This document shows positions 1-64,000 of a stretch of 64,000 bases of DNA, piece after piece. The first letter of the stretch is position 1; each line of letters starts with the position of its first letter. Under the pieces are notes generated by a model. That model did not search any database, was not told the origin of the DNA, and saw only the letters and a list, made by a program, of their open reading frames with translations. The stretch is from contig CALVAX010000009.1 of assembly GCA_944325605.1 (NCBI GenBank), forward strand, positions 1 through 64,000, read 5' to 3'. The position numbers and the translations under genes are program-made. This DNA is from Candidatus Gastranaerophilales bacterium. Its GTDB lineage: Bacteria > Cyanobacteriota > Vampirovibrionia > Gastranaerophilales > Gastranaerophilaceae.

Positions 1-191
1 TCACTCTTCACGCCACACTTTCAGTTCAACCCCTCACACTAGCCCTCTCCCGCCGGGCAAGGGAAAATTATATTTTCGCCGGTTCGAACTAGCATCCAAG
101 AGTGAGAGGGAAAATTAATTTAAGAAACAAACCTTTCACCCCTTCAACTTTTCCACCTTTCAACTCCCTTCACTCCTCACTCTTCACTTTA
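1..191. repeat. Pyrimidine-rich dispersed repeat (window edge)
   Basis: Non-coding stretch on one strand rich in short words such as TTCAACCCCTCAC, CCTTTCACCCCTTCAAC and CACTCCTCACTCTTCAC. It contains a CCCTCTCCCGC-type core with a complementary GAGAGGG further on, so it can fold on itself. The same vocabulary returns at about 16550-16830 and 53150-53340, so this is one copy of a dispersed family. It ends right at the stop codon of the coiled-coil gene on its right. No gene is seen. Confidence 0.7.
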
Positions 192-1958
192 TTATGAACT
201 GAACATCGTAAACGTTTTTTCCACGTTGTTGTTAATCAACTGTTTAACTGTATCATATTCCGTCGTAAGGGCTGATATTTCAAGGTCAAGTTTCTGCATA
301 TCTATATCAAGTTTTTCTTCTTTACTGTTAAGTTTGCTTTTCTTGATAGTATATGCAAGTTCAGCCTGTGTGATTGCGTCATCATCTGTAACTTCAACAA
401 CATAGCCGTTTTCGGTATATCTATCCTGGAAGTAGTAGTTGTCGCTGCTCATTGAAGAGATAAAGTATTGAGCATTAAGCAAACTGTTGCTTAAGAATTC
501 TTTATCCGTAATCTGGTCGTTTTCTGTCCAGCCGCTGTTACAAAGGTTGTTGAACATTGAAGAATAAAATTCTGCCAGATACATATCTATTGTAGTTTCA
601 GCATTAGGATCACCGACTTGCCACATGTAATAAGGGTCATCAGTTACGTAGCTTGATTTATCACCTCTCTGTACGATATAATATGTCTGGTCAAACCCAT
701 TCATACCCTGAGCGAAAAATGTCAGGAATGATTCAGTCAAACTTGACAAACTGATAGCTTTTGAACCATAGTTTTTATTTTTGTTTGCCTTTTTTGAAAC
801 CCAGCAGTTATGTTCATCACTCATATTTACAACATCATTGAATGCGTCTACAGAGTGGTTTCTCGGCGGGTATTCTATCTCTTGATCCAACAAAGACAAT
901 GTTTCCTGAATTGCGTACTGGAAAGCGTTCTGAGTCAGTTCATCCGCATTTCCAAGATCAAAAAGTGTTGAAACTCCATTGAACAATTCATCTAAAAACG
1001 TCAACAAGGCTAAATCCGTATCAGAAGTATCTTCAGGAATACCGCCTTTAGAATACCCCAATAGATCCATAATACCACCGTATGTCCAGTATGCAAAACC
1101 TCCGGTGAATGCGGCACCAATACCGGCAACTATCTTTTTCCAGAATCCGTTTTTATTCTTATCACCTGTCATTGCAAAAGTGATATCGCTGGTTAATAAA
1201 TCCGTAAAATCAAATTCCGTATCAGTTGTCCTGTTACCGTTTACAACAAAGTAATTCTGATTTGCGTAACCCTTATCCTTAATTGTCGTCTGCAAATTTA
1301 AATCGATAGGAGAACCATCAGGTCTTGTCAATTCATTACCTTCGTCATCTTTGCCAAAATTAAATGACAAAGCGCCAACAAGATCTCTGTCTGCCTGAGA
1401 GGATGTTTCTGTAGTATTTGCAATCAACAAATCCAAATAAGCTATCAAGTCAGTAGTAGTCATTTCAGATGCTGTTGTTTTATCAAGCATCGGTGCGCCC
1501 ATACCAACATTTTCCAAAAGCCCGACCGCACGGCAGGATGCGGCATCTGATTCACTCATACCGCCTGTTCTAACCATCTGATTCAAAAAGTTCAAGAACA
1601 GTTCTTCTGAGGGTTCACATCCGTCTTTCGGAATACCTGCGGCTTCTGCTGCAGCCGCCATCTTGCTGTCTAAAACAATCTTGCCGTCGCGTGCTGTTAT
1701 AAAGTATGGTGCATAATTATTTATGGCCGACGGCCTCATCATAATATCGTAAGTCAAATCAAATGTATTATCGCCTGTACCGTCCGGATCCCAAACTAAC
1801 TTAGATGCATTTAATGCACTCTGATATTCTGCCGTTGCCGCTTCAAGGTCACGGGTAATGGACAGCTTTTGCTGTGCTATCTGCATTGACTGAAATTCAC
1901 AGTTAGCTTTTCTTGCTGTTATGGCTAAAAATCTTGCTTGTGATGCTGCCAGTCCCAT
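192..1958 (-). CDS. Coiled-coil protein with putative membrane segment, sigma-28-type promoter
   Basis: Protein of 588 residues, function not recognised. The N-terminus begins MGLAASQARFLAITARK and continues as an amphipathic, coiled-coil-like helix (about residues 1-55). The middle is Asp/Asn/Thr-rich with a glycine-rich hydrophobic stretch at about 275-300 (AGIGAAFTGGFAYWTYGG) that could insert in a membrane. The last 65 residues are again a coiled coil ending NNVEKTFTMFSS. There is no cleavable signal peptide. The ATG is preceded by GAAAGGAAAG. A close match to a flagellar class III (sigma-28/FliA) promoter lies at 2003-2030. Helices at both ends, no signal peptide and a flagellar-type promoter would suit a substrate of a type III-like exporter, but that is inference. 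It lies just downstream of the phage module, but its own promoter argues that it is not a phage gene. Confidence 0.8.
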   Translation of the reverse strand: MGLAASQARFLAITARKANCEFQSMQIAQQKLSITRDLEAATAEYQSALNASKLVWDPDGTGDNTFDLTYDIMMRPSAINNYAPYFITARDGKIVLDSKMAAAAEAAGIPKDGCEPSEELFLNFLNQMVRTGGMSESDAASCRAVGLLENVGMGAPMLDKTTASEMTTTDLIAYLDLLIANTTETSSQADRDLVGALSFNFGKDDEGNELTRPDGSPIDLNLQTTIKDKGYANQNYFVVNGNRTTDTEFDFTDLLTSDITFAMTGDKNKNGFWKKIVAGIGAAFTGGFAYWTYGGIMDLLGYSKGGIPEDTSDTDLALLTFLDELFNGVSTLFDLGNADELTQNAFQYAIQETLSLLDQEIEYPPRNHSVDAFNDVVNMSDEHNCWVSKKANKNKNYGSKAISLSSLTESFLTFFAQGMNGFDQTYYIVQRGDKSSYVTDDPYYMWQVGDPNAETTIDMYLAEFYSSMFNNLCNSGWTENDQITDKEFLSNSLLNAQYFISSMSSDNYYFQDRYTENGYVVEVTDDDAITQAELAYTIKKSKLNSKEEKLDIDMQKLDLEISALTTEYDTVKQLINNNVEKTFTMFSS

Positions 1959-2002
1959 TAAGTCCGCTTTCCTTTCACTTTAGTAACAATTCTTTGCTAT
2001 GG

Positions 2003-2030
2003 TTATCGGCATTTTAAGGTTGAAACTTTA
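2003..2030 (-). promoter_or_regulatory. Sigma-28 (FliA/SigD)-like promoter
   Basis: On the minus strand TAAAGTTT (2030-2023) is followed after 12 nt by GCCGATAA (2010-2003). The FliA consensus is TAAAGTTT-N11-GCCGATAA and that of SigD is TAAA-N15-GCCGATAT, so both boxes are exact and spacing is one nt longer. Predicted start about 1995, giving a 5' UTR of about 37 nt before the ATG at 1958. No other GCCGATAA was found by eye in the window. Confidence 0.65.
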
Positions 2031-2120
2031 AAATATAAGAGTTTTTTTATAAGATTTTTTACAAATCTTTACATTAAAAACATTAGAACGGAGATTTATC
2101 GCCCGATTGTCTTATCGCCC

Positions 2121-2351
2121 TTATTTAACAGTTATTATAAAGTCATAAATTTTGTCTATCTTCTCCTTCATTTCTCCAAAATTTTCCTTTAAGTCATTAA
2201 AACTGTGGATTGAAACAAATTTTTCCTCTATATCATCAATAATTTCTCTGTGCTTCTTCTCCAGCTGCTCAGGGGTTATCACAATCCGCTGCTGCACTAA
2301 AAATATCATCACCGCAACCAGTATCGGTGCATAATTAAGCAAATTTTCCAT
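2121..2351 (-). CDS. Small membrane protein with coiled coil, holin-like position
   Basis: About 76 residues starting MENLLNYAPILVAVMIF. One N-terminal hydrophobic helix (about residues 5-22) is followed by a charged coiled coil containing KKHREIIDDIEEKF and EKIDKIYDFI. I place the start at the ATG at 2351 because AGAGGA lies 9 nt upstream. A longer reading from a GTG at 2399 would overlap the stop of the lipase gene by 4 nt (GTGA). One TM helix plus a coiled coil, as last gene of a phage module that also codes an amidase, fits a holin or XhlA-like accessory, but sequence alone does not prove it. Confidence 0.6.
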   Translation of the reverse strand: MENLLNYAPILVAVMIFLVQQRIVITPEQLEKKHREIIDDIEEKFVSIHSFNDLKENFGEMKEKIDKIYDFIITVK

Positions 2352-2395
2352 CCTTAAATTCCTCTTATTATTTCTGCGCTCTAAAACAATGTCCT

Positions 2396-3109
2396 TCACA
2401 ACCTTTTTAATAATTTGTATGAATTTATAAAAAAAGGGTGCAATTCCATATATTCTTTAACCGGCACAGCCTCGCAGCAATCCCCGAAATTTTCAAGCTT
2501 ATGTGATTTTATCGACCCGAAAATCCGCTTTACAAAACACTGATTGGTTTTTGACGGAACAACAAATGTCCTTCCGGGGGTTTCTCTTAATTTTGATACA
2601 AGGTCGGAAGCGTCACGGTAATTGGTTATCAGATTTGAATAATCCGCTTTTGCGTCATATAATCTTCTGCTCAGGCCGAATGCGTTGAATGTTACTGTTC
2701 TTACCCTGTTTTTTATCCCAGTATAAGCGGCCTCGGTGCCGCCTTCGCTGTGCCCGACAAGCGTCAGTCTGTCATTGTAAAACCCGTATTTTTCTTTACA
2801 TTTTTTGTAGTAAAAATTTGCAAGCCTCATCTGGAGACTTTTGCCAAATATGCCCATAACAAGGTTTTCTATATGATCCTTAATACTTTTGCTGTCTGTG
2901 CCAAGATAACAAATCACATATTCTTTACCGTCAAAATACAAAAGCCCTTTAAAATTCGTCTTTTGCTCGTGAAATCCGTCCAGTTTTTTCCATTGATTAT
3001 AAACCTTTGCGCCTGCTCCGGCGTTCATTGCCCTGCCCGCTATCTCACAAAGTATTTTATATTCATTCGCTTTTTTGTGTAAATCTTCAAAATTCAAAAT
3101 CTGTTTCAT
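2396..3109 (-). CDS. Alpha/beta hydrolase, class 3 lipase-like (DUF2974 type)
   Basis: A 237-residue protein with the nucleophile elbow GHSEGG, Ser at about residue 121, preceded by the strand DRLTLV. Candidate triad partners are an Asp in NYRDASD (about 166 or 169) and a His in SIKSHK (about 203). The spacing resembles cytosolic lipase-like phage and bacterial DUF2974/Mbeg1-like proteins. No signal peptide. It sits between the large terminase and the small membrane protein, where phages often keep lysis genes, so it may help release or modify host lipids. The substrate cannot be read from the sequence. The family assignment is fairly firm, the phage role is inferred. Confidence 0.7.
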   Translation of the reverse strand: MKQILNFEDLHKKANEYKILCEIAGRAMNAGAGAKVYNQWKKLDGFHEQKTNFKGLLYFDGKEYVICYLGTDSKSIKDHIENLVMGIFGKSLQMRLANFYYKKCKEKYGFYNDRLTLVGHSEGGTEAAYTGIKNRVRTVTFNAFGLSRRLYDAKADYSNLITNYRDASDLVSKLRETPGRTFVVPSKTNQCFVKRIFGSIKSHKLENFGDCCEAVPVKEYMELHPFFINSYKLLKRL

Positions 3110-3136
3110 ATTTTCCCTTTCTTTAACTGTTCGTTT

Positions 3137-4426
3137 TTAAAGCTTTATTGGCCAGTAATAATCAACAAGGTATGATGCCGCATCCATCGGGTGAGATAAA
3201 AACTTAAGTTCTTTAGTCTGCTTTATCTGCTGATATGTCGGCACATCTATTCTTGAGCTGCCTTCCTGGTATTTGAGGTTGTAAATATTGTAGAGAAGTT
3301 TTTCGCATTTTTTGTCAACATAAAGGCACACTTCTCCGTCCGCCGACCTGACTTTTGCATTGAAAGCTGCAATTCTGTTCTTTATCGGCGGATTAAATGC
3401 TTTTATCCTGATATCGACGTCGTAACCGTATTTTAAAAGTTTCTTTTTGATTATTACGTAATTTGTGTATTCACTTGTGCAGGAACGGTTGTCGCCCGAG
3501 GCATCTCCGTTTATGATAATCTTTCCGCTATGTGCCGGATAACGCCTGCAGAATTCGTCACAAGCATGTGCGGTTGTAGTATTTTCGAGAACAATTTCGT
3601 CAAAATAAAAAACTTTATCTTCAGTTTTATGGGCAAGAACCCACGCCATAGGGTCAACGTTAAAGTCACAGCTTATATGTAGATCCATATCAGGACAATA
3701 TTGAATATCCCTGATGTTTTCGTCCGTAAAATCTTTGACAACAAGTCCTTTATTATATTCGCCGTTTTTTGCAAGAACAAAAATATTGTAATATTGTTCA
3801 TCATACAATTTTTTAAGTTCGTCGCAAAACCCTTCCGGAAGATAGATATTTTCCGTCGTCGGCGCTGTTACAAGTCTGTAATTCGGCGCAGGATTTTCAA
3901 CAAAAGTTTTGTAAACCCAGCCTTTTTGCATTTCGGGGTTTGTATGCGCAAAAATTCTGTATGTAAAATTTTTCCAATCCGGCTTTTTCTGCTGGCGCAT
4001 CCGGCTCAAAAGCATCTTGAAGGTGTCATAAGGAATATCAGACATTTCTTCAATCTCTACAAAACCGAGATTTAAAGATTTAAGTTTATTTGGTTCGTCA
4101 AAATGCCGGAACAGGATTTCACTTCCGTTATAAAATGAAAGTTTTTGCAAGGACGAAGACCACTCAAAATCTACGCCCTCTCTAAATCCCATATTTTCAA
4201 GATGTTCAAAATAAGTCTGAAGCGTGGTATCTCTGACGAGCGTATACGTCTGTGCACCGACAAGTCCGCGTATTCCGGGAAATTTTAAGCTTAAAAGAAT
4301 CCCGAGAAGAGAACCCGCAAATGTTTTTCCTGAGCCGTAACCGCCTTGATATACCGCAACATCAAGTGTGTATCTGTGCGGAATTTCCAAAAACTCTCTT
4401 TGTGCTTTCAGTAATTTGTATATCAT
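3137..4426 (-). CDS. terL: Phage terminase large subunit
   Basis: DNA-packaging motor of about 429 residues. The ATPase half has Walker A GGYGSGKT (about 28-35) and Walker B GFVEIEEM (about 121-128). The nuclease half has acidic clusters SCDFNVDP (about 252-259), INGDASGDN (about 306-312) and HPMDAASYLVDYYW near the C-terminus, matching the Terminase_3/RNase H-like nuclease. I start at the ATG at 4426 because AAGGA lies 8 nt upstream. The open frame extends to 4516, but that adds a hydrophobic peptide and runs into the hairpin at 4472-4518. Both catalytic halves look intact, so the protein could be functional. Confidence 0.92.
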   Translation of the reverse strand: MIYKLLKAQREFLEIPHRYTLDVAVYQGGYGSGKTFAGSLLGILLSLKFPGIRGLVGAQTYTLVRDTTLQTYFEHLENMGFREGVDFEWSSSLQKLSFYNGSEILFRHFDEPNKLKSLNLGFVEIEEMSDIPYDTFKMLLSRMRQQKKPDWKNFTYRIFAHTNPEMQKGWVYKTFVENPAPNYRLVTAPTTENIYLPEGFCDELKKLYDEQYYNIFVLAKNGEYNKGLVVKDFTDENIRDIQYCPDMDLHISCDFNVDPMAWVLAHKTEDKVFYFDEIVLENTTTAHACDEFCRRYPAHSGKIIINGDASGDNRSCTSEYTNYVIIKKKLLKYGYDVDIRIKAFNPPIKNRIAAFNAKVRSADGEVCLYVDKKCEKLLYNIYNLKYQEGSSRIDVPTYQQIKQTKELKFLSHPMDAASYLVDYYWPIKL

Positions 4427-4471
4427 TATTTTTATTCCTTTTTGTTCACAGGGTAAAACAAGGTAAGAAAA

Positions 4472-4518
4472 AGGTGCCGCAATGAGGAGCCACAGATAGG
4501 AGAAAAATAGCGGCACCT
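4472..4518 (-). terminator. Long-loop hairpin with U-run between portal and terL
   Basis: Perfect 9-bp inverted repeat: AGGTGCCGC (4472-4480) and GCGGCACCT (4510-4518) with a 29-nt loop. On the minus strand the second arm is followed by TTTTTCTTACC, as expected for a factor-independent terminator. The loop is unusually long. It separates portal from large terminase and lies just upstream of the terL ribosome-binding site, so it could also be an attenuator or RNA processing site. Confidence 0.5.
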
Positions 4519-4554
4519 GAGAATATAAATAACTGATGTCAAAATAATCAGAAT

Positions 4555-6267
4555 TTATTTATTGGGGTTATGCGGTGTATTTTGCTTTGCAGATGACTCT
4601 TCAGTAGCGGAGGTGCTGTCATTTTCAGCCTTTAAGAACAGGTTTGCATTCTCAATTCCGTACTGTTCCAGCGCAAATTTAAAACATTCCAGCCAGTCAA
4701 CTTTTTGTGCAACTTCCTGAACTTCCGCAAATGATTTCACGACTTCAAAAAGTTCTTTCAATCTCATCTTGCGCTCAAAAGTTGCCTTTCTGTCGCCGTA
4801 TCTGTAAATATAATTGCCGTTTCGAATTTTGTCGTCAATTTCCAGAAAAGAAACTTTGCCTTTATCATGAATTCCTATAACTTCTGTTCCGAGTTTAAAA
4901 TTTGCAATTATATCAGCTGTCTTTTCAACCATCGGCACAATTACTTTGCGGTTAATTGCATCAAGAAACATATTCAATCTCGCCTCCTGCCCGTTCGCAG
5001 AGTAATTCAATTCCGTGGCCGTCCTTGCTGTCGTCTGAGTGTTGCCTGCCATATTTTTGAAGATTCCTGTCGCACTTTCAATAGTGGATTTAAAATAATT
5101 CAGAAAATCCCATCCTACCATTGCTTTATCAAAACTCAACGGTATCGGCTGATTTGGCATTAAGGCGGAATCGTATTCTATAATTTTTCCGGGGCTTACG
5201 ATTTGTTCTCCGCTAAAACAACCTTTTGGCGCAAGATAAGGCGGATTCATCATCAAAGCCAGCGCATCTATTTGTTTGTTCAAAATTGTTGATGAAAGAT
5301 TGTTCAAAATCAAAGCCACCCTCAATGGTGAAATTCCACGTCCGGTTGCCGGTGATTCAATTATGTTTGCATGAATAAAAGGATTGATAACAAACGGATT
5401 TGGTTCAAATCTTATCACTTCACGTCTTGCCGCAACGACAATCAGCCAGTTTTTTAGAATTCTGCCGTCTGCAAGTTCCAAATCTCCCCAGAATTCCAAA
5501 ATTTCAACTTTGTTGTCTTCAATTGCTTTGTCAAAATTTTTAGTTTTTCTTCCTGCCACCACTCCTTTCAGGGTTTCCAATTTGTCTTCTGCTAATAAAT
5601 TGTTTGCCTTGTCAGATATTATTTCATCTATCGTTGAATATGTTCTGTAAATTTTTGCACATCTGTCCCAGTTGTCACGGTCTGATTTATCAAAAACAAA
5701 ATCCTCAGATTTTATGTGTTTGACTTTAGCGTTGTCATAAACGAGTTTTTCTTCAACTGCAAAGGTTCTATGATGCGGGTCTTCCAGCTGTTCCTGAAGG
5801 CTCATAACCCTTCTTGTTCGTTTCACTTTCGTTTCCCAGCCGACAAAAAGCGTACATTCGCCGGTTTCAACAATCCCGTTTATTACTTTTTCAATCTCAT
5901 CTTCCAGCTTCATCTGTTCGAAAGTGTTTACCAGCATTGATTTCTGCTTGTTTGCATACTGCTGGCTTTCAGGGGTTGCGCCGGACACGTCAAACATCGC
6001 CTCCGGATGAGAATACAAATTGTCACTGATGTGAGATTTTAGAGTCTGCGCAAGTTCGTAAATATCAGGAAGTTTAATTTTATTGTCCCAGCCGTTAATT
6101 TTCGGGATATCGTTATTGTAAATAGCCTCGCGCATCAGCCGGTTATCCGTAATCTGAAGGCTTCTCAAATCATTATATCTGTCATATCTGTCAGCAATAT
6201 CCGCCACAAGACTGTTTTCCAGTTCCGGCGTTATTACCGTTGTCAAATCTTCTGTCTCTATTTTCAT
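4555..6267 (-). CDS. Phage portal protein
   Basis: A 570-residue protein resembling podovirus-type portal (head-to-tail connector) proteins. Supporting features are the size, an acidic N-terminus followed by long alpha/beta segments, a Trp-rich wing-like region (TYSTIDEI, EFWGDLELADGR), the stretch NPFIHANIIESPATGRGISP typical of portal stem regions, and a Gln/Asn-rich helix IFKNMAGNTQTTARTATELN near residues 400-420. It lies directly between the GNAT gene and the large terminase, where portal genes are expected. It would form the dodecameric ring through which DNA enters the head. The C-terminal tail is Ser/Thr/Asn-rich and probably flexible. I rely on composition, length and context, not on a single catalytic motif. 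Confidence 0.8.
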   Translation of the reverse strand: MKIETEDLTTVITPELENSLVADIADRYDRYNDLRSLQITDNRLMREAIYNNDIPKINGWDNKIKLPDIYELAQTLKSHISDNLYSHPEAMFDVSGATPESQQYANKQKSMLVNTFEQMKLEDEIEKVINGIVETGECTLFVGWETKVKRTRRVMSLQEQLEDPHHRTFAVEEKLVYDNAKVKHIKSEDFVFDKSDRDNWDRCAKIYRTYSTIDEIISDKANNLLAEDKLETLKGVVAGRKTKNFDKAIEDNKVEILEFWGDLELADGRILKNWLIVVAARREVIRFEPNPFVINPFIHANIIESPATGRGISPLRVALILNNLSSTILNKQIDALALMMNPPYLAPKGCFSGEQIVSPGKIIEYDSALMPNQPIPLSFDKAMVGWDFLNYFKSTIESATGIFKNMAGNTQTTARTATELNYSANGQEARLNMFLDAINRKVIVPMVEKTADIIANFKLGTEVIGIHDKGKVSFLEIDDKIRNGNYIYRYGDRKATFERKMRLKELFEVVKSFAEVQEVAQKVDWLECFKFALEQYGIENANLFLKAENDSTSATEESSAKQNTPHNPNK

Positions 6268-6280
6268 CTTTTACCTTTCC

Positions 6281-6823
6281 TTAACTTATCCGCACAAATT
6301 TAGTGTCAGATTTCAAAAGTGAATAAACTTCCACATCCGCCAATTCTCCGTTTTTCAGGGTTTCTCCGCGCAAAACGCCGTCCTTTTTAAAGCCCGAATA
6401 TCTTAATATCGCTCTGACACGCGAATTAAACGGATAAATCTGTGCTTTTATTTTTTTAAACTTTAAAGTGTTAAAACAATAATCAAAAAATTTGTCTGCT
6501 GTGGATTTTACAAAATTTCCCCAGAATTTCTTTTCAAAACAAGCCGTGATTTCCCCGCCGTGAAGCTCTTTATTGTTTCCAATCAGGTTGTCGATATAGA
6601 TAAATCCTGCAAATTCACCGCTTTTTGAATCAAGAACAACAAAAAATAACCGTCCGCAGTTCTCTATTTTTGAAATTATTGTCTGATAATTTATGTCAGG
6701 TGCATAATCATCATTCAAAAACTTTGCATATCTTAAATATAAAAATATTACATTTGAAAGATATTCAACATTTTCAAAGCGTGAATGCACTCTGTCGATT
6801 ACAAGGTTCAGGAATTTACACAT
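6281..6823 (-). CDS. GNAT-family N-acetyltransferase in the phage module
   Basis: 180 residues with a RimJ/RimL-like GNAT pattern: the beta strand EFAGFIYIDNL, a charged helix (FVKSTADKFFDYCFNTL), then KKIKAQIYPFNSRVRAILRYSGFKKDGVLRG, where the N-x-R-x-x-x-x-L-x-x-x-GF signature is the usual acetyl-CoA/C-terminal GNAT motif (quoted here only as consecutive family elements). It overlaps the preceding gene by 16 nt and is followed closely by portal, so it is cotranscribed with structural genes. Acetyltransferases are occasional phage cargo; the acceptor could be a capsid protein, a host ribosomal protein or a small molecule. The Shine-Dalgarno is weak. Confidence 0.75.
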   Translation of the reverse strand: MCKFLNLVIDRVHSRFENVEYLSNVIFLYLRYAKFLNDDYAPDINYQTIISKIENCGRLFFVVLDSKSGEFAGFIYIDNLIGNNKELHGGEITACFEKKFWGNFVKSTADKFFDYCFNTLKFKKIKAQIYPFNSRVRAILRYSGFKKDGVLRGETLKNGELADVEVYSLLKSDTKFVRIS

Positions 6824-7179
6824 ACTTTTTCAAACTTTACATAAGCATCATCTGTTGAAAATGTGCTCAGTTCACCTTTCAAAATTTTTGCTCTTATGTT
6901 GTTCTGAAGCCCGAGGAGAGCATCTGCCTGAATTCCGTTAATATAAGTTTCCTGCTTGTTATGCCTGTTGTAATACTTGTAGACAGCATATTTTGAAAAC
7001 ACGTACCCGTCAGGAACATCTGCAATCTTTGTGTAAACCTTCTTTTCTCTTTTAGCTTTAAGCTCTTTTGCTCTTTTCATTTCATCCTGAAATTCGGTTT
7101 CGATTTTCATTCTGATTAAATCATCCAAAGATGCACTGCTCAAAAGCATTTCTTCAATATTTTCATCTTTGTTTTTCAT
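6808..7179 (-). CDS. Phage-module protein of unknown function
   Basis: 123 residues, not recognised. The N-terminus is acidic and helical (NIEEMLLSSASLDDLIRMKIE), followed by a Lys/Arg-rich helix (KRAKELKAKREKKVY) and a more globular C-terminal half with several Tyr (SKYAVYKYYNRHNKQETY). It lies between the small terminase and the GNAT gene on the same strand, overlapping the GNAT start. A gene between terS and portal is often a packaging accessory or DNA-binding protein. The basic helix would allow nucleic-acid binding, but this is only suggested. Confidence 0.65.
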   Translation of the reverse strand: MKNKDENIEEMLLSSASLDDLIRMKIETEFQDEMKRAKELKAKREKKVYTKIADVPDGYVFSKYAVYKYYNRHNKQETYINGIQADALLGLQNNIRAKILKGELSTFSTDDAYVKFEKVCVNS

Positions 7180-7198
7180 AAAAAATCTCCTTATTTAT

Positions 7199-7633
7199 CT
7201 AAATTTTGTCTTCATCAAGGTTTGAGATAGTAATAATTCTGGCATGACGGTATTCATCATCCTGATTTTCAGAATTAAATCCAAGGTATTTACAAAGACT
7301 TTCCAGAGCTTTAAGTCCGGCAGAAGTGTCCCTGAGTTTCTTTTTACCGGTATAATTACCTTCTTTATCCAGAACATCTTCTTCTTCCAGAGAAAATTCA
7401 GCTATTTGAAGAAGTTTTTGAATTACGTAGCCTTTATTTACCCTGAGGGAAGTTATCTGGCTTTTCAACTGTTCTTTTATTTCATTTATTACAAGTTTGT
7501 TTGAAAGAAGCTCGTTTGAAACTGCCTTTAAATCCTTTGATTTATACCCTGCTTTTCGGGCTGAAACCTCGCCGTCAAGCGACTTTATATACTCGGTCAC
7601 AAACCGTTTTTGCTGTTGTGTTAATCTGTTCAT
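7199..7633 (-). CDS. terS: Phage terminase small subunit
   Basis: 144 residues with the Terminase_2/XtmA pattern: N-terminal LTQQQKRFVTEYIKSLDGEVSARKAGYKSKDLKAVSNELLSN-like DNA-recognition HTH (the typical F-V-x-E-Y and A-x-x-AGY spacing), a central oligomerisation helix (LQIAEFSLEEEDVLDKEGN) and a conserved SAGLKALESLCKYLGF helix. It would bind the packaging site and hand DNA to the large subunit. It lies 139 bp from the connector gene, the largest gap inside the module, so a separate transcript may start here. Unusually, terS and terL are separated by three genes (unknown, GNAT, portal). Confidence 0.88.
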   Translation of the reverse strand: MNRLTQQQKRFVTEYIKSLDGEVSARKAGYKSKDLKAVSNELLSNKLVINEIKEQLKSQITSLRVNKGYVIQKLLQIAEFSLEEEDVLDKEGNYTGKKKLRDTSAGLKALESLCKYLGFNSENQDDEYRHARIITISNLDEDKI

Positions 7634-7772
7634 AATTTACATTTCTTAGTAAAGTTTGTACTTTTTGAAAAAAAATTGTATAATAATATTGCTATTTATA
7701 TTTCGGCTAGTGTAAATCTTAACAGGGGGCAATGAAAACTTCCTGTTTTTTTTGTCTTTTTTACACTGAAAC

Positions 7773-8411
7773 CTAATATCTGCGCATATTTACAAAAGGT
7801 GCAGCCTCTGAATCAACTGTAATTCTTGATCGCATGGAAGCAAGTGTACTGTTGTACATGCTCATCCAATAGCTGAATTTTACATGCTGCGGGTTTGCTT
7901 TTAAGCGCATACAGGTTCCGTAAACAATAACGGGTTCCGCAAATTCATCTGGAATTAACGACATGTCAGTTTCGGCTTCCAGAAGTTTCTTTTCTGTACC
8001 TTCAGCACTAATAACCGTATTGGCCGTATAATATACAACATTAACAGGTTTGTCTTTATCAAATTCAGGCATCAGGAGTTTGTCATTAAAACAGCTGTAT
8101 GTTCCTGAAGGTGCTTTGCCGTTAATAAAAACTTCCGGTTTGTCAAAATATTTGTATACATGCCCGTCTATCAAAATAGAGGCTATCCTTCCATATATAG
8201 TATTATCAATTTCCGTACTATTTGCCGGAAGATTAAGCGTGGTTTTCCTCAACTTAAAGTTCCAGTTATCATAATTGCAGACCTCGGTATTTACCAAATT
8301 GATTATGTTTTTAATCTTTTTATGATCGTTTTTGGTTAATTCAGAGAATGCATTAACCTGTTTGTAATTGAGTTCTGCCAGACATTTGTTTACTAAATCA
8401 AAATAATTCAT
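7773..8411 (-). CDS. Phage head-tail connector/adaptor protein
   Basis: 212 residues resembling podovirus-type adaptor proteins that bind below the portal. The N-terminal helices (FDLVNKCLAELNYKQVNAF and IKNIINLVNTEVCNYDNW) are the pattern seen in many phage 'tail tubular A-like' or gp4-like adaptors: a helix, an Asn/Asp-rich turn, then W-N-F-x-L. A beta-rich centre (TLNLPANSTEIDNTIYGRIASIL) and a C-terminal helix with FVNMRRY complete it. It is placed next to the scaffold and capsid genes. The assignment uses length, N-terminal pattern and context. Confidence 0.6.
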   Translation of the reverse strand: MNYFDLVNKCLAELNYKQVNAFSELTKNDHKKIKNIINLVNTEVCNYDNWNFKLRKTTLNLPANSTEIDNTIYGRIASILIDGHVYKYFDKPEVFINGKAPSGTYSCFNDKLLMPEFDKDKPVNVVYYTANTVISAEGTEKKLLEAETDMSLIPDEFAEPVIVYGTCMRLKANPQHVKFSYWMSMYNSTLASMRSRITVDSEAAPFVNMRRY

Positions 8412-8439
8412 ATTTTCTCCTTGAGTTGTTTTGAAATCC

Positions 8440-8465
8440 TGCGGACGGCAGAAATTCCGTCCGCA
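8440..8465 (-). terminator. GC-rich hairpin between scaffold and connector genes
   Basis: Inverted repeat GCGGACGG (8441-8448) and CCGTCCGC (8457-8464) with an 8-nt loop, in the 76-bp gap between the two genes. On the minus strand the stem is followed by AGGATTTCAAAAC, which lacks a strong U-run, so it may be an mRNA stability or processing hairpin instead of a full terminator. Confidence 0.5.
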
Positions 8466-8487
8466 AGATTTATTTAATTTGCCGTCA

Positions 8488-9177
8488 TTATCGGATTAAG
8501 CCCTTTCTTAATTGTTCCATTATTGCTTTTTCGTTTCTGGCAAATTCCGCACTGCTCATTCTGCCGATTTGCTCACGGGTAAATACCCTCGCATTTGCAT
8601 CTGCCGCATTGGAGTTTTGTGCATTTGCTCTTAACTTCTCTTTGGCGGCCTTGTTTTCGTCATTTATTGATTTCTCGTGAGCCTGTTTCTGCAAATACCC
8701 GTCAATCGCACCTTGTTCCAACGCTTCTACCATTTGGGATATCTGCTGAATTTCATCCTTGTCAACTACGGCATTTGAATTTTTCAAATATTCCAGTACC
8801 TGTTTTCGTCCGTTCTGGTTGAAGAATTCCGGATTTTCCTTCAAAAAGGCTTCTATCCCCGGAACTATTCCGCCTGCCGGAACGGCCTGAGGCATGGGCT
8901 GAATTTGCTTGGCTATAATCTGTTGCGCCTTATACAGTATATAGTTCATCAAATGTTGTCCTTGCACCGGATTGATAATGCCTGACTGCATAAGACTGCC
9001 GATTATATTCATATCTCTCATCGCAGTTTGTCTTATAGAGTCTGCACTTCCTGTTCCGGTATTTGACACGACAGCCCCTGCACCAGGGATAAAACCGGAT
9101 GCCGGATTATTCATCAAACCCGTTTGCTGAGGCACGGCAGCAGATGAAATTTGATTTAATGTATTTGTATTCATCAT
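8488..9177 (-). CDS. Phage scaffold-like protein
   Basis: 229 residues, almost entirely helical and polar, with a Pro/Gly/Asn-rich N-terminus (SSAAVPQQTGLMNNPASGF), Gln-rich helices and a basic C-terminal helix (SAEFARNEKAIMEQLRKGLIR). This composition, plus position next to the capsid gene, is that of assembly scaffolds, whose basic C-terminal helix binds coat subunits. There is a segment ENPEFFNQNGRKQVLEYLK. It follows capsid in transcription order, the reverse of the usual scaffold-then-capsid order. Function rests on composition and context. Confidence 0.65.
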   Translation of the reverse strand: MMNTNTLNQISSAAVPQQTGLMNNPASGFIPGAGAVVSNTGTGSADSIRQTAMRDMNIIGSLMQSGIINPVQGQHLMNYILYKAQQIIAKQIQPMPQAVPAGGIVPGIEAFLKENPEFFNQNGRKQVLEYLKNSNAVVDKDEIQQISQMVEALEQGAIDGYLQKQAHEKSINDENKAAKEKLRANAQNSNAADANARVFTREQIGRMSSAEFARNEKAIMEQLRKGLIR

Positions 9178-9202
9178 TGAATTCTCTCCTTATTTCTTTT
9201 AA

Positions 9203-9241
9203 AAAAGCACCCGTTGCCTAAACACGCCAGCGGGCGCTTTT
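9203..9241 (-). terminator. Rho-independent terminator after the capsid gene
   Basis: Arms AAAAGCACCCG (9203-9213) and CGGGCGCTTTT (9231-9241). Read on the minus strand the stem AAAAGCGCCCG/CGGGTGCTTTT ends in six T residues. It lies 20 nt past the capsid stop and before the scaffold gene, so capsid mRNA can end here and be made in excess. Confidence 0.75.
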
Positions 9242-9261
9242 ATATGTGAAAGCCTGCTTGC

Positions 9262-10158
9262 TTAACCTTCTAAGTCCTCAGAACCTGAATCCGTATCTGA
9301 TGATGAGGCAGGATCTTTGACTACCATTTTAGCGAGTGCTTTAGGCTGAACAGTTTTTGCACCATAAAGGTAAAGTCCTCTTACCAAATCTGAAAAACTG
9401 TCTTTATCACGCAAGCTTTCGATTTTTGCCAATTGTGATGCAAAAGTGATTGCATCGTTTGTACCTGCAAGAATATAGTAATTATTTGAAACCGGTGTTA
9501 GATTGGTACTAACAAGAACATCCATGCCGGCAATTCTACCGATTGCACCTTCCCTGAGAGTTTCATCCGCAACGTTATTTGCGCCGATAAATTCTGTGCT
9601 TTGAAGAAGATAAGATTCAACAAGAGGGTTAATAACAACCCACGGACGCTTACCTGCCTTCACTGCATTAGAATCCTTAAGTTTCATTGCTAAATTCACA
9701 AACTGCTGATAAATAGTTGTTTTATCAAGGGTTACAGGAGCAGAATCTGAGCCGACAATATTGTCTTCATCCACATTTGCATGCATTGAAAGAAGATAGG
9801 CATCCTGCACTTCTTCAATTGCATTTTTGGCATTTTGAAGATGGGCTTCCATAATATCTGTATTTGCCTGAACCTGCGCAACATCATTAATCTTAAATGC
9901 GAAGAACTTTTTCTGATCAATGACAAGATCTGTTGATGTCGGCTCTAATTCACTGTAAGAAATCGAACCAGTTGTTAGTGTTGAAATCGTTACAGGAGCC
10001 GGTGTAATGATTTTTACCTTGTCGCCCTGATTTTTAATTTCTCCTTCATAGTTTCTGTTGACACATTGAAGCATTACACACTCTTTTTCAAGCATGGTGT
10101 TTAGTTTTGCACTCCATATTTCAGGAATAAAAGCTGAGTAAGAATTTGTGTCTGTCAT
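9262..10158 (-). CDS. Phage major capsid protein
   Basis: 298 residues. The start TDTNSYSAFIPEIWSAKLN and the following GEIKNQGDKVKIITPAPVTI are characteristic of phage coat proteins of the HK97-fold group (an N-arm, then a G-D-x-V-x-I strand). Further features are QKKFFAFKINDVAQVQAN, the helix AIEEVQDAYLLSM, and VINPLVESYLLQS followed by a G-R-I-A-G-M-D-V-L-V-S-T-N strand typical of the A domain. The tail is Ser/Asp/Glu-rich. Start supported by AAGGAAAAAG upstream. It lies next to the scaffold-like gene and is followed by a clear terminator, so it is probably expressed strongly. Confidence 0.88.
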   Translation of the reverse strand: MTDTNSYSAFIPEIWSAKLNTMLEKECVMLQCVNRNYEGEIKNQGDKVKIITPAPVTISTLTTGSISYSELEPTSTDLVIDQKKFFAFKINDVAQVQANTDIMEAHLQNAKNAIEEVQDAYLLSMHANVDEDNIVGSDSAPVTLDKTTIYQQFVNLAMKLKDSNAVKAGKRPWVVINPLVESYLLQSTEFIGANNVADETLREGAIGRIAGMDVLVSTNLTPVSNNYYILAGTNDAITFASQLAKIESLRDKDSFSDLVRGLYLYGAKTVQPKALAKMVVKDPASSSDTDSGSEDLEG

Positions 10159-10219
10159 GATTTTCTTTTTCCTTTCTTGGTTTTCAAAGTGTAAGTACTA
10201 TTTATATAAATGAGCAGCG

Positions 10220-11740
10220 CTAGTCATCGTTATATATTTCCCGGAATTGAAGCCCGATAATTGCCACATTTTCAGTCTGTTCCGAGCCTTCCACACACAG
10301 CTGCACGGCATAGTTGGATTCTGAGATTTCAGCCTTTTCAAGCACATCTTTATTTGCCGGCCAAACCGGAATATCAGCATCATCTTCGGCCCAGTGGCAG
10401 GGCAGATTGTCAGAAGTTTCATCGTCCGCCCAGATTAATTGATCGTAATGCACTGAATAAATCTTTTCCGGATCATCACCTAACTGACTGTCATAGTCTT
10501 TGTAAACAGAAAAATTAAAGTTGTTATCATAAGCATCATCCAGAATAAAATAAAATTCATCAATCACTTTTTTATGGTGCGGAGAACCGATTGAAAGGAA
10601 TGGAGATTTCCACATAAAATCAATCGGAACACCGTTGAATGTTGACCCGTAAGCCTCCCTGTAAATTTTTCCGGTATTGTCAGCCGTCACAACATAATTG
10701 TCAAACAAAGCTGCTGTTGTAACATTTTGCGGCACGACCCTTTTGTACCAGGCCTTATTCACATAATCGTTTATCCAGATAGTTTTGTAGTAATCCTCCG
10801 CAATATACGGAAGGAAAAACCACATTTGATTTTTATTTTCGTAATGCACACAGACAGCTTCGGAAAGTTTACTTGTATTAAGGTTGTCAAACTCCGGTTT
10901 TATTTTGAGCGAAATCTCTGAACCAAGCTGGATTTGGTTAAGTTCCCCGACCTGTTCAAGCGCATATATACCGGAAGACAGAAAATACTGTTTGTTATCC
11001 ACATTCACAACGCATCCGGGTGCAACAGTTCCTCTGTCGGCAAACGGAACTATTGCAAAATCATCAGGGCTTGTTCCGGTCAGCAGATAAACCATATTCT
11101 TCTTGTAAATCGCAAGATAATCCTTGTAAGATTTTAATGCTGTAATCTCTGCCGTATCTGTATGAAAATCGCTTATATATCCGGCGTCATTCTGGGTTGT
11201 AAAATCCGTGTAAGAGCCAAGAGCTGAATAATAAATAGTAGACTGGCTTGCAACCCACACACGGCTTTTGTAAACCGTCAAAACATCTCCTGTTACGGTT
11301 ATACCAGATGCATTTTTAAGATTACATTCAACAACACTGAATGAGGAATCATTTTTTATATAAAACAATCCGTCACTTTCGGTTATTACAAGTACGCCGT
11401 TTAAAAACGAGGCAAACCGGGGCTTTTTACCTTTTAATGTCTTATTAAGTTTTGTCATTGCGCCATTTTGAGGATTGTAGACATAAACTTTTCCTGAAAT
11501 AGTTGTTATAACAAGTTTTACATCATCTCTGTAAAACATTTCGTGAAGTCCGGTTATCGCATCATTATCAGGGACAGAGCAAAGCAAACTGTTGCCTGCC
11601 TGTTTTACAATTCCTCTGTTTTTGTATATTTCAACATTTTTGCTGTCCGACCAGTACATCTTTTTTGTATCAATTCCCAGCTCTGTCTTAGTGAGCGCAA
11701 AATTAATCCCGCCGGATAAATCGTAAAAATCTGTTTCCAT
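10220..11740 (-). CDS. Phage beta-propeller-like hub/tail-stabilisation protein
   Basis: About 506 residues, rich in beta strands with repeated short blades (KLVITTISGKVYVYNPQNG, NGVLVITESDGLFYIKN, KSRVWVASQSTIYYSAL, YLAIYKKNMVYLLTG), the composition of P22 gp10-like hub proteins that plug the portal after packaging. The start METDFYDLSGGIN at 11740 is chosen over an upstream ATG at 11773 because AGAGG lies a few nt upstream and the DLSGG motif is the usual N-terminus of this group. The gene begins 2 nt after the amidase stop, so the two are probably translationally coupled. The C-terminus ends in a third beta-rich domain (VQLCVEGSEQTENVAIIG). Confidence 0.65.
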   Translation of the reverse strand: METDFYDLSGGINFALTKTELGIDTKKMYWSDSKNVEIYKNRGIVKQAGNSLLCSVPDNDAITGLHEMFYRDDVKLVITTISGKVYVYNPQNGAMTKLNKTLKGKKPRFASFLNGVLVITESDGLFYIKNDSSFSVVECNLKNASGITVTGDVLTVYKSRVWVASQSTIYYSALGSYTDFTTQNDAGYISDFHTDTAEITALKSYKDYLAIYKKNMVYLLTGTSPDDFAIVPFADRGTVAPGCVVNVDNKQYFLSSGIYALEQVGELNQIQLGSEISLKIKPEFDNLNTSKLSEAVCVHYENKNQMWFFLPYIAEDYYKTIWINDYVNKAWYKRVVPQNVTTAALFDNYVVTADNTGKIYREAYGSTFNGVPIDFMWKSPFLSIGSPHHKKVIDEFYFILDDAYDNNFNFSVYKDYDSQLGDDPEKIYSVHYDQLIWADDETSDNLPCHWAEDDADIPVWPANKDVLEKAEISESNYAVQLCVEGSEQTENVAIIGLQFREIYNDD

Positions 11741-11742
11741 AC

Positions 11743-12240
11743 CTAAACCTCTTTCATTTTTGCTTTGTACCATCTGATTTTTGAACGTATAAAGTCCCCT
11801 GCCTCATTTTTGCCAACCCATGGATACGGCGGAATATAAGTAATATCAGGCTTGCCGTAACTGGTTGTAGAAGGATGCCGGATGCCGAATTCATAATGCG
11901 TCATAACTCCGGATTTATCAGTCTTTAGCCCGTATTTAAGAACAATTCCGGCTGATAATTGCATTGCGGCTTCAAATTGAATAGGTGTTATAGGATACTT
12001 TCCGCAATGTTGTCTGTCCTGAAAACCTTCCATTGCGCATAGAGCAATCCCGATTGAACCGGTATTTCCGCCTCCGGTGTGTGCAGCATAACAGCCTTTT
12101 ACACATACAAGATTATCCTCCGGCCTGAATTTTCCCTTATAAATCCTTCCGTCCCCGCATACCAAAAAATGATAATAGTTCCTCTCTGCTGCCGTCGGAT
12201 AATATTCTCCGGCAGTCCAGTGTAATATAATTCTTTTCAT
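11743..12240 (-). CDS. N-acetylmuramoyl-L-alanine amidase (Amidase_2 endolysin)
   Basis: 165 residues with the AmpD/PGRP-type zinc amidase fold. Zinc ligands and catalysis: His7 in ILHWTAGE, His122 (about) in GIRHPSTTS and Asp132 in KPDITY, with Lys130, spaced as His154/Lys162/Asp164 of AmpD. The central AAHTGGGNTGSIGIALCAM is typical. It has no signal peptide, as expected for a lysin released by a holin. It is the second gene of the phage module. It would cleave the amide between MurNAc and the stem peptide during lysis. Confidence 0.9.
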   Translation of the reverse strand: MKRIILHWTAGEYYPTAAERNYYHFLVCGDGRIYKGKFRPEDNLVCVKGCYAAHTGGGNTGSIGIALCAMEGFQDRQHCGKYPITPIQFEAAMQLSAGIVLKYGLKTDKSGVMTHYEFGIRHPSTTSYGKPDITYIPPYPWVGKNEAGDFIRSKIRWYKAKMKEV

Positions 12241-12248
12241 AGCTTGTC

Positions 12249-12464
12249 CTAACTTTTTTTGTTTTTTTTAAACAGTTTTGAATTGTCTACAAAAAATAAA
12301 ACTGCAGCATTGACCCGGTTTTTCGCTTTTAATTTCATAATTATCCTTGTTATATGAGTCTGAACCGTACGCTCGGAAATCCTCAATTTAACACCGATTT
12401 CTTTATCGGAATAGCCTTGAGCAACCAAAGTCAAAACATTAAGTTCCTTTGGCGATATATTCAT
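12249..12464 (-). CDS. LuxR-type (GerE) HTH regulator, single domain
   Basis: 71 residues made almost only of a LuxR C-terminal HTH: SPKELNVLTLVAQGYSDKEI, then ISERTVQTHITRIIMKLKAKNRVNAA, with the conserved T-V-x-x-H recognition helix. No receiver domain or sensing domain. It is the first gene of the module, 8 nt before the amidase, and has AAGGAATTAAG upstream of its ATG. A stand-alone HTH of this kind as leader of late phage genes could activate the module, or respond to the host. The basic tail (KLFKKNKKS) may add non-specific DNA affinity. Confidence 0.8.
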   Translation of the reverse strand: MNISPKELNVLTLVAQGYSDKEIGVKLRISERTVQTHITRIIMKLKAKNRVNAAVLFFVDNSKLFKKNKKS

Positions 12465-12546
12465 TACTTAATTCCTTAATTTTTTAAGCTATCTTTCCAT
12501 CTTAACCTATCCATATCCAGTTTCATTAATAATATCTCTGTCCAAT

Positions 12547-12569
12547 AAAAAGGGAGGAAAAATCCTCCC
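12547..12569 (-). terminator. Strong rho-independent terminator
   Basis: GGGAGGA (12552-12558) pairs with TCCTCCC (12563-12569), and on the minus strand is followed by TTTTTATTGG. It would stop a minus-strand transcript coming from 12570-12890, where no clear gene is seen, and insulate the phage module from it. Confidence 0.75.
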
Positions 12570-12619
12570 GATAGAGTAAGATAGTTTAAAAATACTTCCG
12601 TATTAAACGGATTAGGGTG

Positions 12620-12748
12620 TTAAGAGTTGGAGTTTAAATAATAAAACATCTTAAATAGACCCTTTGCTGTGCAAAGGATTTTCAATGTACAAATCTTTTT
12701 CCGGACAATTTGCCCTCTTTTAGAAATACTTGCTGTCAAATATTTCAT
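12620..12748 (-). CDS. Possible small basic ORF (42 aa), uncertain
   Basis: Starts ATG AAA TAT TTG and codes MKYLTASISKRGQIVRKK, then a Cys/Leu/Lys-rich stretch ending YYLNSNS. It is basic with a hydrophobic centre and ends 51 nt before the terminator at 12547-12569. No Shine-Dalgarno and no recognised relative. It could be chance, or the interval could be a non-coding RNA gene. Confidence 0.2.
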   Translation of the reverse strand: MKYLTASISKRGQIVRKKICTLKILCTAKGLFKMFYYLNSNS

Positions 12749-12890
12749 TTTTTTGATTTTAATACATTTTAAGGTTTTAACAGTAAGAAAATATCCCGTT
12801 GTTCTCCCTTACCGGTCTAAAAGCTTCTTCCCTTCTGATTTTTATCCCGGTTGTATCTTTATATTCTGAGTATAACCGATTTTTAAAATA

Positions 12891-12942
12891 AAAAAAGTCC
12901 GTAATTTTACTTAAGTAAAAATACGTACGTATTTTTACGGAC
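12891..12942 (-). terminator. zupT terminator with nested palindromes
   Basis: Outer arms GTCCGTAA (12897-12904) and TTACGGAC (12935-12942); on the minus strand followed by TTTTTTTATT. Inside are two overlapping perfect palindromes, TTTTACTTAAGTAAAA (12905-12920) and AAAATACGTACGTATTTT (within 12917-12936), so the RNA can fold as one long or two short hairpins. Confidence 0.75.
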
Positions 12943-12986
12943 AAGCAATCGCCAAAAAGCTTGCGGCATAAGAATTTCGGACACCA

Positions 12987-13790
12987 TTAAACTTGACCTA
13001 ATAATATCAATCCTGTCCAAATAAATAAAATACCGGTAACTATTCCGATCATGGAAAGATGCCAGTTTCCATATTCACGGGATAAAGGAAGCAGAGTGTC
13101 AAAAGAAAGGTAAATCATAATACCGGCAACAGCCGCAAGAAGAATTCCGACAAGAACCTGCGGAAGGAAAAGACTGAACAAAAACATGCCTATTACAGCC
13201 CCGATAGGCTCTGTAATACCGGATAAGGCCGCATAAAGCATTGCATAACGTTTTTTGCCCGTAACATGGTATATAGGAAGCGCAACAGCAATCCCTTCCG
13301 GAATATTATGAATAGCAATCGCAAGTCCGACCGAAATTCCGAGCGTCAAGTTCTGAGTTGTAGTCAAAAATGTTGCCATACCTTCCGGAAAATTGTGAAC
13401 ACATATTGCAATAGCTGTCAAAAGACCTGCTCTTTTAATTTTATGTCTGTGAGCACAAGGAGCCTCCGGATCTGCAAGTTCATCAGGATCAACATGGTCA
13501 GGCAAAAAATAATCAATCAATATTGCAACAACAATACCCGCGATAAATCCGGCAAGAACAAGCCAGTCAAAGTGATTTGGGAAATTTACGGAAAGCATTT
13601 CGCCGGCTTCCGGAATAATATCAGTGAAAGAAAGAAAAATCATAACACCGGCTGAAAACCCCAGCCCTACAGATAAAGCCTTTAGGTTGTCCTTTTTGAC
13701 AATAAAAGCTATTGCTCCGCCCACCGCAGTTGTCAAACCTGCGATAAGTGTCATTATCATTGCTATTCCGAAATTTTGTGGTAATGTCAT
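12987..13790 (-). CDS. zupT: Zinc transporter ZupT (ZIP family)
   Basis: 267 residues with about eight TM helices. Two ZIP signatures hold the metal path: CVHNFPEGMATF in TM4 and AIHNIPEGIAVALP in TM5, both H-N-x-P-E-G. A cytoplasmic loop HVDPDELADPEAPCAHRHKIK has the acid/His metal-binding character of ZIP loops. It would import Zn2+ and other divalent cations across the inner membrane. Start has TAGGAG upstream. It is divergent from the FliI-type ATPase gene with an 84-bp gap. No Zur-like box was identified in that gap. Confidence 0.93.
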   Translation of the reverse strand: MTLPQNFGIAMIMTLIAGLTTAVGGAIAFIVKKDNLKALSVGLGFSAGVMIFLSFTDIIPEAGEMLSVNFPNHFDWLVLAGFIAGIVVAILIDYFLPDHVDPDELADPEAPCAHRHKIKRAGLLTAIAICVHNFPEGMATFLTTTQNLTLGISVGLAIAIHNIPEGIAVALPIYHVTGKKRYAMLYAALSGITEPIGAVIGMFLFSLFLPQVLVGILLAAVAGIMIYLSFDTLLPLSREYGNWHLSMIGIVTGILFIWTGLILLGQV

Positions 13791-13839
13791 CTATCTTACT
13801 CCTAAATTATTTTACCACAAAGGAAAATATGTAAACAAA

Positions 13840-13868
13840 TTGTTTTTTGAATTAATTCTAATTATAAT
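13840..13868 (+). promoter_or_regulatory. Promoter giving a leaderless fliI-like mRNA
   Basis: TTGTTT (13840-13845), 17-nt spacer, TATAAT (13863-13868). The -10 box ends 6 nt before the ATG at 13875, so the predicted start is the A of the ATG. There is no Shine-Dalgarno. Confidence 0.7.
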
Positions 13869-13874
13869 CTTATT

Positions 13875-15221
13875 ATGCAAAACATTGACGACAGCAGATT
13901 AATTGACCTGAAACAGAGGGTTAAGGAAAAACTGAATGAAACGACACTTTTTAAGTTTAAAGGAACGGTATCAAAGCTTCTGGGCCTGACAGTAGAAGTC
14001 AAACTTCCGGGACTTAAAATCGGTGATTTATGCTACATTGAAACTGAAACAGGAGAGAAAAAACCTGCGGAAGTCGTAGCATTTAAAGGAGAAGCGGCGC
14101 AGCTGCTCTTACTTCTTGACGGAAACGGAATTGGTCAGGGAAGCTTAGTCACATCAATGGGAAAACCGATTATTATACCTGTCGGGGACTTTCTTCTTGG
14201 AAGACTTATAAACCCTATGGGAGAACCGATTGACGACAAGCCTCTTGATACAACGGGAGCAGTCTGGAAACCGATAGAAGGGCCGCCGCCCGGGCCTTTT
14301 GAAAGACCTATTATTACCGAAATATTTTCAACAGGAGTCAGGGCAATCGACAGCTGCATGACAATGGGCTGCGGACAGCGTCTGGGCTTGTTTGCAGGGT
14401 CAGGGGTCGGCAAAAGTACGCTTCTTGGCATGATTGCGAGAAATTCTGACGCAGACGTCAACGTTGTTGCGCTAATCGGAGAACGCGGCAGGGAAGTTAA
14501 AGAGTTTGTAGAGGATTCTCTCGGTGAAGAAGGTATGAAAAAATCCGTTCTTGTCTGCTCTACGGGCGACCAGCCGCCTTTGATAAGACAAAAAGCTTTA
14601 CTTACAGCCACTGCCGTTTGTGAATACTTCAGAGATCAGGGCAAAAAAGTTTTCCTTATGACAGATACAGTAACCCGTTGTGCAATGGCGGGCCGCGAAG
14701 TCGGGCTTTCAATCGGGGAACCGCCGACTATGAAAGGTTATCCGCCGTCTATTTTTTCATGGCTTCAAAAAGTTCTTGAAAGAGCCGGAAACAGCCCGAA
14801 AGGGTCTATAACCGCACTTTATACGGTTTTGATGGAAGGCGATGACATCTCAGACCCGATTGTCGACATTGTAAGAGGTATTGTCGACGGGCACATATTC
14901 TTGTCGCGTAAAGTTGCAGAGATGAACCACTACCCTGCAATCGACGTTCTTGGAAGTATTTCAAGGCTTATGTCAGCAATTGCAACACCCGAACACAAGG
15001 CCGCGGCAGGAAAAATGCGTGCGATTATGGCTCTTTACAGGGAAAACAAGGACTTGATTGATGTCGGTATGTACCAGCCCGGAACCAACCCGAAACTTGA
15101 TATAGCAATCGAAATGATGCCAAAAATCAATGCCTTTCTGCAGCAGAGAACTTCAGATATTGTAAGTATGGACACAACGGTCAGCACGCTTGTTGAGATG
15201 ATGAAGGATGTGGATATTTAG
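13875..15221 (+). CDS. fliI: FliI/SctN-family type III export ATPase
   Basis: 448 residues, the usual length of flagellar/type III secretion ATPases. N-terminal beta barrel (about 20-90), then the FliI-like GDFLLGRLINPMGEPID, Walker A GLFAGSGVGKSTLLGMIAR (Gly/Lys at about 174-181), ALIGERGREVKEFVED, the Walker B region VFLMTDTVTRCAMAGREVGL and SIGEPPTMKGYPPSIFSWL, and a helical C-terminal domain. These signatures separate FliI/SctN from F1 and Rho. It would energise and unfold export substrates at a type III gate. No flagellar gene flanks it: zupT is on the left, a small unknown gene on the right. It may act with the soluble FlhA C-domain protein at 31273-32748. Its promoter suggests a leaderless mRNA. 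Confidence 0.93.
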   Translation: MQNIDDSRLIDLKQRVKEKLNETTLFKFKGTVSKLLGLTVEVKLPGLKIGDLCYIETETGEKKPAEVVAFKGEAAQLLLLLDGNGIGQGSLVTSMGKPIIIPVGDFLLGRLINPMGEPIDDKPLDTTGAVWKPIEGPPPGPFERPIITEIFSTGVRAIDSCMTMGCGQRLGLFAGSGVGKSTLLGMIARNSDADVNVVALIGERGREVKEFVEDSLGEEGMKKSVLVCSTGDQPPLIRQKALLTATAVCEYFRDQGKKVFLMTDTVTRCAMAGREVGLSIGEPPTMKGYPPSIFSWLQKVLERAGNSPKGSITALYTVLMEGDDISDPIVDIVRGIVDGHIFLSRKVAEMNHYPAIDVLGSISRLMSAIATPEHKAAAGKMRAIMALYRENKDLIDVGMYQPGTNPKLDIAIEMMPKINAFLQQRTSDIVSMDTTVSTLVEMMKDVDI

Positions 15222-15234
15222 ACCTCAAGGACAA

Positions 15235-15477
15235 TCAGACATTCAGATGATTTAAAGAGGCTTTCAATTTTTCGACAACAAAAAGTGCAGAGCCTGCTTT
15301 GTCATAGAGCGTCTGGCTCATGGCATTAATATCTTTTGCAGAAAAATCAAAATCATTTCCCCAGCCCGAAGTGGAATTAGACAAGAATTTAATATGAGAT
15401 AACAAATCTTCTAACTTATATTCAAGTTCGGAAATTAAATCTTCATAACGCCCGAACGGAGTATTGTCCTGTTCCAT
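15235..15477 (-). CDS. Small helical protein of unknown function
   Basis: 80 residues, acidic and helical: RYEDLISELEYKLEDLLSHI, a polar turn with GWGNDFDFSAKD, then AMSQTLYDKAGSALFVVEKL. No recognised domain. ATG preceded by AAGGTGA. It is convergent with the export ATPase gene, 13 bp from its stop. Small helical proteins next to type III ATPases are sometimes chaperones or FliJ-like stalks, but convergent orientation gives no operon support and I do not claim it. Confidence 0.6.
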   Translation of the reverse strand: MEQDNTPFGRYEDLISELEYKLEDLLSHIKFLSNSTSGWGNDFDFSAKDINAMSQTLYDKAGSALFVVEKLKASLNHLNV

Positions 15478-15586
15478 AAATCACCTTAAATATTAAGCAA
15501 TATTTCAATAATCAAATTATAGCTTGATAATATCAAGTTGTCAACAGAAAAATATCTTTTACACAACAAAAAAATACAATGTAAAT

Positions 15587-15790
15587 ATGATTATTGTGAA
15601 TTTATTTAAAGTCAAATGGAATAAACGATACACAGGCAAAGAGCTTGCTGAAGCTTCAGGTCTTAGTACAACCACTATTACCAAACTTATGAAAGGCGAG
15701 CACGTTGATCTAAAACTCAGCACGCTTGAAAAAATTGCCAAATTTTTAAAATGCAGTGTTAAAGATATCTTAGAAGAAATTCCGGACTAG
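15587..15790 (+). CDS. XRE-family HTH regulator, tandem copy 1
   Basis: About 67 residues: MIIVNLFKVKWNKRYTGKEL, then an HTH (LAEASGLSTTTITKLMKGE) and TLEKIAKFLKCSVKDILEEIPD, the Cro/CI type of the short HTH_26 group. I start at the ATG at 15587: TACAAT ends 6 nt before it (15575-15580), the same spacing as several other genes here, and no Shine-Dalgarno is present. The second copy follows after 5 bp. The last 102 nt of the two copies are almost identical. A small transcription factor of unknown target. Confidence 0.8.
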   Translation: MIIVNLFKVKWNKRYTGKELAEASGLSTTTITKLMKGEHVDLKLSTLEKIAKFLKCSVKDILEEIPD

Positions 15791-15795
15791 GTTTT

Positions 15796-15999
15796 ATGGT
15801 TATTATTAATTTATTTAGAGTTAGATGGAATAAACGTTACACCAGAAAAGAAATTGCGGAATTAACCGGGATCAGTCCTGCAACAATCACTAAATTAATG
15901 AAAGGCGAGCATGTTGATCTAAAACTCAGCACGCTTGAAAAAATTGCCAAATTTTTAAAATGCAGTGTTAAAGATATCTTAGAAGAAATTCCGGACTAA
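15796..15999 (+). CDS. XRE-family HTH regulator, tandem copy 2
   Basis: 67 residues, beginning VIINLFRVRWNKRYTRKEIA. The HTH is ELTGISPATITKLMKGE and the C-terminal half is identical to copy 1. The N-terminal half differs at several positions, including the recognition part (TGISPATI against SGLSTTTI), so the two probably bind related but distinct operators or form heterodimers. It is only 5 bp downstream of copy 1 and must be cotranscribed. The stop is followed by repeat-rich DNA. Confidence 0.8.
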   Translation: MVIINLFRVRWNKRYTRKEIAELTGISPATITKLMKGEHVDLKLSTLEKIAKFLKCSVKDILEEIPD

Positions 16000-16289
16000 G
16001 CCAGTCGAACGTTCTTGAGGCATTACAACCCTATGGTTTTTCATTTCATTCTAAGCGAAGCATCCTAATAATCCCATTGAAGTTTTTGTTTTGTCCTGCG
16101 CGGACGGCGGTCGCTTTGGTGGCAAAGCGACGCAAACCAGCCGCACGCTTCGTTCTCTAATAATTTGCTAGACTCGGTCTTCAGGCGGGTAAACTCGCTG
16201 CGCTCAAACAATACCCGCCTTTGTTGTCTGCCTCGTCTGAAATTATTGTTCACTCCGCTATAGCGGCATTTTGTTTTTTTATTATTCAC

Positions 16290-16401
16290 GTCATGCTGAG
16301 GACGCTAGTCCGAAGAATCTATTTGGATTTTTAGGGGGAGCCTTCGCCCTCTCACAAAACGATACTCAATCGTTTTGTTCGGCAGAGTGGCTCAGGATGA
16401 C
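16290..16401. repeat. CTGAGG-family inverted repeat unit a
   Basis: Begins GTCATGCTGAGG and ends GGCTCAGGATGAC, its near reverse complement, so it can form a hairpin. Inside are GTCCGAAGAATCT and a second hairpin AAAACGATactcAATCGTTTT followed by CGGCAGAGTGG. Same plan as the unit at 18227-18334. Confidence 0.75.
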
Positions 16402-16415
16402 GTACTTTTTTTCAT

Positions 16416-16493
16416 GTCATTCTGAGGGAGCGTAGCGACCGAAGAATCCCATCGCGTTTTAAGGGGCTCCTTCGGCTAAAGCCTCAGGATGAC
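16416..16493. repeat. CTGAGG-family inverted repeat unit b
   Basis: Begins GTCATTCTGAGG and ends GCCTCAGGATGAC; the internal sequence has CGACCGAAGAATCCC and GGGGCTCCTTCGGC. Shorter than unit a and lacks the CGATaatCG hairpin. Confidence 0.75.
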
Positions 16494-16496
16494 AAA

Positions 16497-16830
16497 TTGA
16501 ATATAACTATCCGCAAAACAATGGGATTATTTTACGTAAAAAACCTTTTCAACTTTTCACCTGCTCAACCATTCAACTTTCATCATCCTTCACTCATTGA
16601 CCCCTCACCCGAATTTCTAAATTCGCTGCGCTCATTAAGAAATTCTTCCCTCTCCCACAAGGGGCGAGGGAATTATTTTACGTATCGAACTTAGCGTCTT
16701 AACGTCTTAACGACCTTACGTCTTTTATCCGAAACCTCCCAGCGCCATAGCGCCTTAGTATCTCTTCCCGAAACAAACCTTTCACCCCTTCACCCGTTCA
16801 ACCTTTCAACTCTCTTCACTTTTCTTAATC
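16497..16830. repeat. Pyrimidine-rich dispersed repeat
   Basis: Strings such as CTTTTCACCTGCTCAACC, CCCCTCACCCGAATTTCT and CCTTTCACCCCTTCACCC, with a palindromic core where AATTTCTAAATTCG and AAGAAATT face each other and CCCTCTCCC precedes GGGGCGAGGG. The same core recurs near 53190-53255, and the flanking words recur at 1-191. Confidence 0.7.
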
Positions 16831-16835
16831 CCCTC

Positions 16836-16865
16836 TTGATTATCCGTTCTTTTTGTGATTATAAT
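16836..16865 (+). promoter_or_regulatory. Promoter of rpsP
   Basis: TTGATT (16836-16841), 18-nt spacer, TATAAT (16860-16865). It gives a leader of about 137 nt before rpsP. The leader holds an inverted repeat AATCCGGAG...CTCATCCGGAGTT and an open frame on each strand (see findings), so it could have a regulatory fold. Confidence 0.6.
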
Positions 16866-17008
16866 TGAATCGGAACGGGCAATTCCTCTTAAGCCTTGTT
16901 CAAGGATTGCCAGATACGGCGCGGCTGCAGTGTTTGTCCAATCCGGAGATAAAATTCCGGCTCATCCGGAGTTATGGTCACTATCATAATTAAGAAGGAA
17001 AATTTAAA

Positions 17009-17395
17009 ATGTTAAAAATCAGATTGAAAAGAATGGGCGCTAAAAAGAACCCTTCATACAGAATTATAGTTATCAACTCAACAACTAAACGTGAAGGCAG
17101 ACCGGTTCAGGAACTCGGTTATTACAACCCGAAAACTAAAGTTATGCAGCTTGACAAAACATCTGCGCTTGATTGGGTTAAAAAAGGCGCTCAGCCGACC
17201 GAAACCGTTGCTTACTTAATCAAAAACTGCAACGATGACGGCACTTTGAACTACAAGAAAAAAGAAACCGTTAAGCTTTCTAAAAAGGCTCAAGCTAAGG
17301 CTCAGGCAGAAGCCGAAGCAAAAGCTAAAGCTGAAGAAGAAGCCAAAGCCGCTGCGGCTGCTGAAGCTCCGGCTGAAGAAACCGCTGAAGCTTAA
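17009..17395 (+). CDS. rpsP: 30S ribosomal protein S16
   Basis: 128 residues. The first 80 are canonical S16: MLKIRLKRMGAKKNPSYRII, KREGRPVQELGYYNPKT and DKTSALDWVKKGAQPTETV. The C-terminal 45 residues are a low-complexity Ala/Lys/Glu tail (AKAQAEAEAKAKAEEEAKAA) longer than in most bacteria. AAGAAGGAAA lies upstream of the ATG. Usual neighbours (ffh, rimM, trmD) are missing: it stands alone between repeat DNA and an unknown gene on the other strand, with its own promoter and terminator. Confidence 0.97.
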   Translation: MLKIRLKRMGAKKNPSYRIIVINSTTKREGRPVQELGYYNPKTKVMQLDKTSALDWVKKGAQPTETVAYLIKNCNDDGTLNYKKKETVKLSKKAQAKAQAEAEAKAKAEEEAKAAAAAEAPAEETAEA

Positions 17396-17420
17396 TCGTT
17401 TTGATAAATTTTTAACAATA

Positions 17421-17456
17421 AAAAGGACTTGAATAAAATAAATCAAGTCCTTTTGT
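17421..17456 (+). terminator. rpsP terminator
   Basis: AAAAGGACTTGA (17421-17432) pairs with TCAAGTCCTTTT (17443-17454), then TGTTATTTT. Twenty-six nt after the rpsP stop. Confidence 0.85.
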
Positions 17457-17479
17457 TATTTTAGATATAAATTTGCCGG

Positions 17480-17504
17480 AAAAAAGACGGGATTAAAACC
17501 CGCC
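17480..17504 (-). terminator. Terminator of the 17526-18008 gene
   Basis: On the minus strand GGCGGG-TTTTAAT-CCCGTC (17504-17486) followed by TTTTTT. It lies 22 nt past that gene's stop, back to back with the rpsP terminator. Confidence 0.7.
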
Positions 17505-17525
17505 TTTATAATCAAAATAAAATTG

Positions 17526-18008
17526 CTAAACTTCTTTATACTTGCTTATTTCCTCAAAGTAATGTTCCAGAGCGACATAACCCTTATAAATCTCGTTTGA
17601 AATGTTTGCATAACGATTTGAATCAATATATTTAAGTTCTTTTGCTCTGATTTCAAGGATAGTATCCGCATCGTTTTTAAGTTTGACATCCTGTGAGGCA
17701 GACCATTTTTGAAGAAGAGCAAGTTCTTCATACATTTGTTTTACGGTTGTGTATTCGAGAATATTGAAATCATACTTGGCAAGAAGCGCTCTTTCCGTAT
17801 TTGTTATACGGCTGGACACAGCCTGAAATTTGAAAACACGTTTGATAATAGTATAATTATCAGCAACCTTTCGGTGGGAATACGGAATTGCGTTTTTTGC
17901 AAGCAAGGCCGCGTAAGAACGCGATGTAAAAGAATCATCGTCCTTTGAAAATGCACTTTTTGATGTTAAGTCAAAATTAGATTTTTTGTCCAAAATTTCT
18001 TCTATCAT
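17526..18008 (-). CDS. Protein of unknown function, helical
   Basis: 160 residues, no recognised domain. The N-terminus is polar (ILDKKSNFDLTSKSAFSKDD), followed by predicted helices SRSYAALLAKNAI, RITNTERALLAKYDFNILEY, TVKQMYEELALLQKWSASQD and a Tyr-rich C-terminus (YVALEHYFEEISKYKEV). No signal peptide or TM segment, so probably cytoplasmic. It is transcribed alone, with its own terminator. Upstream is repeat DNA. Confidence 0.7.
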   Translation of the reverse strand: MIEEILDKKSNFDLTSKSAFSKDDDSFTSRSYAALLAKNAIPYSHRKVADNYTIIKRVFKFQAVSSRITNTERALLAKYDFNILEYTTVKQMYEELALLQKWSASQDVKLKNDADTILEIRAKELKYIDSNRYANISNEIYKGYVALEHYFEEISKYKEV

Positions 18009-18226
18009 TGAATCCCCCGGTTATTCTCAAATTCTCACCGTTTTGATTTTCCTCTTGCAAAAATCATAAGATAAACATATCGCTTTTTTAATATAAAAAG
18101 TCAATTTTTTTACATAAATTAAAAATTTTCACAATTATCCCTTGACGGATATAACAATAATGAGATTCTTCGCCTGACCGCCATTCTGAGGGAGTGCAAC
18201 AACCTAAGATTCCAGCGGCAAATTAC

Positions 18227-18334
18227 GTCATTCTGAGGACGAAGTCCGAAGAATCTCTTAAGGTTTTGAGAGCCTTAGACCACTCACAAAACGATACATA
18301 ATCGTTTTGTTTCGGCAGAGTGGCTCAGAATGAC
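18227..18334. repeat. CTGAGG-family inverted repeat unit c
   Basis: Begins GTCATTCTGAGG and ends TGGCTCAGAATGAC. The inner part (ACTCACAAAACGATAC, then AATCGTTTTG, then CGGCAGAGTGGCTCAG) is nearly the same as in unit a at 16290-16401, so they are recent relatives. Confidence 0.75.
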
Positions 18335-18377
18335 ACTGTTTTGAAAAATTTTAGCAAAATTTGCTATATAATTTAAT

Positions 18378-18410
18378 AAAAAACAGCAGACGCAAAATCT
18401 GCTGTTTTTA
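18378..18410. terminator. Bidirectional hairpin terminator
   Basis: AAAAACAGCAGA (18379-18390), loop CGCAAAA, TCTGCTGTTTTT (18398-18409). A/T-runs on both sides allow termination in either direction. Confidence 0.65.
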
Positions 18411-18418
18411 TTTATCTA

Positions 18419-18630
18419 TAAATTTTTCGCAATCATCCCTTGCTATACATACAAATAACAATAAGCCATTTTGTCATCCTGAATTTAGTTCAGGATCTCA
18501 ACGAGATTCTGAAACAAGTTCAGAATGACAGTCTAAGACAAAATGGCTTGTATAAAAAAACGAATTCATTCGGGCTTCAACCTCTCTGACTAATAGCGCT
18601 GTATGTCAAGGGATAATTGCGAATTTTTTA
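18419..18630. mobile_element. MITE-like element with nested inverted repeats
   Basis: About 210 bp. Ends: left TTCGCAATCATCCCTTG (from 18426), right as reverse complement TTCGCAATTATCCCTTG, with matching flanks on both sides. A second perfect 13-bp inverted repeat lies inside, AAGCCATTTTGTC (18463-18475) and GACAAAATGGCTT (18537-18549). The core is a third one, GTCATCCTGAA...TTCAGAATGAC (18473-18529), a member of the CTGAGG-like family. It encodes no transposase. A separate copy of the end motif lies at 18121-18147. Confidence 0.5.
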
Positions 18631-19086
18631 TTAATTAACAAGCTGTTCCATAATTTCAAACGGTTTTTCTGCAACTCTCATTGTTTCTTCGTCAATAATT
18701 CCGCGTTTGAGTTCTGTGAAAGTTGCTTTTTTAGAATTGAATTTTTCTTTCAAAAATTCGTAAGAAACTTTCGGGTCGCACTTGTCGCCGCAGGTAAACA
18801 AATCAACAGCCGCATAGCCAAGTTCCGGCCAGGTGTGGATTGCAAGATGGCTTTCGGAAATAATTACGACACCCGAAACTCCGTAAGGGTTAAACATGTG
18901 GAAACATTTCTGGACAATAGTCGCACCACATTCAAGGGCGGCATCCACCATATACTTTTCTACTTTATCAATACTGTTCAATGTGTTCGGATCACATTCG
19001 AAAAATTCTGCTAAAACGTGTTGTCCCAAGTGGATCTCTTTTTTGCCGTTTTCCTTAAACGCTGTAAATGGTGATGTTATTGCCAA
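18631..19086 (-). CDS. speH: S-adenosylmethionine decarboxylase proenzyme
   Basis: 151 residues, the short prokaryotic class 1B form. The self-cleavage site is Glu78-Ser79 in VIISESHLAIHTWPE, which makes the pyruvoyl group; His84 and Cys99 (DLFTCGDKC) correspond to His68 and Cys83 of the Thermotoga enzyme. It makes decarboxylated SAM for spermidine synthesis. A spermidine synthase gene is not in the window. The start is TTG at 19086 with AAAGGAGG 8 nt upstream. An ATG only 3 nt from the GGAGG opens a 4-codon frame that overlaps this start. The C-terminal part (about 105-151) is longer than in the Thermotoga protein. Confidence 0.95.
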   Translation of the reverse strand: MAITSPFTAFKENGKKEIHLGQHVLAEFFECDPNTLNSIDKVEKYMVDAALECGATIVQKCFHMFNPYGVSGVVIISESHLAIHTWPELGYAAVDLFTCGDKCDPKVSYEFLKEKFNSKKATFTELKRGIIDEETMRVAEKPFEIMEQLVN

Positions 19087-19336
19087 TTCATGTGCCTCCT
19101 TTGTATAAATGTATATTTACTACCACACTGCAAAATTTACGCAATGTAAATTTGCAATCAACATATTACTACAAAAAATAAAAAATTTGTATTTTTTACA
19201 CTTTAAAATTATTTTTTTACAAAACTTTAAATATTCAACCCCTGAAACGCGCTGTAATTGATTATCTTACCGGATAATTTTTATTAAGTTTTATTAATCA
19301 TATATTTTGGATATTTTTTATTATAGAATTAAAGCT

Positions 19337-20041
19337 ATGAACACAAAAATTCTTGTAATAGACGACGACAGCGCAATAAACGAACTTATAAAGGTAAATC
19401 TGGAGCTTTGCGGATATAAAGTAATTCAAGCCCTCGACGGAACAAAAGGCTTTGCACTGTGCAAACAGGAAAACCCGTCGCTTGTAATTCTGGATGTTAT
19501 GATGCCGGAGGTTGACGGGTTTACGGTAGCACAGAGAATTCGCAAAAACGAAGAAACCAAAAACACACCTATTTTAATGCTGACAGCACTTTCACAGGTA
19601 AACGACAAGGTGAAAGGTTTTAATATCGGCGTTGACGATTATCTGGTGAAGCCTTTTGAGATGGAAGAACTTCAGGTAAGAGTAAGAGCGCTTTTGAAAC
19701 GCTCTAATCAGATTCCTGAAAGCATCGCCACAAGAGAACTTCAAACCCTTGGAGAAATTACTCTTCTGCCTGAAAATTACAGTGTTCAAATTAACGATAA
19801 AATCGCAAAACTGACCCCGATTGAATTTGATATTTTTAATCTTCTTTTTCAGAACCACGGGAACATGGTTTCATCCCAGAAACTTTTGAAAGAAATCTGG
19901 GGCTATGCGCCGGACGACGACGTTGAAACAATCAGGGTTCACATCCGCCATCTCAGATCAAAACTCGACAAAATTTCCGACGGTAAAAAATACATAGAAA
20001 CAATCTACGGCGGCGGATATAAACTGAATATCAACGGGTAA
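19337..20041 (+). CDS. OmpR-family response regulator (orphan)
   Basis: 234 residues: receiver domain (about 1-118) with KILVIDDDSA, phospho-acceptor Asp in LVILDVMMPEVDGF, and the Thr and Lys of MLTAL and VKPFEMEEL; then a winged-helix domain ending RVHIRHLRSKLDKISDG and YIETIYGGGYKL. The start is put at the ATG at 19337; the frame opens at a TTG at 19307 but the receiver begins right after this ATG. No histidine kinase gene is adjacent. The receiver resembles cyanobacterial RpaA/RpaB-type regulators in plan, which often pair with distant kinases. Confidence 0.9.
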   Translation: MNTKILVIDDDSAINELIKVNLELCGYKVIQALDGTKGFALCKQENPSLVILDVMMPEVDGFTVAQRIRKNEETKNTPILMLTALSQVNDKVKGFNIGVDDYLVKPFEMEELQVRVRALLKRSNQIPESIATRELQTLGEITLLPENYSVQINDKIAKLTPIEFDIFNLLFQNHGNMVSSQKLLKEIWGYAPDDDVETIRVHIRHLRSKLDKISDGKKYIETIYGGGYKLNING

Positions 20042-20095
20042 AAATTGCAGAGGGTTCAGGATTATTAAATTCTGTCCTGCAAACTCAGGTAAATT

Positions 20096-20332
20096 TTACG
20101 GATTTTTTATATCTCTGAAAACAATCTCATACCCCAAAACATTTGCTATGTCATTTATCTCTTTAAATTTAAGCGTGTTATTTTTTAATTTGTTATAAAA
20201 ACTCGGATAATAAGAGCTGCCATCCTGATTTTCACTTAAACGCTGAAGCAATTTTCTCAGCGAAAGTCCTTTGTATGCGCTTAAGGTTTTTACAAAATCC
20301 AACAGTGTAATATTTTCAAATTTATAATCCAT
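20096..20332 (-). CDS. Small XRE-like HTH regulator divergent from a pseudopilin
   Basis: 78 residues: LLDFVKTLSAYKGLSLRKLLQRLSE, then SSYYPSFYNKLKNN and LKFKEINDIANVLGYEIVF, a Cro/CI-like HTH with a longer loop. Its promoter fits TTGTTT (20367-20362), 17 nt, TATGAT (20344-20339), with -10 ending 6 nt before the ATG: leaderless. It is transcribed away from the pseudopilin gene at 20453. The same arrangement occurs at 25961/26068. It probably controls itself and the pseudopilin. Confidence 0.7.
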   Translation of the reverse strand: MDYKFENITLLDFVKTLSAYKGLSLRKLLQRLSENQDGSSYYPSFYNKLKNNTLKFKEINDIANVLGYEIVFRDIKNP

Positions 20333-20372
20333 TTAAACATCATAGCTTTTGCGGCTGCAATAAACAAACTAA

Positions 20373-20401
20373 TTGACAATTTATATTTATAATAATATAA
20401 A
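20373..20401 (+). promoter_or_regulatory. Promoter of the first pseudopilin gene
   Basis: TTGACA (20373-20378), 17-nt spacer, TATAAA (20396-20401). It overlaps the region upstream of the divergent XRE gene; AATTGACAA is shared with the second XRE/pilin control region at 25975-25990. Confidence 0.65.
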
Positions 20402-20452
20402 TTATATTATAATTAATATAATTTATAATATTTTGTTTACAATGGAGAGTTT

Positions 20453-21142
20453 ATAAATAAAGCATTTACTATGGCAGAAGTGCTGATAACAATCGGAGTT
20501 GTCGGGTTAATTGCTGCGCTGACAATACCGCAGCTAATCGAAGGCTACCAGAAAAAAGAAACCGTAACCCGCCTAAAAAGAAGCTATACTCTAATCCTGC
20601 AGGCAATCCGCATGGCTGAAGGTGAAAATGATGAATTTAAATACTGGGATTTCTCCTTGAAAGGCGAAGCCTTTTTTGAACGGTATCTTGCCAAACACTT
20701 CAATCACCCGATTATTATTTCAACAAGCGACTTAAACAAAAAAGTTAAAAGGAAAAATCTTAACGGAACTAATTACTACGGCACAACATACACAGGCCCA
20801 AATACCATTAATTTCTTGACCAATGACGGCAGCCTTATAACTATCAATCTAAACAGCAGTATTGACGAGGGTTTATGGGTAGGGATTGACACAAACGGGC
20901 TTGCAAACCCCAATGTTATTGGGCGTGATACATTTTTATTCTTTTTCAGCTCTAAAAACGGATTAATTCCGCTTGGCAAAGAAGGAACCCCAACCAGAAA
21001 TAACTGGCACTGCCCAAACTGCACACGAGGAGACTTTATGAGCAACAAAACAAACAGCTGCAACAAAGCACAAGCCGGCTACTGGTGCGCTGCCGTAATT
21101 ATGGAGGACAACTGGGAAATAAAATCAGATTATCCGTGGTAA
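20453..21142 (+). CDS. Type IV/type II secretion pseudopilin, apparent AUA start
   Basis: About 229 residues. Read from ATA at 20453 the N-terminus is MNKAFTMAEVLITIGVVGLI, a prepilin leader with cleavage before Phe, Glu5 of the mature protein and a hydrophobic helix. GGAG lies 5 nt before the ATA. The only ATG (20471) would remove the leader and cleavage site. The globular part has the D-T-N-G, N-P-N-V-I-G-R-D-T-F pattern, two CxxC-like Cys pairs (CPNC, and CNKAQAGYWC) and ends NWEIKSDYPW. It would be inserted in the inner membrane and processed by a prepilin peptidase. Divergent from an XRE gene. Confidence 0.85.
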   Translation: MNKAFTMAEVLITIGVVGLIAALTIPQLIEGYQKKETVTRLKRSYTLILQAIRMAEGENDEFKYWDFSLKGEAFFERYLAKHFNHPIIISTSDLNKKVKRKNLNGTNYYGTTYTGPNTINFLTNDGSLITINLNSSIDEGLWVGIDTNGLANPNVIGRDTFLFFFSSKNGLIPLGKEGTPTRNNWHCPNCTRGDFMSNKTNSCNKAQAGYWCAAVIMEDNWEIKSDYPW

Positions 21143-21234
21143 AAAAAGGTGAGTTATGAGCAAATTCCGCCAAAAATTTTCTCCTTTTTTAAAATCTATA
21201 CATTGTGCTTAAAATTCGTAAAAAATATTTTTTG

Positions 21235-22125
21235 CTACTTTTCCTGTTCGTAGCCGAAACTTTTTAAAGAATTTTCTTTTTTGCGCCAATCTTTTTCTAC
21301 TTTAACTTCCAGCCCCAGAAAAACTTTTTTCTCAATGATTTTTTCCAAATCCTGACGTGCTTCCGTGCCGATTTTTTTGAGCATAGAACCGTTTTTGCCT
21401 ATTAAAATTCCCTTCTGGCTCCTGGTTTCACAGAAAATTGTCGCACGAATACGGTCAATTTCTTCCTCCTCCTGATACTGTTCAACTTTTACGGCAACAG
21501 AGTGCGGAATTTCATCGGAAGTATTCAGAAGAATTTTTTCTCTGACAATTTCTTCTGTTACAGAGCGCATAGTTTCTTCCGTCACAACGTCCTCCGGATA
21601 CAAAAGTTCACCTTCCGGAAGTTTTTTGAAAATATTGTTTATCAAAGTATCAATGTTGCGTCCTGTTTTTGCGGAAATTTTTACAACCGGCAGATTTTTA
21701 TCAAACAAAGTTTTGTAAGAAAGCAGATTTTCTTCAACTTTTTCCGGCTTTTTTAATTTATCGACTTTGTTCATCACGATAATTACCGGAATTTCAGTTT
21801 CCAGAATATTTTGAGCAATCCACCTGTCGCCTTTGCCGGCAGGTTCCGAGCCGTCCACAAGGAAAAGAATCACATCCGCATCGGGAACAGCAACTTTTGC
21901 TTCGTCAAGAAGGAATTCACCGAGTTTGTTCAAAGGTTTGTGAACCCCCGGGGTGTCAATAAAAACAATCTGCCCTTCAGACGTTGTATAAATTCCTTTA
22001 ATTCTTTTTCTTGTTGTCTGCGCCTTGTCTGTCGCAATTACAATTTTCTGCCCCAGCACTTTGTTCAAAAGTGTTGATTTGCCTACATTCGGACGTCCTA
22101 TTATCGCTGTAAATCCGCTTTTCAT
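21235..22125 (-). CDS. era: GTPase Era
   Basis: 296 residues. G1 GRPNVGKSTLLN, G2 KAQTTRKRIKGI, G3 IDTPGVHKPLNKLGEF, G4 VMNKVDKLKKP, G5 KISAKTGRN, then a KH domain (QKGILIGKNGSMLKKIGTEARQDLEKI). It binds the 3' end of 16S rRNA and supports 30S maturation. TAAGAT ends 7 nt before the ATG at 22125 with no Shine-Dalgarno, so the mRNA may be leaderless or nearly so. It is convergent with the first pseudopilin gene; an imperfect hairpin at about 21142-21193 could end both. Confidence 0.97.
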   Translation of the reverse strand: MKSGFTAIIGRPNVGKSTLLNKVLGQKIVIATDKAQTTRKRIKGIYTTSEGQIVFIDTPGVHKPLNKLGEFLLDEAKVAVPDADVILFLVDGSEPAGKGDRWIAQNILETEIPVIIVMNKVDKLKKPEKVEENLLSYKTLFDKNLPVVKISAKTGRNIDTLINNIFKKLPEGELLYPEDVVTEETMRSVTEEIVREKILLNTSDEIPHSVAVKVEQYQEEEEIDRIRATIFCETRSQKGILIGKNGSMLKKIGTEARQDLEKIIEKKVFLGLEVKVEKDWRKKENSLKSFGYEQEK

Positions 22126-22232
22126 GTTTACAATCTTAACACAAAAGTATCAATTTTTTAAAAAACTAGCAATTTTTTTTATCTCAATGTATTATATATT
22201 ATATAAGTGGTAGGTAAAGCAACGGAAAAAAT

Positions 22233-24494
22233 ATGATTAAAAACTCCGAAAAATTCGGCCTTATTTTACTATTATGTTTAAGTTTAACCAATTTCACAGG
22301 CCGCCCTGCATTTGCAGACAATACTCTCAGTCAGGTAGATATCAAAAGAAATTCATCAGACGGACTTGAATTTACACTTTATACATCAAGCCCTTACGCT
22401 GACAATGTAGTTGTTACAAAAAAATCTGACAACAAATATGTCATTTTAATGCCGAACGTAAACAGCGCCTCCGGCAGCAAACCGGATTTTTCATCAGTAA
22501 AAGATATGGTTTCTGACGTGGATGTTCGTGCCGTTAACGACGGAACCGGCGGTTATACAAAAGTTACGGTTATTACAAACCGCCCTGTAGACATCAAAAC
22601 TAACACGGCCAAAAGTATGCCGGCAACTGAAGGCGAAAGAGAATACAGAGCTTTGATTGCTCAAAAAAGAACTCCTGTGCTGCAGCATGCTGTGTCACAG
22701 CCGGCTTCAAGCGCTCCGGCAAAACAATCCACAGGATTTAAACTTCCGGAAATTCAACCTACCAAAACAGCGGCAGATATTGTATCAACAGCCGCTGCAG
22801 CCACAAAATCACAAATAAAACCGAAATCTAAAGAACAGGCAGCTCAGCAGACAACCTCCAAAACCGTTTCTAAACCTGCGGCAAAACCGGCAGTTGAAAA
22901 GAAACAAGTTTCAACAAAGATTGCAAGTGCTCAACCGGCCAAAGATTCAAATATAAAACCGGTTTCCGTACAAAAAACAGAAACAGCCCCAATACAGGCT
23001 CAACCGGCTAAAACTTCTGCTGCCACTCCTGTTACAACGGATAATCTTAATAACATAAATAACTCAGTTTCTGACAAACCGATGCAAACCCAACAAACAG
23101 AACAAACCAAACCGCAAAATACTCAGGAAACAACAAATACTGAAACAAAAACAATTGCGACAGGCACTCCGGCTGTGTCAGAATTAATGCACAAAATATC
23201 AGCTAAATTACCCAAAAATCTTCCTGTTACATTAACAATGATTTTGGTTCCGCTGATTTGCCTGATGGCTTTGTTCAACCTTATAAGAAATTCCCTTTTG
23301 CGCTCGCAGGTGCTTAAGGCTTCCTTCCTGCAAAACATCGCAAACGGCAAAAAACCTGTCCAGAATTATGACAACATAATTAACAACGAAAACCTCAGCT
23401 GGCAGGAAAAATATCAGCAATACATGGATGTTTCAGGCGAAAAAGCGGAAACTTCGGCAAAAGCGGCAGAAGATGCCCAAGAAAAATACACTTTTATTAC
23501 AAAAGCCAAACAACAACAGCCGGCTCATGAAACCATTCAAAAACCAAGCACAAATGATGGAAACACCATTAAAAGCAAACCCGCCCCCAGAGCGGCTCAG
23601 TCTAAATATGTCAGAGAATCAAGACTTGAACGTTTGGAAAGAATGCTTCACGCTTCTCCGGACAAAGAAAAAACACAAATCGAAAACGATATTATTGAAA
23701 CAGAAAAGCTTACTCCGGCAGAATTAACAACAGATACAATACCGGAAGCAGCCAGCCCGCTTGCTGCCGAAGATAATACAATCCATGAAAATATGAAATC
23801 TGTCAAATTCAAAGCTTTTGAAGAAAAAGTTGCACTCGAAGAAACTCACCGTAATAAAAAAATAAAACACCGCAAAGTTCAAATAGAACTACCTAAAGAA
23901 GGGCCGCATGTAAATCTCGGATATTCACAACTCCATACAAACCCGAGATTATTCAAAAATGCAAACCTCAGCGTTTCTGATCTTATCGCAACCAGCAACA
24001 AGCTTTTGAATATTAAACCGGAATTCAAAGAAGATAAAAATGATTATGACGTAATCTCTGTTGATGAATATTTCAACATTATTGATGACGACAAATCAAA
24101 AGTTACAAGTTCTCTGTCTGACATTGTTGCAAACAGCCTTGCGAATATGAAAACTAATTCAATTAACACTGCAAAACCAAAGACAAATATCACAAATCCG
24201 ATTACAAAAACTAAAAATGAAACAAAAGCTGATTACTTAAGCGGACTTATAGTAAAATCAGGATTCAATATTGATGCCAACCGCGGATTTTATCTGGTTT
24301 CACTCGACGGGAAATCAGCTATTGTCGGCAGAATAGGTGAAGAAGTTTTTGTCCTGAAAAAATTCGACAGAAATATCAACCAGCCGCTGCAGGTAAGAAT
24401 GGACAACCCGAATGTTTATATGGTTAAAGCCGACAATTTCAAATCTCTTGTTGAAGTCGGAAAAGATAACATGGGTGTATTGATTGAATTATAA
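22233..24494 (+). CDS. Envelope protein with AMIN-like domain and internal TM helix
   Basis: 753 residues. Signal peptide with cleavage after PAFA (about residue 29); AMIN-like beta domain (about 32-130, VDIKRNSSDGLEFTLYTSS, VTVITNRPVDIKT); a 200-residue Pro/Ala/Thr/Gln/Lys low-complexity linker; a TM helix at about 345-367 (TMILVPLICLMALFNLI); then a long polar region with coiled coil and a compact C-terminal beta domain (about 690-753, GFYLVSLDGKSAIVGRIGEE). AMIN domains bind peptidoglycan or secretin complexes. The C-terminal half would be cytoplasmic if the TM helix spans once. Function unknown; it may link cell wall and an inner-membrane complex. Followed by its own terminator. Confidence 0.75.
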   Translation: MIKNSEKFGLILLLCLSLTNFTGRPAFADNTLSQVDIKRNSSDGLEFTLYTSSPYADNVVVTKKSDNKYVILMPNVNSASGSKPDFSSVKDMVSDVDVRAVNDGTGGYTKVTVITNRPVDIKTNTAKSMPATEGEREYRALIAQKRTPVLQHAVSQPASSAPAKQSTGFKLPEIQPTKTAADIVSTAAAATKSQIKPKSKEQAAQQTTSKTVSKPAAKPAVEKKQVSTKIASAQPAKDSNIKPVSVQKTETAPIQAQPAKTSAATPVTTDNLNNINNSVSDKPMQTQQTEQTKPQNTQETTNTETKTIATGTPAVSELMHKISAKLPKNLPVTLTMILVPLICLMALFNLIRNSLLRSQVLKASFLQNIANGKKPVQNYDNIINNENLSWQEKYQQYMDVSGEKAETSAKAAEDAQEKYTFITKAKQQQPAHETIQKPSTNDGNTIKSKPAPRAAQSKYVRESRLERLERMLHASPDKEKTQIENDIIETEKLTPAELTTDTIPEAASPLAAEDNTIHENMKSVKFKAFEEKVALEETHRNKKIKHRKVQIELPKEGPHVNLGYSQLHTNPRLFKNANLSVSDLIATSNKLLNIKPEFKEDKNDYDVISVDEYFNIIDDDKSKVTSSLSDIVANSLANMKTNSINTAKPKTNITNPITKTKNETKADYLSGLIVKSGFNIDANRGFYLVSLDGKSAIVGRIGEEVFVLKKFDRNINQPLQVRMDNPNVYMVKADNFKSLVEVGKDNMGVLIEL

Positions 24495-24502
24495 GACTTT
24501 CG

Positions 24503-24533
24503 GAGCCTTAATTAAATAAGGCTCCATTTTTTA
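24503..24533 (+). terminator. Rho-independent terminator
   Basis: GGAGCCTTA (24503-24511) pairs with TAAGGCTCC (24518-24526), followed by ATTTTTT. Ends the AMIN-domain gene. Confidence 0.85.
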
Positions 24534-24555
24534 ATTTGAGGATAAGGGAGAGAAA

Positions 24556-25725
24556 ATGTTTAAAACAGTAAAATTACTGTTTGCCGTAATAATTTTAGCT
24601 GTGCTTGCCTGCGGATGCACACCAAAAGATTCAAAAACTCATCTGCAATTTTCAAGCTGGGGGTCAAAATCTGAAATTGATATTTTAAAACCGGTGCTTG
24701 CAGAGTTTGAAAATGAAAATCCGGATATAAAAATTGATTTTATGCATATTCCGCAGAATTATTTTCAGAAACTTCATCTGCTTTTTGCCTCAAACACTCC
24801 GCCGGACGTTGTTTTTATAAACAACCTTTATCTGCCTGTTTATGCGGACGCCGGAAAGCTTGAAGATTTGACAAATTACGGGCTGATTGACGGGAATTTT
24901 TATCCAAAAGCCGTCGAGGCTCTCAGCAGAAACGGGGAAATTTATGCGGTGCCGAGAGATATTTCAAACCTTGTTATTTTCTACAACAAAGATATTTTTG
25001 ACGAAAAACACCTTTCTTATCCTGATAAAAACACAACTTTTGAAGAATTTCTGACACTTGCAAGAAAAACAACAGACCTGGATAAAGGGATTTTCGGAAT
25101 TAGTTTTGAAGAAGATCCGCTGTTTTATCTTCCGTATTTGATGAGCGAAGGAGGCGGTCTGCTTTCGGACGACGGCAGGGTTGAAATTCTTAACACGGAA
25201 GAGAGCCGGAGAGGCATAAAATTTTATGCGGATTTGAGAAACAAATACCACACTGCCCCGAAACAATCTGAAAGCGCAAGTGCAACAATGGCTCAAATGT
25301 TTTTGCAGGGAAAACTTGCGATGCTTCTATCAGGCAGATGGCTTGTTCCGAAATTCAGAGAAAGCGCTGATTTTGACTGGGATGTTGCACCTTTTCCAAA
25401 AGGAACTGAAGGCAGTATTGTGCCGCTTGACGCCTCGGGCTGGGCAATTTCAAAAGACTCAAAACATAAAGCAGAAGCCGCAAGATTAATCAAATATCTT
25501 TCTTCAAAAGAAAGTCTTGAAAAATTTGCCTTAAGCGGGCTTGTCGTTCCGGCTCGAGAAGACGCCGCAAAATCCAGAAACTTCTTAGACGGAAAACGAC
25601 CTTACAACGCACAAATTTTTCTGGAAGTTGCACGCACCTCAAAACCCACACCTGTCAGCCGGAATTACAACGAAATTCTTGACCGAACCAAACAGATGTT
25701 AGAACCGGTATTCAACAAAAAATAA
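24556..25725 (+). CDS. Solute-binding lipoprotein, sugar ABC transporter type (family 1)
   Basis: 389 residues. Lipoprotein signal with a Cys at the end of the hydrophobic segment (AVLACGC), followed by the family 1 substrate-binding fold: LQFSSWGSKSEIDILKPVL, IPQNYFQKLHLLFASNTPPDVVF, YAVPRDISNLVIFYNKDIF, and the C-lobe MFLQGKLAMLLSGRW and PLDASGWAISKDSKHKAEA. These match MalE/UgpB-like carbohydrate-binding proteins. No permease or ATPase gene is next to it, so it may serve a transporter encoded elsewhere. Start with AGGGAG upstream. It ends 3 bp from the convergent XRE gene. Confidence 0.9.
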   Translation: MFKTVKLLFAVIILAVLACGCTPKDSKTHLQFSSWGSKSEIDILKPVLAEFENENPDIKIDFMHIPQNYFQKLHLLFASNTPPDVVFINNLYLPVYADAGKLEDLTNYGLIDGNFYPKAVEALSRNGEIYAVPRDISNLVIFYNKDIFDEKHLSYPDKNTTFEEFLTLARKTTDLDKGIFGISFEEDPLFYLPYLMSEGGGLLSDDGRVEILNTEESRRGIKFYADLRNKYHTAPKQSESASATMAQMFLQGKLAMLLSGRWLVPKFRESADFDWDVAPFPKGTEGSIVPLDASGWAISKDSKHKAEAARLIKYLSSKESLEKFALSGLVVPAREDAAKSRNFLDGKRPYNAQIFLEVARTSKPTPVSRNYNEILDRTKQMLEPVFNKK

Positions 25726-25727
25726 AA

Positions 25728-25961
25728 TCAGTTATTAAATTTTTTCCGGTCATAAAGTTTATCAAAATCAATATCAAGAACATCCATAATAGCTGCGATT
25801 ACCGTAAGGGAAGTATTTGTTTCGCCTCTTTCAATTTTTCCTATATGCTGCCCGAACCCTAATCCGACTTTTTCAGCCAGCCCTTCCTGTGAATAGCCGG
25901 CTCTGTTCCGCTCTGCTTTTAAGTTTCTGCCAAACTCTATCAATATTTCTTTTTTGTTCAT
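25728..25961 (-). CDS. XRE-family regulator divergent from second pseudopilin
   Basis: 77 residues with a textbook Cro/CI HTH: LIEFGRNLKAERNRAGYSQEG, LAEKVGLGFGQHIGKIERGE and TNTSLTVIAAIMDVLDID. TAATAT (25973-25968) ends 6 nt before the ATG, so a leaderless mRNA is likely. An inverted repeat ACAATT-gaca-AATTGT overlaps both this promoter and the -35 of the pseudopilin. It probably represses itself and the pseudopilin gene. Confidence 0.85.
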   Translation of the reverse strand: MNKKEILIEFGRNLKAERNRAGYSQEGLAEKVGLGFGQHIGKIERGETNTSLTVIAAIMDVLDIDFDKLYDRKKFNN

Positions 25962-25974
25962 TGTAACATATTAG

Positions 25975-26007
25975 ACAATTGACAAATTGTATTCTACACT
26001 TTATAAT
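25975..26007 (+). promoter_or_regulatory. Consensus promoter with overlapping operator for pseudopilin 2
   Basis: TTGACA (25979-25984), 17-nt spacer, TATAAT (26002-26007): a perfect sigma-70 match. The inverted repeat ACAATT (25975-25980) / AATTGT (25985-25990) covers the -35 box, as expected for a repressor site. A perfect promoter of this kind would be strong unless repressed. Confidence 0.8.
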
Positions 26008-26067
26008 ACTTTATATACATCTTATTTAATGTATTTACACACTTTTATATTGTTGAGGAATTGTTGT

Positions 26068-26721
26068 ATGAACAGAGGTTTTACACTGGCAGAAGTACTT
26101 ATAACTATTGGAATTATCGGAATAGTTGCAGCTATGACTTTTCCGATACTTATTAAAAAGCACAGAAAAACAGTAATTGAAACCTCTTTAAAAAGATTTT
26201 ATACAGTGACAAATCAGGCAGTCTTACTTTCCACAGCAGATAACGGAGAAATCCAATACTGGGAATTTGCGGCTGCAGATACGCCTGAAGAGGTTGAGAA
26301 GTTTTACAACAAATACTTTAATAAATACCTTAAAACTCACAATGCTGGAATCGACGATTTTAAAGACGGCACCACAAGATTCGCAGTATATTTTCCGGAT
26401 GGCTCCGGCGCAAAAATTGAATACTTAGGACACGACTGGCTGTATTGCATTAACGCAGGATATCTTGATGAATGGGATAAATACCACGGCTCCAACTGTT
26501 TTAAATTCGGTTTTTATCCGGAATGGGGCACAGATCAGGAGCACCTTATTTCAACATACGTCAACAAAGGAATCGAGCCTTATATAAATTCCTCCAAATT
26601 GACTGAAGACGGCAATCGCGTTGAAACAACACCCGAAGATTTATACTCTCAGAAATGGTACGCCAAAGCAATTCAACTAAACAACTGGACAATCCCTGAT
26701 GATTATCCGGTAAAATACTAA
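26068..26721 (+). CDS. Type IV/type II secretion pseudopilin
   Basis: About 217 residues. Start at ATG 26068 with GAGGAA 8 nt upstream, giving the prepilin leader MNRGFTLAEVLITIG (Gly before the cleaved bond, Phe1, Glu5) and hydrophobic helix IIGIVAAMTFPILI. The globular part includes IQYWEFAAADTPEEVEKFY, FAVYFPDGSGAKI, CINAGYLDEW and ends NNWTIPDDYPVKY. The W-x-I-P-D-DYP end is shared with the first pseudopilin (WEIKSDYPW), so both belong to one family. Regulated by the divergent XRE gene. rsmI follows 26 bp later, from its own -10. Confidence 0.9.
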   Translation: MNRGFTLAEVLITIGIIGIVAAMTFPILIKKHRKTVIETSLKRFYTVTNQAVLLSTADNGEIQYWEFAAADTPEEVEKFYNKYFNKYLKTHNAGIDDFKDGTTRFAVYFPDGSGAKIEYLGHDWLYCINAGYLDEWDKYHGSNCFKFGFYPEWGTDQEHLISTYVNKGIEPYINSSKLTEDGNRVETTPEDLYSQKWYAKAIQLNNWTIPDDYPVKY

Positions 26722-26747
26722 ACATTTTTTCATGCTACAATCAGGGT

Positions 26748-27560
26748 ATGAAAGAATACGATTTTTACATAGTTCCGACGCCTATCGGGAACCTCGGCGA
26801 TATAACTTTAAGAGCAATTGAAGTTTTGAAAACAGTTGATTTGATTGCATGCGAGGATATGCGGGTTACGCAGAAACTTCTCAATCACTACAACATAAAA
26901 ACAAAATGCATTTCTTACCACAAATTCAACGAGAAAGAACGGGTTAAATTTTTTGTGGAAGAATTAAAATCGGGCAAAAAAATTGCGCTTGTGTCAGATG
27001 CCGGCACGCCTCTATTTTGCGATCCCGGGGCTGTTCTGGTGGAAGAATTACGGAAAGAAAATTTTTCAATAACAGCTCTTGCAGGAGCCAATGCAGTTGC
27101 AACTTTTCTGTCACAGAATGCAAGAGAAGGCGAAGATTTTTATTTCGCAGGATTTTTACCAAAATCAGATTCGCAGATTGAAACGATTTTAAAAAAATAC
27201 AAAGATACAAATATTGTTTTCTATGAAAGCCCGAACAGGCTTCTTACAACTCTTGAAATTATAAAAAACATACGGAACAATCCGAAAGTTTCAATCGGAC
27301 GCGAACTTACAAAAATATTTGAAGAAGTAATCTCCGGCAGTGCTGACAGTCTTTTAAACCATTTTGCAGAAAACCCGCTGAAGGGCGAAATTGTCGGAAT
27401 GGTTTATGCACAAAACACAAAACATGACATTTCTGATTTAGATGAAAAAATCGAAAAATTAAAAAAGAAAAATTTTGGCGCAAAAGATATTTCAATAATC
27501 TTATCAGAGCTTTATGATATAAGCAAAAACGAAGTCTACAAGCGAGTTCTCGACTTATAA
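26748..27560 (+). CDS. rsmI: 16S rRNA 2'-O-methyltransferase RsmI
   Basis: 270 residues. SAM-dependent tetrapyrrole-methylase fold: FYIVPTPIGNLGDITLRAIEVL, IACEDMRVTQKLLNHYNIK, ISYHKFNEKER, KKIALVSDAGTPLFCDPG, and FYESPNRLLTTLEII with IGRELTKIFEEVISG. It methylates C1402 of 16S rRNA. Two family positions are unusual: the loop is TPLFCDPG where most have TPLISDPG, and ITALAGANAV replaces the usual Gly-Pro-Ser. TACAAT (26736-26741) ends 6 nt before the ATG, so it is probably leaderless. The C-terminal 40 residues are Lys-rich. Confidence 0.95.
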   Translation: MKEYDFYIVPTPIGNLGDITLRAIEVLKTVDLIACEDMRVTQKLLNHYNIKTKCISYHKFNEKERVKFFVEELKSGKKIALVSDAGTPLFCDPGAVLVEELRKENFSITALAGANAVATFLSQNAREGEDFYFAGFLPKSDSQIETILKKYKDTNIVFYESPNRLLTTLEIIKNIRNNPKVSIGRELTKIFEEVISGSADSLLNHFAENPLKGEIVGMVYAQNTKHDISDLDEKIEKLKKKNFGAKDISIILSELYDISKNEVYKRVLDL

Positions 27561-27654
27561 ACAAATGTTTCGTATCTTAACATTAAATTTTTCACTTTTA
27601 TAAGTTTATGATATAATATTTTTATATTAGAGAAGATTTGAGGATCCTGATTTT

Positions 27655-29994
27655 TTGAAATCAAAAAATATCATATATATATTAATCATATCATTATCAT
27701 TAATGACATTGTATCCGTTATCAAGCTTGGGAGCAGACAGTTTATGGGATTATAATACGATGGATACAACCGGAAGCGACATGGCAGAAAATTTTGTTTA
27801 CGACCAGCCTGCCGCGCAAAATGTGCCGTCTGATGTTCCGGCTGAAACAAAAAAGACTAAAAAATTTAACTTTGGTTTTAAAAGGGACAAGAAATCAGAA
27901 GATTTAATACCTGAACAAAAAACAAAAAAAGAAAAGAAACAAAAGGTAAAAAAAGAAAATCCGGAAAAATCTGCAGAACAAAATACGGAAAAAGATACTG
28001 AAAAGAAAGGCTTTTTTGACTTTTTAAAACACAAAAAAAACAAAGATAATATCCAAACAGAAAAACAACAACAATCCGCTCCTGCAGAAGAAGCCGAACA
28101 GCCGATTTCATTGCCTGAGTCAGATTCCGGACAGCAATCGCCCCAGAATTCACCAAACCTCAATTACGGATACAGCCAGTTTGAAGAAAATGAAACTCCG
28201 GCAGTCTCAAGAGCCTCATCCAGAAGCGAAAAATACATCAAAGACATTGAAATCCACGGTACAAACGTAATATCACCCGATGTAATTTTAAGCAGTTTAA
28301 AACAAAAAAAAGGTGAAATATACAGCCGTGATATTGTACAGGAAGACTTAAGAAATATTTACCAGATGGGATATTTCAGCGAAAAAATGCGCGCAATTCC
28401 CGTAAATAATCCGGACGGAACAATCACGCTTAAGATTATCTTGGAAGAAAATGCTCCTGTCACAGACTTCACAATTGAAGGCAACACCGTCGTTTCCAAT
28501 GAAGAAATTCTTTCATACCTTATTGATATGAAAGGCAAACCGCAGAACATAGCGAAATTAAATGAAGCAATAGAAAAAATTCAGATGTGCTATGCTTCAA
28601 AAGGCTATATCCTGGCAAGAATAGATTCCGTCACCGATGATCCGGACGGAACAATAAATATAAGCATAAAAGAAGGTACTATAAACCGTATTTTGATAGC
28701 CGGCAATGAAAAAACCAAAGATTTTGTAATCGAAAGAAACGTTTTATCAGAACCCGGTATGGTTTATAATGAAAATCTTCTGAAGGAAGATATTGTAAGA
28801 CTTTATGCCTCACAGGCATTCAAGGATGTAACAAGAGAAATCACACCCTGCGCAGACGAGCCTGACGCTTATGACATTACAATCAATGTACAGGAACAGA
28901 GAACGGCAAACATCTCAATCGGCGGCGGTCTTGATACCGTAACCGGTGTATTCGGGTCGCTCGGTATTGCAGATAACAACTTCCGAGGAAGAAACCAGAG
29001 AGTTTCATTGAACGGCCTTGTCGGTTCCGGTGTAATCCTGAATGATGCTTCTATTATGAGAAGAATGAATTTGCAGGTAGAATTGAGCTTCTTTGAACCA
29101 TATTTCTTCAACGCCGACACATCATTGATGAGCAAATTATTCTTCAGAGATTTCGGAAGTTATCAGGTTCCGCTAGCCATAGAACAAAGATTCGGCGGCG
29201 AAGTAACCGTTGCCCACAGAATGAAACGCAACAAACACTTAACCTCAACTTTTTCTCTCGGAGTTGAAAATATTGATGTAAAAGAAGGCGACTTCAACAA
29301 AATTGCAAGTCTTTACCAGAGATATAACATTCCGATTGAAGAACGTGCAAAGCAGCTTGACGGCGGATTGTTTATGTCATTGAGTCCGGCCTTAATCTTT
29401 GACACAAGAGAAGGCGGAACCGTCACAAGAAAAGGAACAATTGCAAGCTTAAGGTTTGACGAAGAAATCGGTCTGCTTGATTTTGGCAAAACTCACGGTA
29501 AATTAACAGGGTCATTCAAACACTACATACCGGTCGGCAAAAAATCATCATTGTCATTTACAGTTAAAGGCGGCGGCAAAATTCACGGGGATGACATGCC
29601 TGAAGTTATGATGTACAGATTAGGCGGCCCTTATACAATCAGAGGTTTCAAAATGAGCGGTGTCGGTACAGGCGATGCATTCATTATGGGATCTGCAGAA
29701 TTTGCAACCCCCATACCGTTTCTTGACAGAACACGTCTTGCAAGAAAGATTAATTTCCTGAATAATATCAGATTTACAGTCTGGGCTGACGCAGGTAAAA
29801 TATTCAACCCGACAGTTACAAATACAATTTACGACAGACCGCTTGAAGCGGTTACTGCAGGTGTCGGCTTGAAACTTTATATTCCGGGCATGGGCCCGTT
29901 ATCAATTGATTACGGTATTCCGTTCACCAATCCGGGAGAAAACGGAAATCCGAACGGATACTTTACTTTTGGTGTAGGTGATTTAATATATTAG
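27655..29994 (+). CDS. bamA: Outer-membrane assembly factor BamA/Omp85
   Basis: 779 residues. TTG start with GAGGA 11 nt upstream. N-terminal signal/hydrophobic segment (about 8-27), an unusual Lys/Glu-rich linker (about 55-195, e.g. KKEKKQKVKKENPEKS), then three POTRA domains (about 195-270, 270-345, 345-425; e.g. VTDFTIEGNTVVSNEEILSY, INRILIAGNEKTKDFVIER) and a 16-strand-type barrel with the conserved LGGPYTIRGF. Three POTRA domains is the cyanobacterial Omp85 count; proteobacterial BamA has five. It folds outer-membrane proteins. It is followed 20 bp later by the Skp-like gene. Confidence 0.95.
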   Translation: MKSKNIIYILIISLSLMTLYPLSSLGADSLWDYNTMDTTGSDMAENFVYDQPAAQNVPSDVPAETKKTKKFNFGFKRDKKSEDLIPEQKTKKEKKQKVKKENPEKSAEQNTEKDTEKKGFFDFLKHKKNKDNIQTEKQQQSAPAEEAEQPISLPESDSGQQSPQNSPNLNYGYSQFEENETPAVSRASSRSEKYIKDIEIHGTNVISPDVILSSLKQKKGEIYSRDIVQEDLRNIYQMGYFSEKMRAIPVNNPDGTITLKIILEENAPVTDFTIEGNTVVSNEEILSYLIDMKGKPQNIAKLNEAIEKIQMCYASKGYILARIDSVTDDPDGTINISIKEGTINRILIAGNEKTKDFVIERNVLSEPGMVYNENLLKEDIVRLYASQAFKDVTREITPCADEPDAYDITINVQEQRTANISIGGGLDTVTGVFGSLGIADNNFRGRNQRVSLNGLVGSGVILNDASIMRRMNLQVELSFFEPYFFNADTSLMSKLFFRDFGSYQVPLAIEQRFGGEVTVAHRMKRNKHLTSTFSLGVENIDVKEGDFNKIASLYQRYNIPIEERAKQLDGGLFMSLSPALIFDTREGGTVTRKGTIASLRFDEEIGLLDFGKTHGKLTGSFKHYIPVGKKSSLSFTVKGGGKIHGDDMPEVMMYRLGGPYTIRGFKMSGVGTGDAFIMGSAEFATPIPFLDRTRLARKINFLNNIRFTVWADAGKIFNPTVTNTIYDRPLEAVTAGVGLKLYIPGMGPLSIDYGIPFTNPGENGNPNGYFTFGVGDLIY

Positions 29995-30014
29995 AAAAGA
30001 CATAAGGAGGTAAT

Positions 30015-30464
30015 ATGAAAAAAACTTTAGCGATAACAGCACTGGCACTGGCAATGTGCGGTTTTTGCAGCAAAGCAATGGCAGGCGGCGTAGGTTATAT
30101 TGATTATCAAAAAGTTCAGGCTAATTATTCCTATGCTCAATCCGCAGTAAAAGAACTTGATGCCAAAAGACTTGAACTTCAACAGTATATGGTAGACAAA
30201 GAAAAACAATACAAAGCTCTTGATACACCTTTGAAAAAACAGAACTTTGAAGATGCAACAGCCAGAGAATTCAATGCAAAACAGGAAGCATTGATGAAAC
30301 TTCAGGCACAAAAAGGTGAACAGATTTACAACAAAATTCAGGCAGCCGCAAAACAGGTTCTTGTTGAGCAGAAACTTGATGCTGTTTTAGACACAAATGC
30401 TGTATTCATCGGCGGTGTAGACATTACAGACCTTGTAATCCAGAAGCTTAAAACAATGCCGTAA
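30015..30464 (+). CDS. skp: OmpH/Skp-family periplasmic chaperone
   Basis: 149 residues. Signal peptide cleaved after KAMA (about 23), then GVGYIDYQKVQANYSYAQSA and long helices (LDAKRLELQQYMVDKEKQYKA, AREFNAKQEALMKLQAQKG), ending LDAVLDTNAVFIGGVDITD. This is the OmpH/HlpA plan: two tentacle helices and a trimerising beta core. It would hold unfolded outer-membrane proteins for BamA, which is the gene before it. RBS AAGGAGG. Part of the bamA-skp-udp run. Confidence 0.93.
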   Translation: MKKTLAITALALAMCGFCSKAMAGGVGYIDYQKVQANYSYAQSAVKELDAKRLELQQYMVDKEKQYKALDTPLKKQNFEDATAREFNAKQEALMKLQAQKGEQIYNKIQAAAKQVLVEQKLDAVLDTNAVFIGGVDITDLVIQKLKTMP

Positions 30465-30492
30465 TCATCTATATATTTGAAAGGATTTTAAA

Positions 30493-31269
30493 ATGAAATA
30501 TTCACAAAACGGCGAACAATACCATATAGGCTTGAAAGAAGGCGACGCCGGAAAATATGTAATTTTACCCGGCGACCCGAAACGATGCAAAAAGATTGCA
30601 GAATATTTTGATAACGCTGAACTTATTGCAGACAGGCGCGAATACACAACCTATACAGGATACCTGAACGGCGAAAAAGTAACAGTAACATCAACCGGTA
30701 TAGGCGGGCCTTCAGCGTCTATCGCCTTAGAGGAACTTGTGAAAATCGGCGCAGAAAAATTCATCCGTGTCGGAACCTGCGGCGGCATTGATATCAACGT
30801 AAAAGGCGGAGATATTGTAGTTGCAACAGGAGCCGTCAGAATGGAAGGGACATCCAAAGAATATGCGCCGATAGAATTTCCGGCAGTTGCGGATTTGGAT
30901 ATAACCAATGCGCTCGTTGAAGCATGCAAAAAATTAAATAATCCGTTCCATACCGGAATAGTTCAATGTAAAGATTCTTTCTACGGACAGCACAGCCCTG
31001 AAAAATCTCCCGTCAGTTATGACTTGATTAACAAATGGGAAGCATGGAAACGGTTGGGCTGCAAAGCTTCCGAAATGGAATCTGCAGCACTGTTTGTGGT
31101 CGGAAGTGCTTTGAATGTTAAGGTAGGATCTGTATTTCTGACAGTAGCAAATCAGGAAAGAGAAAAGCTGAATCTGGATAATCCTGTAATACATGACACA
31201 GACAAAGCAATAAAAACCGCAATTGAAGCATTAAAAATTCTAATCGAAAAAGATAAAAATCAGGAGTAA
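30493..31269 (+). CDS. udp: Uridine phosphorylase
   Basis: 258 residues of the nucleoside phosphorylase NP-I family: [20 protein letters not shown] (phosphate loop G-D-P-x-R), [38 protein letters not shown], and [16 protein letters not shown] with the ribose-binding M-E. Homohexameric enzyme converting uridine and phosphate to uracil and ribose-1-phosphate. Start has AAAGGATTTT upstream. It ends 3 bp before the FlhA C-domain gene, whose Shine-Dalgarno lies within its last codons, so the two are translationally coupled although functionally unrelated. Confidence 0.93.
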
Positions 31270-31272
31270 AAA

Positions 31273-32748
31273 ATGTTTAATAAAAAAATGCAGTATATTA
31301 TAAAAACCTGTTCCGGAGAAAACATGCAGGAACTTCAAAATCTTCTGAATGAAATGTCCATGAACGGCTGGGAATTATACAGCATGAATGAAGTGGAAAC
31401 AGATGACGGTGTAAAATTTAACTGCATTTTTATGAGCGAAACCCAGCAGGAAGAAGATCTTTCAACATCTGACGTTATAAACATTTCGACCTTCAAAAGC
31501 CAGATGGAAAAAATGCTCTCCCCGCAGCTTTCGCCTTACGAAGCATGCCTTGATATTCAATCAAAAATCAAAAGCCAGCAAAATAAAATTACAAAAATAA
31601 AAAAAGAACTTGAAAAAGAAGCCCCAGCTTCAGTTAACCGAAAAAAACTTAACGACAAAATTTCGGCAAACTTGAAAGAACTTGACGATTTAAAATTGAA
31701 GCTGGCAAAAACGACATCTCCTGATGTTATGTTTGAAAAATTAACAGAAGAAAAACTATCAATTCATTTGAGTGAAGAACTTATTGAATATGTAGAAAAT
31801 GAATCCGAAGATGCTCAGGAAACTCTTCTTGCTGAAACTGTAAAATCAAGGCTGAAATTAACGGAAGAATTGGGCTATGTTATCCCTAAAATTATTTTTC
31901 AGGATGATGACAATCTGAACCCGTATGAATTTTCAATAAAAATTCGCGGCATGGATGTATATAGAGCATGCGTTTATCCAAATTACACAATGTACTTTGC
32001 TGACGAACTTCACCTGGAAAATAAAATCAAAAATTCCATTTACGATACAGACTTTATAACAGGCAAAAAAATTGTCTGGATTGAAAAAAGCAAAACAAAA
32101 GACTTTTGGGAAAAAGGAATAAACGGTGCAGAATTTATCGCAAGAGCACTGGAATATTCAGCAATCAGATATATAGACGAATTAATGGACTACAGCGACA
32201 TTGAAAAATATATAGATGTCGTAAGTAAAAAGAATGAATTTCTTGTTGCAAACCTGATTCCTGATTTTATAACACTTTCGGATCTCAAATTTGTCCTGAC
32301 CAGCCTGATAAAAGAAAGAGTTTCAATAAAAGACATAACCTATCTTTTTGAAAAAATGAACGATTTTGCAGAAGAAGGCGCAAAATCAGATCTTCTGAAA
32401 AAAGTCCGCTTGGCGCTTTCCAGAAAAATATGCTCAAAATACGCAAACGAAAACGGAGTAATAAGCCTTATAGAAGTTTCTGAAAAAACACTGGATGCGT
32501 TCATGCCGAATTTTGAAGAAGATGATGATTTTATAATAAAAATTGACGGGGATTTTGCGGAAAAACTTGCACAAAAAATCTCGAAAAAGGCAAAACAACT
32601 GGAAATAGAAACACCCAAAATTCTCGTACCTCTGGAATTAAGACATTTGTTTTTCACACTTCTTTCAAACTACCTGAATAACGTTGCTGTTCTGGCAAGA
32701 GAAGAAATCGGCTGCAATTTTGGAATAGAAATTGTTGCAAATGTTTAA
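31273..32748 (+). CDS. Soluble FlhA/SctV C-terminal domain protein with DUF4177-like N-terminus
   Basis: 491 residues, no TM helix. N-terminus (about 5-60) resembles DUF4177 (MQYIIKTCSGENMQELQNLL, NGWELYS). A coiled linker follows (about 95-150). From about residue 190 to the end it follows the cytoplasmic ring domain of FlhA in order: LTEELGYVIPKIIFQDDDNL (FlhA: A-x-E-x-G-F-x-x-P-x-x-x-x-R-D-N), PYEFSIKIRGMDVYR, LIPDFITLSDLKFVLTSLIK, ERVSIKDITYLFEKM, KKVRLALSRKICSKYA and ETPKILVPLELRHLFFTLL. The normal eight-helix gate domain is absent. FlhA ring domains form nonamers that receive chaperone-substrate complexes. Here a free ring could act as a cytosolic docking hub, perhaps with the FliI-type ATPase. 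Coupled to udp. Confidence 0.88.
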   Translation: MFNKKMQYIIKTCSGENMQELQNLLNEMSMNGWELYSMNEVETDDGVKFNCIFMSETQQEEDLSTSDVINISTFKSQMEKMLSPQLSPYEACLDIQSKIKSQQNKITKIKKELEKEAPASVNRKKLNDKISANLKELDDLKLKLAKTTSPDVMFEKLTEEKLSIHLSEELIEYVENESEDAQETLLAETVKSRLKLTEELGYVIPKIIFQDDDNLNPYEFSIKIRGMDVYRACVYPNYTMYFADELHLENKIKNSIYDTDFITGKKIVWIEKSKTKDFWEKGINGAEFIARALEYSAIRYIDELMDYSDIEKYIDVVSKKNEFLVANLIPDFITLSDLKFVLTSLIKERVSIKDITYLFEKMNDFAEEGAKSDLLKKVRLALSRKICSKYANENGVISLIEVSEKTLDAFMPNFEEDDDFIIKIDGDFAEKLAQKISKKAKQLEIETPKILVPLELRHLFFTLLSNYLNNVAVLAREEIGCNFGIEIVANV

Positions 32749-32763
32749 AAATTTTCTATAATC

Positions 32764-32790
32764 TGGCAAAAAAAATTATTCACGGTTTTT
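32764..32790 (+). promoter_or_regulatory. Shared upstream motif (TGGCAA...CACGG) of tagged genes, copy A
   Basis: TGGCAAAAAAAATTATTCAC continues GGTTTTT and ends 8 nt before the malQ-like ATG. TATAAT lies just upstream (32757-32762). Near-identical motifs precede the genes at 35909, 63242 and, on the other strand, 35731. Confidence 0.55.
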
Positions 32791-32798
32791 AGAAGAGT

Positions 32799-34856
32799 AT
32801 GCGCATCACAGGAATTAATAACGGAATACAAAACAACTACACAACCTTCGGCAGACGTCCGACAAAAGAAGAAGAACCAGACCTTCAAAAAGCCATGGAA
32901 GATGGTTTCAAAGCAATAGGCACAGACCAGCGTATTGCAATAACCCATGGTTCGGTTTTTCCTGCTGTTGGAAGGGATTCGTTTATCGGCTCCCCGTACG
33001 GAGAAGGTGCCACAAAATGGATTAACTTTCTAAAACTGTACGGATTTAACGGAAACCAATTAGGCCCTAACGGAATGATCCTGTATGATGATAAAAATTA
33101 TTCTCCATACAATTCATCAGCCCTCAATGAAAACTTTCTTTTCATAGATCTCAAACCACTCACAACAGAAAAATACGGAAAAATTTTATCTGAAGAAAGT
33201 TATGAAAAGTTAACCGTTCCGGCTGAGGCAGATGATAAAGCTTACAGATTTTCAAACTTTTCTGAAGCTAAATTTGTATATTTTCAGGCTTTAAATGAAA
33301 GCTACAAAAACTTTAAAGCAAATCTTGCAAAAGGCCAGCCCGAAGCAATTCAGCTAAACAAAGAATTTGAAGAATTTAAGAAACAAAAAGGTAAACAAAC
33401 CGAAGAAGAAGGGATTTATCGGGTATTAACAACATTATACGATGACGAAGACTGTGACAATTGGCCGGAATATGATTCTGATTTAATGGTTCAAATCAGG
33501 CAAAAAGACCCTAAAGCAGAAAAACGCTATGAAACTATCAAAAAAAGATTTCACAAATCAATTGAGGAATACCAGTTTGAACAGTTTATCGTAACAAAAC
33601 AAATAAAAGAAAACAAAGCATACCGTGACAGCATTGGATTCACCTATTTTTCAGATCTTCTTGTCGGATTGTCTAAAATGGATTACTGGCGCTACAAAGA
33701 GGCTTTCCTGAAAGGATATTATATGGGGGCCCCTACAGACGATGCAACAAAACCGCACCAAACCTGGGGAATACATGTAATAAATCCGCAAAAACTTTTC
33801 ATTGATAAAGACCAATTAAACATCGGCGGAGAATTTTTAAGAGAAAAACTAAGACATGCGCTTGAAAACTGCGAAAATATTCGAATTGACCACCCGATGG
33901 GAATGATTGAACCGTTTGTGTACCGTGGTGATTCTTTACAATATGATGAGAACGGAAAACAAATAAAAGATGCCCTTTATGTCCGCTATCTTTCCCAGTT
34001 GTTTGAAGCCGGAACGCCGATAGATAAATATTCTGATTATGAAAAGATTATGACCAGAATTGTACTCCCTACATTAAAAGAAAAAAACATAACGGATAAA
34101 AATGCTCCTGTCTGGGAAAATTTATGCAGCGAACCAACATTATTTAAAAAAGTTTATTATGAACAAAACAATCTTCCTCACATGATTATGCTCGACTACA
34201 AACGGGGGAAAGACTACAACAATCCAGATGACTGGTATTTGCTAGGATCACACGATTCAATACCGGTATTAAATATGCTTAAAAGACACGGCGGAAATAT
34301 AAGAAATGAAGAAGCCTGGAATCCATTATATCTTGCAGGTTACCTGAATCAGGATACAAAAAGAATAGACGAAAACGTTGAATTTTGCAATACTATTTCA
34401 AACACCTTCCCTGACAAAACGCCAAAAACAGGGGTTGACCTTGCTAAAGCGGATATGGCAATGGTTCAGGCAAAATTTGCAGAACTTCTTTTAAAGAAAA
34501 AGATTCAAATATCATTTGCTGATATCTTAGGCATCACAGACAACGGAGTTGTCTACAACATAGGAGGAGAAAGCAACCCTGTGTTCTGGAAAGAAAGACT
34601 TGCTCCTGACTTTGAGGATAAATATTACGAAAACCTATCCAGCGAAACCCCGACAGCACTTAACATGCCGGAAGTTTTAAAAATTGCTCTGCAAGCCTCA
34701 ATCGACCGCCAGCTTGTAGATTACATGAACCAGATGGAAAATGATCCGCAAAAAGATATAAAAACAACTCAAAAAAGAGAGGAACTGTATGCCCAATACG
34801 GTCAACTCCTTGAAAAGCTTCAGCATTATGCCGATGTTTTAAAAGAAAAAGAATAA
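32799..34856 (+). CDS. malQ: GH77 4-alpha-glucanotransferase, divergent, with N-terminal tag
   Basis: 685 residues. The first 25 (MRITGINNGIQNNYTTFGR) are the lineage-specific tag; then a divergent GH77 barrel begins (HGSVFPAVGRDSFIGSPYGE, NFLKLYGFNGNQLGP). Catalytic residues can be placed: nucleophile Asp in NIRIDHPMG (about 364), acid/base Glu in VWENLCSEP (about 439), and third Asp in GSHDSIP (about 485), matching R-I-D-H, E-D-L-G and T-H-D of amylomaltases. The insert between the first and second motifs is long. It transfers maltooligosaccharide units between glucans. Starting right after the FlhA-domain gene, it has its own TGGCAA motif. Ends in a strong terminator. Confidence 0.82.
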   Translation: MRITGINNGIQNNYTTFGRRPTKEEEPDLQKAMEDGFKAIGTDQRIAITHGSVFPAVGRDSFIGSPYGEGATKWINFLKLYGFNGNQLGPNGMILYDDKNYSPYNSSALNENFLFIDLKPLTTEKYGKILSEESYEKLTVPAEADDKAYRFSNFSEAKFVYFQALNESYKNFKANLAKGQPEAIQLNKEFEEFKKQKGKQTEEEGIYRVLTTLYDDEDCDNWPEYDSDLMVQIRQKDPKAEKRYETIKKRFHKSIEEYQFEQFIVTKQIKENKAYRDSIGFTYFSDLLVGLSKMDYWRYKEAFLKGYYMGAPTDDATKPHQTWGIHVINPQKLFIDKDQLNIGGEFLREKLRHALENCENIRIDHPMGMIEPFVYRGDSLQYDENGKQIKDALYVRYLSQLFEAGTPIDKYSDYEKIMTRIVLPTLKEKNITDKNAPVWENLCSEPTLFKKVYYEQNNLPHMIMLDYKRGKDYNNPDDWYLLGSHDSIPVLNMLKRHGGNIRNEEAWNPLYLAGYLNQDTKRIDENVEFCNTISNTFPDKTPKTGVDLAKADMAMVQAKFAELLLKKKIQISFADILGITDNGVVYNIGGESNPVFWKERLAPDFEDKYYENLSSETPTALNMPEVLKIALQASIDRQLVDYMNQMENDPQKDIKTTQKREELYAQYGQLLEKLQHYADVLKEKE

Positions 34857-34869
34857 AAATACAGCACGA

Positions 34870-34901
34870 GGGCGGATGCTTTTTAAGCATCCGCCCTTTT
34901 T
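34870..34901 (+). terminator. malQ terminator
   Basis: GGGCGGATGCTT (34870-34881) and AAGCATCCGCCC (34885-34896), followed by TTTTT. Twelve-bp stem, 3-nt loop. Confidence 0.92.
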
Positions 34902-34915
34902 GCACTTAAATATAC

Positions 34916-35731
34916 CTAATCTCTGTGAGTACCGATTTGATAACCCGGAACGCACAGGAATGCGGGAACTGTTCTTGTGATAGCTGTAGAAAGCGGAGAT
35001 TTATCAGCCATCAGAGTAACAGCCATACTCAAATCGTCCACATGCGGGGCAAAATCAGTTTTCTTAATTTTTCTATCCACATGTTTGTGGTAAATTTTTT
35101 CATTTATGAAATTAGAAAGTTTATTTCCGCCGACGATACCCGCCCCAAGCGCTGCAAGCGTCATTGCGGCTGACGGGATAACTTTTAAAGCTTTATTAAA
35201 ATATTTAACAGATTTGCTGAAAACTTCTCCGGAAGCCTGAGGCACACAGCTTAAAATCTGACGTTTATATTTATCATAAAGTCTTGACACTCCGCCGACA
35301 CAGATAACCGGCACAAGAACGTTACCCAGAAGCTGATTTACAGTTTCACGGAGTTTACTCTTAAAATGTTTTTTATCATCAAATACAGTCCCTCCTGCAA
35401 GCCCGCCCGCTGCAGAACCTGCGGCCAAAGCAAGAATTTGCGGCTCTTCTATTTCCATCAATTTTGCGTCGGGCTTATGTTTATTAAATATTTTCAACAT
35501 AGCCCAATTTTTTGGACTTTGCGAAAAAATAACTTTCGGATTCATTAAAAATCCCTGTTTTTTGGCAATTAAGGCTGAAGCAACACCAACACCTGTCATA
35601 GAAGATAGAAGGACACCTGTTTTATTAAGATTTTTCTCTTTCTTAAACTTATCATGCCTGCTATTTTTTGAGGTAAATGCTGCCTGATTATAATTTGGCT
35701 GTATATTTGAATTCACTTGACTTATTGGCAT
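34916..35731 (-). CDS. Tagged membrane protein of unknown function
   Basis: 271 residues. N-terminus MPISQVNSNIQPNYNQAAFT carries the tag, followed by a basic stretch (SRHDKFKKEKNLNK). Four or so hydrophobic, Gly/Ala-rich segments follow (GVLLSSMTGVGVASALIA, LALAAGSAAGGLAGGTVF, LLGNVLVPVICVGGVSRLY, AAMTLAALGAGIVGG). No domain recognised. It has AAGGTGG upstream of the ATG and the shared motif at 35757-35785. It is divergent from the 529-residue protein, which has the same upstream motif; both may belong to one regulon. Confidence 0.7.
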   Translation of the reverse strand: MPISQVNSNIQPNYNQAAFTSKNSRHDKFKKEKNLNKTGVLLSSMTGVGVASALIAKKQGFLMNPKVIFSQSPKNWAMLKIFNKHKPDAKLMEIEEPQILALAAGSAAGGLAGGTVFDDKKHFKSKLRETVNQLLGNVLVPVICVGGVSRLYDKYKRQILSCVPQASGEVFSKSVKYFNKALKVIPSAAMTLAALGAGIVGGNKLSNFINEKIYHKHVDRKIKKTDFAPHVDDLSMAVTLMADKSPLSTAITRTVPAFLCVPGYQIGTHRD

Positions 35732-35756
35732 AATTAACCACCTTCTTACACTTGAG

Positions 35757-35785
35757 AAAAAACCCGTAAAGGAATTTTCTTGCCA
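35757..35785 (-). promoter_or_regulatory. Shared upstream motif, copy D
   Basis: On the minus strand TGGCAAGAAAATTCCTTTAC, then GGGTTTTTT, ending about 25 nt before the ATG at 35731. Aligns with copies A and C with a 1-nt shift. Confidence 0.5.
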
Positions 35786-35854
35786 TATATATTTTAAAAT
35801 TTAACAAAACTTTAAATCAATAGTGTAACAAAGTATTAAATAAGGCAAGCAATC

Positions 35855-35880
35855 TGGCAAAAAAAATTATTCAGGATTAT
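35855..35880 (+). promoter_or_regulatory. Shared upstream motif, copy B
   Basis: TGGCAAAAAAAATTATTCAG then GATTAT. Identical to copy A for the first 19 nt; ends about 28 nt before the ATG at 35909. Both copies are preceded by AATC. Confidence 0.55.
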
Positions 35881-35908
35881 TATAACATTTGACAGGAATT
35901 GATAAAAA

Positions 35909-37498
35909 ATGGTAACAACAATAACCCCGACACCGGTAAAGAACAAATACACCACGCGGCACTTTGTAAAAAGTATGGCAAGCAGAGGTCTTGCACCTTT
36001 AATTTTACTTGAAGCATGTGTTGAAATCGGCAGAACCTATCAGGCATACGAAAGAGGCGGCTTTGACGAAGGCAGGGAACGAATTACCGAAGAAATGATA
36101 GGCGCTCTTTTCTGGTTCAGCGGGGTTAAAGGCTTTAACAAACTTATAGATCATTTTGTAGGCAAAAAATTACTCAAACTTCCTGATACCAATTTTGATG
36201 TAGGGAAAGATTCTACTCACAACCCGCTCAAAAATTACCTGCAGAAATATAAAATTTCAGAAAAGAAAATTGCAAACTTCAAATTTGCCAAAGTTGCAAG
36301 CAGCATAATCCTTGCGAACTGTCTTGTCGGACTTCTCGTGCCAAGGCTCAATCAGGCAATCACAAGATACTTCAGAAGCCATAGAAAAAATCAGGAACAG
36401 ACACAGCAAAATCTCCAAACTGCACAATCTCCAATTCAAGGGCAATTTGGCAAAGTTTCAATGGATGAATTTTTAAACAAATCATCTAACAACAAAGAAA
36501 GTAAAAACACAACTTTTGAAGGCTTAAACGGAACCCAGACGCTTTTGACGCTTGCCAACCATTTTGAAAACGACGCAAAATATCAGCTTCTTTCAACCGA
36601 CGTCGGAATTGCCGGCGGCAGAACGATTATGGCAAGAAACAACAACGAAAGAAGAGAAATTCTCATCCGTGATTTAACATCAATTTATTTCTATATGTTC
36701 AACATGCCGAATATGAACAAATGGCTGAACCAGCTTGAGGACGGCAGAAAAACAAGACTTGACCCAGTTTCAGCAAAATACGCTTCCGATGAAATGATTA
36801 AACTTCTCAAAGAAAACAACGGACAAATGAGTGTTGATGATTTTAAAAACAAAGTGTTCGGCACAGGAAAGACCGATTTTCTTAACAACGAAACCCTTAA
36901 GCAGAAATTCTTTGGCAAAGACAAAGACGCAATCAAACTGGACGATTTTCTCACAACTCTTAAATCTGCAGTTTCAAATAACGAATACACAAAATTGTCA
37001 GCCGCTGCAAAAGAAATGTCTAAACTCCAGCCTGAAATTGAAGGAGTCGGATATCTTTCAAAAAGTCAGGTTGAAAGCATTCTCAAAGGCGGCAAGTTCA
37101 ACTCTCCGGAATTCCTCGATAATATCCTCGAAATCGCAACAAGAGAAGATATTCCGTTTGCAAAAACAAAACCCTCAAACAGAAAAAATCCGCTCAAATT
37201 CATTGCACAGGCAGAACTTGACGGAATTAAAGGGGATGCCGAAGCCTTCATCAATGACATTATCAAACGCGCAAAAGGCGGCATGATAACAGAAGATGTC
37301 ATCAAAAAAGCAAGCCGGATGAACTTTATCAAAAACTCAATCAACTGGGGCAGCGGTTTTGTAGTATCAGCAGCCTTCTTATCAACATTTATCCCGAAAA
37401 TCCAGTACTGGGTAACGAAAAAAATCACAGGCGAAAATTCCTTCCCCGGAACAACTGACTACTCAAAAGATAAATCTAAAACAGAAAAAACTGCCTAA
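35909..37498 (+). CDS. Membrane-associated protein of unknown function, possible EF-hand-like segments
   Basis: 529 residues. N-terminus VTTITPTPVKNKYTTRHFVK is a weaker form of the tag. Hydrophobic segments at about 30-45 (APLILLEACVEIG), 66-80 (IGALFWFSGVKGF), 131-150 (SSIILANCLVGLLVP) and 475-495 (GSGFVVSAAFLSTFIP). The middle (about 160-460) is polar, with helix-loop-helix stretches such as MSVDDFKNKVFGTGKTDFL and FGKDKDAIKLDDFLTTL that loosely resemble EF-hands. RBS weak (ACAGGAATTG). The opening TM pattern is like that of the partial gene at 63242. Function unknown. Confidence 0.7.
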   Translation: MVTTITPTPVKNKYTTRHFVKSMASRGLAPLILLEACVEIGRTYQAYERGGFDEGRERITEEMIGALFWFSGVKGFNKLIDHFVGKKLLKLPDTNFDVGKDSTHNPLKNYLQKYKISEKKIANFKFAKVASSIILANCLVGLLVPRLNQAITRYFRSHRKNQEQTQQNLQTAQSPIQGQFGKVSMDEFLNKSSNNKESKNTTFEGLNGTQTLLTLANHFENDAKYQLLSTDVGIAGGRTIMARNNNERREILIRDLTSIYFYMFNMPNMNKWLNQLEDGRKTRLDPVSAKYASDEMIKLLKENNGQMSVDDFKNKVFGTGKTDFLNNETLKQKFFGKDKDAIKLDDFLTTLKSAVSNNEYTKLSAAAKEMSKLQPEIEGVGYLSKSQVESILKGGKFNSPEFLDNILEIATREDIPFAKTKPSNRKNPLKFIAQAELDGIKGDAEAFINDIIKRAKGGMITEDVIKKASRMNFIKNSINWGSGFVVSAAFLSTFIPKIQYWVTKKITGENSFPGTTDYSKDKSKTEKTA

Positions 37499-37573
37499 AT
37501 AAAGCGATTATTTCTTATTTTGCTCTTGTAAATAAACTTTCAGCATGCGATAATTTTGTTGGAAAGGCAAGAA

Positions 37574-38197
37574 ATGTCAAACGTTTTAGTATATACATTA
37601 GACGGGAAAATTTATATTAATTTAACAAACCGCTGTACGAATGATTGTATATTCTGCCTGAGAAAAGACAAGTCCGATGTAAAAGGACAGGAACTCTGGC
37701 TTGATGATGAAAATTCTACAGCAAAAGATGTCATAGAACAGTTTGAAAAAATCTACCCCGAAACTCCGTCAAAAGAAATTATATTCTGCGGTTACGGCGA
37801 GCCGATGCTGAAGCTTGAAGAATTAAAGGAAGTTGCAAAATATATAAAACAAAAACTTCCGTCTTCAAAAATTCGAGTCAACACAAACGGTCATGCCAAT
37901 TTCGTTTACAAAAGAAATGTTGTTCCGGAACTGAAAGGACTCGTTGATGAGTTTTCGGTAAGCCTTAACGGTGCAACAAAAGAAGAATATAATGAGTTTT
38001 CGCAGCCGAAATTTGACGAAGCATATGATGAAGTTAAAAAATTCATAAAAGCATGTGCTGATGCTGAAATCTCGGTTGTTGCAAGCGTTGTGGAAGGCTA
38101 CAAAGGCCGCCGTCTTGACCTTGAGAAATGCGGACAAATCGCAAATTCTCTCGGTGCAAAATTCAGAGTGAGAGAGTGGATTGTTAACGGTTACTAA
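37574..38197 (+). CDS. TatD-associated radical SAM protein
   Basis: About 207 residues. The 4Fe-4S/SAM motif is LTNRCTNDCIFCLR (C-x3-C-x2-C), then EIIFCGYGEPMLKLEELKE (G-x-G-E-P), VNTNGHANFVY and DEFSVSLNGATKEEYNEFSQP. This short single-domain form matches the TatD-linked radical SAM family. Start at ATG 37574 with GGAAAGG upstream; a TTG 18 nt earlier is less likely. No tatD gene is adjacent here. Its substrate is unknown in general. No SPASM or other accessory domain. Confidence 0.85.
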   Translation: MSNVLVYTLDGKIYINLTNRCTNDCIFCLRKDKSDVKGQELWLDDENSTAKDVIEQFEKIYPETPSKEIIFCGYGEPMLKLEELKEVAKYIKQKLPSSKIRVNTNGHANFVYKRNVVPELKGLVDEFSVSLNGATKEEYNEFSQPKFDEAYDEVKKFIKACADAEISVVASVVEGYKGRRLDLEKCGQIANSLGAKFRVREWIVNGY

Positions 38198-38216
38198 TTA
38201 GAATAAGGAGTATATT

Positions 38217-38657
38217 ATGCAGGTTACAGCCATATCAAATTCACAATCAAATCAGCAAAACTTTCAAGGAAAAATTAATATTGTTAATGATTTAAGTTAT
38301 CTTCCCTGTAAATATGTAAGAAAAGCTTATAGTTCAATGGAAGAAATGATTAAAGACAAACCGTTTGATTTATTTATAAGACAAAACCACCAGAACAAAT
38401 CAATTAGCATTATAGCTAAAAAACCGGGACACTTAGGTAAAATAAACAAACCATTTACGGAAAGCATAATAACTAATGCTTCAACCATGGATGAAGGGAA
38501 CGATACTGTTGATTTATATACTTCAGTAGCCAGAGAAACAATCAAAACTTATGACAAAGCATTCCCGCAAATCTCAACGGGACAAAAGATAAAGAATTTT
38601 TTTAATAAACTCAGTGATAAATTTTTAAACACATTTCAAGATAAAGATGAAATATAA
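38217..38657 (+). CDS. Small tagged protein of unknown function
   Basis: 146 residues: MQVTAISNSQSNQQNFQGKI is one of the clearest tags. The body is soluble and basic (YVRKAYSSMEEMIKDKPFDLF, SISIIAKKPGHLGKINKPF, YDKAFPQISTGQKIKNFFNK). No TM segment and no cleavable signal. ATAAGGAG upstream. It lies 20 bp after the radical SAM gene and 31 bp before the acyl-CoA synthetase, all on the same strand, so it is cotranscribed with metabolic genes. Confidence 0.75.
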   Translation: MQVTAISNSQSNQQNFQGKINIVNDLSYLPCKYVRKAYSSMEEMIKDKPFDLFIRQNHQNKSISIIAKKPGHLGKINKPFTESIITNASTMDEGNDTVDLYTSVARETIKTYDKAFPQISTGQKIKNFFNKLSDKFLNTFQDKDEI

Positions 38658-38687
38658 ATCATGTGAATTAAAAGGAGAGGACAAAAC

Positions 38688-40859
38688 ATGAACATTTTAG
38701 ACAAAATCATGAAACCGAAATCCATCGCGGTAATCGGTGCGTCAACAAAAGAACACACAATCGGTTCTGATATTATGAAACGGTTGCAGGAATACAAGTT
38801 CACAGGAAAAATTTATCCTGTTAACCCGAAAGGCGGAATTATAGAAGGACTTCAGGCATATCCTACGATTCTGGATGTTCCTGGCGAAGTTGACCTTGCA
38901 CTTATCGTTGTAAATTCTAAATTTGTTTTATCAACAATTGACCAGTGCAACCAAAAAGGAATCAAAGGTCTTTGTATCATCACAGCCGGCTTCAAAGAAA
39001 CAGGCAAAGAAGGCGCTGAACTTGAAAAACAATTAGTTGAAAAGATTAAAGAATACGGCATGAGATGTGTCGGCCCTAACTGTCTGGGTGTTGTAAACAC
39101 TAACCCTGAAATCAGAATGGACGGCTGCTTTGCGGAATCACTTCCGGAACGCGGAAACATCGGTTTTGTTTCTCAGTCAGGCGCTCTTGGCGGCGGTATT
39201 TTGAACATCCTGAAAGACCTCAACCTCGGTTTTGCACAGTTCATCTCAATCGGAAACCAGGCTGATGTTAACGCTGAAACAGCAATCGAATACTGGGAAA
39301 ATGATGACGACGTTCAACAGATTCTTCTTTATATGGAATCAATCCAGAACCCTGCAAACTTCAGAAAGTTGGCATCAAGAGTTTCTAAAAAGAAACCGAT
39401 TTTAGCATTGAAATCAGGACGTTCAGCAGCAGGTGCAAGCGCAGCATCTTCACACACAGGTTCTCTTGCCGGTGCTGATAAAGCCGCAGCAGCTCTGCTT
39501 CACCAGTCAGGCGTAATCAGAGAATTTTCTCTTCAAAACCTTTTTGAAACAGCAAAAGTATTTGCTAACTGCCCGATTCCGAAAGGCGACAGAGTAGCTA
39601 TCATCACAAACTCAGGCGGCCCCGGAATTATGGCAACAGACGCTGTTTGCGAATACGGTATGCAGATGGCTAAAATTTCTGAAGAAACTAAAGAAAAATT
39701 GAGAAGTTTCTTACCGGCTGCAGCTTCTGTTAAAAACCCGATTGACATGATTGCTTCAGCACCTATCGAACATTACAAACAAACTCTTGAAACCGTTATA
39801 GCTGATGAAAACGTTGATATGATTATTACAATCTATCTTCCGTTCCTCGGCTTGAAAGATATTGATGTTGCAGAAGCTTTGATGGAAATTAAGGCTAAAA
39901 ATCCGCAGAAACCGGTTATCGGCGTATTTATGACTAAGAACGAATTCTTCTCAAAACTTTCAGATATGAATGTTAATATGCCGTTCTTTATGTACGCAGA
40001 ACAAGCCGCAGACGGTTTGAACAGATTGAACCAGCAAAGACTCTGGATGGAAAGACCGGAAGGAAAAATTCCTTGCTACGACGTTGACAGAGCTAAAGTT
40101 GAAAAAATTATCAAAAACGCACTTTCTGAAGACCGTGCACAATTGACAACTTTAGAATCAATCGACGTACTTCAAGCTTACGGAATCCGCGCTTGCAAAT
40201 ACGGTCTTGCAACAAACGAAGACGAAGTTGTTGAACTCGGAAATTCAATCGGCTATCCGGTTGTTATGAAAATGACTTCAAAAACGACATCTCACAAAAC
40301 CGATGTCGGCGGTGTTGTTGTAAACATCAAGTCTGAAGAACAGTTGAGAAAAGAATACAAAGGACTTCTTGAAAGACTTGAAGCAAAAGGCTTGCTCGAC
40401 GGATTAGAGGGCGTAATCATTCAGGAAATGGTAAAAGGAAACCGCGAAATGGTTTGCGGTATTGCAACAGATCCTCAGTACGGCCCGATGATGATGTTCG
40501 GCTTAGGCGGTGTGTTCGTTGAAGTTATGAAAGACGTAACATTCAGAATTGCACCTTTGACAGATGTTGATGCAGAAGAAATGATTAAGTCAGTTAAAGC
40601 ATACAAACTTCTTGAAGGCGCAAGAGGCACAAAACCCGCACAAATCGATCAAATTCAGGAAACTTTGCTGAGATTGTCACAGCTTGTTAATGACTTCAAA
40701 TTCATTGACGAACTCGACATCAACCCGCTTCTGATATCAGAAACAACCGGCGAAGGCATTGCAGTTGACGGACGTATCAAAGTCAGAATGGAAGAAGCAA
40801 AAGAAGCACTCGGCTGCAAATGCGGCTGCGGCTCAGTTACCTGCTCATGCGGCAAGTAG
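38688..40859 (+). CDS. ADP-forming acetate/acyl-CoA synthetase (fused alpha-beta)
   Basis: 723 residues. N-terminal CoA-binding Rossmann domain (SIAVIGASTKEHTIGSDIMK), two succinyl-CoA ligase-like domains with GPNCLGVVNTN, GNIGFVSQSGALGGG and phospho-His in SSHTGSLAGADK (about residue 256), then an ATP-grasp domain (GYPVVMKMTSKTTSHKTDVGG, MVKGNREMVCGIATDPQYG, DELDINPLLISE). It interconverts acyl-CoA + ADP + Pi with acid + CoA + ATP, a substrate-level phosphorylation step common in fermenters. An odd C-terminal tail, CKCGCGSVTCSCGK, has six Cys in 14 residues. RBS AAAGGAGAGG; strong terminator after. Confidence 0.93.
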   Translation: MNILDKIMKPKSIAVIGASTKEHTIGSDIMKRLQEYKFTGKIYPVNPKGGIIEGLQAYPTILDVPGEVDLALIVVNSKFVLSTIDQCNQKGIKGLCIITAGFKETGKEGAELEKQLVEKIKEYGMRCVGPNCLGVVNTNPEIRMDGCFAESLPERGNIGFVSQSGALGGGILNILKDLNLGFAQFISIGNQADVNAETAIEYWENDDDVQQILLYMESIQNPANFRKLASRVSKKKPILALKSGRSAAGASAASSHTGSLAGADKAAAALLHQSGVIREFSLQNLFETAKVFANCPIPKGDRVAIITNSGGPGIMATDAVCEYGMQMAKISEETKEKLRSFLPAAASVKNPIDMIASAPIEHYKQTLETVIADENVDMIITIYLPFLGLKDIDVAEALMEIKAKNPQKPVIGVFMTKNEFFSKLSDMNVNMPFFMYAEQAADGLNRLNQQRLWMERPEGKIPCYDVDRAKVEKIIKNALSEDRAQLTTLESIDVLQAYGIRACKYGLATNEDEVVELGNSIGYPVVMKMTSKTTSHKTDVGGVVVNIKSEEQLRKEYKGLLERLEAKGLLDGLEGVIIQEMVKGNREMVCGIATDPQYGPMMMFGLGGVFVEVMKDVTFRIAPLTDVDAEEMIKSVKAYKLLEGARGTKPAQIDQIQETLLRLSQLVNDFKFIDELDINPLLISETTGEGIAVDGRIKVRMEEAKEALGCKCGCGSVTCSCGK

Positions 40860-40883
40860 CGAAACGCTGAATCAAAAAACTAA

Positions 40884-40920
40884 AAAACAGACATTTCTTA
40901 TTTAAAGAAATGTCTGTTTT
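40884..40920. terminator. Bidirectional terminator
   Basis: AAAACAGACATTTCTT (40884-40899) and AAGAAATGTCTGTTTT (40905-40920) form a 16-bp stem. It serves the convergent acyl-CoA synthetase (+) and coiled-coil gene (-). Confidence 0.85.
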
Positions 40921-40924
40921 CATA

Positions 40925-42811
40925 TTAATGCATTTTATTCCAGTTCGGCATAAATTTTCTTAAATTTGAATTTGCAGTCAAGCCGACAATACCGTAATCC
41001 GGCAGCTGATCCTGTGCCCTGCGTAAAGCTTCAACTGTTTCTGGATATTTTTCTTTAGCGATATTCATATACTCTTGATGTTTGTACAGGGTGTCAGTAC
41101 GAGCCCATGTGCCGCCTCCGACATCAATCCAGGTAACTCCGTTTTCAGGGTTTGTATATGACCCGTCAGCATTTGCAAGACATCCGGATTTTTCAAAGTA
41201 TGAAGCATCTTCATTTATCACCTCGCTGCAATTATATGCTTTCATCTGTCTTTCATCAACCATAAACATGCCTGCCTTGTTGTAAAAAGGATATGCTGTA
41301 TAAGCAAAACGATCCAATTTTTGCTGACCGTCTTTCATTGATATTAAGTTTTCAGCCGGTGTCTTAGCTGCAGAACAGCCTTCGGTAGCGTTAGCGTGTT
41401 CAAGCATAGATTCTGTGGTTTGTTCTCTTGCCTGAAGCTGTTGATTTATTGTAGATTCAATTTCATCTACTCTTGAAGATACCTGTTGTAAATTTTCAAG
41501 CTTTGTATTATAAACTTCAAGCTGGTTCAAAATTCCCTGCTGGGATTTAAGTTCCGTATTTAATTTTTCATAATTTGCATTTGCCGTATCTAATGTTTCC
41601 AGTGATGTGTCATAATTTTCCTGACTGGTTTCAACACTCTTTTGCATTTGGTCGCAGCGTTTAGCCATGTCTTTGTATTTTGAATCTGTTTCCTGCAATG
41701 TTTGCAAAGTTTGAGATTTTGCATCCTGAGCAGTTTTCAAATTTTCTTCAGCTGTATTAAGTCTGTTATTTGCCTCATCAAGTGATTTATTAGCTTTTTC
41801 AAGAGACGCTTCGGCCTGTGCCTTTTTCTGTTCTGCGGCTTTTACAGCTGACTGCGCAACCTGATACTGCGGGTTAGGCTGTCCGTTAATCGTCTGCGGT
41901 GTACTTGAAAGTGTCGCCTGTGCCGAACTTAACTCCTGTGTAGCCATTGTTACTCCTGTTTCTGCCTGTGCTACAGAAGTTTTTGCCGAGGAAACCTCGG
42001 TTTGTGCTGAAGCTTTTTCACTTTCACAATTTTTTACTGCCGTACATTTCTCTTTATAATCCGCATTTACTGATGAAAGCTGGTCATCAAGCTGATCTCT
42101 GGCTTTTGTCGATTGATTAAGCTGGCTTTTATTATTTGTCAAAGATTTTTGCGCATCTTTTTTAGAAGTTTCTGCGGTGTCAATTTCTCCATTTAACCTT
42201 GTAACATTTTCTTCAGCAGTCTCATACTGTCCCTGAACATTGCTATAATCAGCCTGCGCTGCAGAAAGCTTTTCTGCGACCTCAACTTTTTTGTTACTGA
42301 GTTGAGACTGTAAGGAAGTTAAATCATCCGTTGTAAGATGCGGATAATCGAGTTTTTCTGAAATACTGTCAAGCACCGAGGTGTCTACAGTTGCGGATGA
42401 ATCACTTGTATCAACCCCCTGAGCCAACCCGCTCGGAGCCGATGATGACGACGGCGCTGCCGGAGTTCTGACCGCAGGTGTATTTTGCGCAGGTGCCGGT
42501 GTATTATTATTTGCCGGAGCGGAATTATTAGACTTTGAAGCGTTAATATTGTTATACAAATCAACACCGGTTTTGGCCAGACTTTCCAAATTTTTGTTAA
42601 GTCCGTCCATACCGCTTCCGCCTTTTTGTCCGCTTTGCTGCATTGCTTTAATCTGATTAAGCCTTGCCATCAATATAGAATTTTGCATGGACATTTCAGC
42701 AGCAAATTTTTCGTTCGCGTATTGCTTCATTATTTGAAGATCGCGAAACGTTGTGGTGCCGATTTTTTTGTCACCTTTATTAAATCCTGATATGCCGAAA
42801 GGTCCGCCCAT
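40925..42811 (-). CDS. Long coiled-coil protein of unknown function
   Basis: 628 residues. N-terminus MGGPFGISGFNKGDKKIG, then a polar helix, a Pro/Ala/Ser linker (about 100-150) and a very long coiled coil (about 160-480) with heptads such as AEQKKAQAEASLEKANKSLD and repeated A-E/Q/L words; the C-terminal 130 residues are globular (FMVDERQMKAYNCSEV, NGVTWIDVGGGTWARTDTLY). No signal peptide or clear TM. It resembles a structural or secreted rod. AAGGAG lies upstream of the ATG. Some residues are like a tagged protein (F-x-x-SGF-N-x-G) but I do not count it as one. Function unknown. Confidence 0.75.
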   Translation of the reverse strand: MGGPFGISGFNKGDKKIGTTTFRDLQIMKQYANEKFAAEMSMQNSILMARLNQIKAMQQSGQKGGSGMDGLNKNLESLAKTGVDLYNNINASKSNNSAPANNNTPAPAQNTPAVRTPAAPSSSSAPSGLAQGVDTSDSSATVDTSVLDSISEKLDYPHLTTDDLTSLQSQLSNKKVEVAEKLSAAQADYSNVQGQYETAEENVTRLNGEIDTAETSKKDAQKSLTNNKSQLNQSTKARDQLDDQLSSVNADYKEKCTAVKNCESEKASAQTEVSSAKTSVAQAETGVTMATQELSSAQATLSSTPQTINGQPNPQYQVAQSAVKAAEQKKAQAEASLEKANKSLDEANNRLNTAEENLKTAQDAKSQTLQTLQETDSKYKDMAKRCDQMQKSVETSQENYDTSLETLDTANANYEKLNTELKSQQGILNQLEVYNTKLENLQQVSSRVDEIESTINQQLQAREQTTESMLEHANATEGCSAAKTPAENLISMKDGQQKLDRFAYTAYPFYNKAGMFMVDERQMKAYNCSEVINEDASYFEKSGCLANADGSYTNPENGVTWIDVGGGTWARTDTLYKHQEYMNIAKEKYPETVEALRRAQDQLPDYGIVGLTANSNLRKFMPNWNKMH

Positions 42812-43004
42812 TAAAACTCCTTATTTTTACTTCTTTATATATATAAAGTATATATTCCACATCCAAATTCACTTTCTTGCATATTTTTTACAAAAATTTA
42901 CAAAACTGCAAAGAAATTTGTAACAATATCTTCACAAATCAGCAAAATTCTTTTTTAGCAATTTAATATAAATATGTGGTCTAAAACTTACGGGGGTTTC
43001 GTGT

Positions 43005-43679
43005 ATGAAAATTTCAGCAATAAAGTATCAAACAAATCCGCAGCAGCATTTTACCGGAGAAAATTCGAAAAACAGACTTAAAAATGCCGCAGGTGCCGCA
43101 GCCATTGCTATTGCCGCATCAGCACCGATGGCTGAAGCTGAAGCGCAATATTTTGTGCCATACACTCCATATTATTACAGCTATGTACAGAAACCCACAG
43201 TTACAAATGTTCCGAACTGTTTTGTAGTCGGTGATATTACAAACTCAAATTCAGACGACAAATCTATGCGTCAGGTTTTCAATGAAATTGATAGAAACGG
43301 AAATTCTAACGGCGTTATTTCTGCAAAAGAAGTAATGCTTACGGAACAGAAAAACTGGAATGAAAAAAGTTTATACCCATACACGGATGAGCAAATGGCT
43401 GATGATGCAATTCAATTTAACACTATCTCAAAAATGTACAATGAAGAGGGTTCAGATCCCGCAACGATGAATTATCGGGAATACAAGTCTGCAATGACTG
43501 ATTATATGGAAAACAAAAATGTTAATACATTCATTGATCTTATGCAAATTCTGACAATTCCGTACCTTTACACACCGCCATACTATTATTATCCAAGACC
43601 TCACTACCACAGACCTTACGGCCCGCCACCGCCGCCGCGCCATCATCACAGACACGACGGCTATCACAGGCACTGGTAA
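43005..43679 (+). CDS. Tagged protein with EF-hand-like loop and His/Pro/Tyr-rich tail
   Basis: 224 residues. MKISAIKYQTNPQQHFTGEN is the tag. A short Ala-rich hydrophobic segment follows (AAGAAAIAIAASAPMAEA), then QYFVPYTPYYYSYVQKP. The centre has an EF-hand-like calcium loop EIDRNGNSNGVISAKEV (two residues longer than canonical), and the last 45 residues are PYYYYPRPHYHRPYGPP and RHHHRHDGYHRHW, which could bind metal. No other domain known. The upstream sequence TGGTCTAAAACTTACGGGGG is a weak match to the shared motif. Convergent with the next gene, 7 bp apart. Confidence 0.75.
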   Translation: MKISAIKYQTNPQQHFTGENSKNRLKNAAGAAAIAIAASAPMAEAEAQYFVPYTPYYYSYVQKPTVTNVPNCFVVGDITNSNSDDKSMRQVFNEIDRNGNSNGVISAKEVMLTEQKNWNEKSLYPYTDEQMADDAIQFNTISKMYNEEGSDPATMNYREYKSAMTDYMENKNVNTFIDLMQILTIPYLYTPPYYYYPRPHYHRPYGPPPPPRHHHRHDGYHRHW

Positions 43680-43686
43680 TTTTTAG

Positions 43687-44376
43687 CTAAATTATATCTG
43701 AAATATCACTTATATTGACAGCTGGTGTTGGGTTTGAAAAACCGAACTCTGCAATTAAAGTTTCAATTTCCCGCGCAAGATCCGGACTGCAGAAGGATTT
43801 TATTGCATTCAAATCGTGTGCAATACTAACCGGATTTACGTCTATTTGTTGTGCTTCATAATCGCTCGATGATGAATTGGGCGGTAAAACCGGCACTTTT
43901 TCCCGAACTTGATACATCGGCCAACCGGATTGCGCAGACATCTTCTTAATCAGTTCTAAAACACCCATCAAATCTTTTGCAACCTGATCATATACTTCCT
44001 GTTTTTTAGGTCTGTAATCTTCACCTTTTTCTTTGGAAATCGTTGCTCTTGCCAGTGCTTCATGCTTTTTAACAACAGCCTCTGCATTTTCCTTTGATTT
44101 TCTGGTTTTAAAATCGCTGAAGGATTCTTCATTTTCCTGCGGTGCAGAAGTTTGCACTGAGGAAGTTTCTGCGGCTTCGCTATTGGTGGTCGTTTCCTTG
44201 ACTGCCGGATTTTTGTCTTCTTGTAATTCTAATTTGTCGAATTTAGACAAATTTTCACCTTCTTTTAGTTTTTTCTGCGGAAAAACGTCTATTTTATTGT
44301 CAATCAATTTATTTACCGCGGTTCCTGATTCTCCGGTAAAAAATAAAGCACTAACTGAATCTATTGGTCTTGTCAT
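43687..44376 (-). CDS. Tagged hydrophilic protein of unknown function
   Basis: About 229 residues. Start at ATG 44376 with AAGGAG 7 nt upstream (an ATG 18 nt earlier is less likely). The N-terminus MTRPIDSVSALFFTGESGTA has a short tag ending FFTGE. The body is disordered and charged (about 25-110), then helical (VYDQVAKDLMGVLELIKKMS) and ends VNISDISDII. No signal or TM. Function unknown. Confidence 0.7.
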   Translation of the reverse strand: MTRPIDSVSALFFTGESGTAVNKLIDNKIDVFPQKKLKEGENLSKFDKLELQEDKNPAVKETTTNSEAAETSSVQTSAPQENEESFSDFKTRKSKENAEAVVKKHEALARATISKEKGEDYRPKKQEVYDQVAKDLMGVLELIKKMSAQSGWPMYQVREKVPVLPPNSSSSDYEAQQIDVNPVSIAHDLNAIKSFCSPDLAREIETLIAEFGFSNPTPAVNISDISDII

Positions 44377-44477
44377 TAGATATACTCCTTTCATAGCTTA
44401 ATATACTTCACTCGAGTTTTCGAAATCTCTCATATTTCTATTAAGTTTTTCTGCCCGTATAAATTGACACGACCCCT

Positions 44478-44502
44478 TCATATCATATCATATCATATCA
44501 TA
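44478..44502. repeat. Five-fold TCATA microsatellite
   Basis: (TCATA)5 in the region between the divergent genes at 44376 and 44596. A 5-nt unit in an intergenic region can change promoter spacing if copies are gained or lost. Confidence 0.85.
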
Positions 44503-44560
44503 TAGCAGATTATATAAGGGTTTCAGCATATTTTAAAGTCGTGTTTACATTTTGTTACAT

Positions 44561-44589
44561 TTGACCTTATACTGTCTTAATGCTTTAAT
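44561..44589 (+). promoter_or_regulatory. spmA promoter, leaderless
   Basis: TTGACC (44561-44566), 17 nt, TTTAAT (44584-44589). The -10 ends 6 nt before the ATG at 44596 and no Shine-Dalgarno is present. Confidence 0.65.
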
Positions 44590-44595
44590 ACTTTT

Positions 44596-45225
44596 ATGAA
44601 TTACATATTCTACTTTCTTATTGTAATTTCAATAATATCAGGCGCAATAAACGGCAGGCTGCAGGAGGTTGTCAATTCAATTTTGACAGGGGCTGAATTG
44701 AGTGTTAAGGTTGCGTTTTCTTTAATCGGGATTATGGCGTTCTGGCTCGGGATGATGGAAATTGCTAAAAAATCCGGACTTGTTGAGATTATTGCGAAAA
44801 TAATTAAGCCAATAACAAAAAGGCTTTTCAATGAAATTCCGGAAAATTCTCCCGCTGTAGGTGATATCGCAATGAGTTTTACTGCAAACGCTTTCGGACT
44901 GACAAATGCCGCAACTCCAATCGGCATAAAGGCTATGGAAGAACTCCAAAAGCAAAACATTGATAAAAAATCAGCCTCAAATGCTATGTGCATGTTTCTT
45001 GCAATGAACACCGCAGGATTTCAGCTAATTCCTGCAACTGTCATCGCAGTCTTAATCGGAATAGGCTACAAAAACCCGACTGAAATCATTGCTCCGACTC
45101 TTCTGGTTACATCAATTGCCTTTATAAGCGCAATCTTTATTGCTAAATTGCTTGAAAAATTCTGGAAACCGCAAAACAATGCTGCACAGACGGATTCTGA
45201 TGCGATTGACGGAGGGCGCAGATAA
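44596..45225 (+). CDS. spmA: Spore maturation protein A-like (nucleoside recognition/gate domain)
   Basis: 209 residues with 5-6 TM helices: YIFYFLIVISIISGAINGRL, VKVAFSLIGIMAFWLGMMEIAKKSGL, SFTANAFGLTNAATPIGIKAM, CMFLAMNTAGFQLIPATVIAVL, LVTSIAFISAIFIAKLLEKF. The N-A-F-G-L-x-N-A-A-T-P and N-T-A-G-F-Q segments are typical of SpmA. The gene overlaps spmB by 1 nt (TAATG). SpmA/SpmB pairs are frequent in bacteria that do not sporulate; they are gate-domain membrane proteins of unclear substrate. No sporulation gene was seen here. Confidence 0.9.
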   Translation: MNYIFYFLIVISIISGAINGRLQEVVNSILTGAELSVKVAFSLIGIMAFWLGMMEIAKKSGLVEIIAKIIKPITKRLFNEIPENSPAVGDIAMSFTANAFGLTNAATPIGIKAMEELQKQNIDKKSASNAMCMFLAMNTAGFQLIPATVIAVLIGIGYKNPTEIIAPTLLVTSIAFISAIFIAKLLEKFWKPQNNAAQTDSDAIDGGRR

Positions 45226-45758
45226 TGTTTCAATCTTTGATGGACATAATTTCTCTCTGGGCGCTTCCTGCAATTATTATTCTAATTCTGACATTCGGAC
45301 TTTTAAGAAAAGTTCCGCTGTATGAAGTATTTACAACCGGTGCTAAAGAAGGATTTAAAGTTTCAATCAGCATAATACCATATCTTGTGGCTATTATGGT
45401 CGGAATTTCTATGTTCAGAGCTTCTGGTATCATTGAATATTTCGGACAACTACTTTCTCCGATTTTGTCACATTTCAATGTGTCTGCCGACATTATCCCG
45501 CTGATGATTGTACGCCCTCTATCAGGTTCTGCGGCACTTGGAATTTTCTCAGACATTGCACACTCTGCAGGAGCTGACGCCTTCACGACAAAACTTGCCG
45601 CAATTATGGTTGGCTCAAGCGAAACAACATTCTATGTCCTTGCTGTTTACTTCGGATCAGTCGGAATTTCCAAGCTTCGATATGCTCTTCTGGCCGGAAT
45701 TCTCGCCGACATTATAGGTATTGCATCAGCAATTCTTGTGTGTAATTGGCTGTTTTAA
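45225..45758 (+). CDS. spmB: Spore maturation protein B-like
   Basis: 177 residues, TM-rich: ISLWALPAIIILILTFGLL, VYEVFTTGAKEGFKVSISIIP (consistent with SpmB K-x-G-x-K), YLVAIMVGISMFRASGIIE, VRPLSGSAALGIFSDIAHSA and AAIMVGSSETTFYVLAVYFGS. R-P-L-S-G-S and G-S-S-E-T-T-F are SpmB signatures. It starts within the stop of spmA, so translation is coupled. Its last 47 nt overlap the convergent zinc-ribbon gene. Confidence 0.92.
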   Translation: MFQSLMDIISLWALPAIIILILTFGLLRKVPLYEVFTTGAKEGFKVSISIIPYLVAIMVGISMFRASGIIEYFGQLLSPILSHFNVSADIIPLMIVRPLSGSAALGIFSDIAHSAGADAFTTKLAAIMVGSSETTFYVLAVYFGSVGISKLRYALLAGILADIIGIASAILVCNWLF

Positions 45759-46089
45759 GATCCACCCAGGTCTGTATTTTTGAAAATGCTGACGGCTTTA
45801 CAACTTCTTTTACTAAAACCGCATAATCAATATCTATAAAATTGATTTTTGGTACCCGCTCTACTGTAAACGCCTCTGAACCGCAATTTTTACAAAAATG
45901 ATTTTCGGGAACAACTTCACCGCTCTTTATAGTTGCTTTCAACTTCACTCCGCAGCAAGCGCATCTGGTGATAAACCATTTATTTTCCACCAATTCCCCG
46001 CAATCAGGACAATACGAAAATTCACAATCCGGATTTACCCTGTCATGAGTGCAAATTCTGTTCTTTTTAAATAACTCCAGTATAATCAT
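45712..46089 (-). CDS. Zinc-ribbon protein of unknown function
   Basis: 125 residues with several Cys pairs: CEFSYCPDCGELV, RCACCGVKLKA and HFCKNCGSEA, giving two treble-clef or ribbon zinc sites in about residues 12-75. The C-terminal third is less structured. TTGACA, 16 nt, TATTAA (46123-46096, minus strand) ends 6 nt before the ATG, so the mRNA is probably leaderless. The 3' end overlaps spmB by 47 bp on the opposite strand. Confidence 0.75.
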   Translation of the reverse strand: MIILELFKKNRICTHDRVNPDCEFSYCPDCGELVENKWFITRCACCGVKLKATIKSGEVVPENHFCKNCGSEAFTVERVPKINFIDIDYAVLVKEVVKPSAFSKIQTWVDLKTANYTQELLMQYL

Positions 46090-46163
46090 ACCCTCTTAAT
46101 AATTATTTTTTTTATTTTGTCAACTTTTTAGCTATAATTTTCTATTATTTTTAGTCTGCCAAA

Positions 46164-46733
46164 ATGATGACTTTGATTGCAGACTCAGATAATATAAATG
46201 TTATGGCAATATCAAAAAATATTGAAACCTATATCAAAAATTCTCTCATCCGCGGCAAGCTCTGCCGTTGGAATAAAAATACTGTTAACGTCTACATTAC
46301 ACCTGTTACAGCACCCGTTACAAACAAAGCATTTCTCTATTCGCAGGTTAAAAAAGCCCTCGCTGAGTGGAATAAAGTTCTCGCTTCTCAAAATATATGT
46401 CTTAATTTCACGGAAATCACAAACGCAAATAATGCGGATATTATTGTTCACTGGGTTAAAGTCGGGCGGGTTTACGAAGGAATGTGCAAGTATTTGAGCG
46501 TCGTTAATCAAACCATAAATAAAATCTCAATTGATATTGGACTGCCTAATGAATTTTCAGGTAAAGAAACAACAGATTTAAGTATCTACTGCGCAATTAT
46601 GCACGAATTCGGACACGCACTGGGACTCGGCCACGGCGTCGAAATTGATGATATAATGTTTGTTCCTCATCAAAAAAATATTCAAACCCCTGGTGAAAAT
46701 GACATATATGTCTTAAATAAAATCTACAAATAA
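46164..46733 (+). CDS. Matrixin-like (metzincin) zinc protease, no signal peptide
   Basis: 189 residues. Catalytic motif MHEFGHALGLGHGVEIDDIM: HExxHxxGxxH plus a Met-turn a few residues later, the metzincin signature of M10-type peptidases. Upstream parts (VNVYITPVT, VKKALAEWNKVLASQNICLNFTEI, NADIIVHWV) match matrixin strands and the helix. No signal peptide and no pro-domain. The start is uncertain: the ATG at 46164 has no Shine-Dalgarno; an ATG at 46203 lies 7 nt after TAATAT and would give a 176-residue leaderless product. It converges on the rRNA terminator. Confidence 0.85.
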   Translation: MMTLIADSDNINVMAISKNIETYIKNSLIRGKLCRWNKNTVNVYITPVTAPVTNKAFLYSQVKKALAEWNKVLASQNICLNFTEITNANNADIIVHWVKVGRVYEGMCKYLSVVNQTINKISIDIGLPNEFSGKETTDLSIYCAIMHEFGHALGLGHGVEIDDIMFVPHQKNIQTPGENDIYVLNKIYK

Positions 46734-46779
46734 GCACTCTGTGCCGGCCGGATTATAAATTTACCCGATTTAATACAAT

Positions 46780-46826
46780 AAAAAAGAGGAAACTTAACAG
46801 ACATTATGTTAAAATTTCCTCTTTTC
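46780..46826 (-). terminator. rRNA operon terminator
   Basis: AAAAGAGGAAA...TTAACA (from 46781) faces TGTTAAAATTTCCTCTTTT (to 46826); on the minus strand the stem ends in TTTTTTATT just after 5S. Confidence 0.8.
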
Positions 46827-46835
46827 TAAAATAGG

Positions 46836-46951
46836 ACTTGGCAACGAGCTATTTTCCCAGGCGGTGGCCCGCCAAGTATCTTCGCCGATGTGAGTCTTTA
46901 CGACCGTGTTCGGGATGGGAACGGGTGGTTTCCTCACTCTTTGTCACCAAG
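46836..46951 (-). rRNA. rrf: 5S ribosomal RNA
   Basis: About 116 nt on the minus strand, starting CTTGGTGACAAAGAG and containing CCCGTTCCCATCCCGAACAC, the conserved loop B/helix III sequence. The ends pair (CTTGG with CCAAG). It is separated from 23S by about 104 nt. Ends are estimated to a few nt. Confidence 0.95.
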
Positions 46952-47055
46952 AAACTTGTGACTTGCGCGGCTTGCACGCTGAAAGTTGCATAATGATTAT
47001 AAGCAAACGCAATCATCTTATCCTTTAAACAATCATCAAACTGATTGCCTAATTA

Positions 47056-50061
<3,006 letters not shown>

Positions 50062-50350
50062 GTACTTGCTGTCACTTGCGTGACTGCAGTATTTGGAATC
50101 ATTGATGATTACGTATCTTTATACATTTGATAACAGTTGTTATTTAATGTTTATACGCTTATAATCTTATGCAATTTTCAATGTGCAATGAGTGAATACA
50201 CACTCAGAACAAAATAGTCTGAAAACAACTTTATTAATTCAGCCTCCATTATCTCTAAAATGATTTGCATAAAAAGAGATAACTTCAACAGCTTCGACCT
50301 TGGGATGGAGGCTAATTTTAAAATGCATCAGCATTACCTCAATCTCCCTA
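50062..50350 (-). other. 16S-23S internal spacer without tRNA
   Basis: About 289 nt. No tRNA-Ile or tRNA-Ala cloverleaf is seen. It contains AT-rich sequence and a GCCTCCAT...ATGGAGGC inverted repeat (about 50241-50312) typical of rRNA processing stems. Confidence 0.7.
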
Positions 50351-51872
<1,522 letters not shown>

Positions 51873-52486
51873 CAGAAAGTTTATTCGATCGTCATATCTC
51901 TATGACGCTTGACTCATTTCGTTTGCAAACTTTCGTTTGCGCTGTCCTTATCATTTTCTTTGAATTAACAAAGTTATTCGTCTTCAGCTATTCTGTTTTC
52001 AATGTGCTGAGCCTTTCACCTTTATTTTAATTTTGCTATTCACAAAATCTCTTTTGGGGTTTTGGCTAGTTCAGCGGTTTCATTTTCAACCGCAATTTTT
52101 ATCTTACTACTTAAATTTTTCTTGTCAACTACTTTTTTAAAGTTTGTTAAGAATTTATTTTTTTCTTTAAGTTTTAAGGTTCGCTGTGCACTGAGCACGT
52201 CTTTAATTGTAGACAAAAGAAATTTAAAAATCAATATCTTTTTCTTTGTTTTTTATAAAAAATTTTACACTTTTCGCGAAAAAGCTTATAAATAAAGGAT
52301 TTTAGTACTTTACATTTGTTAATAATTAAGTTTTATTCTATTGGTTTCATTTTATTTAGACACAAATTTTTTCTAAAAGTTCCATTTTTTATTTTTTTTC
52401 ATAAGAACGTATGACGTTAAAACAAAAAAAATATAATATACTACTATCAGAAAACTGTATTTTTAGCAGAAATAGGAGATAAAATC
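51873..52486. other. rRNA leader and upstream AT-rich region
   Basis: About 614 bp without an acceptable gene: rRNA leader (51873-52094), rRNA promoter candidate (52101-52128), then AT-rich DNA up to the promoter of the coiled-coil gene at 52487 (TATAAT at 52432-52437). The 64-codon open frame at 52040-52234 lies across the promoter and is rejected. Confidence 0.65.
52101..52128 (-). promoter_or_regulatory. Candidate rRNA operon promoter
   Basis: On the minus strand TTGACA (52128-52123), 16-nt spacer, TAAGAT (52106-52101). Predicted start about 52094, giving a leader of about 220 nt before 16S. Confidence 0.5.
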
Positions 52487-52915
52487 ATGATTAAAACATC
52501 TAGAATTCTGGCATTTTCACTCTTTTTGACTTTAGCATGCTCTACTGCAGCTTTTGCAGACGGGAATGCTTTTACACCATTGAATTTTGACAATGCAAGT
52601 TACACCAACTCTTCGGTCAGAACAAGCGCTACTTTAACTGATTCAAGTTCTGCAACAACGCTTTCCGGGAATGCTGTTACCCAGGAAGTCACTGGAAGTT
52701 CAGACATGCAGGACGCTATTTTGAAACTTGATAATGCGCAGGTTGATGTAAGAAATGACTTGTTAAATATAAAAGCTAAATATGCTGATATTGATGCTCA
52801 GTACAAAACAATCAAAAATGAGAGAAAAGCTCTTAACAAACAGCTGAAAGCAACTGAAAAAAGAATTAAACAGATTGAAAAAGCAAAAGAAAAAATCAGA
52901 AAAAACATGATGTAA
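52487..52915 (+). CDS. Secreted coiled-coil protein of unknown function
   Basis: 142 residues. Signal peptide (MIKTSRILAFSLFLTLACS, cleavage after AAFA about residue 24), a Ser/Thr/Asn-rich linker (about 25-80) and a C-terminal coiled coil rich in Lys (DIDAQYKTIKNERKALNKQL, KRIKQIEKAKEKIRKNMM). The tail is strongly basic and could bind peptidoglycan, LPS or nucleic acid. AGGAGA upstream of ATG; TATAAT at 52432-52437. Followed by a strong terminator. Divergent from the rRNA operon. Confidence 0.8.
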   Translation: MIKTSRILAFSLFLTLACSTAAFADGNAFTPLNFDNASYTNSSVRTSATLTDSSSATTLSGNAVTQEVTGSSDMQDAILKLDNAQVDVRNDLLNIKAKYADIDAQYKTIKNERKALNKQLKATEKRIKQIEKAKEKIRKNMM

Positions 52916-52935
52916 AAAAGCATGCTTTATTAATT

Positions 52936-52966
52936 AAAAGGACTTGTCATGGACAAGTCCTTTTTG
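52936..52966 (+). terminator. Rho-independent terminator
   Basis: AAAAGGACTTGTC (52936-52948), ATG loop, GACAAGTCCTTTT (52952-52964) and a T-run. Its stem core AAGGACTTG...CAAGTCCTT resembles that of the rpsP terminator. Confidence 0.9.
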
Positions 52967-53018
52967 TATTTATTTTTTGAGAAGAGTTTTAAACGGTTCA
53001 ATCAATCTTGAATATTAC

Positions 53019-53144
53019 GTCATTCTGAGGGCGCATGCCTGAAGAATATTGTCGGATTTTTAGGAGATCCTTCGGCTTTTCGCACTCGCAGTAAACGGGT
53101 ACGGCTGACGCCTTTCACCCTCTGCTCGTGCGCCTCAGGATGAC
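53019..53144. repeat. CTGAGG-family inverted repeat unit e
   Basis: Begins GTCATTCTGAGG and ends GCCTCAGGATGAC; inside is TTTTTAGGAGATCCTTCGGC, similar to the inner part of units a and b. Confidence 0.75.
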
Positions 53145-53149
53145 GTGTA

Positions 53150-53340
53150 GTCATTTCAACTCTTCACGCTTCACTATTCTTACCCCTCACCCTAATTTCT
53201 AAATTCGCTGCGCGCATTAAGAAATTCTACCCTCTCCCGCAAGGGGCGAGGGAATTGTTTTGTAGCAAACCTTTCACCTGTTCACCTTTTCAACCCTTCA
53301 ACTTCCCTCACTCCTCACCCTTCACTCTTCACTTTTTCGT
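53150..53340. repeat. Pyrimidine-rich dispersed repeat
   Basis: Same vocabulary as 16550-16830 (CCCCTCACCCTAATTTCT, AAGAAATTCTACCCTCTCCC, GGGGCGAGGG, CCTTTCACCTGTTCACC) and, at its end, as 1-191 (CTCACTCCTCACCCTTCAC). It directly abuts the stop of the transglycosylase gene, as the copy at 1-191 abuts its coiled-coil gene. Confidence 0.7.
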
Positions 53341-53342
53341 CT

Positions 53343-55334
53343 TTAGTTATTCACGTTATATATTCTTATATAGTTCCAGTAGGATCTGAAAACTTTTTTG
53401 ACGTAAGTTTTGGTTTCTTCATAGGGGATTTGTTCCACAAAGCTGTCTGTATCATCATACATAAGCGACTGTTTCCACCTTGTGACAGAACCTATTCCGC
53501 CGTTATAGGAAGCAACAGCCGAGATATCATGACCTGAAAGCATGCCTTTTATATATGCATAATAATAATTGCCGAGTTTTATGTTGGATTCTGCGTTAAA
53601 AAGATCATAACTGCCGAGATGTTTTATTCTGGCGATTTCTTCTGCAGTTGAAGGCATGAGCTGCATCAGCCCCTTTGCTCCTGCAAAGCTTGCGGCTTCC
53701 GGATTAAAATAACTTTCCTCTCTTGCGATTGAAAGCATTAGCGGGGGATTGTTTCCTGTAATATCGGCGTAATCATCTATTGTTTCATAATAGTGGAGAG
53801 GATAAACCAGACGCCATCTGAAATCATATTTGTCAGGTTTCTTTTCAAGCTTATCCATAGCATTACGGGCTATGAGCATGGAGTGCGAATAATCGCCTTG
53901 TTTATATAAAATCCAGCTTTTTACAAATTCATCACTGCCTGCTATTTCATCAATTATTTCATAATCTTCAAGTTCTGCAAGCTTTCTTATAACAGGATTT
54001 TTCAATTCGTAAGGATAAACAACAGGAAGCGGCTTTATTTTATTTGTTATGATGGCATGCTGCTGATGGTTAAGCCTTAAATAAGCCCGATATGCATAAT
54101 ATGTGTCAGGGAAACTTGTTATGACACTTTTATACATGCCCATATATGCACTGTAATCTCTGTATTTTTCAAAAATTTTACCCATCCAGAACATGATCAT
54201 GGGTGCGGAGTCTTTATCTCTGTATTTTTCAAGATAATCCAGTCCGATTTTTTTGGCGCCTTCAAAATCTTTCAGCTCGTAGGTGCCCATAAATATTTCG
54301 GACAAAGCCTTCTCGGCATATTTGCTGTCCGGATATTCTACATAAAAATCTTTGAAGCATTTTGTTTTGTCATATCCGCTTGAATAATCACACTTGAGCA
54401 TGCCGGCATAATCGTCAACTTTGCCTGAAACATGTGCTGCAAAATAATTGGCAATATCTAATTTAGGCATGCTGCTCAGACTTAAATATAAATTCATGGC
54501 ATCAATCAATTTGTCTTCAGAAACATAGGATTGATACTGATCGAAGCCTTTTTGCAGCATGCTCAAAGCTTCATCTTTATGCCCCGTTACATTAAGAACT
54601 TCCGCTTTTAAAACCCATGCTTCTGCGTCATTTGTGTTCTGAAGCATGTCTTTTGCTCTGGGGTATTCTCCTAATTGATAAAGAGATTCAGCCATCAACA
54701 GATAATCGTCAGGTGAAATTGTTTTATCTATCGAAAGCCAGTTGTCAATAACGTTCGGCGCAAGTCTGCCTTTTGGAGCTTTTTCAAGGTAGTGTCTGAA
54801 GTAATTTTCAACATCCTGCTTGGCTGAAAGCGGAAATATAGAATTTTCGCTGTCTGTATATTTTTTCATCAGGATAAGCCCGAGATAATATTCAGAGGCT
54901 ATGGCATAATCTGATGCCGGAGCTTCTTTCATCAGTTGTTTAAAACATTTTGAGGCATGCTTTAAATCATTATTTTCAAAAAAGATTTGTGCTGCTAAAT
55001 ATTTAGCCCTGGGGCTAAGCGGATTTTTGGCATAATGAGAATATAATGTCCGGTATTTTTTTAATGCAGATTCTTTATCGCCGATTGCGGACGCGCATGC
55101 TGCCTGACGATATAAAGCTGCCGGCTTCAACTCAGACATTGCGGATACTCTGGAAAACAAATAATAAGAGTTTGAATAATCTTCTTTTCTATAATCAGCA
55201 AGAGCATCTTTATATATTAACATTGTTTTATGGGGTGTCTGATACAGCCTGCTGAATAGTATTCCGCCGGCAAAACAGATTACTACAAGCGAAACACCTG
55301 CAATCACCTTTTCTCTGGTCTTTAGATTAATCAT
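53343..55334 (-). CDS. Lytic transglycosylase, Slt70-like with TPR-type repeats
   Basis: About 663 residues. An N-terminal membrane anchor (VIAGVSLVVICFAGGILFS, about 8-28) is followed by a long superhelix of TPR-like repeats (ALYRQAACASAIGDKESALK, AEAWVLKAEVLNVTGHKDEA). The C-terminal SLT domain has catalytic Glu (about 540) in AREESYFNPEAASFAGAKGL, then MQLMPSTAEEIAR and AVASYNGGIGSV. It cleaves the MurNAc-GlcNAc bond making 1,6-anhydro ends. Start at ATG 55334 or TTG 55379: neither has a good Shine-Dalgarno. Divergent from manC. Confidence 0.9.
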   Translation of the reverse strand: MINLKTREKVIAGVSLVVICFAGGILFSRLYQTPHKTMLIYKDALADYRKEDYSNSYYLFSRVSAMSELKPAALYRQAACASAIGDKESALKKYRTLYSHYAKNPLSPRAKYLAAQIFFENNDLKHASKCFKQLMKEAPASDYAIASEYYLGLILMKKYTDSENSIFPLSAKQDVENYFRHYLEKAPKGRLAPNVIDNWLSIDKTISPDDYLLMAESLYQLGEYPRAKDMLQNTNDAEAWVLKAEVLNVTGHKDEALSMLQKGFDQYQSYVSEDKLIDAMNLYLSLSSMPKLDIANYFAAHVSGKVDDYAGMLKCDYSSGYDKTKCFKDFYVEYPDSKYAEKALSEIFMGTYELKDFEGAKKIGLDYLEKYRDKDSAPMIMFWMGKIFEKYRDYSAYMGMYKSVITSFPDTYYAYRAYLRLNHQQHAIITNKIKPLPVVYPYELKNPVIRKLAELEDYEIIDEIAGSDEFVKSWILYKQGDYSHSMLIARNAMDKLEKKPDKYDFRWRLVYPLHYYETIDDYADITGNNPPLMLSIAREESYFNPEAASFAGAKGLMQLMPSTAEEIARIKHLGSYDLFNAESNIKLGNYYYAYIKGMLSGHDISAVASYNGGIGSVTRWKQSLMYDDTDSFVEQIPYEETKTYVKKVFRSYWNYIRIYNVNN

Positions 55335-55467
55335 ATATTTAATGTTAACAGATTTTTTTTTAAACTGAAAATTTTTCAAAAAAAGTTACATTTAACATGA
55401 TATAATATTTTATAATATAATAATAAAGAAAACCCTAAACTGTCTTAAGTAAACAAGAGGAGTAATA

Positions 55468-56856
55468 ATGTACGGAATTATATTGGCGGGAGGATCAGGA
55501 AGCAGGCTGTGGCCTTTATCAAGGGAGCTTTGCCCGAAACAGCTTTTAAATATTACAGGTGAAAAAAGCCTTCTTCAGGCAACATTTGAAAGGCTTCAAA
55601 AATTAATGCCTGAGGAAAATATTTTAAGTATTACAAACACAAAACATCTCGCTAATGTAAAAATGCAATTAAAAGATTATTATGCATCTCCTCTTATTTT
55701 GCCGGAACCTGTTTCGAAAAATACTGCTCCCGCAACAGCGGTTTCTGTTAAATATATTTATGAAAACAAAAATTCCGATGATATTATTCTTGTTGTGCCT
55801 TCTGACCATTTAATTCATGATGTGCAAAAATTTTCAGAAGCAATTGAAAAGGGAAAAATATTTGCAGAACAAGGATTTGTCGTAACTTTCGGGGTAGAGC
55901 CTTCTTATTGCGAAACCGGATTCGGTTATATCAAAACATCTGAAAAAATCAGTGAAGGGTTTAAAGTCGAAAAATTTGTCGAGAAACCGGATTCTGCAAC
56001 TGCGCAAAAATATCTTCAGGATAAAACAATGTTCTGGAACAGCGGAATTTTTATGTTCAAACCTTCCGTATTCTTTAATGAATTAAAAGAGCATGCTCCT
56101 GAAATCTTTGAAATTACTGAAAAAATTGATTTTAAAAATTCAGAAGAAATTCCTTTTGTAGAGTTTGACAAAATGCCGAATATTTCACTTGATTATGCTT
56201 TGATGGAAAAATCAAATAATCTTGTGATGATAAAACTTGAAAACGACTGGAAGGATGTCGGAAGCTGGGATGCTATTTATGACATCAGCCCGAAGGATAA
56301 AGACGGAAATGTTTTTGTCGGGCATGTTCTGGATGAAGGCTCAAAGAATTCGCTCGTTTATTCATCTTCAAAACTTGTTGCAACTATCGGACTGGAAGAT
56401 GTCGTTCTTGTCGAAACAGAAGATGCAATTTTGGCATGCCGCAAAGACAAAACCCAGAATGTAAAACATATTTATGAAACACTGAAGCAGCAAAATGACA
56501 ATACTCATCTTGTTCATAAAACAGTTTATCGTCCGTGGGGTTTTTACACGGTTATTGCGCAGGGGGAAGGATTTTTGACAAAAATTATCCATGTTAATCC
56601 GAAACAAAGACTTTCTCTTCAATCACACAACCACAGAAGCGAACACTGGGTTGTATTAAACGGAACAGCTATGGTTGTACTGGATTCTAAAGAACTTATT
56701 CTGCATTCCGGACACAGCGTTGATATTCCAATTAAGGCAATCCACTCTCTTCAAAATCCTTATGATGAGGCTGTTGAAGTTATTGAAGTACAAAAAGGCG
56801 ATTTGCTTATTGAAGAAGACATCATAAGATACGAAGATATTTATGGCAGAGCTTAG
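55468..56856 (+). CDS. manC: Mannose-1-phosphate guanylyltransferase / mannose-6-phosphate isomerase
   Basis: 462 residues, the bifunctional type II PMI/GMP form. N-terminal nucleotidyltransferase: GIILAGGSGSRLWPLSRELC (G-G-x-G-x-R-L-x-P), VVPSDHLIHD, VEKFVEKPDSATAQKYL, MFWNSGIFMFKPS and DWKDVGSWDAIYD. C-terminal cupin: VYRPWGFYTVIAQGEGFLT, RLSLQSHNHRSEHWVVLNGT and IPIKAIHSLQNP. It makes GDP-mannose for polysaccharide, LPS or glycoprotein. AGAGGAG upstream. No other sugar-nucleotide gene is next to it. Confidence 0.96.
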   Translation: MYGIILAGGSGSRLWPLSRELCPKQLLNITGEKSLLQATFERLQKLMPEENILSITNTKHLANVKMQLKDYYASPLILPEPVSKNTAPATAVSVKYIYENKNSDDIILVVPSDHLIHDVQKFSEAIEKGKIFAEQGFVVTFGVEPSYCETGFGYIKTSEKISEGFKVEKFVEKPDSATAQKYLQDKTMFWNSGIFMFKPSVFFNELKEHAPEIFEITEKIDFKNSEEIPFVEFDKMPNISLDYALMEKSNNLVMIKLENDWKDVGSWDAIYDISPKDKDGNVFVGHVLDEGSKNSLVYSSSKLVATIGLEDVVLVETEDAILACRKDKTQNVKHIYETLKQQNDNTHLVHKTVYRPWGFYTVIAQGEGFLTKIIHVNPKQRLSLQSHNHRSEHWVVLNGTAMVVLDSKELILHSGHSVDIPIKAIHSLQNPYDEAVEVIEVQKGDLLIEEDIIRYEDIYGRA

Positions 56857-56873
56857 TTCATAAAAGGATTTTA

Positions 56874-57962
56874 TTAAAGCCCTATTTTTTCGTTCAGTTT
56901 CAATGCATTGATTAGTTCTAAAACAGATAAAATTTCATTGAACAACTCGGTAAAGGTATTGCTGTCCGTTTCCTTACCCAAATTTGCCATCTGAAACAAA
57001 TCACGGCCTGCATCTATTGCGATTGTTATTTTGCCATCCTTAAAGGCTGCCCTTATGTATTTTGCTCTGAAGGCAACTTTCATGTTCTTAAATCTCTCTA
57101 TAAAGGCGGTCGTCAAAACATATCTTGCTTCAACCTGATTATCTGAATAAATTTTGTATTTTTTCATGAATTCAGGATCTTCAAGTTTTACTTCCTCAAA
57201 TTTTGAATGGTCAAATTTTATTCCTAAACTTGTACGTGCTCTCTCAAGTACAAATGTATGCCCCTCAAAATTTTTGTTCATAACAAATTCGACAAAAACT
57301 CCGCGGAACGGAACGTTTATCAGCGATTTCAACAATATAATCAAAACAATTACAAACAGGGCAAAAGGAACAAGAAAAATACTTAAATCTTTTAAAATAT
57401 TCAAAAATATAAGAATACAAATCACTGCAACAACATATACAGCAAGATTTCCGGATACAGATGCATCCGCCTCCAGAATATGAAAATCTACCCCTCTGTA
57501 TTTACCGCAAATTGTATCATCAAATGATAAACCCAGATATGGAGTCATTATATTCAATCGTTGATAAATATTAGAATCCTTTACAATTGTTTTCAGAAGC
57601 TGATGATCCAAGGTTTTCATATCAGACCCGAAAATTTGTAAAAATTCAGGCATATACTTTTTCTTTATATCCGTTTCGCAGTTATAATCTGCAACGTTTG
57701 CGGGTCTTGATATTCCCTGAAAAATCAAAAATATAAGTCCGACTGCAACAAAAGGAATACCAAGTGCCAAAATTCTTTCGCCGTCCGGGAGAATCCTTGA
57801 TATTAGACACAATATCACACCGAATACAAAAATTATTAACGGTAAACTTTTATACCTGTTTCCTGTTCGCAATCTGTTTATTGTTCCAAGTTCCGGCTTA
57901 ATTTTGTTCACATAAAATGTTCTTAAGTCAGCTCTCATTTGTGCAACAGATTTTTCAGTCAT
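56874..57962 (-). CDS. DUF3137-family membrane protein, paralogue 1
   Basis: 362 residues. Cytoplasmic N-terminus (SVAQMRADLRTFYVNKIKPEL), TM pairs at about 38-75 (PLIIFVFGVILCLIS, VAVGLIFLIFQGIS) and 165-210 (VYVVAVICILIFLNI, FALFVIVLIILLKSL), then a soluble DUF3137 domain (FRGVFVEFVMNKNFEGHTFV, YVLTTAFIERFKNMKVAF, IAIDAGRDLFQMANL). The last 140 residues are nearly identical to those of the next gene. DUF3137 (galanin-like) has no known activity. Tandem pair with 19-bp spacing; AGGAG upstream of ATG. Confidence 0.82.
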   Translation of the reverse strand: MTEKSVAQMRADLRTFYVNKIKPELGTINRLRTGNRYKSLPLIIFVFGVILCLISRILPDGERILALGIPFVAVGLIFLIFQGISRPANVADYNCETDIKKKYMPEFLQIFGSDMKTLDHQLLKTIVKDSNIYQRLNIMTPYLGLSFDDTICGKYRGVDFHILEADASVSGNLAVYVVAVICILIFLNILKDLSIFLVPFALFVIVLIILLKSLINVPFRGVFVEFVMNKNFEGHTFVLERARTSLGIKFDHSKFEEVKLEDPEFMKKYKIYSDNQVEARYVLTTAFIERFKNMKVAFRAKYIRAAFKDGKITIAIDAGRDLFQMANLGKETDSNTFTELFNEILSVLELINALKLNEKIGL

Positions 57963-57981
57963 GTTTTCAGCTCCTTTAATT

Positions 57982-59145
57982 TTACAGCCCGATTTTTTCG
58001 TTCAGTTTCAATGCGTTGATAAGTTCTCTTATGGACAAAATCTCGTTAAATATTTCGACAAACGTATTGCTGTCTGTATCCGTATTCAAATTCGCCATCT
58101 GAAATAAATCACGTCCTGCATCTATTGCGATTGTTATTTTGCCATCCTTAAAGGCAGCTCTTATGTATTTTGCTCTAAAGGCAACTTTCATGTTCTTAAA
58201 TCTCTCTATAAAGGCGGTCGTCAAAACATATCTTGCTTCAACCTGATTGGTTGAGTAAATTTTGTATTTTTCCATAAATTCAGGATCTTCCAGCTTTACT
58301 TCTTCAAATTTTGAATGGTCAAACTTTATACAATTGCTTGTTTTTGCTCTTTCAAGAACAAACGTATGACCTTCAAAGTTTTTGTTCATGTCAAATTCAA
58401 TAAATACCCCTCTGAATCCCGGCTGTGAAAAATACTTAACCAACCCGAACAACGGTAACCCGAGGACATAAGCCGTCACAATAATTCCCGTAACAGTATC
58501 ATTGTGGCAAAGCTTGCCAATCCACGTTGCAATTGGCATAACAATCCATATCGAAACAAGAAAAAACGCACATCCGCATCCGATTGCAAACGGCGCTATT
58601 AGCAGAGCATTAAAAATACCTTGCAAAGAATTTTTGCTGGTATCCAATTCCTGAATAAGAAAACTAACTCCTCTGTAAGAACCGGTGAACCTGTCACCAC
58701 AAGCTCCAACATAAAACGGATTCATAATATGCTGCTGATGGTATTTATACAAATCAACATTTTTGTCTGTGCGGGCACTGTCTTCCCACTTAAGATCCCC
58801 GAAGATGCTTGCAAACTCCGGCATAAACTTATCTTTGAAATCATGTTCTCCGTTTATATCAAAATATTTACTGCTGCTTTTAACTGTCCCCTTGTTAAAA
58901 TATAATATTATACATCCGGTTAAAATAAATCCGACACCGGCAAACAGCCCAAAAGGAACTTCATTTATAACTAAACTGCTTAAAGAAAACAATATGCCAA
59001 CCCCGAAAACAATAAACATTACAGCTATTGTTCCAAGTCGCTTCCGCCCCCGCTGCTTGTTCATCCAGCCAAGATTCGGCTTAACTTTTTTAAAATAAAA
59101 ATCTCTAAGTTCTGAGCGCATTTGCGCAACAGTTTTTTCTTCCAT
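57982..59145 (-). CDS. DUF3137-family membrane protein, paralogue 2
   Basis: 387 residues, same plan as paralogue 1: MEEKTVAQMRSELRDFYFKK, TM segments about 36-75 (MFIVFGVGILFSLSSLVI, AGVGFILTGCIILYF) and 185-235, and the DUF3137 domain FRGVFIEFDMNKNFEGHTFV. From about residue 245 it matches paralogue 1 almost residue for residue, also at DNA level, whereas the first 240 residues differ clearly. First gene of the pair by transcription; 7 bp downstream of the zincin gene... on the minus strand it precedes paralogue 1 and ends 19 bp before it. Function unknown. Confidence 0.82.
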   Translation of the reverse strand: MEEKTVAQMRSELRDFYFKKVKPNLGWMNKQRGRKRLGTIAVMFIVFGVGILFSLSSLVINEVPFGLFAGVGFILTGCIILYFNKGTVKSSSKYFDINGEHDFKDKFMPEFASIFGDLKWEDSARTDKNVDLYKYHQQHIMNPFYVGACGDRFTGSYRGVSFLIQELDTSKNSLQGIFNALLIAPFAIGCGCAFFLVSIWIVMPIATWIGKLCHNDTVTGIIVTAYVLGLPLFGLVKYFSQPGFRGVFIEFDMNKNFEGHTFVLERAKTSNCIKFDHSKFEEVKLEDPEFMEKYKIYSTNQVEARYVLTTAFIERFKNMKVAFRAKYIRAAFKDGKITIAIDAGRDLFQMANLNTDTDSNTFVEIFNEILSIRELINALKLNEKIGL

Positions 59146-59152
59146 ACCAACC

Positions 59153-59947
59153 TCAATATTTAGGAATTACATCTTTAAGATTACCATAATATCCGCTTTC
59201 GAGCAAATCAAAAAATCTCCGGGAAGTAAAAGGCGCAAGCGCTTCTACCCATTCTCTATCAAGATAAAGCCCCTCAACAAACCGTGCAAAAAGTTCAGTC
59301 GGACGTTTGTAATATTTATTCATCCTGTTTATTCTTGCTGAAATTCTTGCCTGTTTTCTTGTGAAGGATTTTAGCCTTATGTACGCCGCAAAAGCTTCCG
59401 GCATATCAGGGAAACATTCTTCAATCGTGTTTATTGTATAAATTTTCGGAATAAACCCCAAAAATCCGCCCATAACTTTTACCCTGTCATACTTCAAAAG
59501 ATACCTTGCATCAGAACGCTTGATATATTTGTCAAACTCTTTAAACTTTTTGGAGCGCTGAAATTTTGGATAAGATTTTTTAATAATTGCGTCATATTCA
59601 TTGATTTTTTCGCGAATTCTGTCTTTGTGTTCGTATAATTTTACGCATAAAGAATTTTCGTCCACAAAATTCGTGACTTTAAAAAGTTCCGCTTCAATTA
59701 ACGGGCTGTCAGACATAAAAAGCACCTGAAAACTTCCGCCGGTTTTTGGCATCCCGGGTTCAAGCTGATAGTGAATATAATGAGCAAATTCATGCATCAT
59801 AGTCGGAATAACTTTATGCTCCGGCGTGTCTTTTGAAATATCAATACGGTTATTACAGAAAAATCCGCGGTGCCCTCTTGCTTTGGTCGTTGTATGAACC
59901 TCAATTCCGAGTGTTCTTAAATACTTCACAAACGTTTTCTTGTCCAT
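59153..59947 (-). CDS. Putative zinc metalloprotease (HExxH), unknown family
   Basis: About 264 residues. HExxH motif in TMMHEFAHYIHYQLEP (about residues 49-57), preceded by FFCNNRIDISKD. Downstream are a long helical region (REKINEYDAIIKKSYPKF) and a second segment with conserved look RPTELFARFVEGLYLDREW, where the Glu of RPTELFARF could be the third zinc ligand (gluzincin style). Start at ATG 59947: TATAAT (59959-59954) ends 6 nt before it, supporting it over the ATG 18 nt upstream and suggesting a leaderless mRNA. No signal peptide. DUF3137 genes follow on the same strand. Confidence 0.75.
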   Translation of the reverse strand: MDKKTFVKYLRTLGIEVHTTTKARGHRGFFCNNRIDISKDTPEHKVIPTMMHEFAHYIHYQLEPGMPKTGGSFQVLFMSDSPLIEAELFKVTNFVDENSLCVKLYEHKDRIREKINEYDAIIKKSYPKFQRSKKFKEFDKYIKRSDARYLLKYDRVKVMGGFLGFIPKIYTINTIEECFPDMPEAFAAYIRLKSFTRKQARISARINRMNKYYKRPTELFARFVEGLYLDREWVEALAPFTSRRFFDLLESGYYGNLKDVIPKY

Positions 59948-60026
59948 AATCTTATTATACCGCAAGATTTCAGCTTATCTTAAACTTATACAAATAAAAA
60001 TAAAGGCTGCATTTGATTTATATTTT

Positions 60027-60308
60027 TTAAACAACCATCTCAAGATTTTTCAAAGATAAACCTGAAAGAATATTTTTTATATCTGATGACATAAATCTGA
60101 ATCTTAATTTTCTGTCCGGAAGTTTATTATAAAGATAAGAAGAAGTCATTGCCAGAACCTTAACTGCATCCAGAACATTCATCCCCGAAAGATCCAGCTC
60201 CAAATCCTGAATATCCGATTTTGTAATAACTTTTCTGATTTCTTCTGCAGCTTTTACCGGATTTGAAGAATTTAAATAAACCGAATTTTTATAACAAATC
60301 TGACTCAT
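60027..60308 (-). CDS. Small protein, possibly STAS-like
   Basis: 93 residues: SVYLNSSNPVKAAEEIRKVI, then DIQDLELDLSGMNVLDAVKV and LRFRFMSSDIKNILSGLSLK. The alternation of beta strands and helices and the L-D-L-S-G-M-N-V-L-D stretch recall STAS domains (anti-sigma antagonists), with LDLSGMNVLD in the place of the usual D-x-S. It is short and I am not sure. It lies between the zincin and kdsD, on the opposite strand from kdsD. Confidence 0.5.
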   Translation of the reverse strand: MSQICYKNSVYLNSSNPVKAAEEIRKVITKSDIQDLELDLSGMNVLDAVKVLAMTSSYLYNKLPDRKLRFRFMSSDIKNILSGLSLKNLEMVV

Positions 60309-60423
60309 ATTATTTAAATCGGATTTTATTAAATATATTTTAAAATTTTATACATATTTAGTTCATTTGTACGATATTTATTGTATAATCTGATTGGTAA
60401 AAACATAAAAGAAAGGTTAGGAT

Positions 60424-61413
60424 ATGGGTATTGCAATGGCAGAAACGGTTAATATTAATGAGCTTGCAAAAGAAGTTTTAACAATCGAAGCTAACTCTAT
60501 ATTGAGATTAAAAAATAATATCGGCGACGAATTTGATAAAGCTATAGAATATTTATACAACTGCAAAGGCAGAGTTATCGTAACAGGGATGGGAAAATCC
60601 GGACTTATCGGACGTAAAATAGCAGCGACACTGTCTTCTACAGGCACTCCGGCATACTTTCTTCATCCGGCAGAAAGCACCCATGGCGATTCCGGTATAA
60701 TAACAAGAAACGATGTAATCATCGCAATTTCAAACAGCGGAGAAACTCAGGAACTTTTGAATCTTTTGCCTTTGATTAAACGCTTCGGCGTTATTATGAT
60801 AGGTATGACCGGAAATATGAATTCAACACTTTCGCATGCCAGCGATGTAACCCTTGATATTTCAGTAGAACGTGAAGCCTGCCCGCTAAATAAAGCCCCA
60901 ACAGCAAGCACAACTGCTACTCTTGCAATGGGCGATGCACTTGCGGTATGTCTTTTGAAAAAAAGAGGTTTCTCAGAAGAAGATTTCCTTATTTTCCACC
61001 CGTCAGGCGCACTCGGAAAAGGCTTCCTGTACAAAGTTTCTGACCTTATGCTCTCAGACAGAGAAAAACTTCCGATTGCACACGAAAACGACAACTTCAC
61101 AGATGTTATTGAATTAATTACAAATTACAAACTCGGCATGGCAATGATATTGAACAACAACGGAGTTTTAACAGGTGTTCTCACAGACGGCGACATCAGA
61201 AGAACTCTTCTTAAATACCATGACACTTCAAACCTTATTATCAAAAATGTTATGACAGAAAATCCTAAATGTATTTCAGCAGATTCTTACGGGGCAAGCG
61301 CGCTTAATCTTATGGAAAAATACTCAATCACGGCGCTTGCGGTAGTCGACGAAAATCATAAACCTATCGGTGTAATTCACATCCACGACCTTCTGAAAGC
61401 CGGAGTTGCATAA
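60424..61413 (+). CDS. kdsD: Arabinose-5-phosphate isomerase
   Basis: 329 residues. SIS domain: GRVIVTGMGKSGLIGRKIAA, YFLHPAESTHGDSGIIT, IAISNSGETQELLNLLPLIK, ACPLNKAPTASTTATLAMGDAL, and FLIFHPSGALGKGF; then two CBS domains (about 205-329). It converts ribulose-5-phosphate to arabinose-5-phosphate, the first step to Kdo for LPS. Promoter candidate TTCATT (60362-60367), 16 nt, TATAAT (60384-60389). kdsC follows after 2 bp, then queD and uppP, so this is a 4-gene operon. Confidence 0.96.
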   Translation: MGIAMAETVNINELAKEVLTIEANSILRLKNNIGDEFDKAIEYLYNCKGRVIVTGMGKSGLIGRKIAATLSSTGTPAYFLHPAESTHGDSGIITRNDVIIAISNSGETQELLNLLPLIKRFGVIMIGMTGNMNSTLSHASDVTLDISVEREACPLNKAPTASTTATLAMGDALAVCLLKKRGFSEEDFLIFHPSGALGKGFLYKVSDLMLSDREKLPIAHENDNFTDVIELITNYKLGMAMILNNNGVLTGVLTDGDIRRTLLKYHDTSNLIIKNVMTENPKCISADSYGASALNLMEKYSITALAVVDENHKPIGVIHIHDLLKAGVA

Positions 61414-61415
61414 CA

Positions 61416-61916
61416 ATGAACGATTTGGAACAGAGAGCTTCAAAAATTAAACTCGCAGCTTTTGACGTTGACGGCGTCATGACAGACGGAAGCATTACTT
61501 ATGACGAAAACGGCATTGAATACAAAACATTCAACGCAAAAGACGGCCATGGAATAACTATGCTTAATAATGCAGGGATAATCACGGCGATTATTACAGC
61601 CCGCAGCAACGGTACAGTTCAGCATCGCGCGGAAAATCTTAAATTCAAAGAAATTCATCAGGGATCTAAAAATAAAATTCAAACTCTGACCGAAATTCTT
61701 GAAAAATACAACCTGACTCTTGAGCAAACCGCCTATATGGGTGACGATCTTCCGGACATATGCATTCTGGAAAAAGCAGGACTTTCAGGATGTCCGAATG
61801 ATGCTGTTGACGAAGTAAAAAACATCTCACGCTTCATATCTTCCAAAAACGGAGGCAGAGGCGCCGTTAGAGAATTTTGCGAGTTTATACTGAAAAACCA
61901 AAACCACAATAATTAA
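61416..61916 (+). CDS. kdsC: 3-deoxy-D-manno-octulosonate-8-phosphate phosphatase
   Basis: 166 residues, class C0 HAD: AAFDVDGVMTDGSITYDENG (nucleophile Asp and D-x-D), ITARSNGTVQHRAENLKF, HQGSKNKIQTLTEI (Lys of motif III) and AYMGDDLPDICILEKAGLS (motif IV). Homotetramer without cap domain. It releases Kdo from Kdo-8-phosphate. Directly follows kdsD; together they support an LPS-bearing outer membrane. kdsA/kdsB are not in the window. Confidence 0.95.
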   Translation: MNDLEQRASKIKLAAFDVDGVMTDGSITYDENGIEYKTFNAKDGHGITMLNNAGIITAIITARSNGTVQHRAENLKFKEIHQGSKNKIQTLTEILEKYNLTLEQTAYMGDDLPDICILEKAGLSGCPNDAVDEVKNISRFISSKNGGRGAVREFCEFILKNQNHNN

Positions 61917-61932
61917 AAAAGGGAAATAAATT

Positions 61933-62295
61933 ATGTACGAAATAAAAACACAGGCATTTTTTTCAGCCGCACATCATCTTTTGAATTATGACGGCGAATG
62001 CGAAAATCAACACGGACACAACTGGATGGTAGAAGCTTATGTCAAAGGCGACACTTTAGACAAAAGCAACATCCTGATTGACTACAAAGTTTTGAAAAAA
62101 GAACTAAAAGCTGTATTAGATATGCTTGACCACAAAGATGTAAACGAATTACCTGAATTTAAGGGCGAAAGTCCATCTTCAGAAATGATTGCAGCTTTTA
62201 TATATACAAAACTGAAAGAAAAAATTGTTCAATTAAGCAAGATTTCTGTTTGGGAAACCCAAACATCATGCGCAAGCTACTTTGAGGAGGAATAG
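61933..62295 (+). CDS. queD: 6-carboxy-5,6,7,8-tetrahydropterin synthase
   Basis: 120 residues of the PTPS family: FFSAAHHLLNYDGECENQHG (His of A-A-H-H, Cys of C-x-x-x-H, and H-G-H zinc ligands), LIDYKVLKKELKAVLDMLDH with catalytic Asp-His, ELPEFKGESPSSEMIAAFIY, and ISVWETQTSCASYFEEE. It makes 6-carboxy-tetrahydropterin for queuosine. AAGGGAAATAA is the upstream ribosome site. In operon with kdsDC and uppP without a functional link. Other queuosine genes are not in the window. Confidence 0.94.
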   Translation: MYEIKTQAFFSAAHHLLNYDGECENQHGHNWMVEAYVKGDTLDKSNILIDYKVLKKELKAVLDMLDHKDVNELPEFKGESPSSEMIAAFIYTKLKEKIVQLSKISVWETQTSCASYFEEE

Positions 62296-62300
62296 CCGGA

Positions 62301-63146
62301 ATGAATTTAATACAGGCAATATTAATGGGAATAGTACAGGGATTGAGTGAATTTTTACCGATTTCAAGTTCTGCGCATCTGGTGTTCACATCAAATTTTT
62401 ATAAAGTATCTCAGGGCATTGAAATAATACAACATTCCAATGAAGAAGTATTTTTTGATATCATGGTTCACCTCGGGACACTTATTGCCGTATTAATATT
62501 TTTCAGAAAAGATATCGCAAATATTATAAAAGCAATGTGGCATGCACTAAAAACAAAAGACTGGTCTGACAAAGAAGCAAAACTCGGACTATACATAATT
62601 GCAGGCACAATTTTAACAATAATGCTCGCTCTTCCCATCAATGAAGTTGCGGAAAAACTTGTATTTGCACCGGCAATTGTCGGAATTCTTCTTTTTATAA
62701 CAGGTTTTGTGCTTTTGGGAAGCGAATACATGTCAAAACATTTTACAGCAAAAAAAGAAAACGTTGATTTGAAAACGTCCATATTTATAGGACTAGCACA
62801 GGGTCTTGCAGCACTTCCGGGATTTTCAAGATCCGGCTGGACAATAGCAACAGGCTTGTTCTTCGGACTTGACAGAACAACAGCCGCAAGATATTCATTT
62901 TTATTGAGTATTCCGATAATACTCGGGGCATCAATGGTGTATCCGTTGATAAAAATTGATATTCATGAAGCACTTGCATACAACTGGACAGCAATAATCT
63001 GCGGAACAATTGTTTCCGGAATTGTAGGTTATTTGTGCATCAAATATTTTATGAAATTTATTTCAAAATTTTCACTTGCAATATTTGGCTGGTATTGCAT
63101 TTTAGCCGGTATCGGAACATTCGTTTTCTTTAAATTTTTCGTATAA
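62301..63146 (+). CDS. uppP: Undecaprenyl-diphosphatase
   Basis: 281 residues, TM-rich, BacA family. Signature I QGLSEFLPISSSAHLVF and signature II GLAQGLAALPGFSRSGWTIA (P-G-x-S-R-S-G-x-T) hold the catalytic residues; between them are VFFDIMVHLGTLIAVLIFF. It recycles the undecaprenyl carrier of peptidoglycan and LPS O-antigen. AGGAGGAATAGCC precedes the ATG within the end of queD. It is the last gene of the kdsD operon. Confidence 0.96.
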   Translation: MNLIQAILMGIVQGLSEFLPISSSAHLVFTSNFYKVSQGIEIIQHSNEEVFFDIMVHLGTLIAVLIFFRKDIANIIKAMWHALKTKDWSDKEAKLGLYIIAGTILTIMLALPINEVAEKLVFAPAIVGILLFITGFVLLGSEYMSKHFTAKKENVDLKTSIFIGLAQGLAALPGFSRSGWTIATGLFFGLDRTTAARYSFLLSIPIILGASMVYPLIKIDIHEALAYNWTAIICGTIVSGIVGYLCIKYFMKFISKFSLAIFGWYCILAGIGTFVFFKFFV

Positions 63147-63183
63147 AATAATGTAAAAAAATGTAAACACAGACGCATAAAAC

Positions 63184-63210
63184 TGTCAAAAATAATTCTT
63201 CACGGATATT
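63184..63210 (+). promoter_or_regulatory. Shared upstream motif, copy C
   Basis: TGTCAAAAATAATTCTTCAC then GGATATT; it aligns with copy A (32764-32790) without gaps over 27 nt with six differences. It ends 31 nt before the ATG at 63242. Confidence 0.55.
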
Positions 63211-63241
63211 AATATATTGAAGAAGTTTGTGTGGAGTAATA

Positions 63242-64000
63242 ATGATTTTACCAGTAAACAACCAGAATCCTACACCATTTTTTTCGGCAAATAAGCAGAA
63301 AAAAAATGAAAAAGAATATACACACGATACACTATTACCGAATAATTTGTCCACCCGCATGCGTATTGGAATGGACAAATTCACAAATGCAATAACTCTC
63401 TATTCGGCAAAAGGTTTTAAGGGCAGCCGCAACGCCAATTTCTATGAATTTTTAACAATGGGTCAGATTCCTTATTTAATAGGAAGCGGTACTCTTATCG
63501 CAGTTTTCAATGCTGCAAACAAGCATTACAATCTGTTTGACCAGCCAAGCGCAAAAGCTCTCGGCAACAAAATGGCACTCGGCGTTGTATTGTACGGACT
63601 TCTGAAAAGTGCCTCAAAACCGCTGGTAACAGCGCCGGTACACTGGATTACAGGTATAGATACAGAAAGACCCTATGCAAAAGTTAATTATGAACTTCCT
63701 GACGACATTTACGACACGGATATAACAAATATTGAATACCACAAAGTGTTTGAAAGTGTTGATTTTTCAAGATGGGATTTACTTCTGATGGATCCCAAAA
63801 GCGGAAAACCCAGAAATGCCCGCTACGACATAATAGCCAAAAAGCTTGGTATGGGTACAAACTTAAAAGATTCAGATCAGGAAGTTAAACCCCGCATTAA
63901 AGAAATCGTAGAAAAAACAAGTGCAGCCAAAAGCATCACATCATACCTCTGGGCAGCAGCGGGTGTCGCTCTTGCATTCCAAAAGCCGTGGGAATCCTAC
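63242..64000 (+). CDS. Tagged membrane-associated protein of unknown function (partial, cut by window end)
   Basis: Open for 253 codons to the window end. MILPVNNQNPTPFFSANKQK is a tag-like start, followed by a charged spacer. Hydrophobic segments: about 82-100 (IPYLIGSGTLIAVFNAAN), 118-135 (ALGVVLYGLLKSASKPL) and near the end (LWAAAGVALAF). GTGGAG is upstream of the ATG. The order tag, spacer and TM segments, and the motif upstream, resemble the 529-residue gene at 35909. No function recognised. The C-terminus lies outside the window. Confidence 0.75.
   Translation, partial: MILPVNNQNPTPFFSANKQKKNEKEYTHDTLLPNNLSTRMRIGMDKFTNAITLYSAKGFKGSRNANFYEFLTMGQIPYLIGSGTLIAVFNAANKHYNLFDQPSAKALGNKMALGVVLYGLLKSASKPLVTAPVHWITGIDTERPYAKVNYELPDDIYDTDITNIEYHKVFESVDFSRWDLLLMDPKSGKPRNARYDIIAKKLGMGTNLKDSDQEVKPRIKEIVEKTSAAKSITSYLWAAAGVALAFQKPWESY

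What the first reader, a model, noticed from the sequence alone, without database searches (positions are those of the whole stretch)
192..2030. Flagellar-type sigma-28 promoter drives a coiled-coil protein of unknown function
Both boxes of a FliA promoter (TAAAGTTT and GCCGATAA) are exact, spacing 12. The protein has coiled coils at both ends, a Gly-rich hydrophobic segment and no signal peptide, as in type III substrates or translocators. It is thus a candidate substrate for the FliI/FlhA-like pieces above.
Basis: partly seen in the sequence, partly recalled or inferred. Interest (0 to 1): 0.75.

Follow-up and report, generated by a model that had tools for sequence, protein, structure and literature searches.

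The report
Flagellin-like substrates of second secretion system
A gut relative of cyanobacteria that has no flagellin gene still keeps a flagellum-type export machine and a flagellum-type genetic switch, and the switch sits in front of a large family of variable proteins that look like filament building blocks, so this is probably an undescribed surface or secretion system rather than a decaying flagellum.

Summary
The boxes TAAAGTTT and GCCGATAA (window 2030-2003, minus strand, spacer 12) are exact, and fliA is in the genome. The 588-aa protein is one of 14 paralogs. They share an N-terminal helix (MG[LM][AS]A[ST]QAR...) and a C-terminal coiled coil, and have unrelated middles. The same site with the same spacing precedes 13 of the 14 (dinucleotide shuffles: mean 0.4) and 62 of 74 relatives. 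A period-10 TGTAA direct repeat, like the cyanobacterial HLR1/RpaB box, lies further upstream at two positions one helical turn apart. The family is in 145 of 145 genomes of the order. Flagellin is in only 48. A second FlhA/FliP export gate, distinct from the flagellar one, persists in nearly all of the rest. Family members lie beside fliI and near the fliE-fliF-fliH-flhA operon. A 108-aa protein is the insert-less core of the family. The predicted fold of a short paralog ranks first with flagellar axial proteins, at Z values that are only suggestive. Most likely these are late, sigma-28-class, flagellin-like substrates of a non-flagellar type III system. Export, assembly and regulator binding are not shown.

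The parts
192..1958 (-). Target gene: 588-aa protein of the family called here SASQAR (MGLAASQAR... N-terminus)
   Evidence: ORF; 14 paralogs in the genome
1812..1955 (-). Conserved N-terminal helix, residues 2-49
   Evidence: Model; invariant M1 G2 A5 Q7 A8 R9 L11 T14 R16 E21 over 14 paralogs
198..383 (-). Conserved C-terminal helix / coiled coil, residues 526-587
   Evidence: Model; invariant D558 E560 T566 E567 E580
2023..2030 (-). -35 box TAAAGTTT of the sigma-28-type promoter
   Evidence: same spacing in 13 of 14 paralogs and 62 of 74 relatives
2003..2010 (-). -10 box GCCGATAA of the sigma-28-type promoter (spacer 2011-2022, 12 nt)
2059..2073 (-). HLR1-like direct repeat TGTAAAGATTTGTAA, 43 nt upstream of TAAA
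   Evidence: box of at least 8/10 in 67 of 75 promoters, 65 of them at -32..-34 or -42..-44; shuffle mean 6
13875..15221 (+). FliI/SctN-type export ATPase, candidate energiser of the second export system
   Evidence: Pfam T3SS_ATPase_C; over the fliI_yscN subfamily cut-off, under both the FliI and SctN equivalog cut-offs; its homologue directly follows the target's homologue in L068
31273..32748 (+). Stand-alone FlhA cytoplasmic-domain paralog (no membrane half found), possible chaperone/substrate dock
   Evidence: FHIPEP positions 321-653 only
19307..20041 (+). RpaA-like OmpR-family response regulator, candidate reader of the HLR1-like box
   Evidence: PDB RpaA chain 9dvt E 1.2e-80, next best 7e-38; best NCBIfam model RpaB, below its cut-off

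Best explanation
The gene encodes a late-class, sigma-28-controlled substrate of a second type III export apparatus that is distinct from the flagellum and persists without flagellin. The apparatus consists of FlhA2, FlhB2, FliP/Q/R, FliO, FliI, FliH, FliJ, FliE, FliF, a FliN/SctQ-like protein, rod proteins and a FlgE-like protein. The substrate is built like a flagellar axial subunit: two terminal helices pair into a hairpin that carries an inserted, highly variable domain. Proposed mechanism: (1) the basal body and gate genes are made from other promoters; (2) FliA, or the FliA-like sigma encoded next to flhB2, transcribes the 13 sigma-28-class paralogs, helped by a response regulator of the RpaA/RpaB type at the HLR1-like box; (3) the proteins are exported through the gate and form or decorate a surface structure, the middle domains being the variable exposed part. 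Shown here: promoter, regulon, second box, family, distribution, linkage to export genes. Inferred: sigma and regulator identity, export, assembly, surface role.
For: Promoter in 13 of 14 paralogs and 62 of 74 relatives at one spacing. HLR1-like box at two positions one helical turn apart. FliA present. Family in 145 of 145 genomes and 36 of 36 genera. FlhA in 145 of 145 and FliP in 144 of 145, but flagellin in 48 of 145. Two or more FliP copies in 46 of the 48 flagellin-positive genomes and 0 of the 97 others: two separate systems, one of which remains when flagellin is gone. Remaining parts of the second system in the own genome. Physical linkage: SASQAR gene to fliI in L068; C22-type SASQAR gene about 6.6 kb before fliE-fliF-X-fliH-flhA2 in L200 and L201. 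The 108-aa protein behind the only other exact promoter is the insert-less core of the family (probability 94.8, E 5e-8; 13 controls at most 1.5). Fold: top 18 structural rows for a short paralog are all flagellar axial proteins.
Against: No experiment. Foldseek gives no match at E <= 0.001 for either model. The VIA Z values (7.6-9.1) lie in the range that the tool says can be a common arrangement of long helices. No flagellin, FlgL, FliD or needle family is recognised by sequence. One paralog of 14 lacks the site. Flagellin genes of flagellated relatives rarely carry the N17 site (1 of 12; 2 of 12 at N16), so the sigma that reads it may not be canonical FliA. The target copy lies at the end of a phage-like gene cluster, which suggests another possible role.
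Confidence: 0.58

Rival explanations
1. The proteins are type III effectors or translocators released or injected by the second system, the N-terminal helix being a secretion and chaperone signal and the variable middles the active parts.
For: Variable middles between conserved shells (the last 500 alignment columns of three paralogs are 100% identical, the middles roughly 30-60%); scattered single genes as for effectors; sigma-28-class and linked to export genes.
Against: Both ends are conserved, which suits an axial protein better than an effector signal that needs only the N-terminus; a 108-aa version is nothing but the two ends; fold ranking favours flagellar axial proteins; weak hydrophobic segment, not conserved.
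Confidence: 0.2
2. The export genes and the sigma-28 regulon are remnants of a flagellum under reductive loss, and the proteins are hook-associated or accessory parts of that flagellum without present export function.
For: Published view: incomplete flagellar sets in many members were read as loss of the flagellum (passages of PMC3787301, and PMC4040986). Rod and hook-like genes persist.
Against: The gate genes are kept in nearly every genome, are a distinct second set where flagellin exists, and the substrate family has expanded rather than decayed.
Confidence: 0.1
3. The protein belongs to the adjacent phage-like cluster (a domesticated prophage or gene-transfer-agent-like element), as a tail, release or attachment factor.
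For: The order TerL - 76/92-aa protein - SASQAR gene is conserved in many relatives with TerL 79-97% identical in 20 loci; six IMG/VR contigs hold a relative.
Against: The other 13 paralogs of the genome lie among ordinary chromosomal genes. No match in 50,697 phage records. The phage cluster has no such promoter in front of the three genes tested.
Confidence: 0.08

Closest known systems
Flagellar axial proteins (flagellin, FlgL, FliD, hook and rod)
   Same: Terminal helices pair, variable insertion between them, sigma-28-class promoter, linked to type III export genes; best structural rows for a short paralog
   Different: No sequence family match; aligned from about residue 48 of flagellins, i.e. 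(recalled) their D1 rather than D0 part; 14 divergent copies in a genome with no flagellin over the cut-off
Non-flagellar type III secretion systems (injectisomes)
   Same: Export gate without flagellin; FlhA2, FliI and FlhB2 fall below both flagellar and injectisome equivalog cut-offs
   Different: Each of these three scores higher with the flagellar model than with the injectisome one; FlgB/FlgC/FlgG and FlgE-like rod and hook proteins are present; secretin not tested
FliA (sigma-28) regulon
   Same: TAAAGTTT ... GCCGATAA boxes in front of late genes; export-gate genes lack the site
   Different: Spacer 12 instead of the 11 recalled for E. coli; coupled to an upstream direct repeat in 67 of 75 promoters; flagellin genes of relatives rarely share it
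HLR1 element of the RpaB/RpaA response regulators of cyanobacteria
   Same: Published consensus (G/T)TTACA(T/A)(T/A)NN(G/T)TTACA(T/A)(T/A) (passage of PMC11633204) is on the other strand a TGTAA repeat of period 10; activation from upstream positions is reported (same passage, and PMC6331805)
   Different: Here in a non-photosynthetic gut lineage, ahead of sigma-28-type promoters; binding not tested

Membership tests
sigma-28 (FliA) promoter class | -35 TAAA(GTTT) and -10 (G)CCGATAA-type boxes at fixed spacing | tested here: met
   Exact boxes; one spacing in 13 of 14 and 62 of 74
sigma-28 (FliA) promoter class | FliA-family sigma factor encoded in the genome | tested here: met
   244 bits against cut-off 189.6
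sigma-28 (FliA) promoter class | Transcription dependent on that sigma | not testable with these tools
   Two FliA-family candidates exist
Flagellin family | Flagellin N-terminal domain (PF00669) | tested here: not met
   None of the 14 paralogs matches; own genome has no match over the cut-off
Flagellar axial protein fold | D0/D1-type helical hairpin formed by both termini with inserted domain | tested here: inconclusive
   Top 18 VIA rows flagellar, Z 7.6-9.1; Foldseek none at E <= 0.001
Type III export apparatus | FlhA/SctV, FlhB/SctU, FliP/Q/R, FliI, FliF homologues | tested here: met
Flagellum (bona fide) | FlhA over the FlhA equivalog cut-off and a flagellin | tested here: not met
   FlhA2 693.9 against 772.1; no flagellin over the cut-off. 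G010, a flagellated relative, has an FlhA at 872.6
Injectisome (NF-T3SS) | SctV equivalog score | tested here: not met
   582.2 against 692.25
Injectisome (NF-T3SS) | Secretin outer-membrane ring | not tested
T3SS needle subunit (for the 108-aa core protein) | Match to needle families | tested here: not met
   No needle family in Pfam or NCBIfam and no needle chain among PDB sequences; length and a P-x-x-P turn are only a recalled resemblance
RpaB HLR1 element | Direct repeat of (T)TTACA, period 10 | tested here: met
   against the consensus printed in PMC11633204
RpaB HLR1 element | Binding by RpaA/RpaB | not testable with these tools
   RpaA-like regulator is encoded in the window

The most novel reading that the evidence does not exclude
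Gastranaerophilales, the gut-dwelling non-photosynthetic cyanobacteria, carry an order-wide third kind of type III machine: a hook-basal-body-derived apparatus separate from the flagellum. It builds or secretes a non-flagellin appendage made of a diversifying family of axial proteins with exchangeable middle domains. Their late promoters combine sigma-28 with the ancestral RpaA/RpaB light/clock regulators, here reused without photosynthesis.
Probability: 0.4. Interest if true: 0.88.

Novelty: new variant of a known kind. Interest (0 to 1): 0.74.

Why it matters
Incomplete flagellar gene sets in these gut bacteria were read as flagellum loss (passages of PMC3787301 and PMC4040986). The second gate and its sigma-28 regulon suggest instead a conserved secretion or appendage system in a lineage of the animal and human gut. 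Di Rienzi et al. also noted RpaA, RpaB and NblS homologues in these non-photosynthetic cells and wrote that they may have another function (PMC3787301). The HLR1-like boxes in front of this family give those regulators a concrete, testable target. If right, it adds a case of the flagellar export machine being turned to a new purpose.

Tried and rejected
Genome-wide count of TAAAG-N16-CCGW as evidence: rejected, 50 sites against 43 control sites. Sequence-family identification of the protein: nothing credible in Pfam, NCBIfam, PHROGs or PDB; weak coiled-coil hits (PspA, OVT1, Nmad5) ignored. Foldseek of both models against PDB and of the 588-aa model against viral structures: nothing at E <= 0.001. 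Needle-subunit identity of the 108-aa protein: not found. Flagellin promoters of relatives as a positive control for the N17 site: did not behave as expected; 1 of 12 at N17 and 2 of 12 at N16, with 7 of 19 usable regions not parsed by my start pattern. Phage origin of the family: no phage record matches. Distribution over the order of FliA, FliG, MotAB, FlgK, FlgL, FliD and secretin: not tested (12 of 12 genome searches used). Distribution outside the order: not tested with the genome search; the 79 loci are the best-scoring of at least 509 and do not settle it. Rows dropped: of 79 loci, 4 had no start by my motif (three read AAGQAR, one is partial) and one more had under 130 nt upstream, leaving 74.

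Full report
1. Where it is. The window is contig C9 of a 2,146,857-base, 30-contig genome, 99.81% complete. The nearest named relatives of the protein include many MAGs labelled Candidatus Gastranaerophilales, so the organism is very probably a member of that order of non-photosynthetic gut cyanobacteria (Melainabacteria/Vampirovibrionia).

2. The observation. Both boxes are exact and 12 bases apart. The ORF is 192-1958 minus, 588 aa. The exact pattern occurs at two places in the genome, with 0 in the reversed control: here and at C22:16130-16157. A looser pattern is not enriched genome-wide (50 against 43 control sites), so number alone proves nothing. What supports it is position in front of a gene family.

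3. The family. A search of the own genome with the protein gave 27 matches, which resolve into 14 ORFs of 333-657 aa. All start MG[LM][AS]A[ST]QAR and end in a coiled coil. Fifteen columns are invariant, all within the first 21 or last 31 residues of the target. The middles are unrelated or very diverged. At DNA level C5a, C10 and C8a are 100% identical over at least the last 500 alignment columns and 82-97% over the first 400, but roughly 30-60% in the middle; C24 and C5b show the same pattern less sharply. This looks like conserved shells around exchangeable middles. No Pfam, NCBIfam, PHROGs or PDB family recognises them.

4. The promoter. 13 of 14 paralogs carry T[ACG]AA-N17-[CT]CG[AT] upstream, and 7 of 14 the strict TAAA-N17-CCG[AT]; with the loose form, spacings 11-16 and 18-22 give 0 of 14. 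The mean of 1000 dinucleotide shuffles is 0.37 of 14 (maximum 4). In relatives (79 loci, 74 usable), 62 of 74 have the loose site at N17 and 8 of 74 at N16, against 0-1 at 13-15 and 18-19. The sequences are related, so these are not independent events. Export-gate and sigma genes of the own genome (fliE, flgF, flhB2, fliI, the fliN-like gene, fliA, fliJ) and the C22 paralog lack the site, as expected of an early/late hierarchy.

5. A second box. A direct repeat TGTAA-N5-TGTAA stands upstream of the promoter. Over 75 promoters (13 own, 62 relatives) 67 have at least 8 of 10 positions. Of these, 65 lie either 32-34 or 42-44 nt before the TAAA, i.e. one helical turn apart; shuffles average 6. The opposite strand reads as the HLR1 consensus of the response regulator RpaB (PMC11633204, passages). 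Upstream placement is the activating one in cyanobacteria (same paper, and PMC6331805, passages). The window encodes an RpaA-like regulator at 19307-20041 (PDB RpaA 1.2e-80, next 7e-38; the best NCBIfam model is RpaB, below its cut-off). RpaA/RpaB homologues without known role were already noted in these bacteria (PMC3787301, passages). That the regulator binds here is inference.

6. The machine. The genome has one full-length FlhA (C17), a full FliP-FliQ-FliR set preceded by FliO and a FliN/SctQ-like gene (C4), FliE-FliF-X-FliH-FlhA in one operon, FliI (window 13875), FlhB followed by a FliA-like sigma (C10), FliJ and a FlgE-like protein (C10), and FlgF/G-FlgG-FlgB-FlgC (C27). No flagellin is found over the cut-off. 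In 145 genomes of the order: the family is in 145, FlhA in 145, FliP in 144, flagellin in 48. Of the 48 flagellin-positive genomes 46 have two or more FliP, of the 97 others none has. FlhA hits of the strong flagellar kind (E <= 1e-240) occur in 45 of the 48 and 0 of the 97. In flagellated G010 a flagellar FliPQR-FlhB-FlhA operon (FlhA 872.6 bits, over the cut-off) stands next to the second operon (FlhA 690.5, under it). The second gate is therefore not the flagellar gate, and it outlives flagellin.

7. Linkage. In L068 the target's homologue is followed directly by fliI. In L200 and L201, from genomes of the same genus, the C22-type paralog ends about 6.6 kb before fliE-fliF-X-fliH-flhA2. Behind it come a 273-aa protein, a 90/93-aa protein and a 108-aa protein. 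In the own genome the 90-aa/108-aa pair lies behind the second exact promoter. The 108-aa protein aligns end to end with the joined ends of the family (probability 94.8, E 5.4e-8, 105 columns). One reversed and five column-shuffled versions and seven other own proteins reach at most 1.5. It is the family's core without the insert.

8. Fold. AlphaFold models: target pLDDT 80.1, pTM 0.51; C20 paralog pLDDT 81.0, pTM 0.42. Foldseek finds nothing at E <= 0.001. The second-look aligner ranks flagellar axial proteins in all of rows 1-18 for the short paralog (cap-filament and early-filament complexes 9.1, flagellins and filaments 7.6-8.8, FlgL/HAP3 8.2, rod/hook 7.7-8.1). For the target, cap-filament chains appear among several unrelated coiled-coil hairpins. 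The tool warns that such Z values may mean only a common arrangement, so this is a lead.

9. Reading. The simplest account of promoter class, distribution, linkage, two-ended architecture and the core-only version is a late, flagellin-like substrate family of a second, non-flagellar type III system. Effector-like use is the main rival. Decay of a flagellum does not fit the universal second gate and the expanded family. Phage cargo does not fit the 13 other copies.

10. Against. Flagellin genes of relatives mostly lack the N17 site (1 of 12; 2 of 12 at N16, both of genomes of one family), so which sigma reads the promoters is open. FliF, FliQ, FliR, FliI, FlhA2 and FlhB2 fall below NCBIfam equivalog cut-offs; FliP and FliE pass. 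There are no expression or secretion data.

11. In print. Searches for Gastranaerophilales or Melainabacteria with flagella, type III secretion, FlhA, secretion system, and for Vampirovibrionia with flagell brought papers on flagellar genes (passages read) and none, among listings and passages seen, that describes a second export system or this family. Subscription journals are mostly not in that library. Two flhA genes are listed among the shared flagellum-related genes in PMC3787301.

Noticed in passing
window 192-12464 (-): A phage-structural cluster (amidase, tail-like, capsid-like, TerS, portal, TerL, no integrase or replication gene seen) ends at the target gene. Its TerL is 79-97% identical in 20 loci of relatives (82% in L068, against 86-95% for three neighbouring host genes there), yet under 60% identical to every phage record; IMG/VR has only short contigs of it. 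It looks like a domesticated prophage or a gene-transfer-agent-like element.
   Followed up: partly
window 31273-32748 (+); contig C8:86748-87836 (L057 8710-10494): Proteins that hold only the FlhA cytoplasmic domain without the membrane half; 143 of 145 genomes of the order have at least two FHIPEP matches, so such a paralog may be order-wide.
   Followed up: partly
L194 6281-8040; L196 6798-8552: FlhB2 is followed directly by a FliA-like 220-aa sigma factor in both the own genome and flagellated G010; it may be the dedicated sigma of the second system.
   Followed up: partly
L056 11890-12948: A 353-aa protein without known family sits between fliF and fliH, the usual place of fliG, in every copy of the operon looked at (L056, L181, L197, L200, L201).
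   Followed up: no
L149, L152, L153, L158, L159, L161, L164, L169: Further genes 50-90 nt behind TAAAG-N16-CCGW sites, three of them (L149, L161, L169) with the HLR1-like box at -33/-34: likely other members of the regulon.
   Followed up: partly
contig C8:100085 to the contig end (L180): A promoter identical to that of the C15 paralog ends at the contig edge: probably a fifteenth, cut-off paralog. Two further members lie at the start of contigs C9 and C10, so repeats of this family may break the assembly.
   Followed up: no
window 40925-42811 (-): A 628-aa coiled-coil protein with the repeat TGTAAATTTTTGTAA upstream but no sigma-28 site.
   Followed up: no

What the first reader, a model, noticed from the sequence alone, without database searches (positions are those of the whole stretch)
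31273..32748. Free-standing FlhA/SctV C-terminal domain without its membrane gate, fused to a DUF4177-like start
Residues about 190-491 follow the cytoplasmic ring domain of FlhA motif by motif (e.g. LIPDFITLSDLKFVLTSLIK, KKVRLALSRKICSKYA), but the eight-TM export-gate part is replaced by a small DUF4177-like domain and a coiled linker. In known flagella and injectisomes this ring is anchored at the gate. A soluble form implies a cytosolic hub that may receive substrates or chaperones for another purpose, or a split gate.
Basis: partly seen in the sequence, partly recalled or inferred. Interest (0 to 1): 0.85.

Follow-up and report, generated by a model that had tools for sequence, protein, structure and literature searches.

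The report
Free-standing FlhA ring protein, gate-less
A gut bacterium of the order Gastranaerophilales makes a soluble copy of the ring-forming half of the flagellar export-gate protein FlhA; the copy is kept throughout the order, and it descends from the FlhA of a second flagellum-like secretion machine that persists in species with no flagellin gene.

Summary
Window 31273-32748 encodes a 491-aa protein without predicted membrane helices. Residues 130-480 match only the C-terminal half of FHIPEP (E 5e-49), and the AlphaFold2 model matches nonameric FlhA-C (Z 29.7). The first ~57 residues are only DUF4177-like (below Pfam's cut-off). No broken membrane domain lies upstream, and the gate is not split: the same genome has a full-length FlhA. 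The protein ('S') was found in 192 of 193 sampled Gastranaerophilales genomes that gave a match and is under strong purifying selection (dN/dS 0.04-0.07). S belongs phylogenetically to a second ('T2') flagellar-like secretion system. T2 has its own FliF, FliE, FliH, FliI, FliP, FlhB and rod genes and persists in species without flagellin, including this one; its FliI lies 16 kb upstream in this window. S has lost known chaperone-docking residues of FlhA but keeps the T2-type linker motif and SD3. I favour an accessory ring or adaptor subunit of T2 over a chaperone-receiving hub. Association with T2 is well supported; the role is inferred. Other gate-less or re-anchored FlhA-C proteins arose in parallel in the class. 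I found no description of them in the papers I could search.

The parts
31273..32748 (+). S: free-standing FlhA C-terminal-domain protein, 491 aa
   Evidence: FHIPEP E 5.2e-49 over the C half only; AF2 model and PDB matches; no TM segment; in 192 of 193 order genomes with a match; dN/dS 0.04-0.07
31288..31440 (+). N-terminal beta-alpha-beta-beta domain, residues 6-56, DUF4177-like; most conserved part of S
   Evidence: AF2; DUF4177 sub-threshold; mean pairwise identity 0.52 across 20 orthologs; L25 N26 M28 W33 I52 F53 invariant
31534..31713 (+). antiparallel helical hairpin, residues 88-147, just ahead of the linker region
   Evidence: AF2 pLDDT 82-95; hairpin dN/dS 0.027-0.029 where calculable
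31717..31737 (+). linker motif S-P-D-x-M-[FY]-E (residues 149-155), counterpart of the FlhA-L ring-stabilising segment; P150 invariant, shared with T2 FlhA and F
   Evidence: alignment and residue counts; role of FlhA-L from PMC8166844 and PMC8213127
31744..32745 (+). FlhA-C fold, subdomains SD1-SD4 (about residues 158-491)
   Evidence: VIA Z 29.7 to 7amy, rmsd 2.6, 329 residues aligned
32050..32148 (+). degenerate chaperone-docking dimple: D456 position kept (D260), F459 position is T/S/N/L, T490 and H491 positions lost
   Evidence: dimple defined in PMC5932034 and PMC8166844
13875..15221 (+). FliI-type ATPase of the T2 system, 16 kb upstream of S on the same strand
   Evidence: TIGR01026 548 bits, the only FliI-level hit in the genome; T3SS_ATPase_C E 1.7e-27
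30493..31269 (+). nucleoside phosphorylase directly upstream; probably co-transcribed, but this neighbour is not conserved across families
   Evidence: PF01048 E 2.3e-44; neighbourhoods

Best explanation
S is a dedicated, soluble paralog of the FlhA cytoplasmic ring domain that works with the T2 secretion system, a second flagellum-like T3SS separate from the true flagellum of this order. It arose by duplication of a T2-type FlhA, loss of the eight-helix gate, and gain of an N-terminal beta-alpha-beta-beta domain plus a helical hairpin. Proposed mechanism: through SD1, SD3 and its T2-type linker, S forms an FlhA-C-like ring or inserts into or stacks on the T2 FlhA ring. Since its chaperone dimple is gone, it would not load substrates itself. 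It would act as an accessory or regulatory ring, changing how many docking sites T2 offers or tethering a partner through its N-terminal domain. Shown: homology, fold of the model, absence of predicted TM, conservation, purifying selection, descent within the T2-type FlhA clade, loss of dimple residues, persistence in T2-only genomes. Inferred: ring formation, contact with T2 FlhA, regulatory role.
For: Descent: with four FlhA-C from other phyla and the class's T1 FlhAs as outgroup, S lies inside the T2-type FlhA clade (100/100), 11 S rows monophyletic (100/100). Co-occurrence: T2-only, flagellin-less genomes (own genus and others) keep S. Linkage: the T2 FliI gene lies 16 kb away in this window; in all 13 genomes where I saw both on one contig the gap is 11-17 kb, in families f1 and f7. 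In f7, S lies directly upstream of fliJ-fliK-flgD-flgE. Constraint: dN/dS 0.04-0.07. Site pattern: dimple lost, linker proline kept, SD3 and N-domain most conserved. Parallel case F in the same genome: an N-domain homologous to that of the T2 FliG-position protein (hhalign E 9.7e-18) joined to two hydrophobic segments and an FlhA-C without SD2, which ties extra FlhA-C modules to T2.
Against: No experiment and no multimer model; the ring is not shown. Away from f7, the direct neighbours of S are not T3SS genes. All order genomes have T2, so presence of S cannot be separated from T2 within the order. T2 occurs without S in G015, G016 and G055, so S may not be essential to T2. The S branch is long (1.51), and its exact sister is only 93/81. 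In f7 the adjacent hook genes look like those of the true flagellum, so a link to T1 there is possible.
Confidence: 0.5

Rival explanations
1. Cytosolic receiving hub: S binds T3SS chaperone-substrate complexes in the cytosol and hands them to the gate or holds them back.
For: It keeps all four FlhA-C subdomains, including SD2; D456, which hydrogen-bonds the chaperone tyrosine, is mostly kept.
Against: F459, T490 and H491 positions lost in all 21 orthologs while T2 and T1 FlhA keep an aromatic, T (or S) and H; G of the GYxLI switch is S in 20 of 21. SctV proteins are thought to use another surface, so a different docking site cannot be excluded (PMC5932034).
Confidence: 0.18
2. Repurposed outside secretion: S is a scaffold or adaptor that no longer works with any T3SS.
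For: Unrelated, lineage-specific neighbours in most families; a new N-terminal domain; lost export-critical motifs.
Against: Strict co-occurrence with T2 in the order, linkage to T2 fliI or hook genes in two families, retained linker motif and SD3.
Confidence: 0.2
3. Split gate: S is the cytoplasmic half of an FlhA whose membrane half is encoded elsewhere.
For: Only the missing TM half.
Against: The genome's one full-length FlhA is intact (701 aa), and no TM-only FHIPEP fragment exists. The same holds across the order, where S coexists with one or two complete FlhAs.
Confidence: 0.02
4. Decaying FlhA fragment (pseudogene of a lost flagellum) or an assembly artefact.
For: The genus has lost flagellin, and a broken FlhA piece does occur in G018.
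Against: Near full length in 192 of 193 order genomes with a match, dN/dS 0.04-0.07, present also in flagellated relatives.
Confidence: 0.02
5. Inhibitor or decoy: S competes for FliH/FliI/FliJ or poisons the T2 FlhA ring, keeping T2 off until a signal acts on the N-terminal domain.
For: Ring-type features retained with the docking site lost is the pattern expected of a dominant-negative subunit.
Against: No direct data; partners untested.
Confidence: 0.08

Closest known systems
FlhA, flagellar export gate (PF00771 / TIGR01398)
   Same: Whole cytoplasmic domain SD1-SD4, fold Z 29.7 to nonameric FlhA-C.
   Different: No TM gate; extra N-terminal domain and hairpin; chaperone dimple and GYxLI lost; far below the FlhA equivalog cut-off.
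SctV (InvA, MxiA, YscV, EscV, CdsV) of injectisomes
   Same: Same C-domain fold, Z 21.6-28.3; also lacks the flagellar-type docking cleft according to PMC5932034.
   Different: SctV is membrane-anchored; S is closer to FlhA in sequence.
DUF4177 (PF13783) / Sp36 family (NF053529)
   Same: Small beta-alpha-beta-beta domain with a GW[ED]L motif.
   Different: Below both curated cut-offs; the profiles are of 65 and 50 positions, here the stretch is fused to FlhA-C.
Flagellar-type T3SS retained without flagella (Lysobacter enzymogenes, PMC7277350)
   Same: A non-flagellated bacterium keeping FlhA, FlhB, FliI, FliP, FliQ, FliR.
   Different: T2 here is a separate FlhA lineage that coexists with the true flagellum in relatives; no soluble FlhA-C is mentioned in the passages I read.
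Flagellar gene sets of Melainabacteria (PMC3787301, PMC4040986)
   Same: Same order; one genome was listed with two flhA genes, and partial flagellar gene sets were reported.
   Different: In the passages I read these are treated as flagella or remnants; a second T3SS lineage and a free FlhA-C are not described.

Membership tests
FlhA (TIGR01398 equivalog) | eight-helix membrane gate domain | tested here: not met
   profile positions 1-320 unmatched; no hydropathy peak over 1.6
FlhA (TIGR01398 equivalog) | curated equivalog score 772.1 bits | tested here: not met
   154.6 bits
FlhA (TIGR01398 equivalog) | flagellar chaperone-docking dimple D456/F459/T490 | tested here: not met
   F459 and T490 equivalents lost in 21 of 21 orthologs; D456 mostly kept
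FlhA (TIGR01398 equivalog) | GYxLI switch motif | tested here: not met
   G to S (20 of 21) and third position E in all; T2 FlhA keeps G
FHIPEP (PF00771) cytoplasmic domain | score above gathering cut-off over the C domain | tested here: met
   167.8 bits against 29.1; all 20 orthologs match
FHIPEP (PF00771) cytoplasmic domain | FlhA-C fold with SD1-SD4 | tested here: met
   AF2 model, Z 29.7, rmsd 2.6, 329 residues
FHIPEP (PF00771) cytoplasmic domain | nonameric ring assembly | not testable with these tools
   no multimer prediction; only linker and SD3 conservation
SctV (TIGR01399) | curated equivalog score 692.25 bits | tested here: not met
   91.1 bits
DUF4177 (PF13783) | gathering score 25 bits | tested here: not met
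   14.4 bits; 11 of 20 orthologs hit at E up to 0.1, best 0.0033
DUF4177 (PF13783) | fold of the domain | tested here: inconclusive
   beta-alpha-beta-beta in the model; no PDB match at E 0.001 for the N-terminal part

The most novel reading that the evidence does not exclude
Vampirovibrionia carry a second flagellum-derived T3SS, distinct from the flagellum, whose export platform is hetero-oligomeric: the gate-bearing T2 FlhA plus order-specific soluble (S) and genus-level re-anchored (F) FlhA-C subunits in which docking sites have been lost. This would be the first T3SS known to me in which the FlhA/SctV ring is assembled from, or controlled by, separate FlhA-C proteins.
Probability: 0.3. 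Interest if true: 0.85.

Novelty: new variant of a known kind. Interest (0 to 1): 0.66.

Why it matters
In known flagella and injectisomes FlhA/SctV is one membrane protein forming a homononameric ring. An order-wide, strongly conserved soluble ring domain that has lost the docking cleft offers a natural test of what the ring does apart from the gate and chaperone docking. It also suggests that the 'partial flagellar gene sets' of non-motile gut Gastranaerophilales are not leftovers of the flagellum but a separate, conserved secretion system of unknown cargo in a widespread gut lineage.

Tried and rejected
Split gate: rejected, since the genome has a full FlhA and no TM-only fragment. Pseudogene or frameshift: rejected. 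Domain borrowed from the true flagellar FlhA (T1): rejected by the tree. Fold of the N-terminal 150 residues: no significant PDB match (best Foldseek E 2.3e-3 to PadR through the hairpin; best Z 10.1, ordinary for helical hairpins). A FliJ-like hairpin was considered; there is no sequence or fold evidence. Conserved gene neighbourhood as a clue to function: conserved only within families. Promoter and terminator scan: no more than in shuffled sequence. Literature searches for a soluble FlhA paralog or a T3SS in Melainabacteria/Gastranaerophilales found nothing relevant.

Full report
What is in the window. The ORF at 31273-32748 (+) is an intact 491-aa gene starting 3 nt after the stop of a nucleoside phosphorylase gene. 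Residues 130-480 match positions 321-653 of the 657-position FHIPEP profile (E 5.2e-49), i.e. the cytoplasmic half of FlhA and nothing of the membrane half. NCBIfam agrees, with the protein far below the FlhA equivalog cut-off. PDB sequence hits are all FlhA-C and SctV-C. An AlphaFold2 model on 20 orthologs (pLDDT 81, pTM 0.64) shows a beta-alpha-beta-beta domain (6-56), a low-confidence link, a helical hairpin (88-147) and an FlhA-C fold (about 150-491); VIA aligns the latter to nonameric FlhA-C 7amy with Z 29.7 over 329 residues. There is no hydrophobic segment of TM strength. DUF4177 is a fair description of the N-terminal domain but stays under Pfam's threshold. I call the protein S.

Distribution and constraint. 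The genome belongs to Gastranaerophilales: the nearest S orthologs in named genomes are from that order. A profile of S finds it at E below 1e-137 in 192 of the 193 sampled genomes of this order that gave any match (my count from the table); the exception is G015. In other orders of the class the profile only reaches E 1e-78 or weaker, on their own FlhA-type proteins where I looked. In the 58 order genomes, S is absent from G015, G016 and G055. Orthologs keep the full architecture (33-95% identity). Between congeners dN/dS is 0.04-0.07. This is a selected gene, not debris.

Two flagellar-type systems. FHIPEP searches show two kinds of full-length FlhA in the order: one of about 860-890 bits (T1) and one of about 670-730 bits (T2). 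Flagellin occurs in 29 of 59 genomes. In the 28 genomes compared, those with flagellin have two FliF and two FlhB (T1 and T2) and those without, including this genome, have one full-strength copy of each, of the T2 kind; FliP shows the same pattern with few exceptions. The own genome's T2 parts found are FliE, FliF, a FliG-position protein, FliH and FlhA (L005), a FliM/N-like protein, FliO, FliP, FliQ, FliR (L075), FlhB (L187), FlgB, FlgC and FlgF/G-like rod proteins (L186), and one FliI, which lies in this window at 13875-15221. FliQ, FliR and some rod genes were assigned by eye from position and sequence. T2 FlhA is 86-91% identical among the genera compared, so it is under strong constraint in species without flagella.

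S belongs to T2. In a careful tree of FlhA-C domains, T1 and four FlhAs from other phyla stand on one side (100/100) and T2-type FlhAs of the class, F and S on the other (100/100); S is monophyletic (100/100) and sits inside the T2 side. S persists where T1 and flagellin are absent. In the 13 genomes where I saw S and the T2 FliI on one contig they are 11-17 kb apart, in families f1 and f7. In f7, S lies directly upstream of fliJ-fliK-flgD-flgE, which are probably hook genes of the true flagellum, so a link to T1 in that family cannot be excluded.

What S kept and lost. In FlhA, chaperones dock in a dimple between D1 and D2 with D456, F459 and T490, and the linker FlhA-L of one subunit binds its neighbour to stabilise the ring (PMC5932034, PMC8166844, PMC8213127). 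T2 and T1 FlhA keep an aromatic at 459, T (or S) at 490 and H at 491. S has T/S/N/L at 459, no T at 490 and, at 491, H in at most two rows of a divergent family and other residues elsewhere, so the T-H pair is intact in none of the 21 orthologs; G of the GYxLI switch (PMC9431611) is S in 20 of 21. But S keeps the T2-type linker motif [S]PxxM[YF] with an invariant proline, and its best conserved parts are the N-terminal domain (0.52) and SD3 (0.51), with SD4 least (0.31). A protein that keeps ring-type features but not the docking cleft fits an accessory or regulatory ring subunit better than a substrate hub. This step is inference.

Parallel cases. The own genome has a second FlhA-C protein, F (L006:7707-9494, 595 aa): an N-terminal domain homologous to that of the T2 FliG-position protein (hhalign E 9.7e-18), two hydrophobic segments probably corresponding to the last FlhA helices, then FlhA-C lacking the stretch that I assign to SD2. 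It was found in several genomes of the genus. Elsewhere in the class there is an FlhA-C protein apparently without TM derived from the local T2-type FlhA (L180/L179, 100/99; it runs to contig ends) and small proteins with only SD1- and SD3-like parts (L181, L182, L183). Gate-less or re-anchored FlhA-C has therefore arisen several times on the T2 side. This strengthens the idea that T2 uses separate FlhA-C subunits, though none has been tested.

Limits. No multimer prediction was possible, no experiment exists, the order has no T2-less genome to separate S from T2, outgroup sampling is four sequences, and the genome assembly is 30 contigs. The literature search covers open-licence papers only. 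Its result is that Di Rienzi et al. (PMC3787301) list two flhA genes in one genome, and Soo et al. (PMC4040986) report partial flagellar gene sets in other members of the order; neither passage describes a second T3SS or a soluble FlhA-C.

Noticed in passing
L005:6936-13053, L075:8265-11982, L186:5045-7376, L187:6281-7378, window:13875-15221: A second, flagellin-less flagellar-type T3SS (T2) with MS ring, export gate, ATPase and rod genes, scattered over several loci in the own genome; its cargo is unknown.
   Followed up: partly
L006:7707-9494 (-): F: a FliG-position-type N-terminal domain, two hydrophobic segments and FlhA-C lacking SD2, in one protein; found in several genomes of the genus.
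   Followed up: partly
L181:6567-7424, L182:5037-5684 and 6804-7520, L183:3001-3750, L174:4998-5867, L180:7803-8726: Further truncated FlhA-C proteins, some reduced to SD1- and SD3-like parts, one directly downstream of T2 flhA.
   Followed up: partly
window:32799-34856, 34916-35731, 38217-38657, 43005-43679, 43687-44394; L075:13188-13610; L199-L204: Unrelated ORFs share an N-terminal pattern of the type M-x-I...(N/S/Q-rich)...[N/S/T/H]F-x-[G/S/K] in the first ~25 residues. A regex made after seeing examples gives 5 of 343 ORFs in two T2 genomes (about 0.5 by shuffling) and 0 of 182 in T3SS-less f8 genomes. Possibly an export signal; post hoc and weakly tested.
   Followed up: partly
window:192-1958 (-): 588-aa protein starting MGLAASQARFLAITARKANCEFQSMQIAQQ, no Pfam match; the start looks like a secreted coiled-coil protein. 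Possible T2 substrate.
   Followed up: no
window:2121-12464: Prophage-like block on the minus strand with a terminase (PF04466) and a capsid protein (PF25209), ending near the T2 fliI gene.
   Followed up: no
window:about 47000-51500: Only short spurious-looking ORFs; probably a ribosomal RNA operon, not tested.
   Followed up: no
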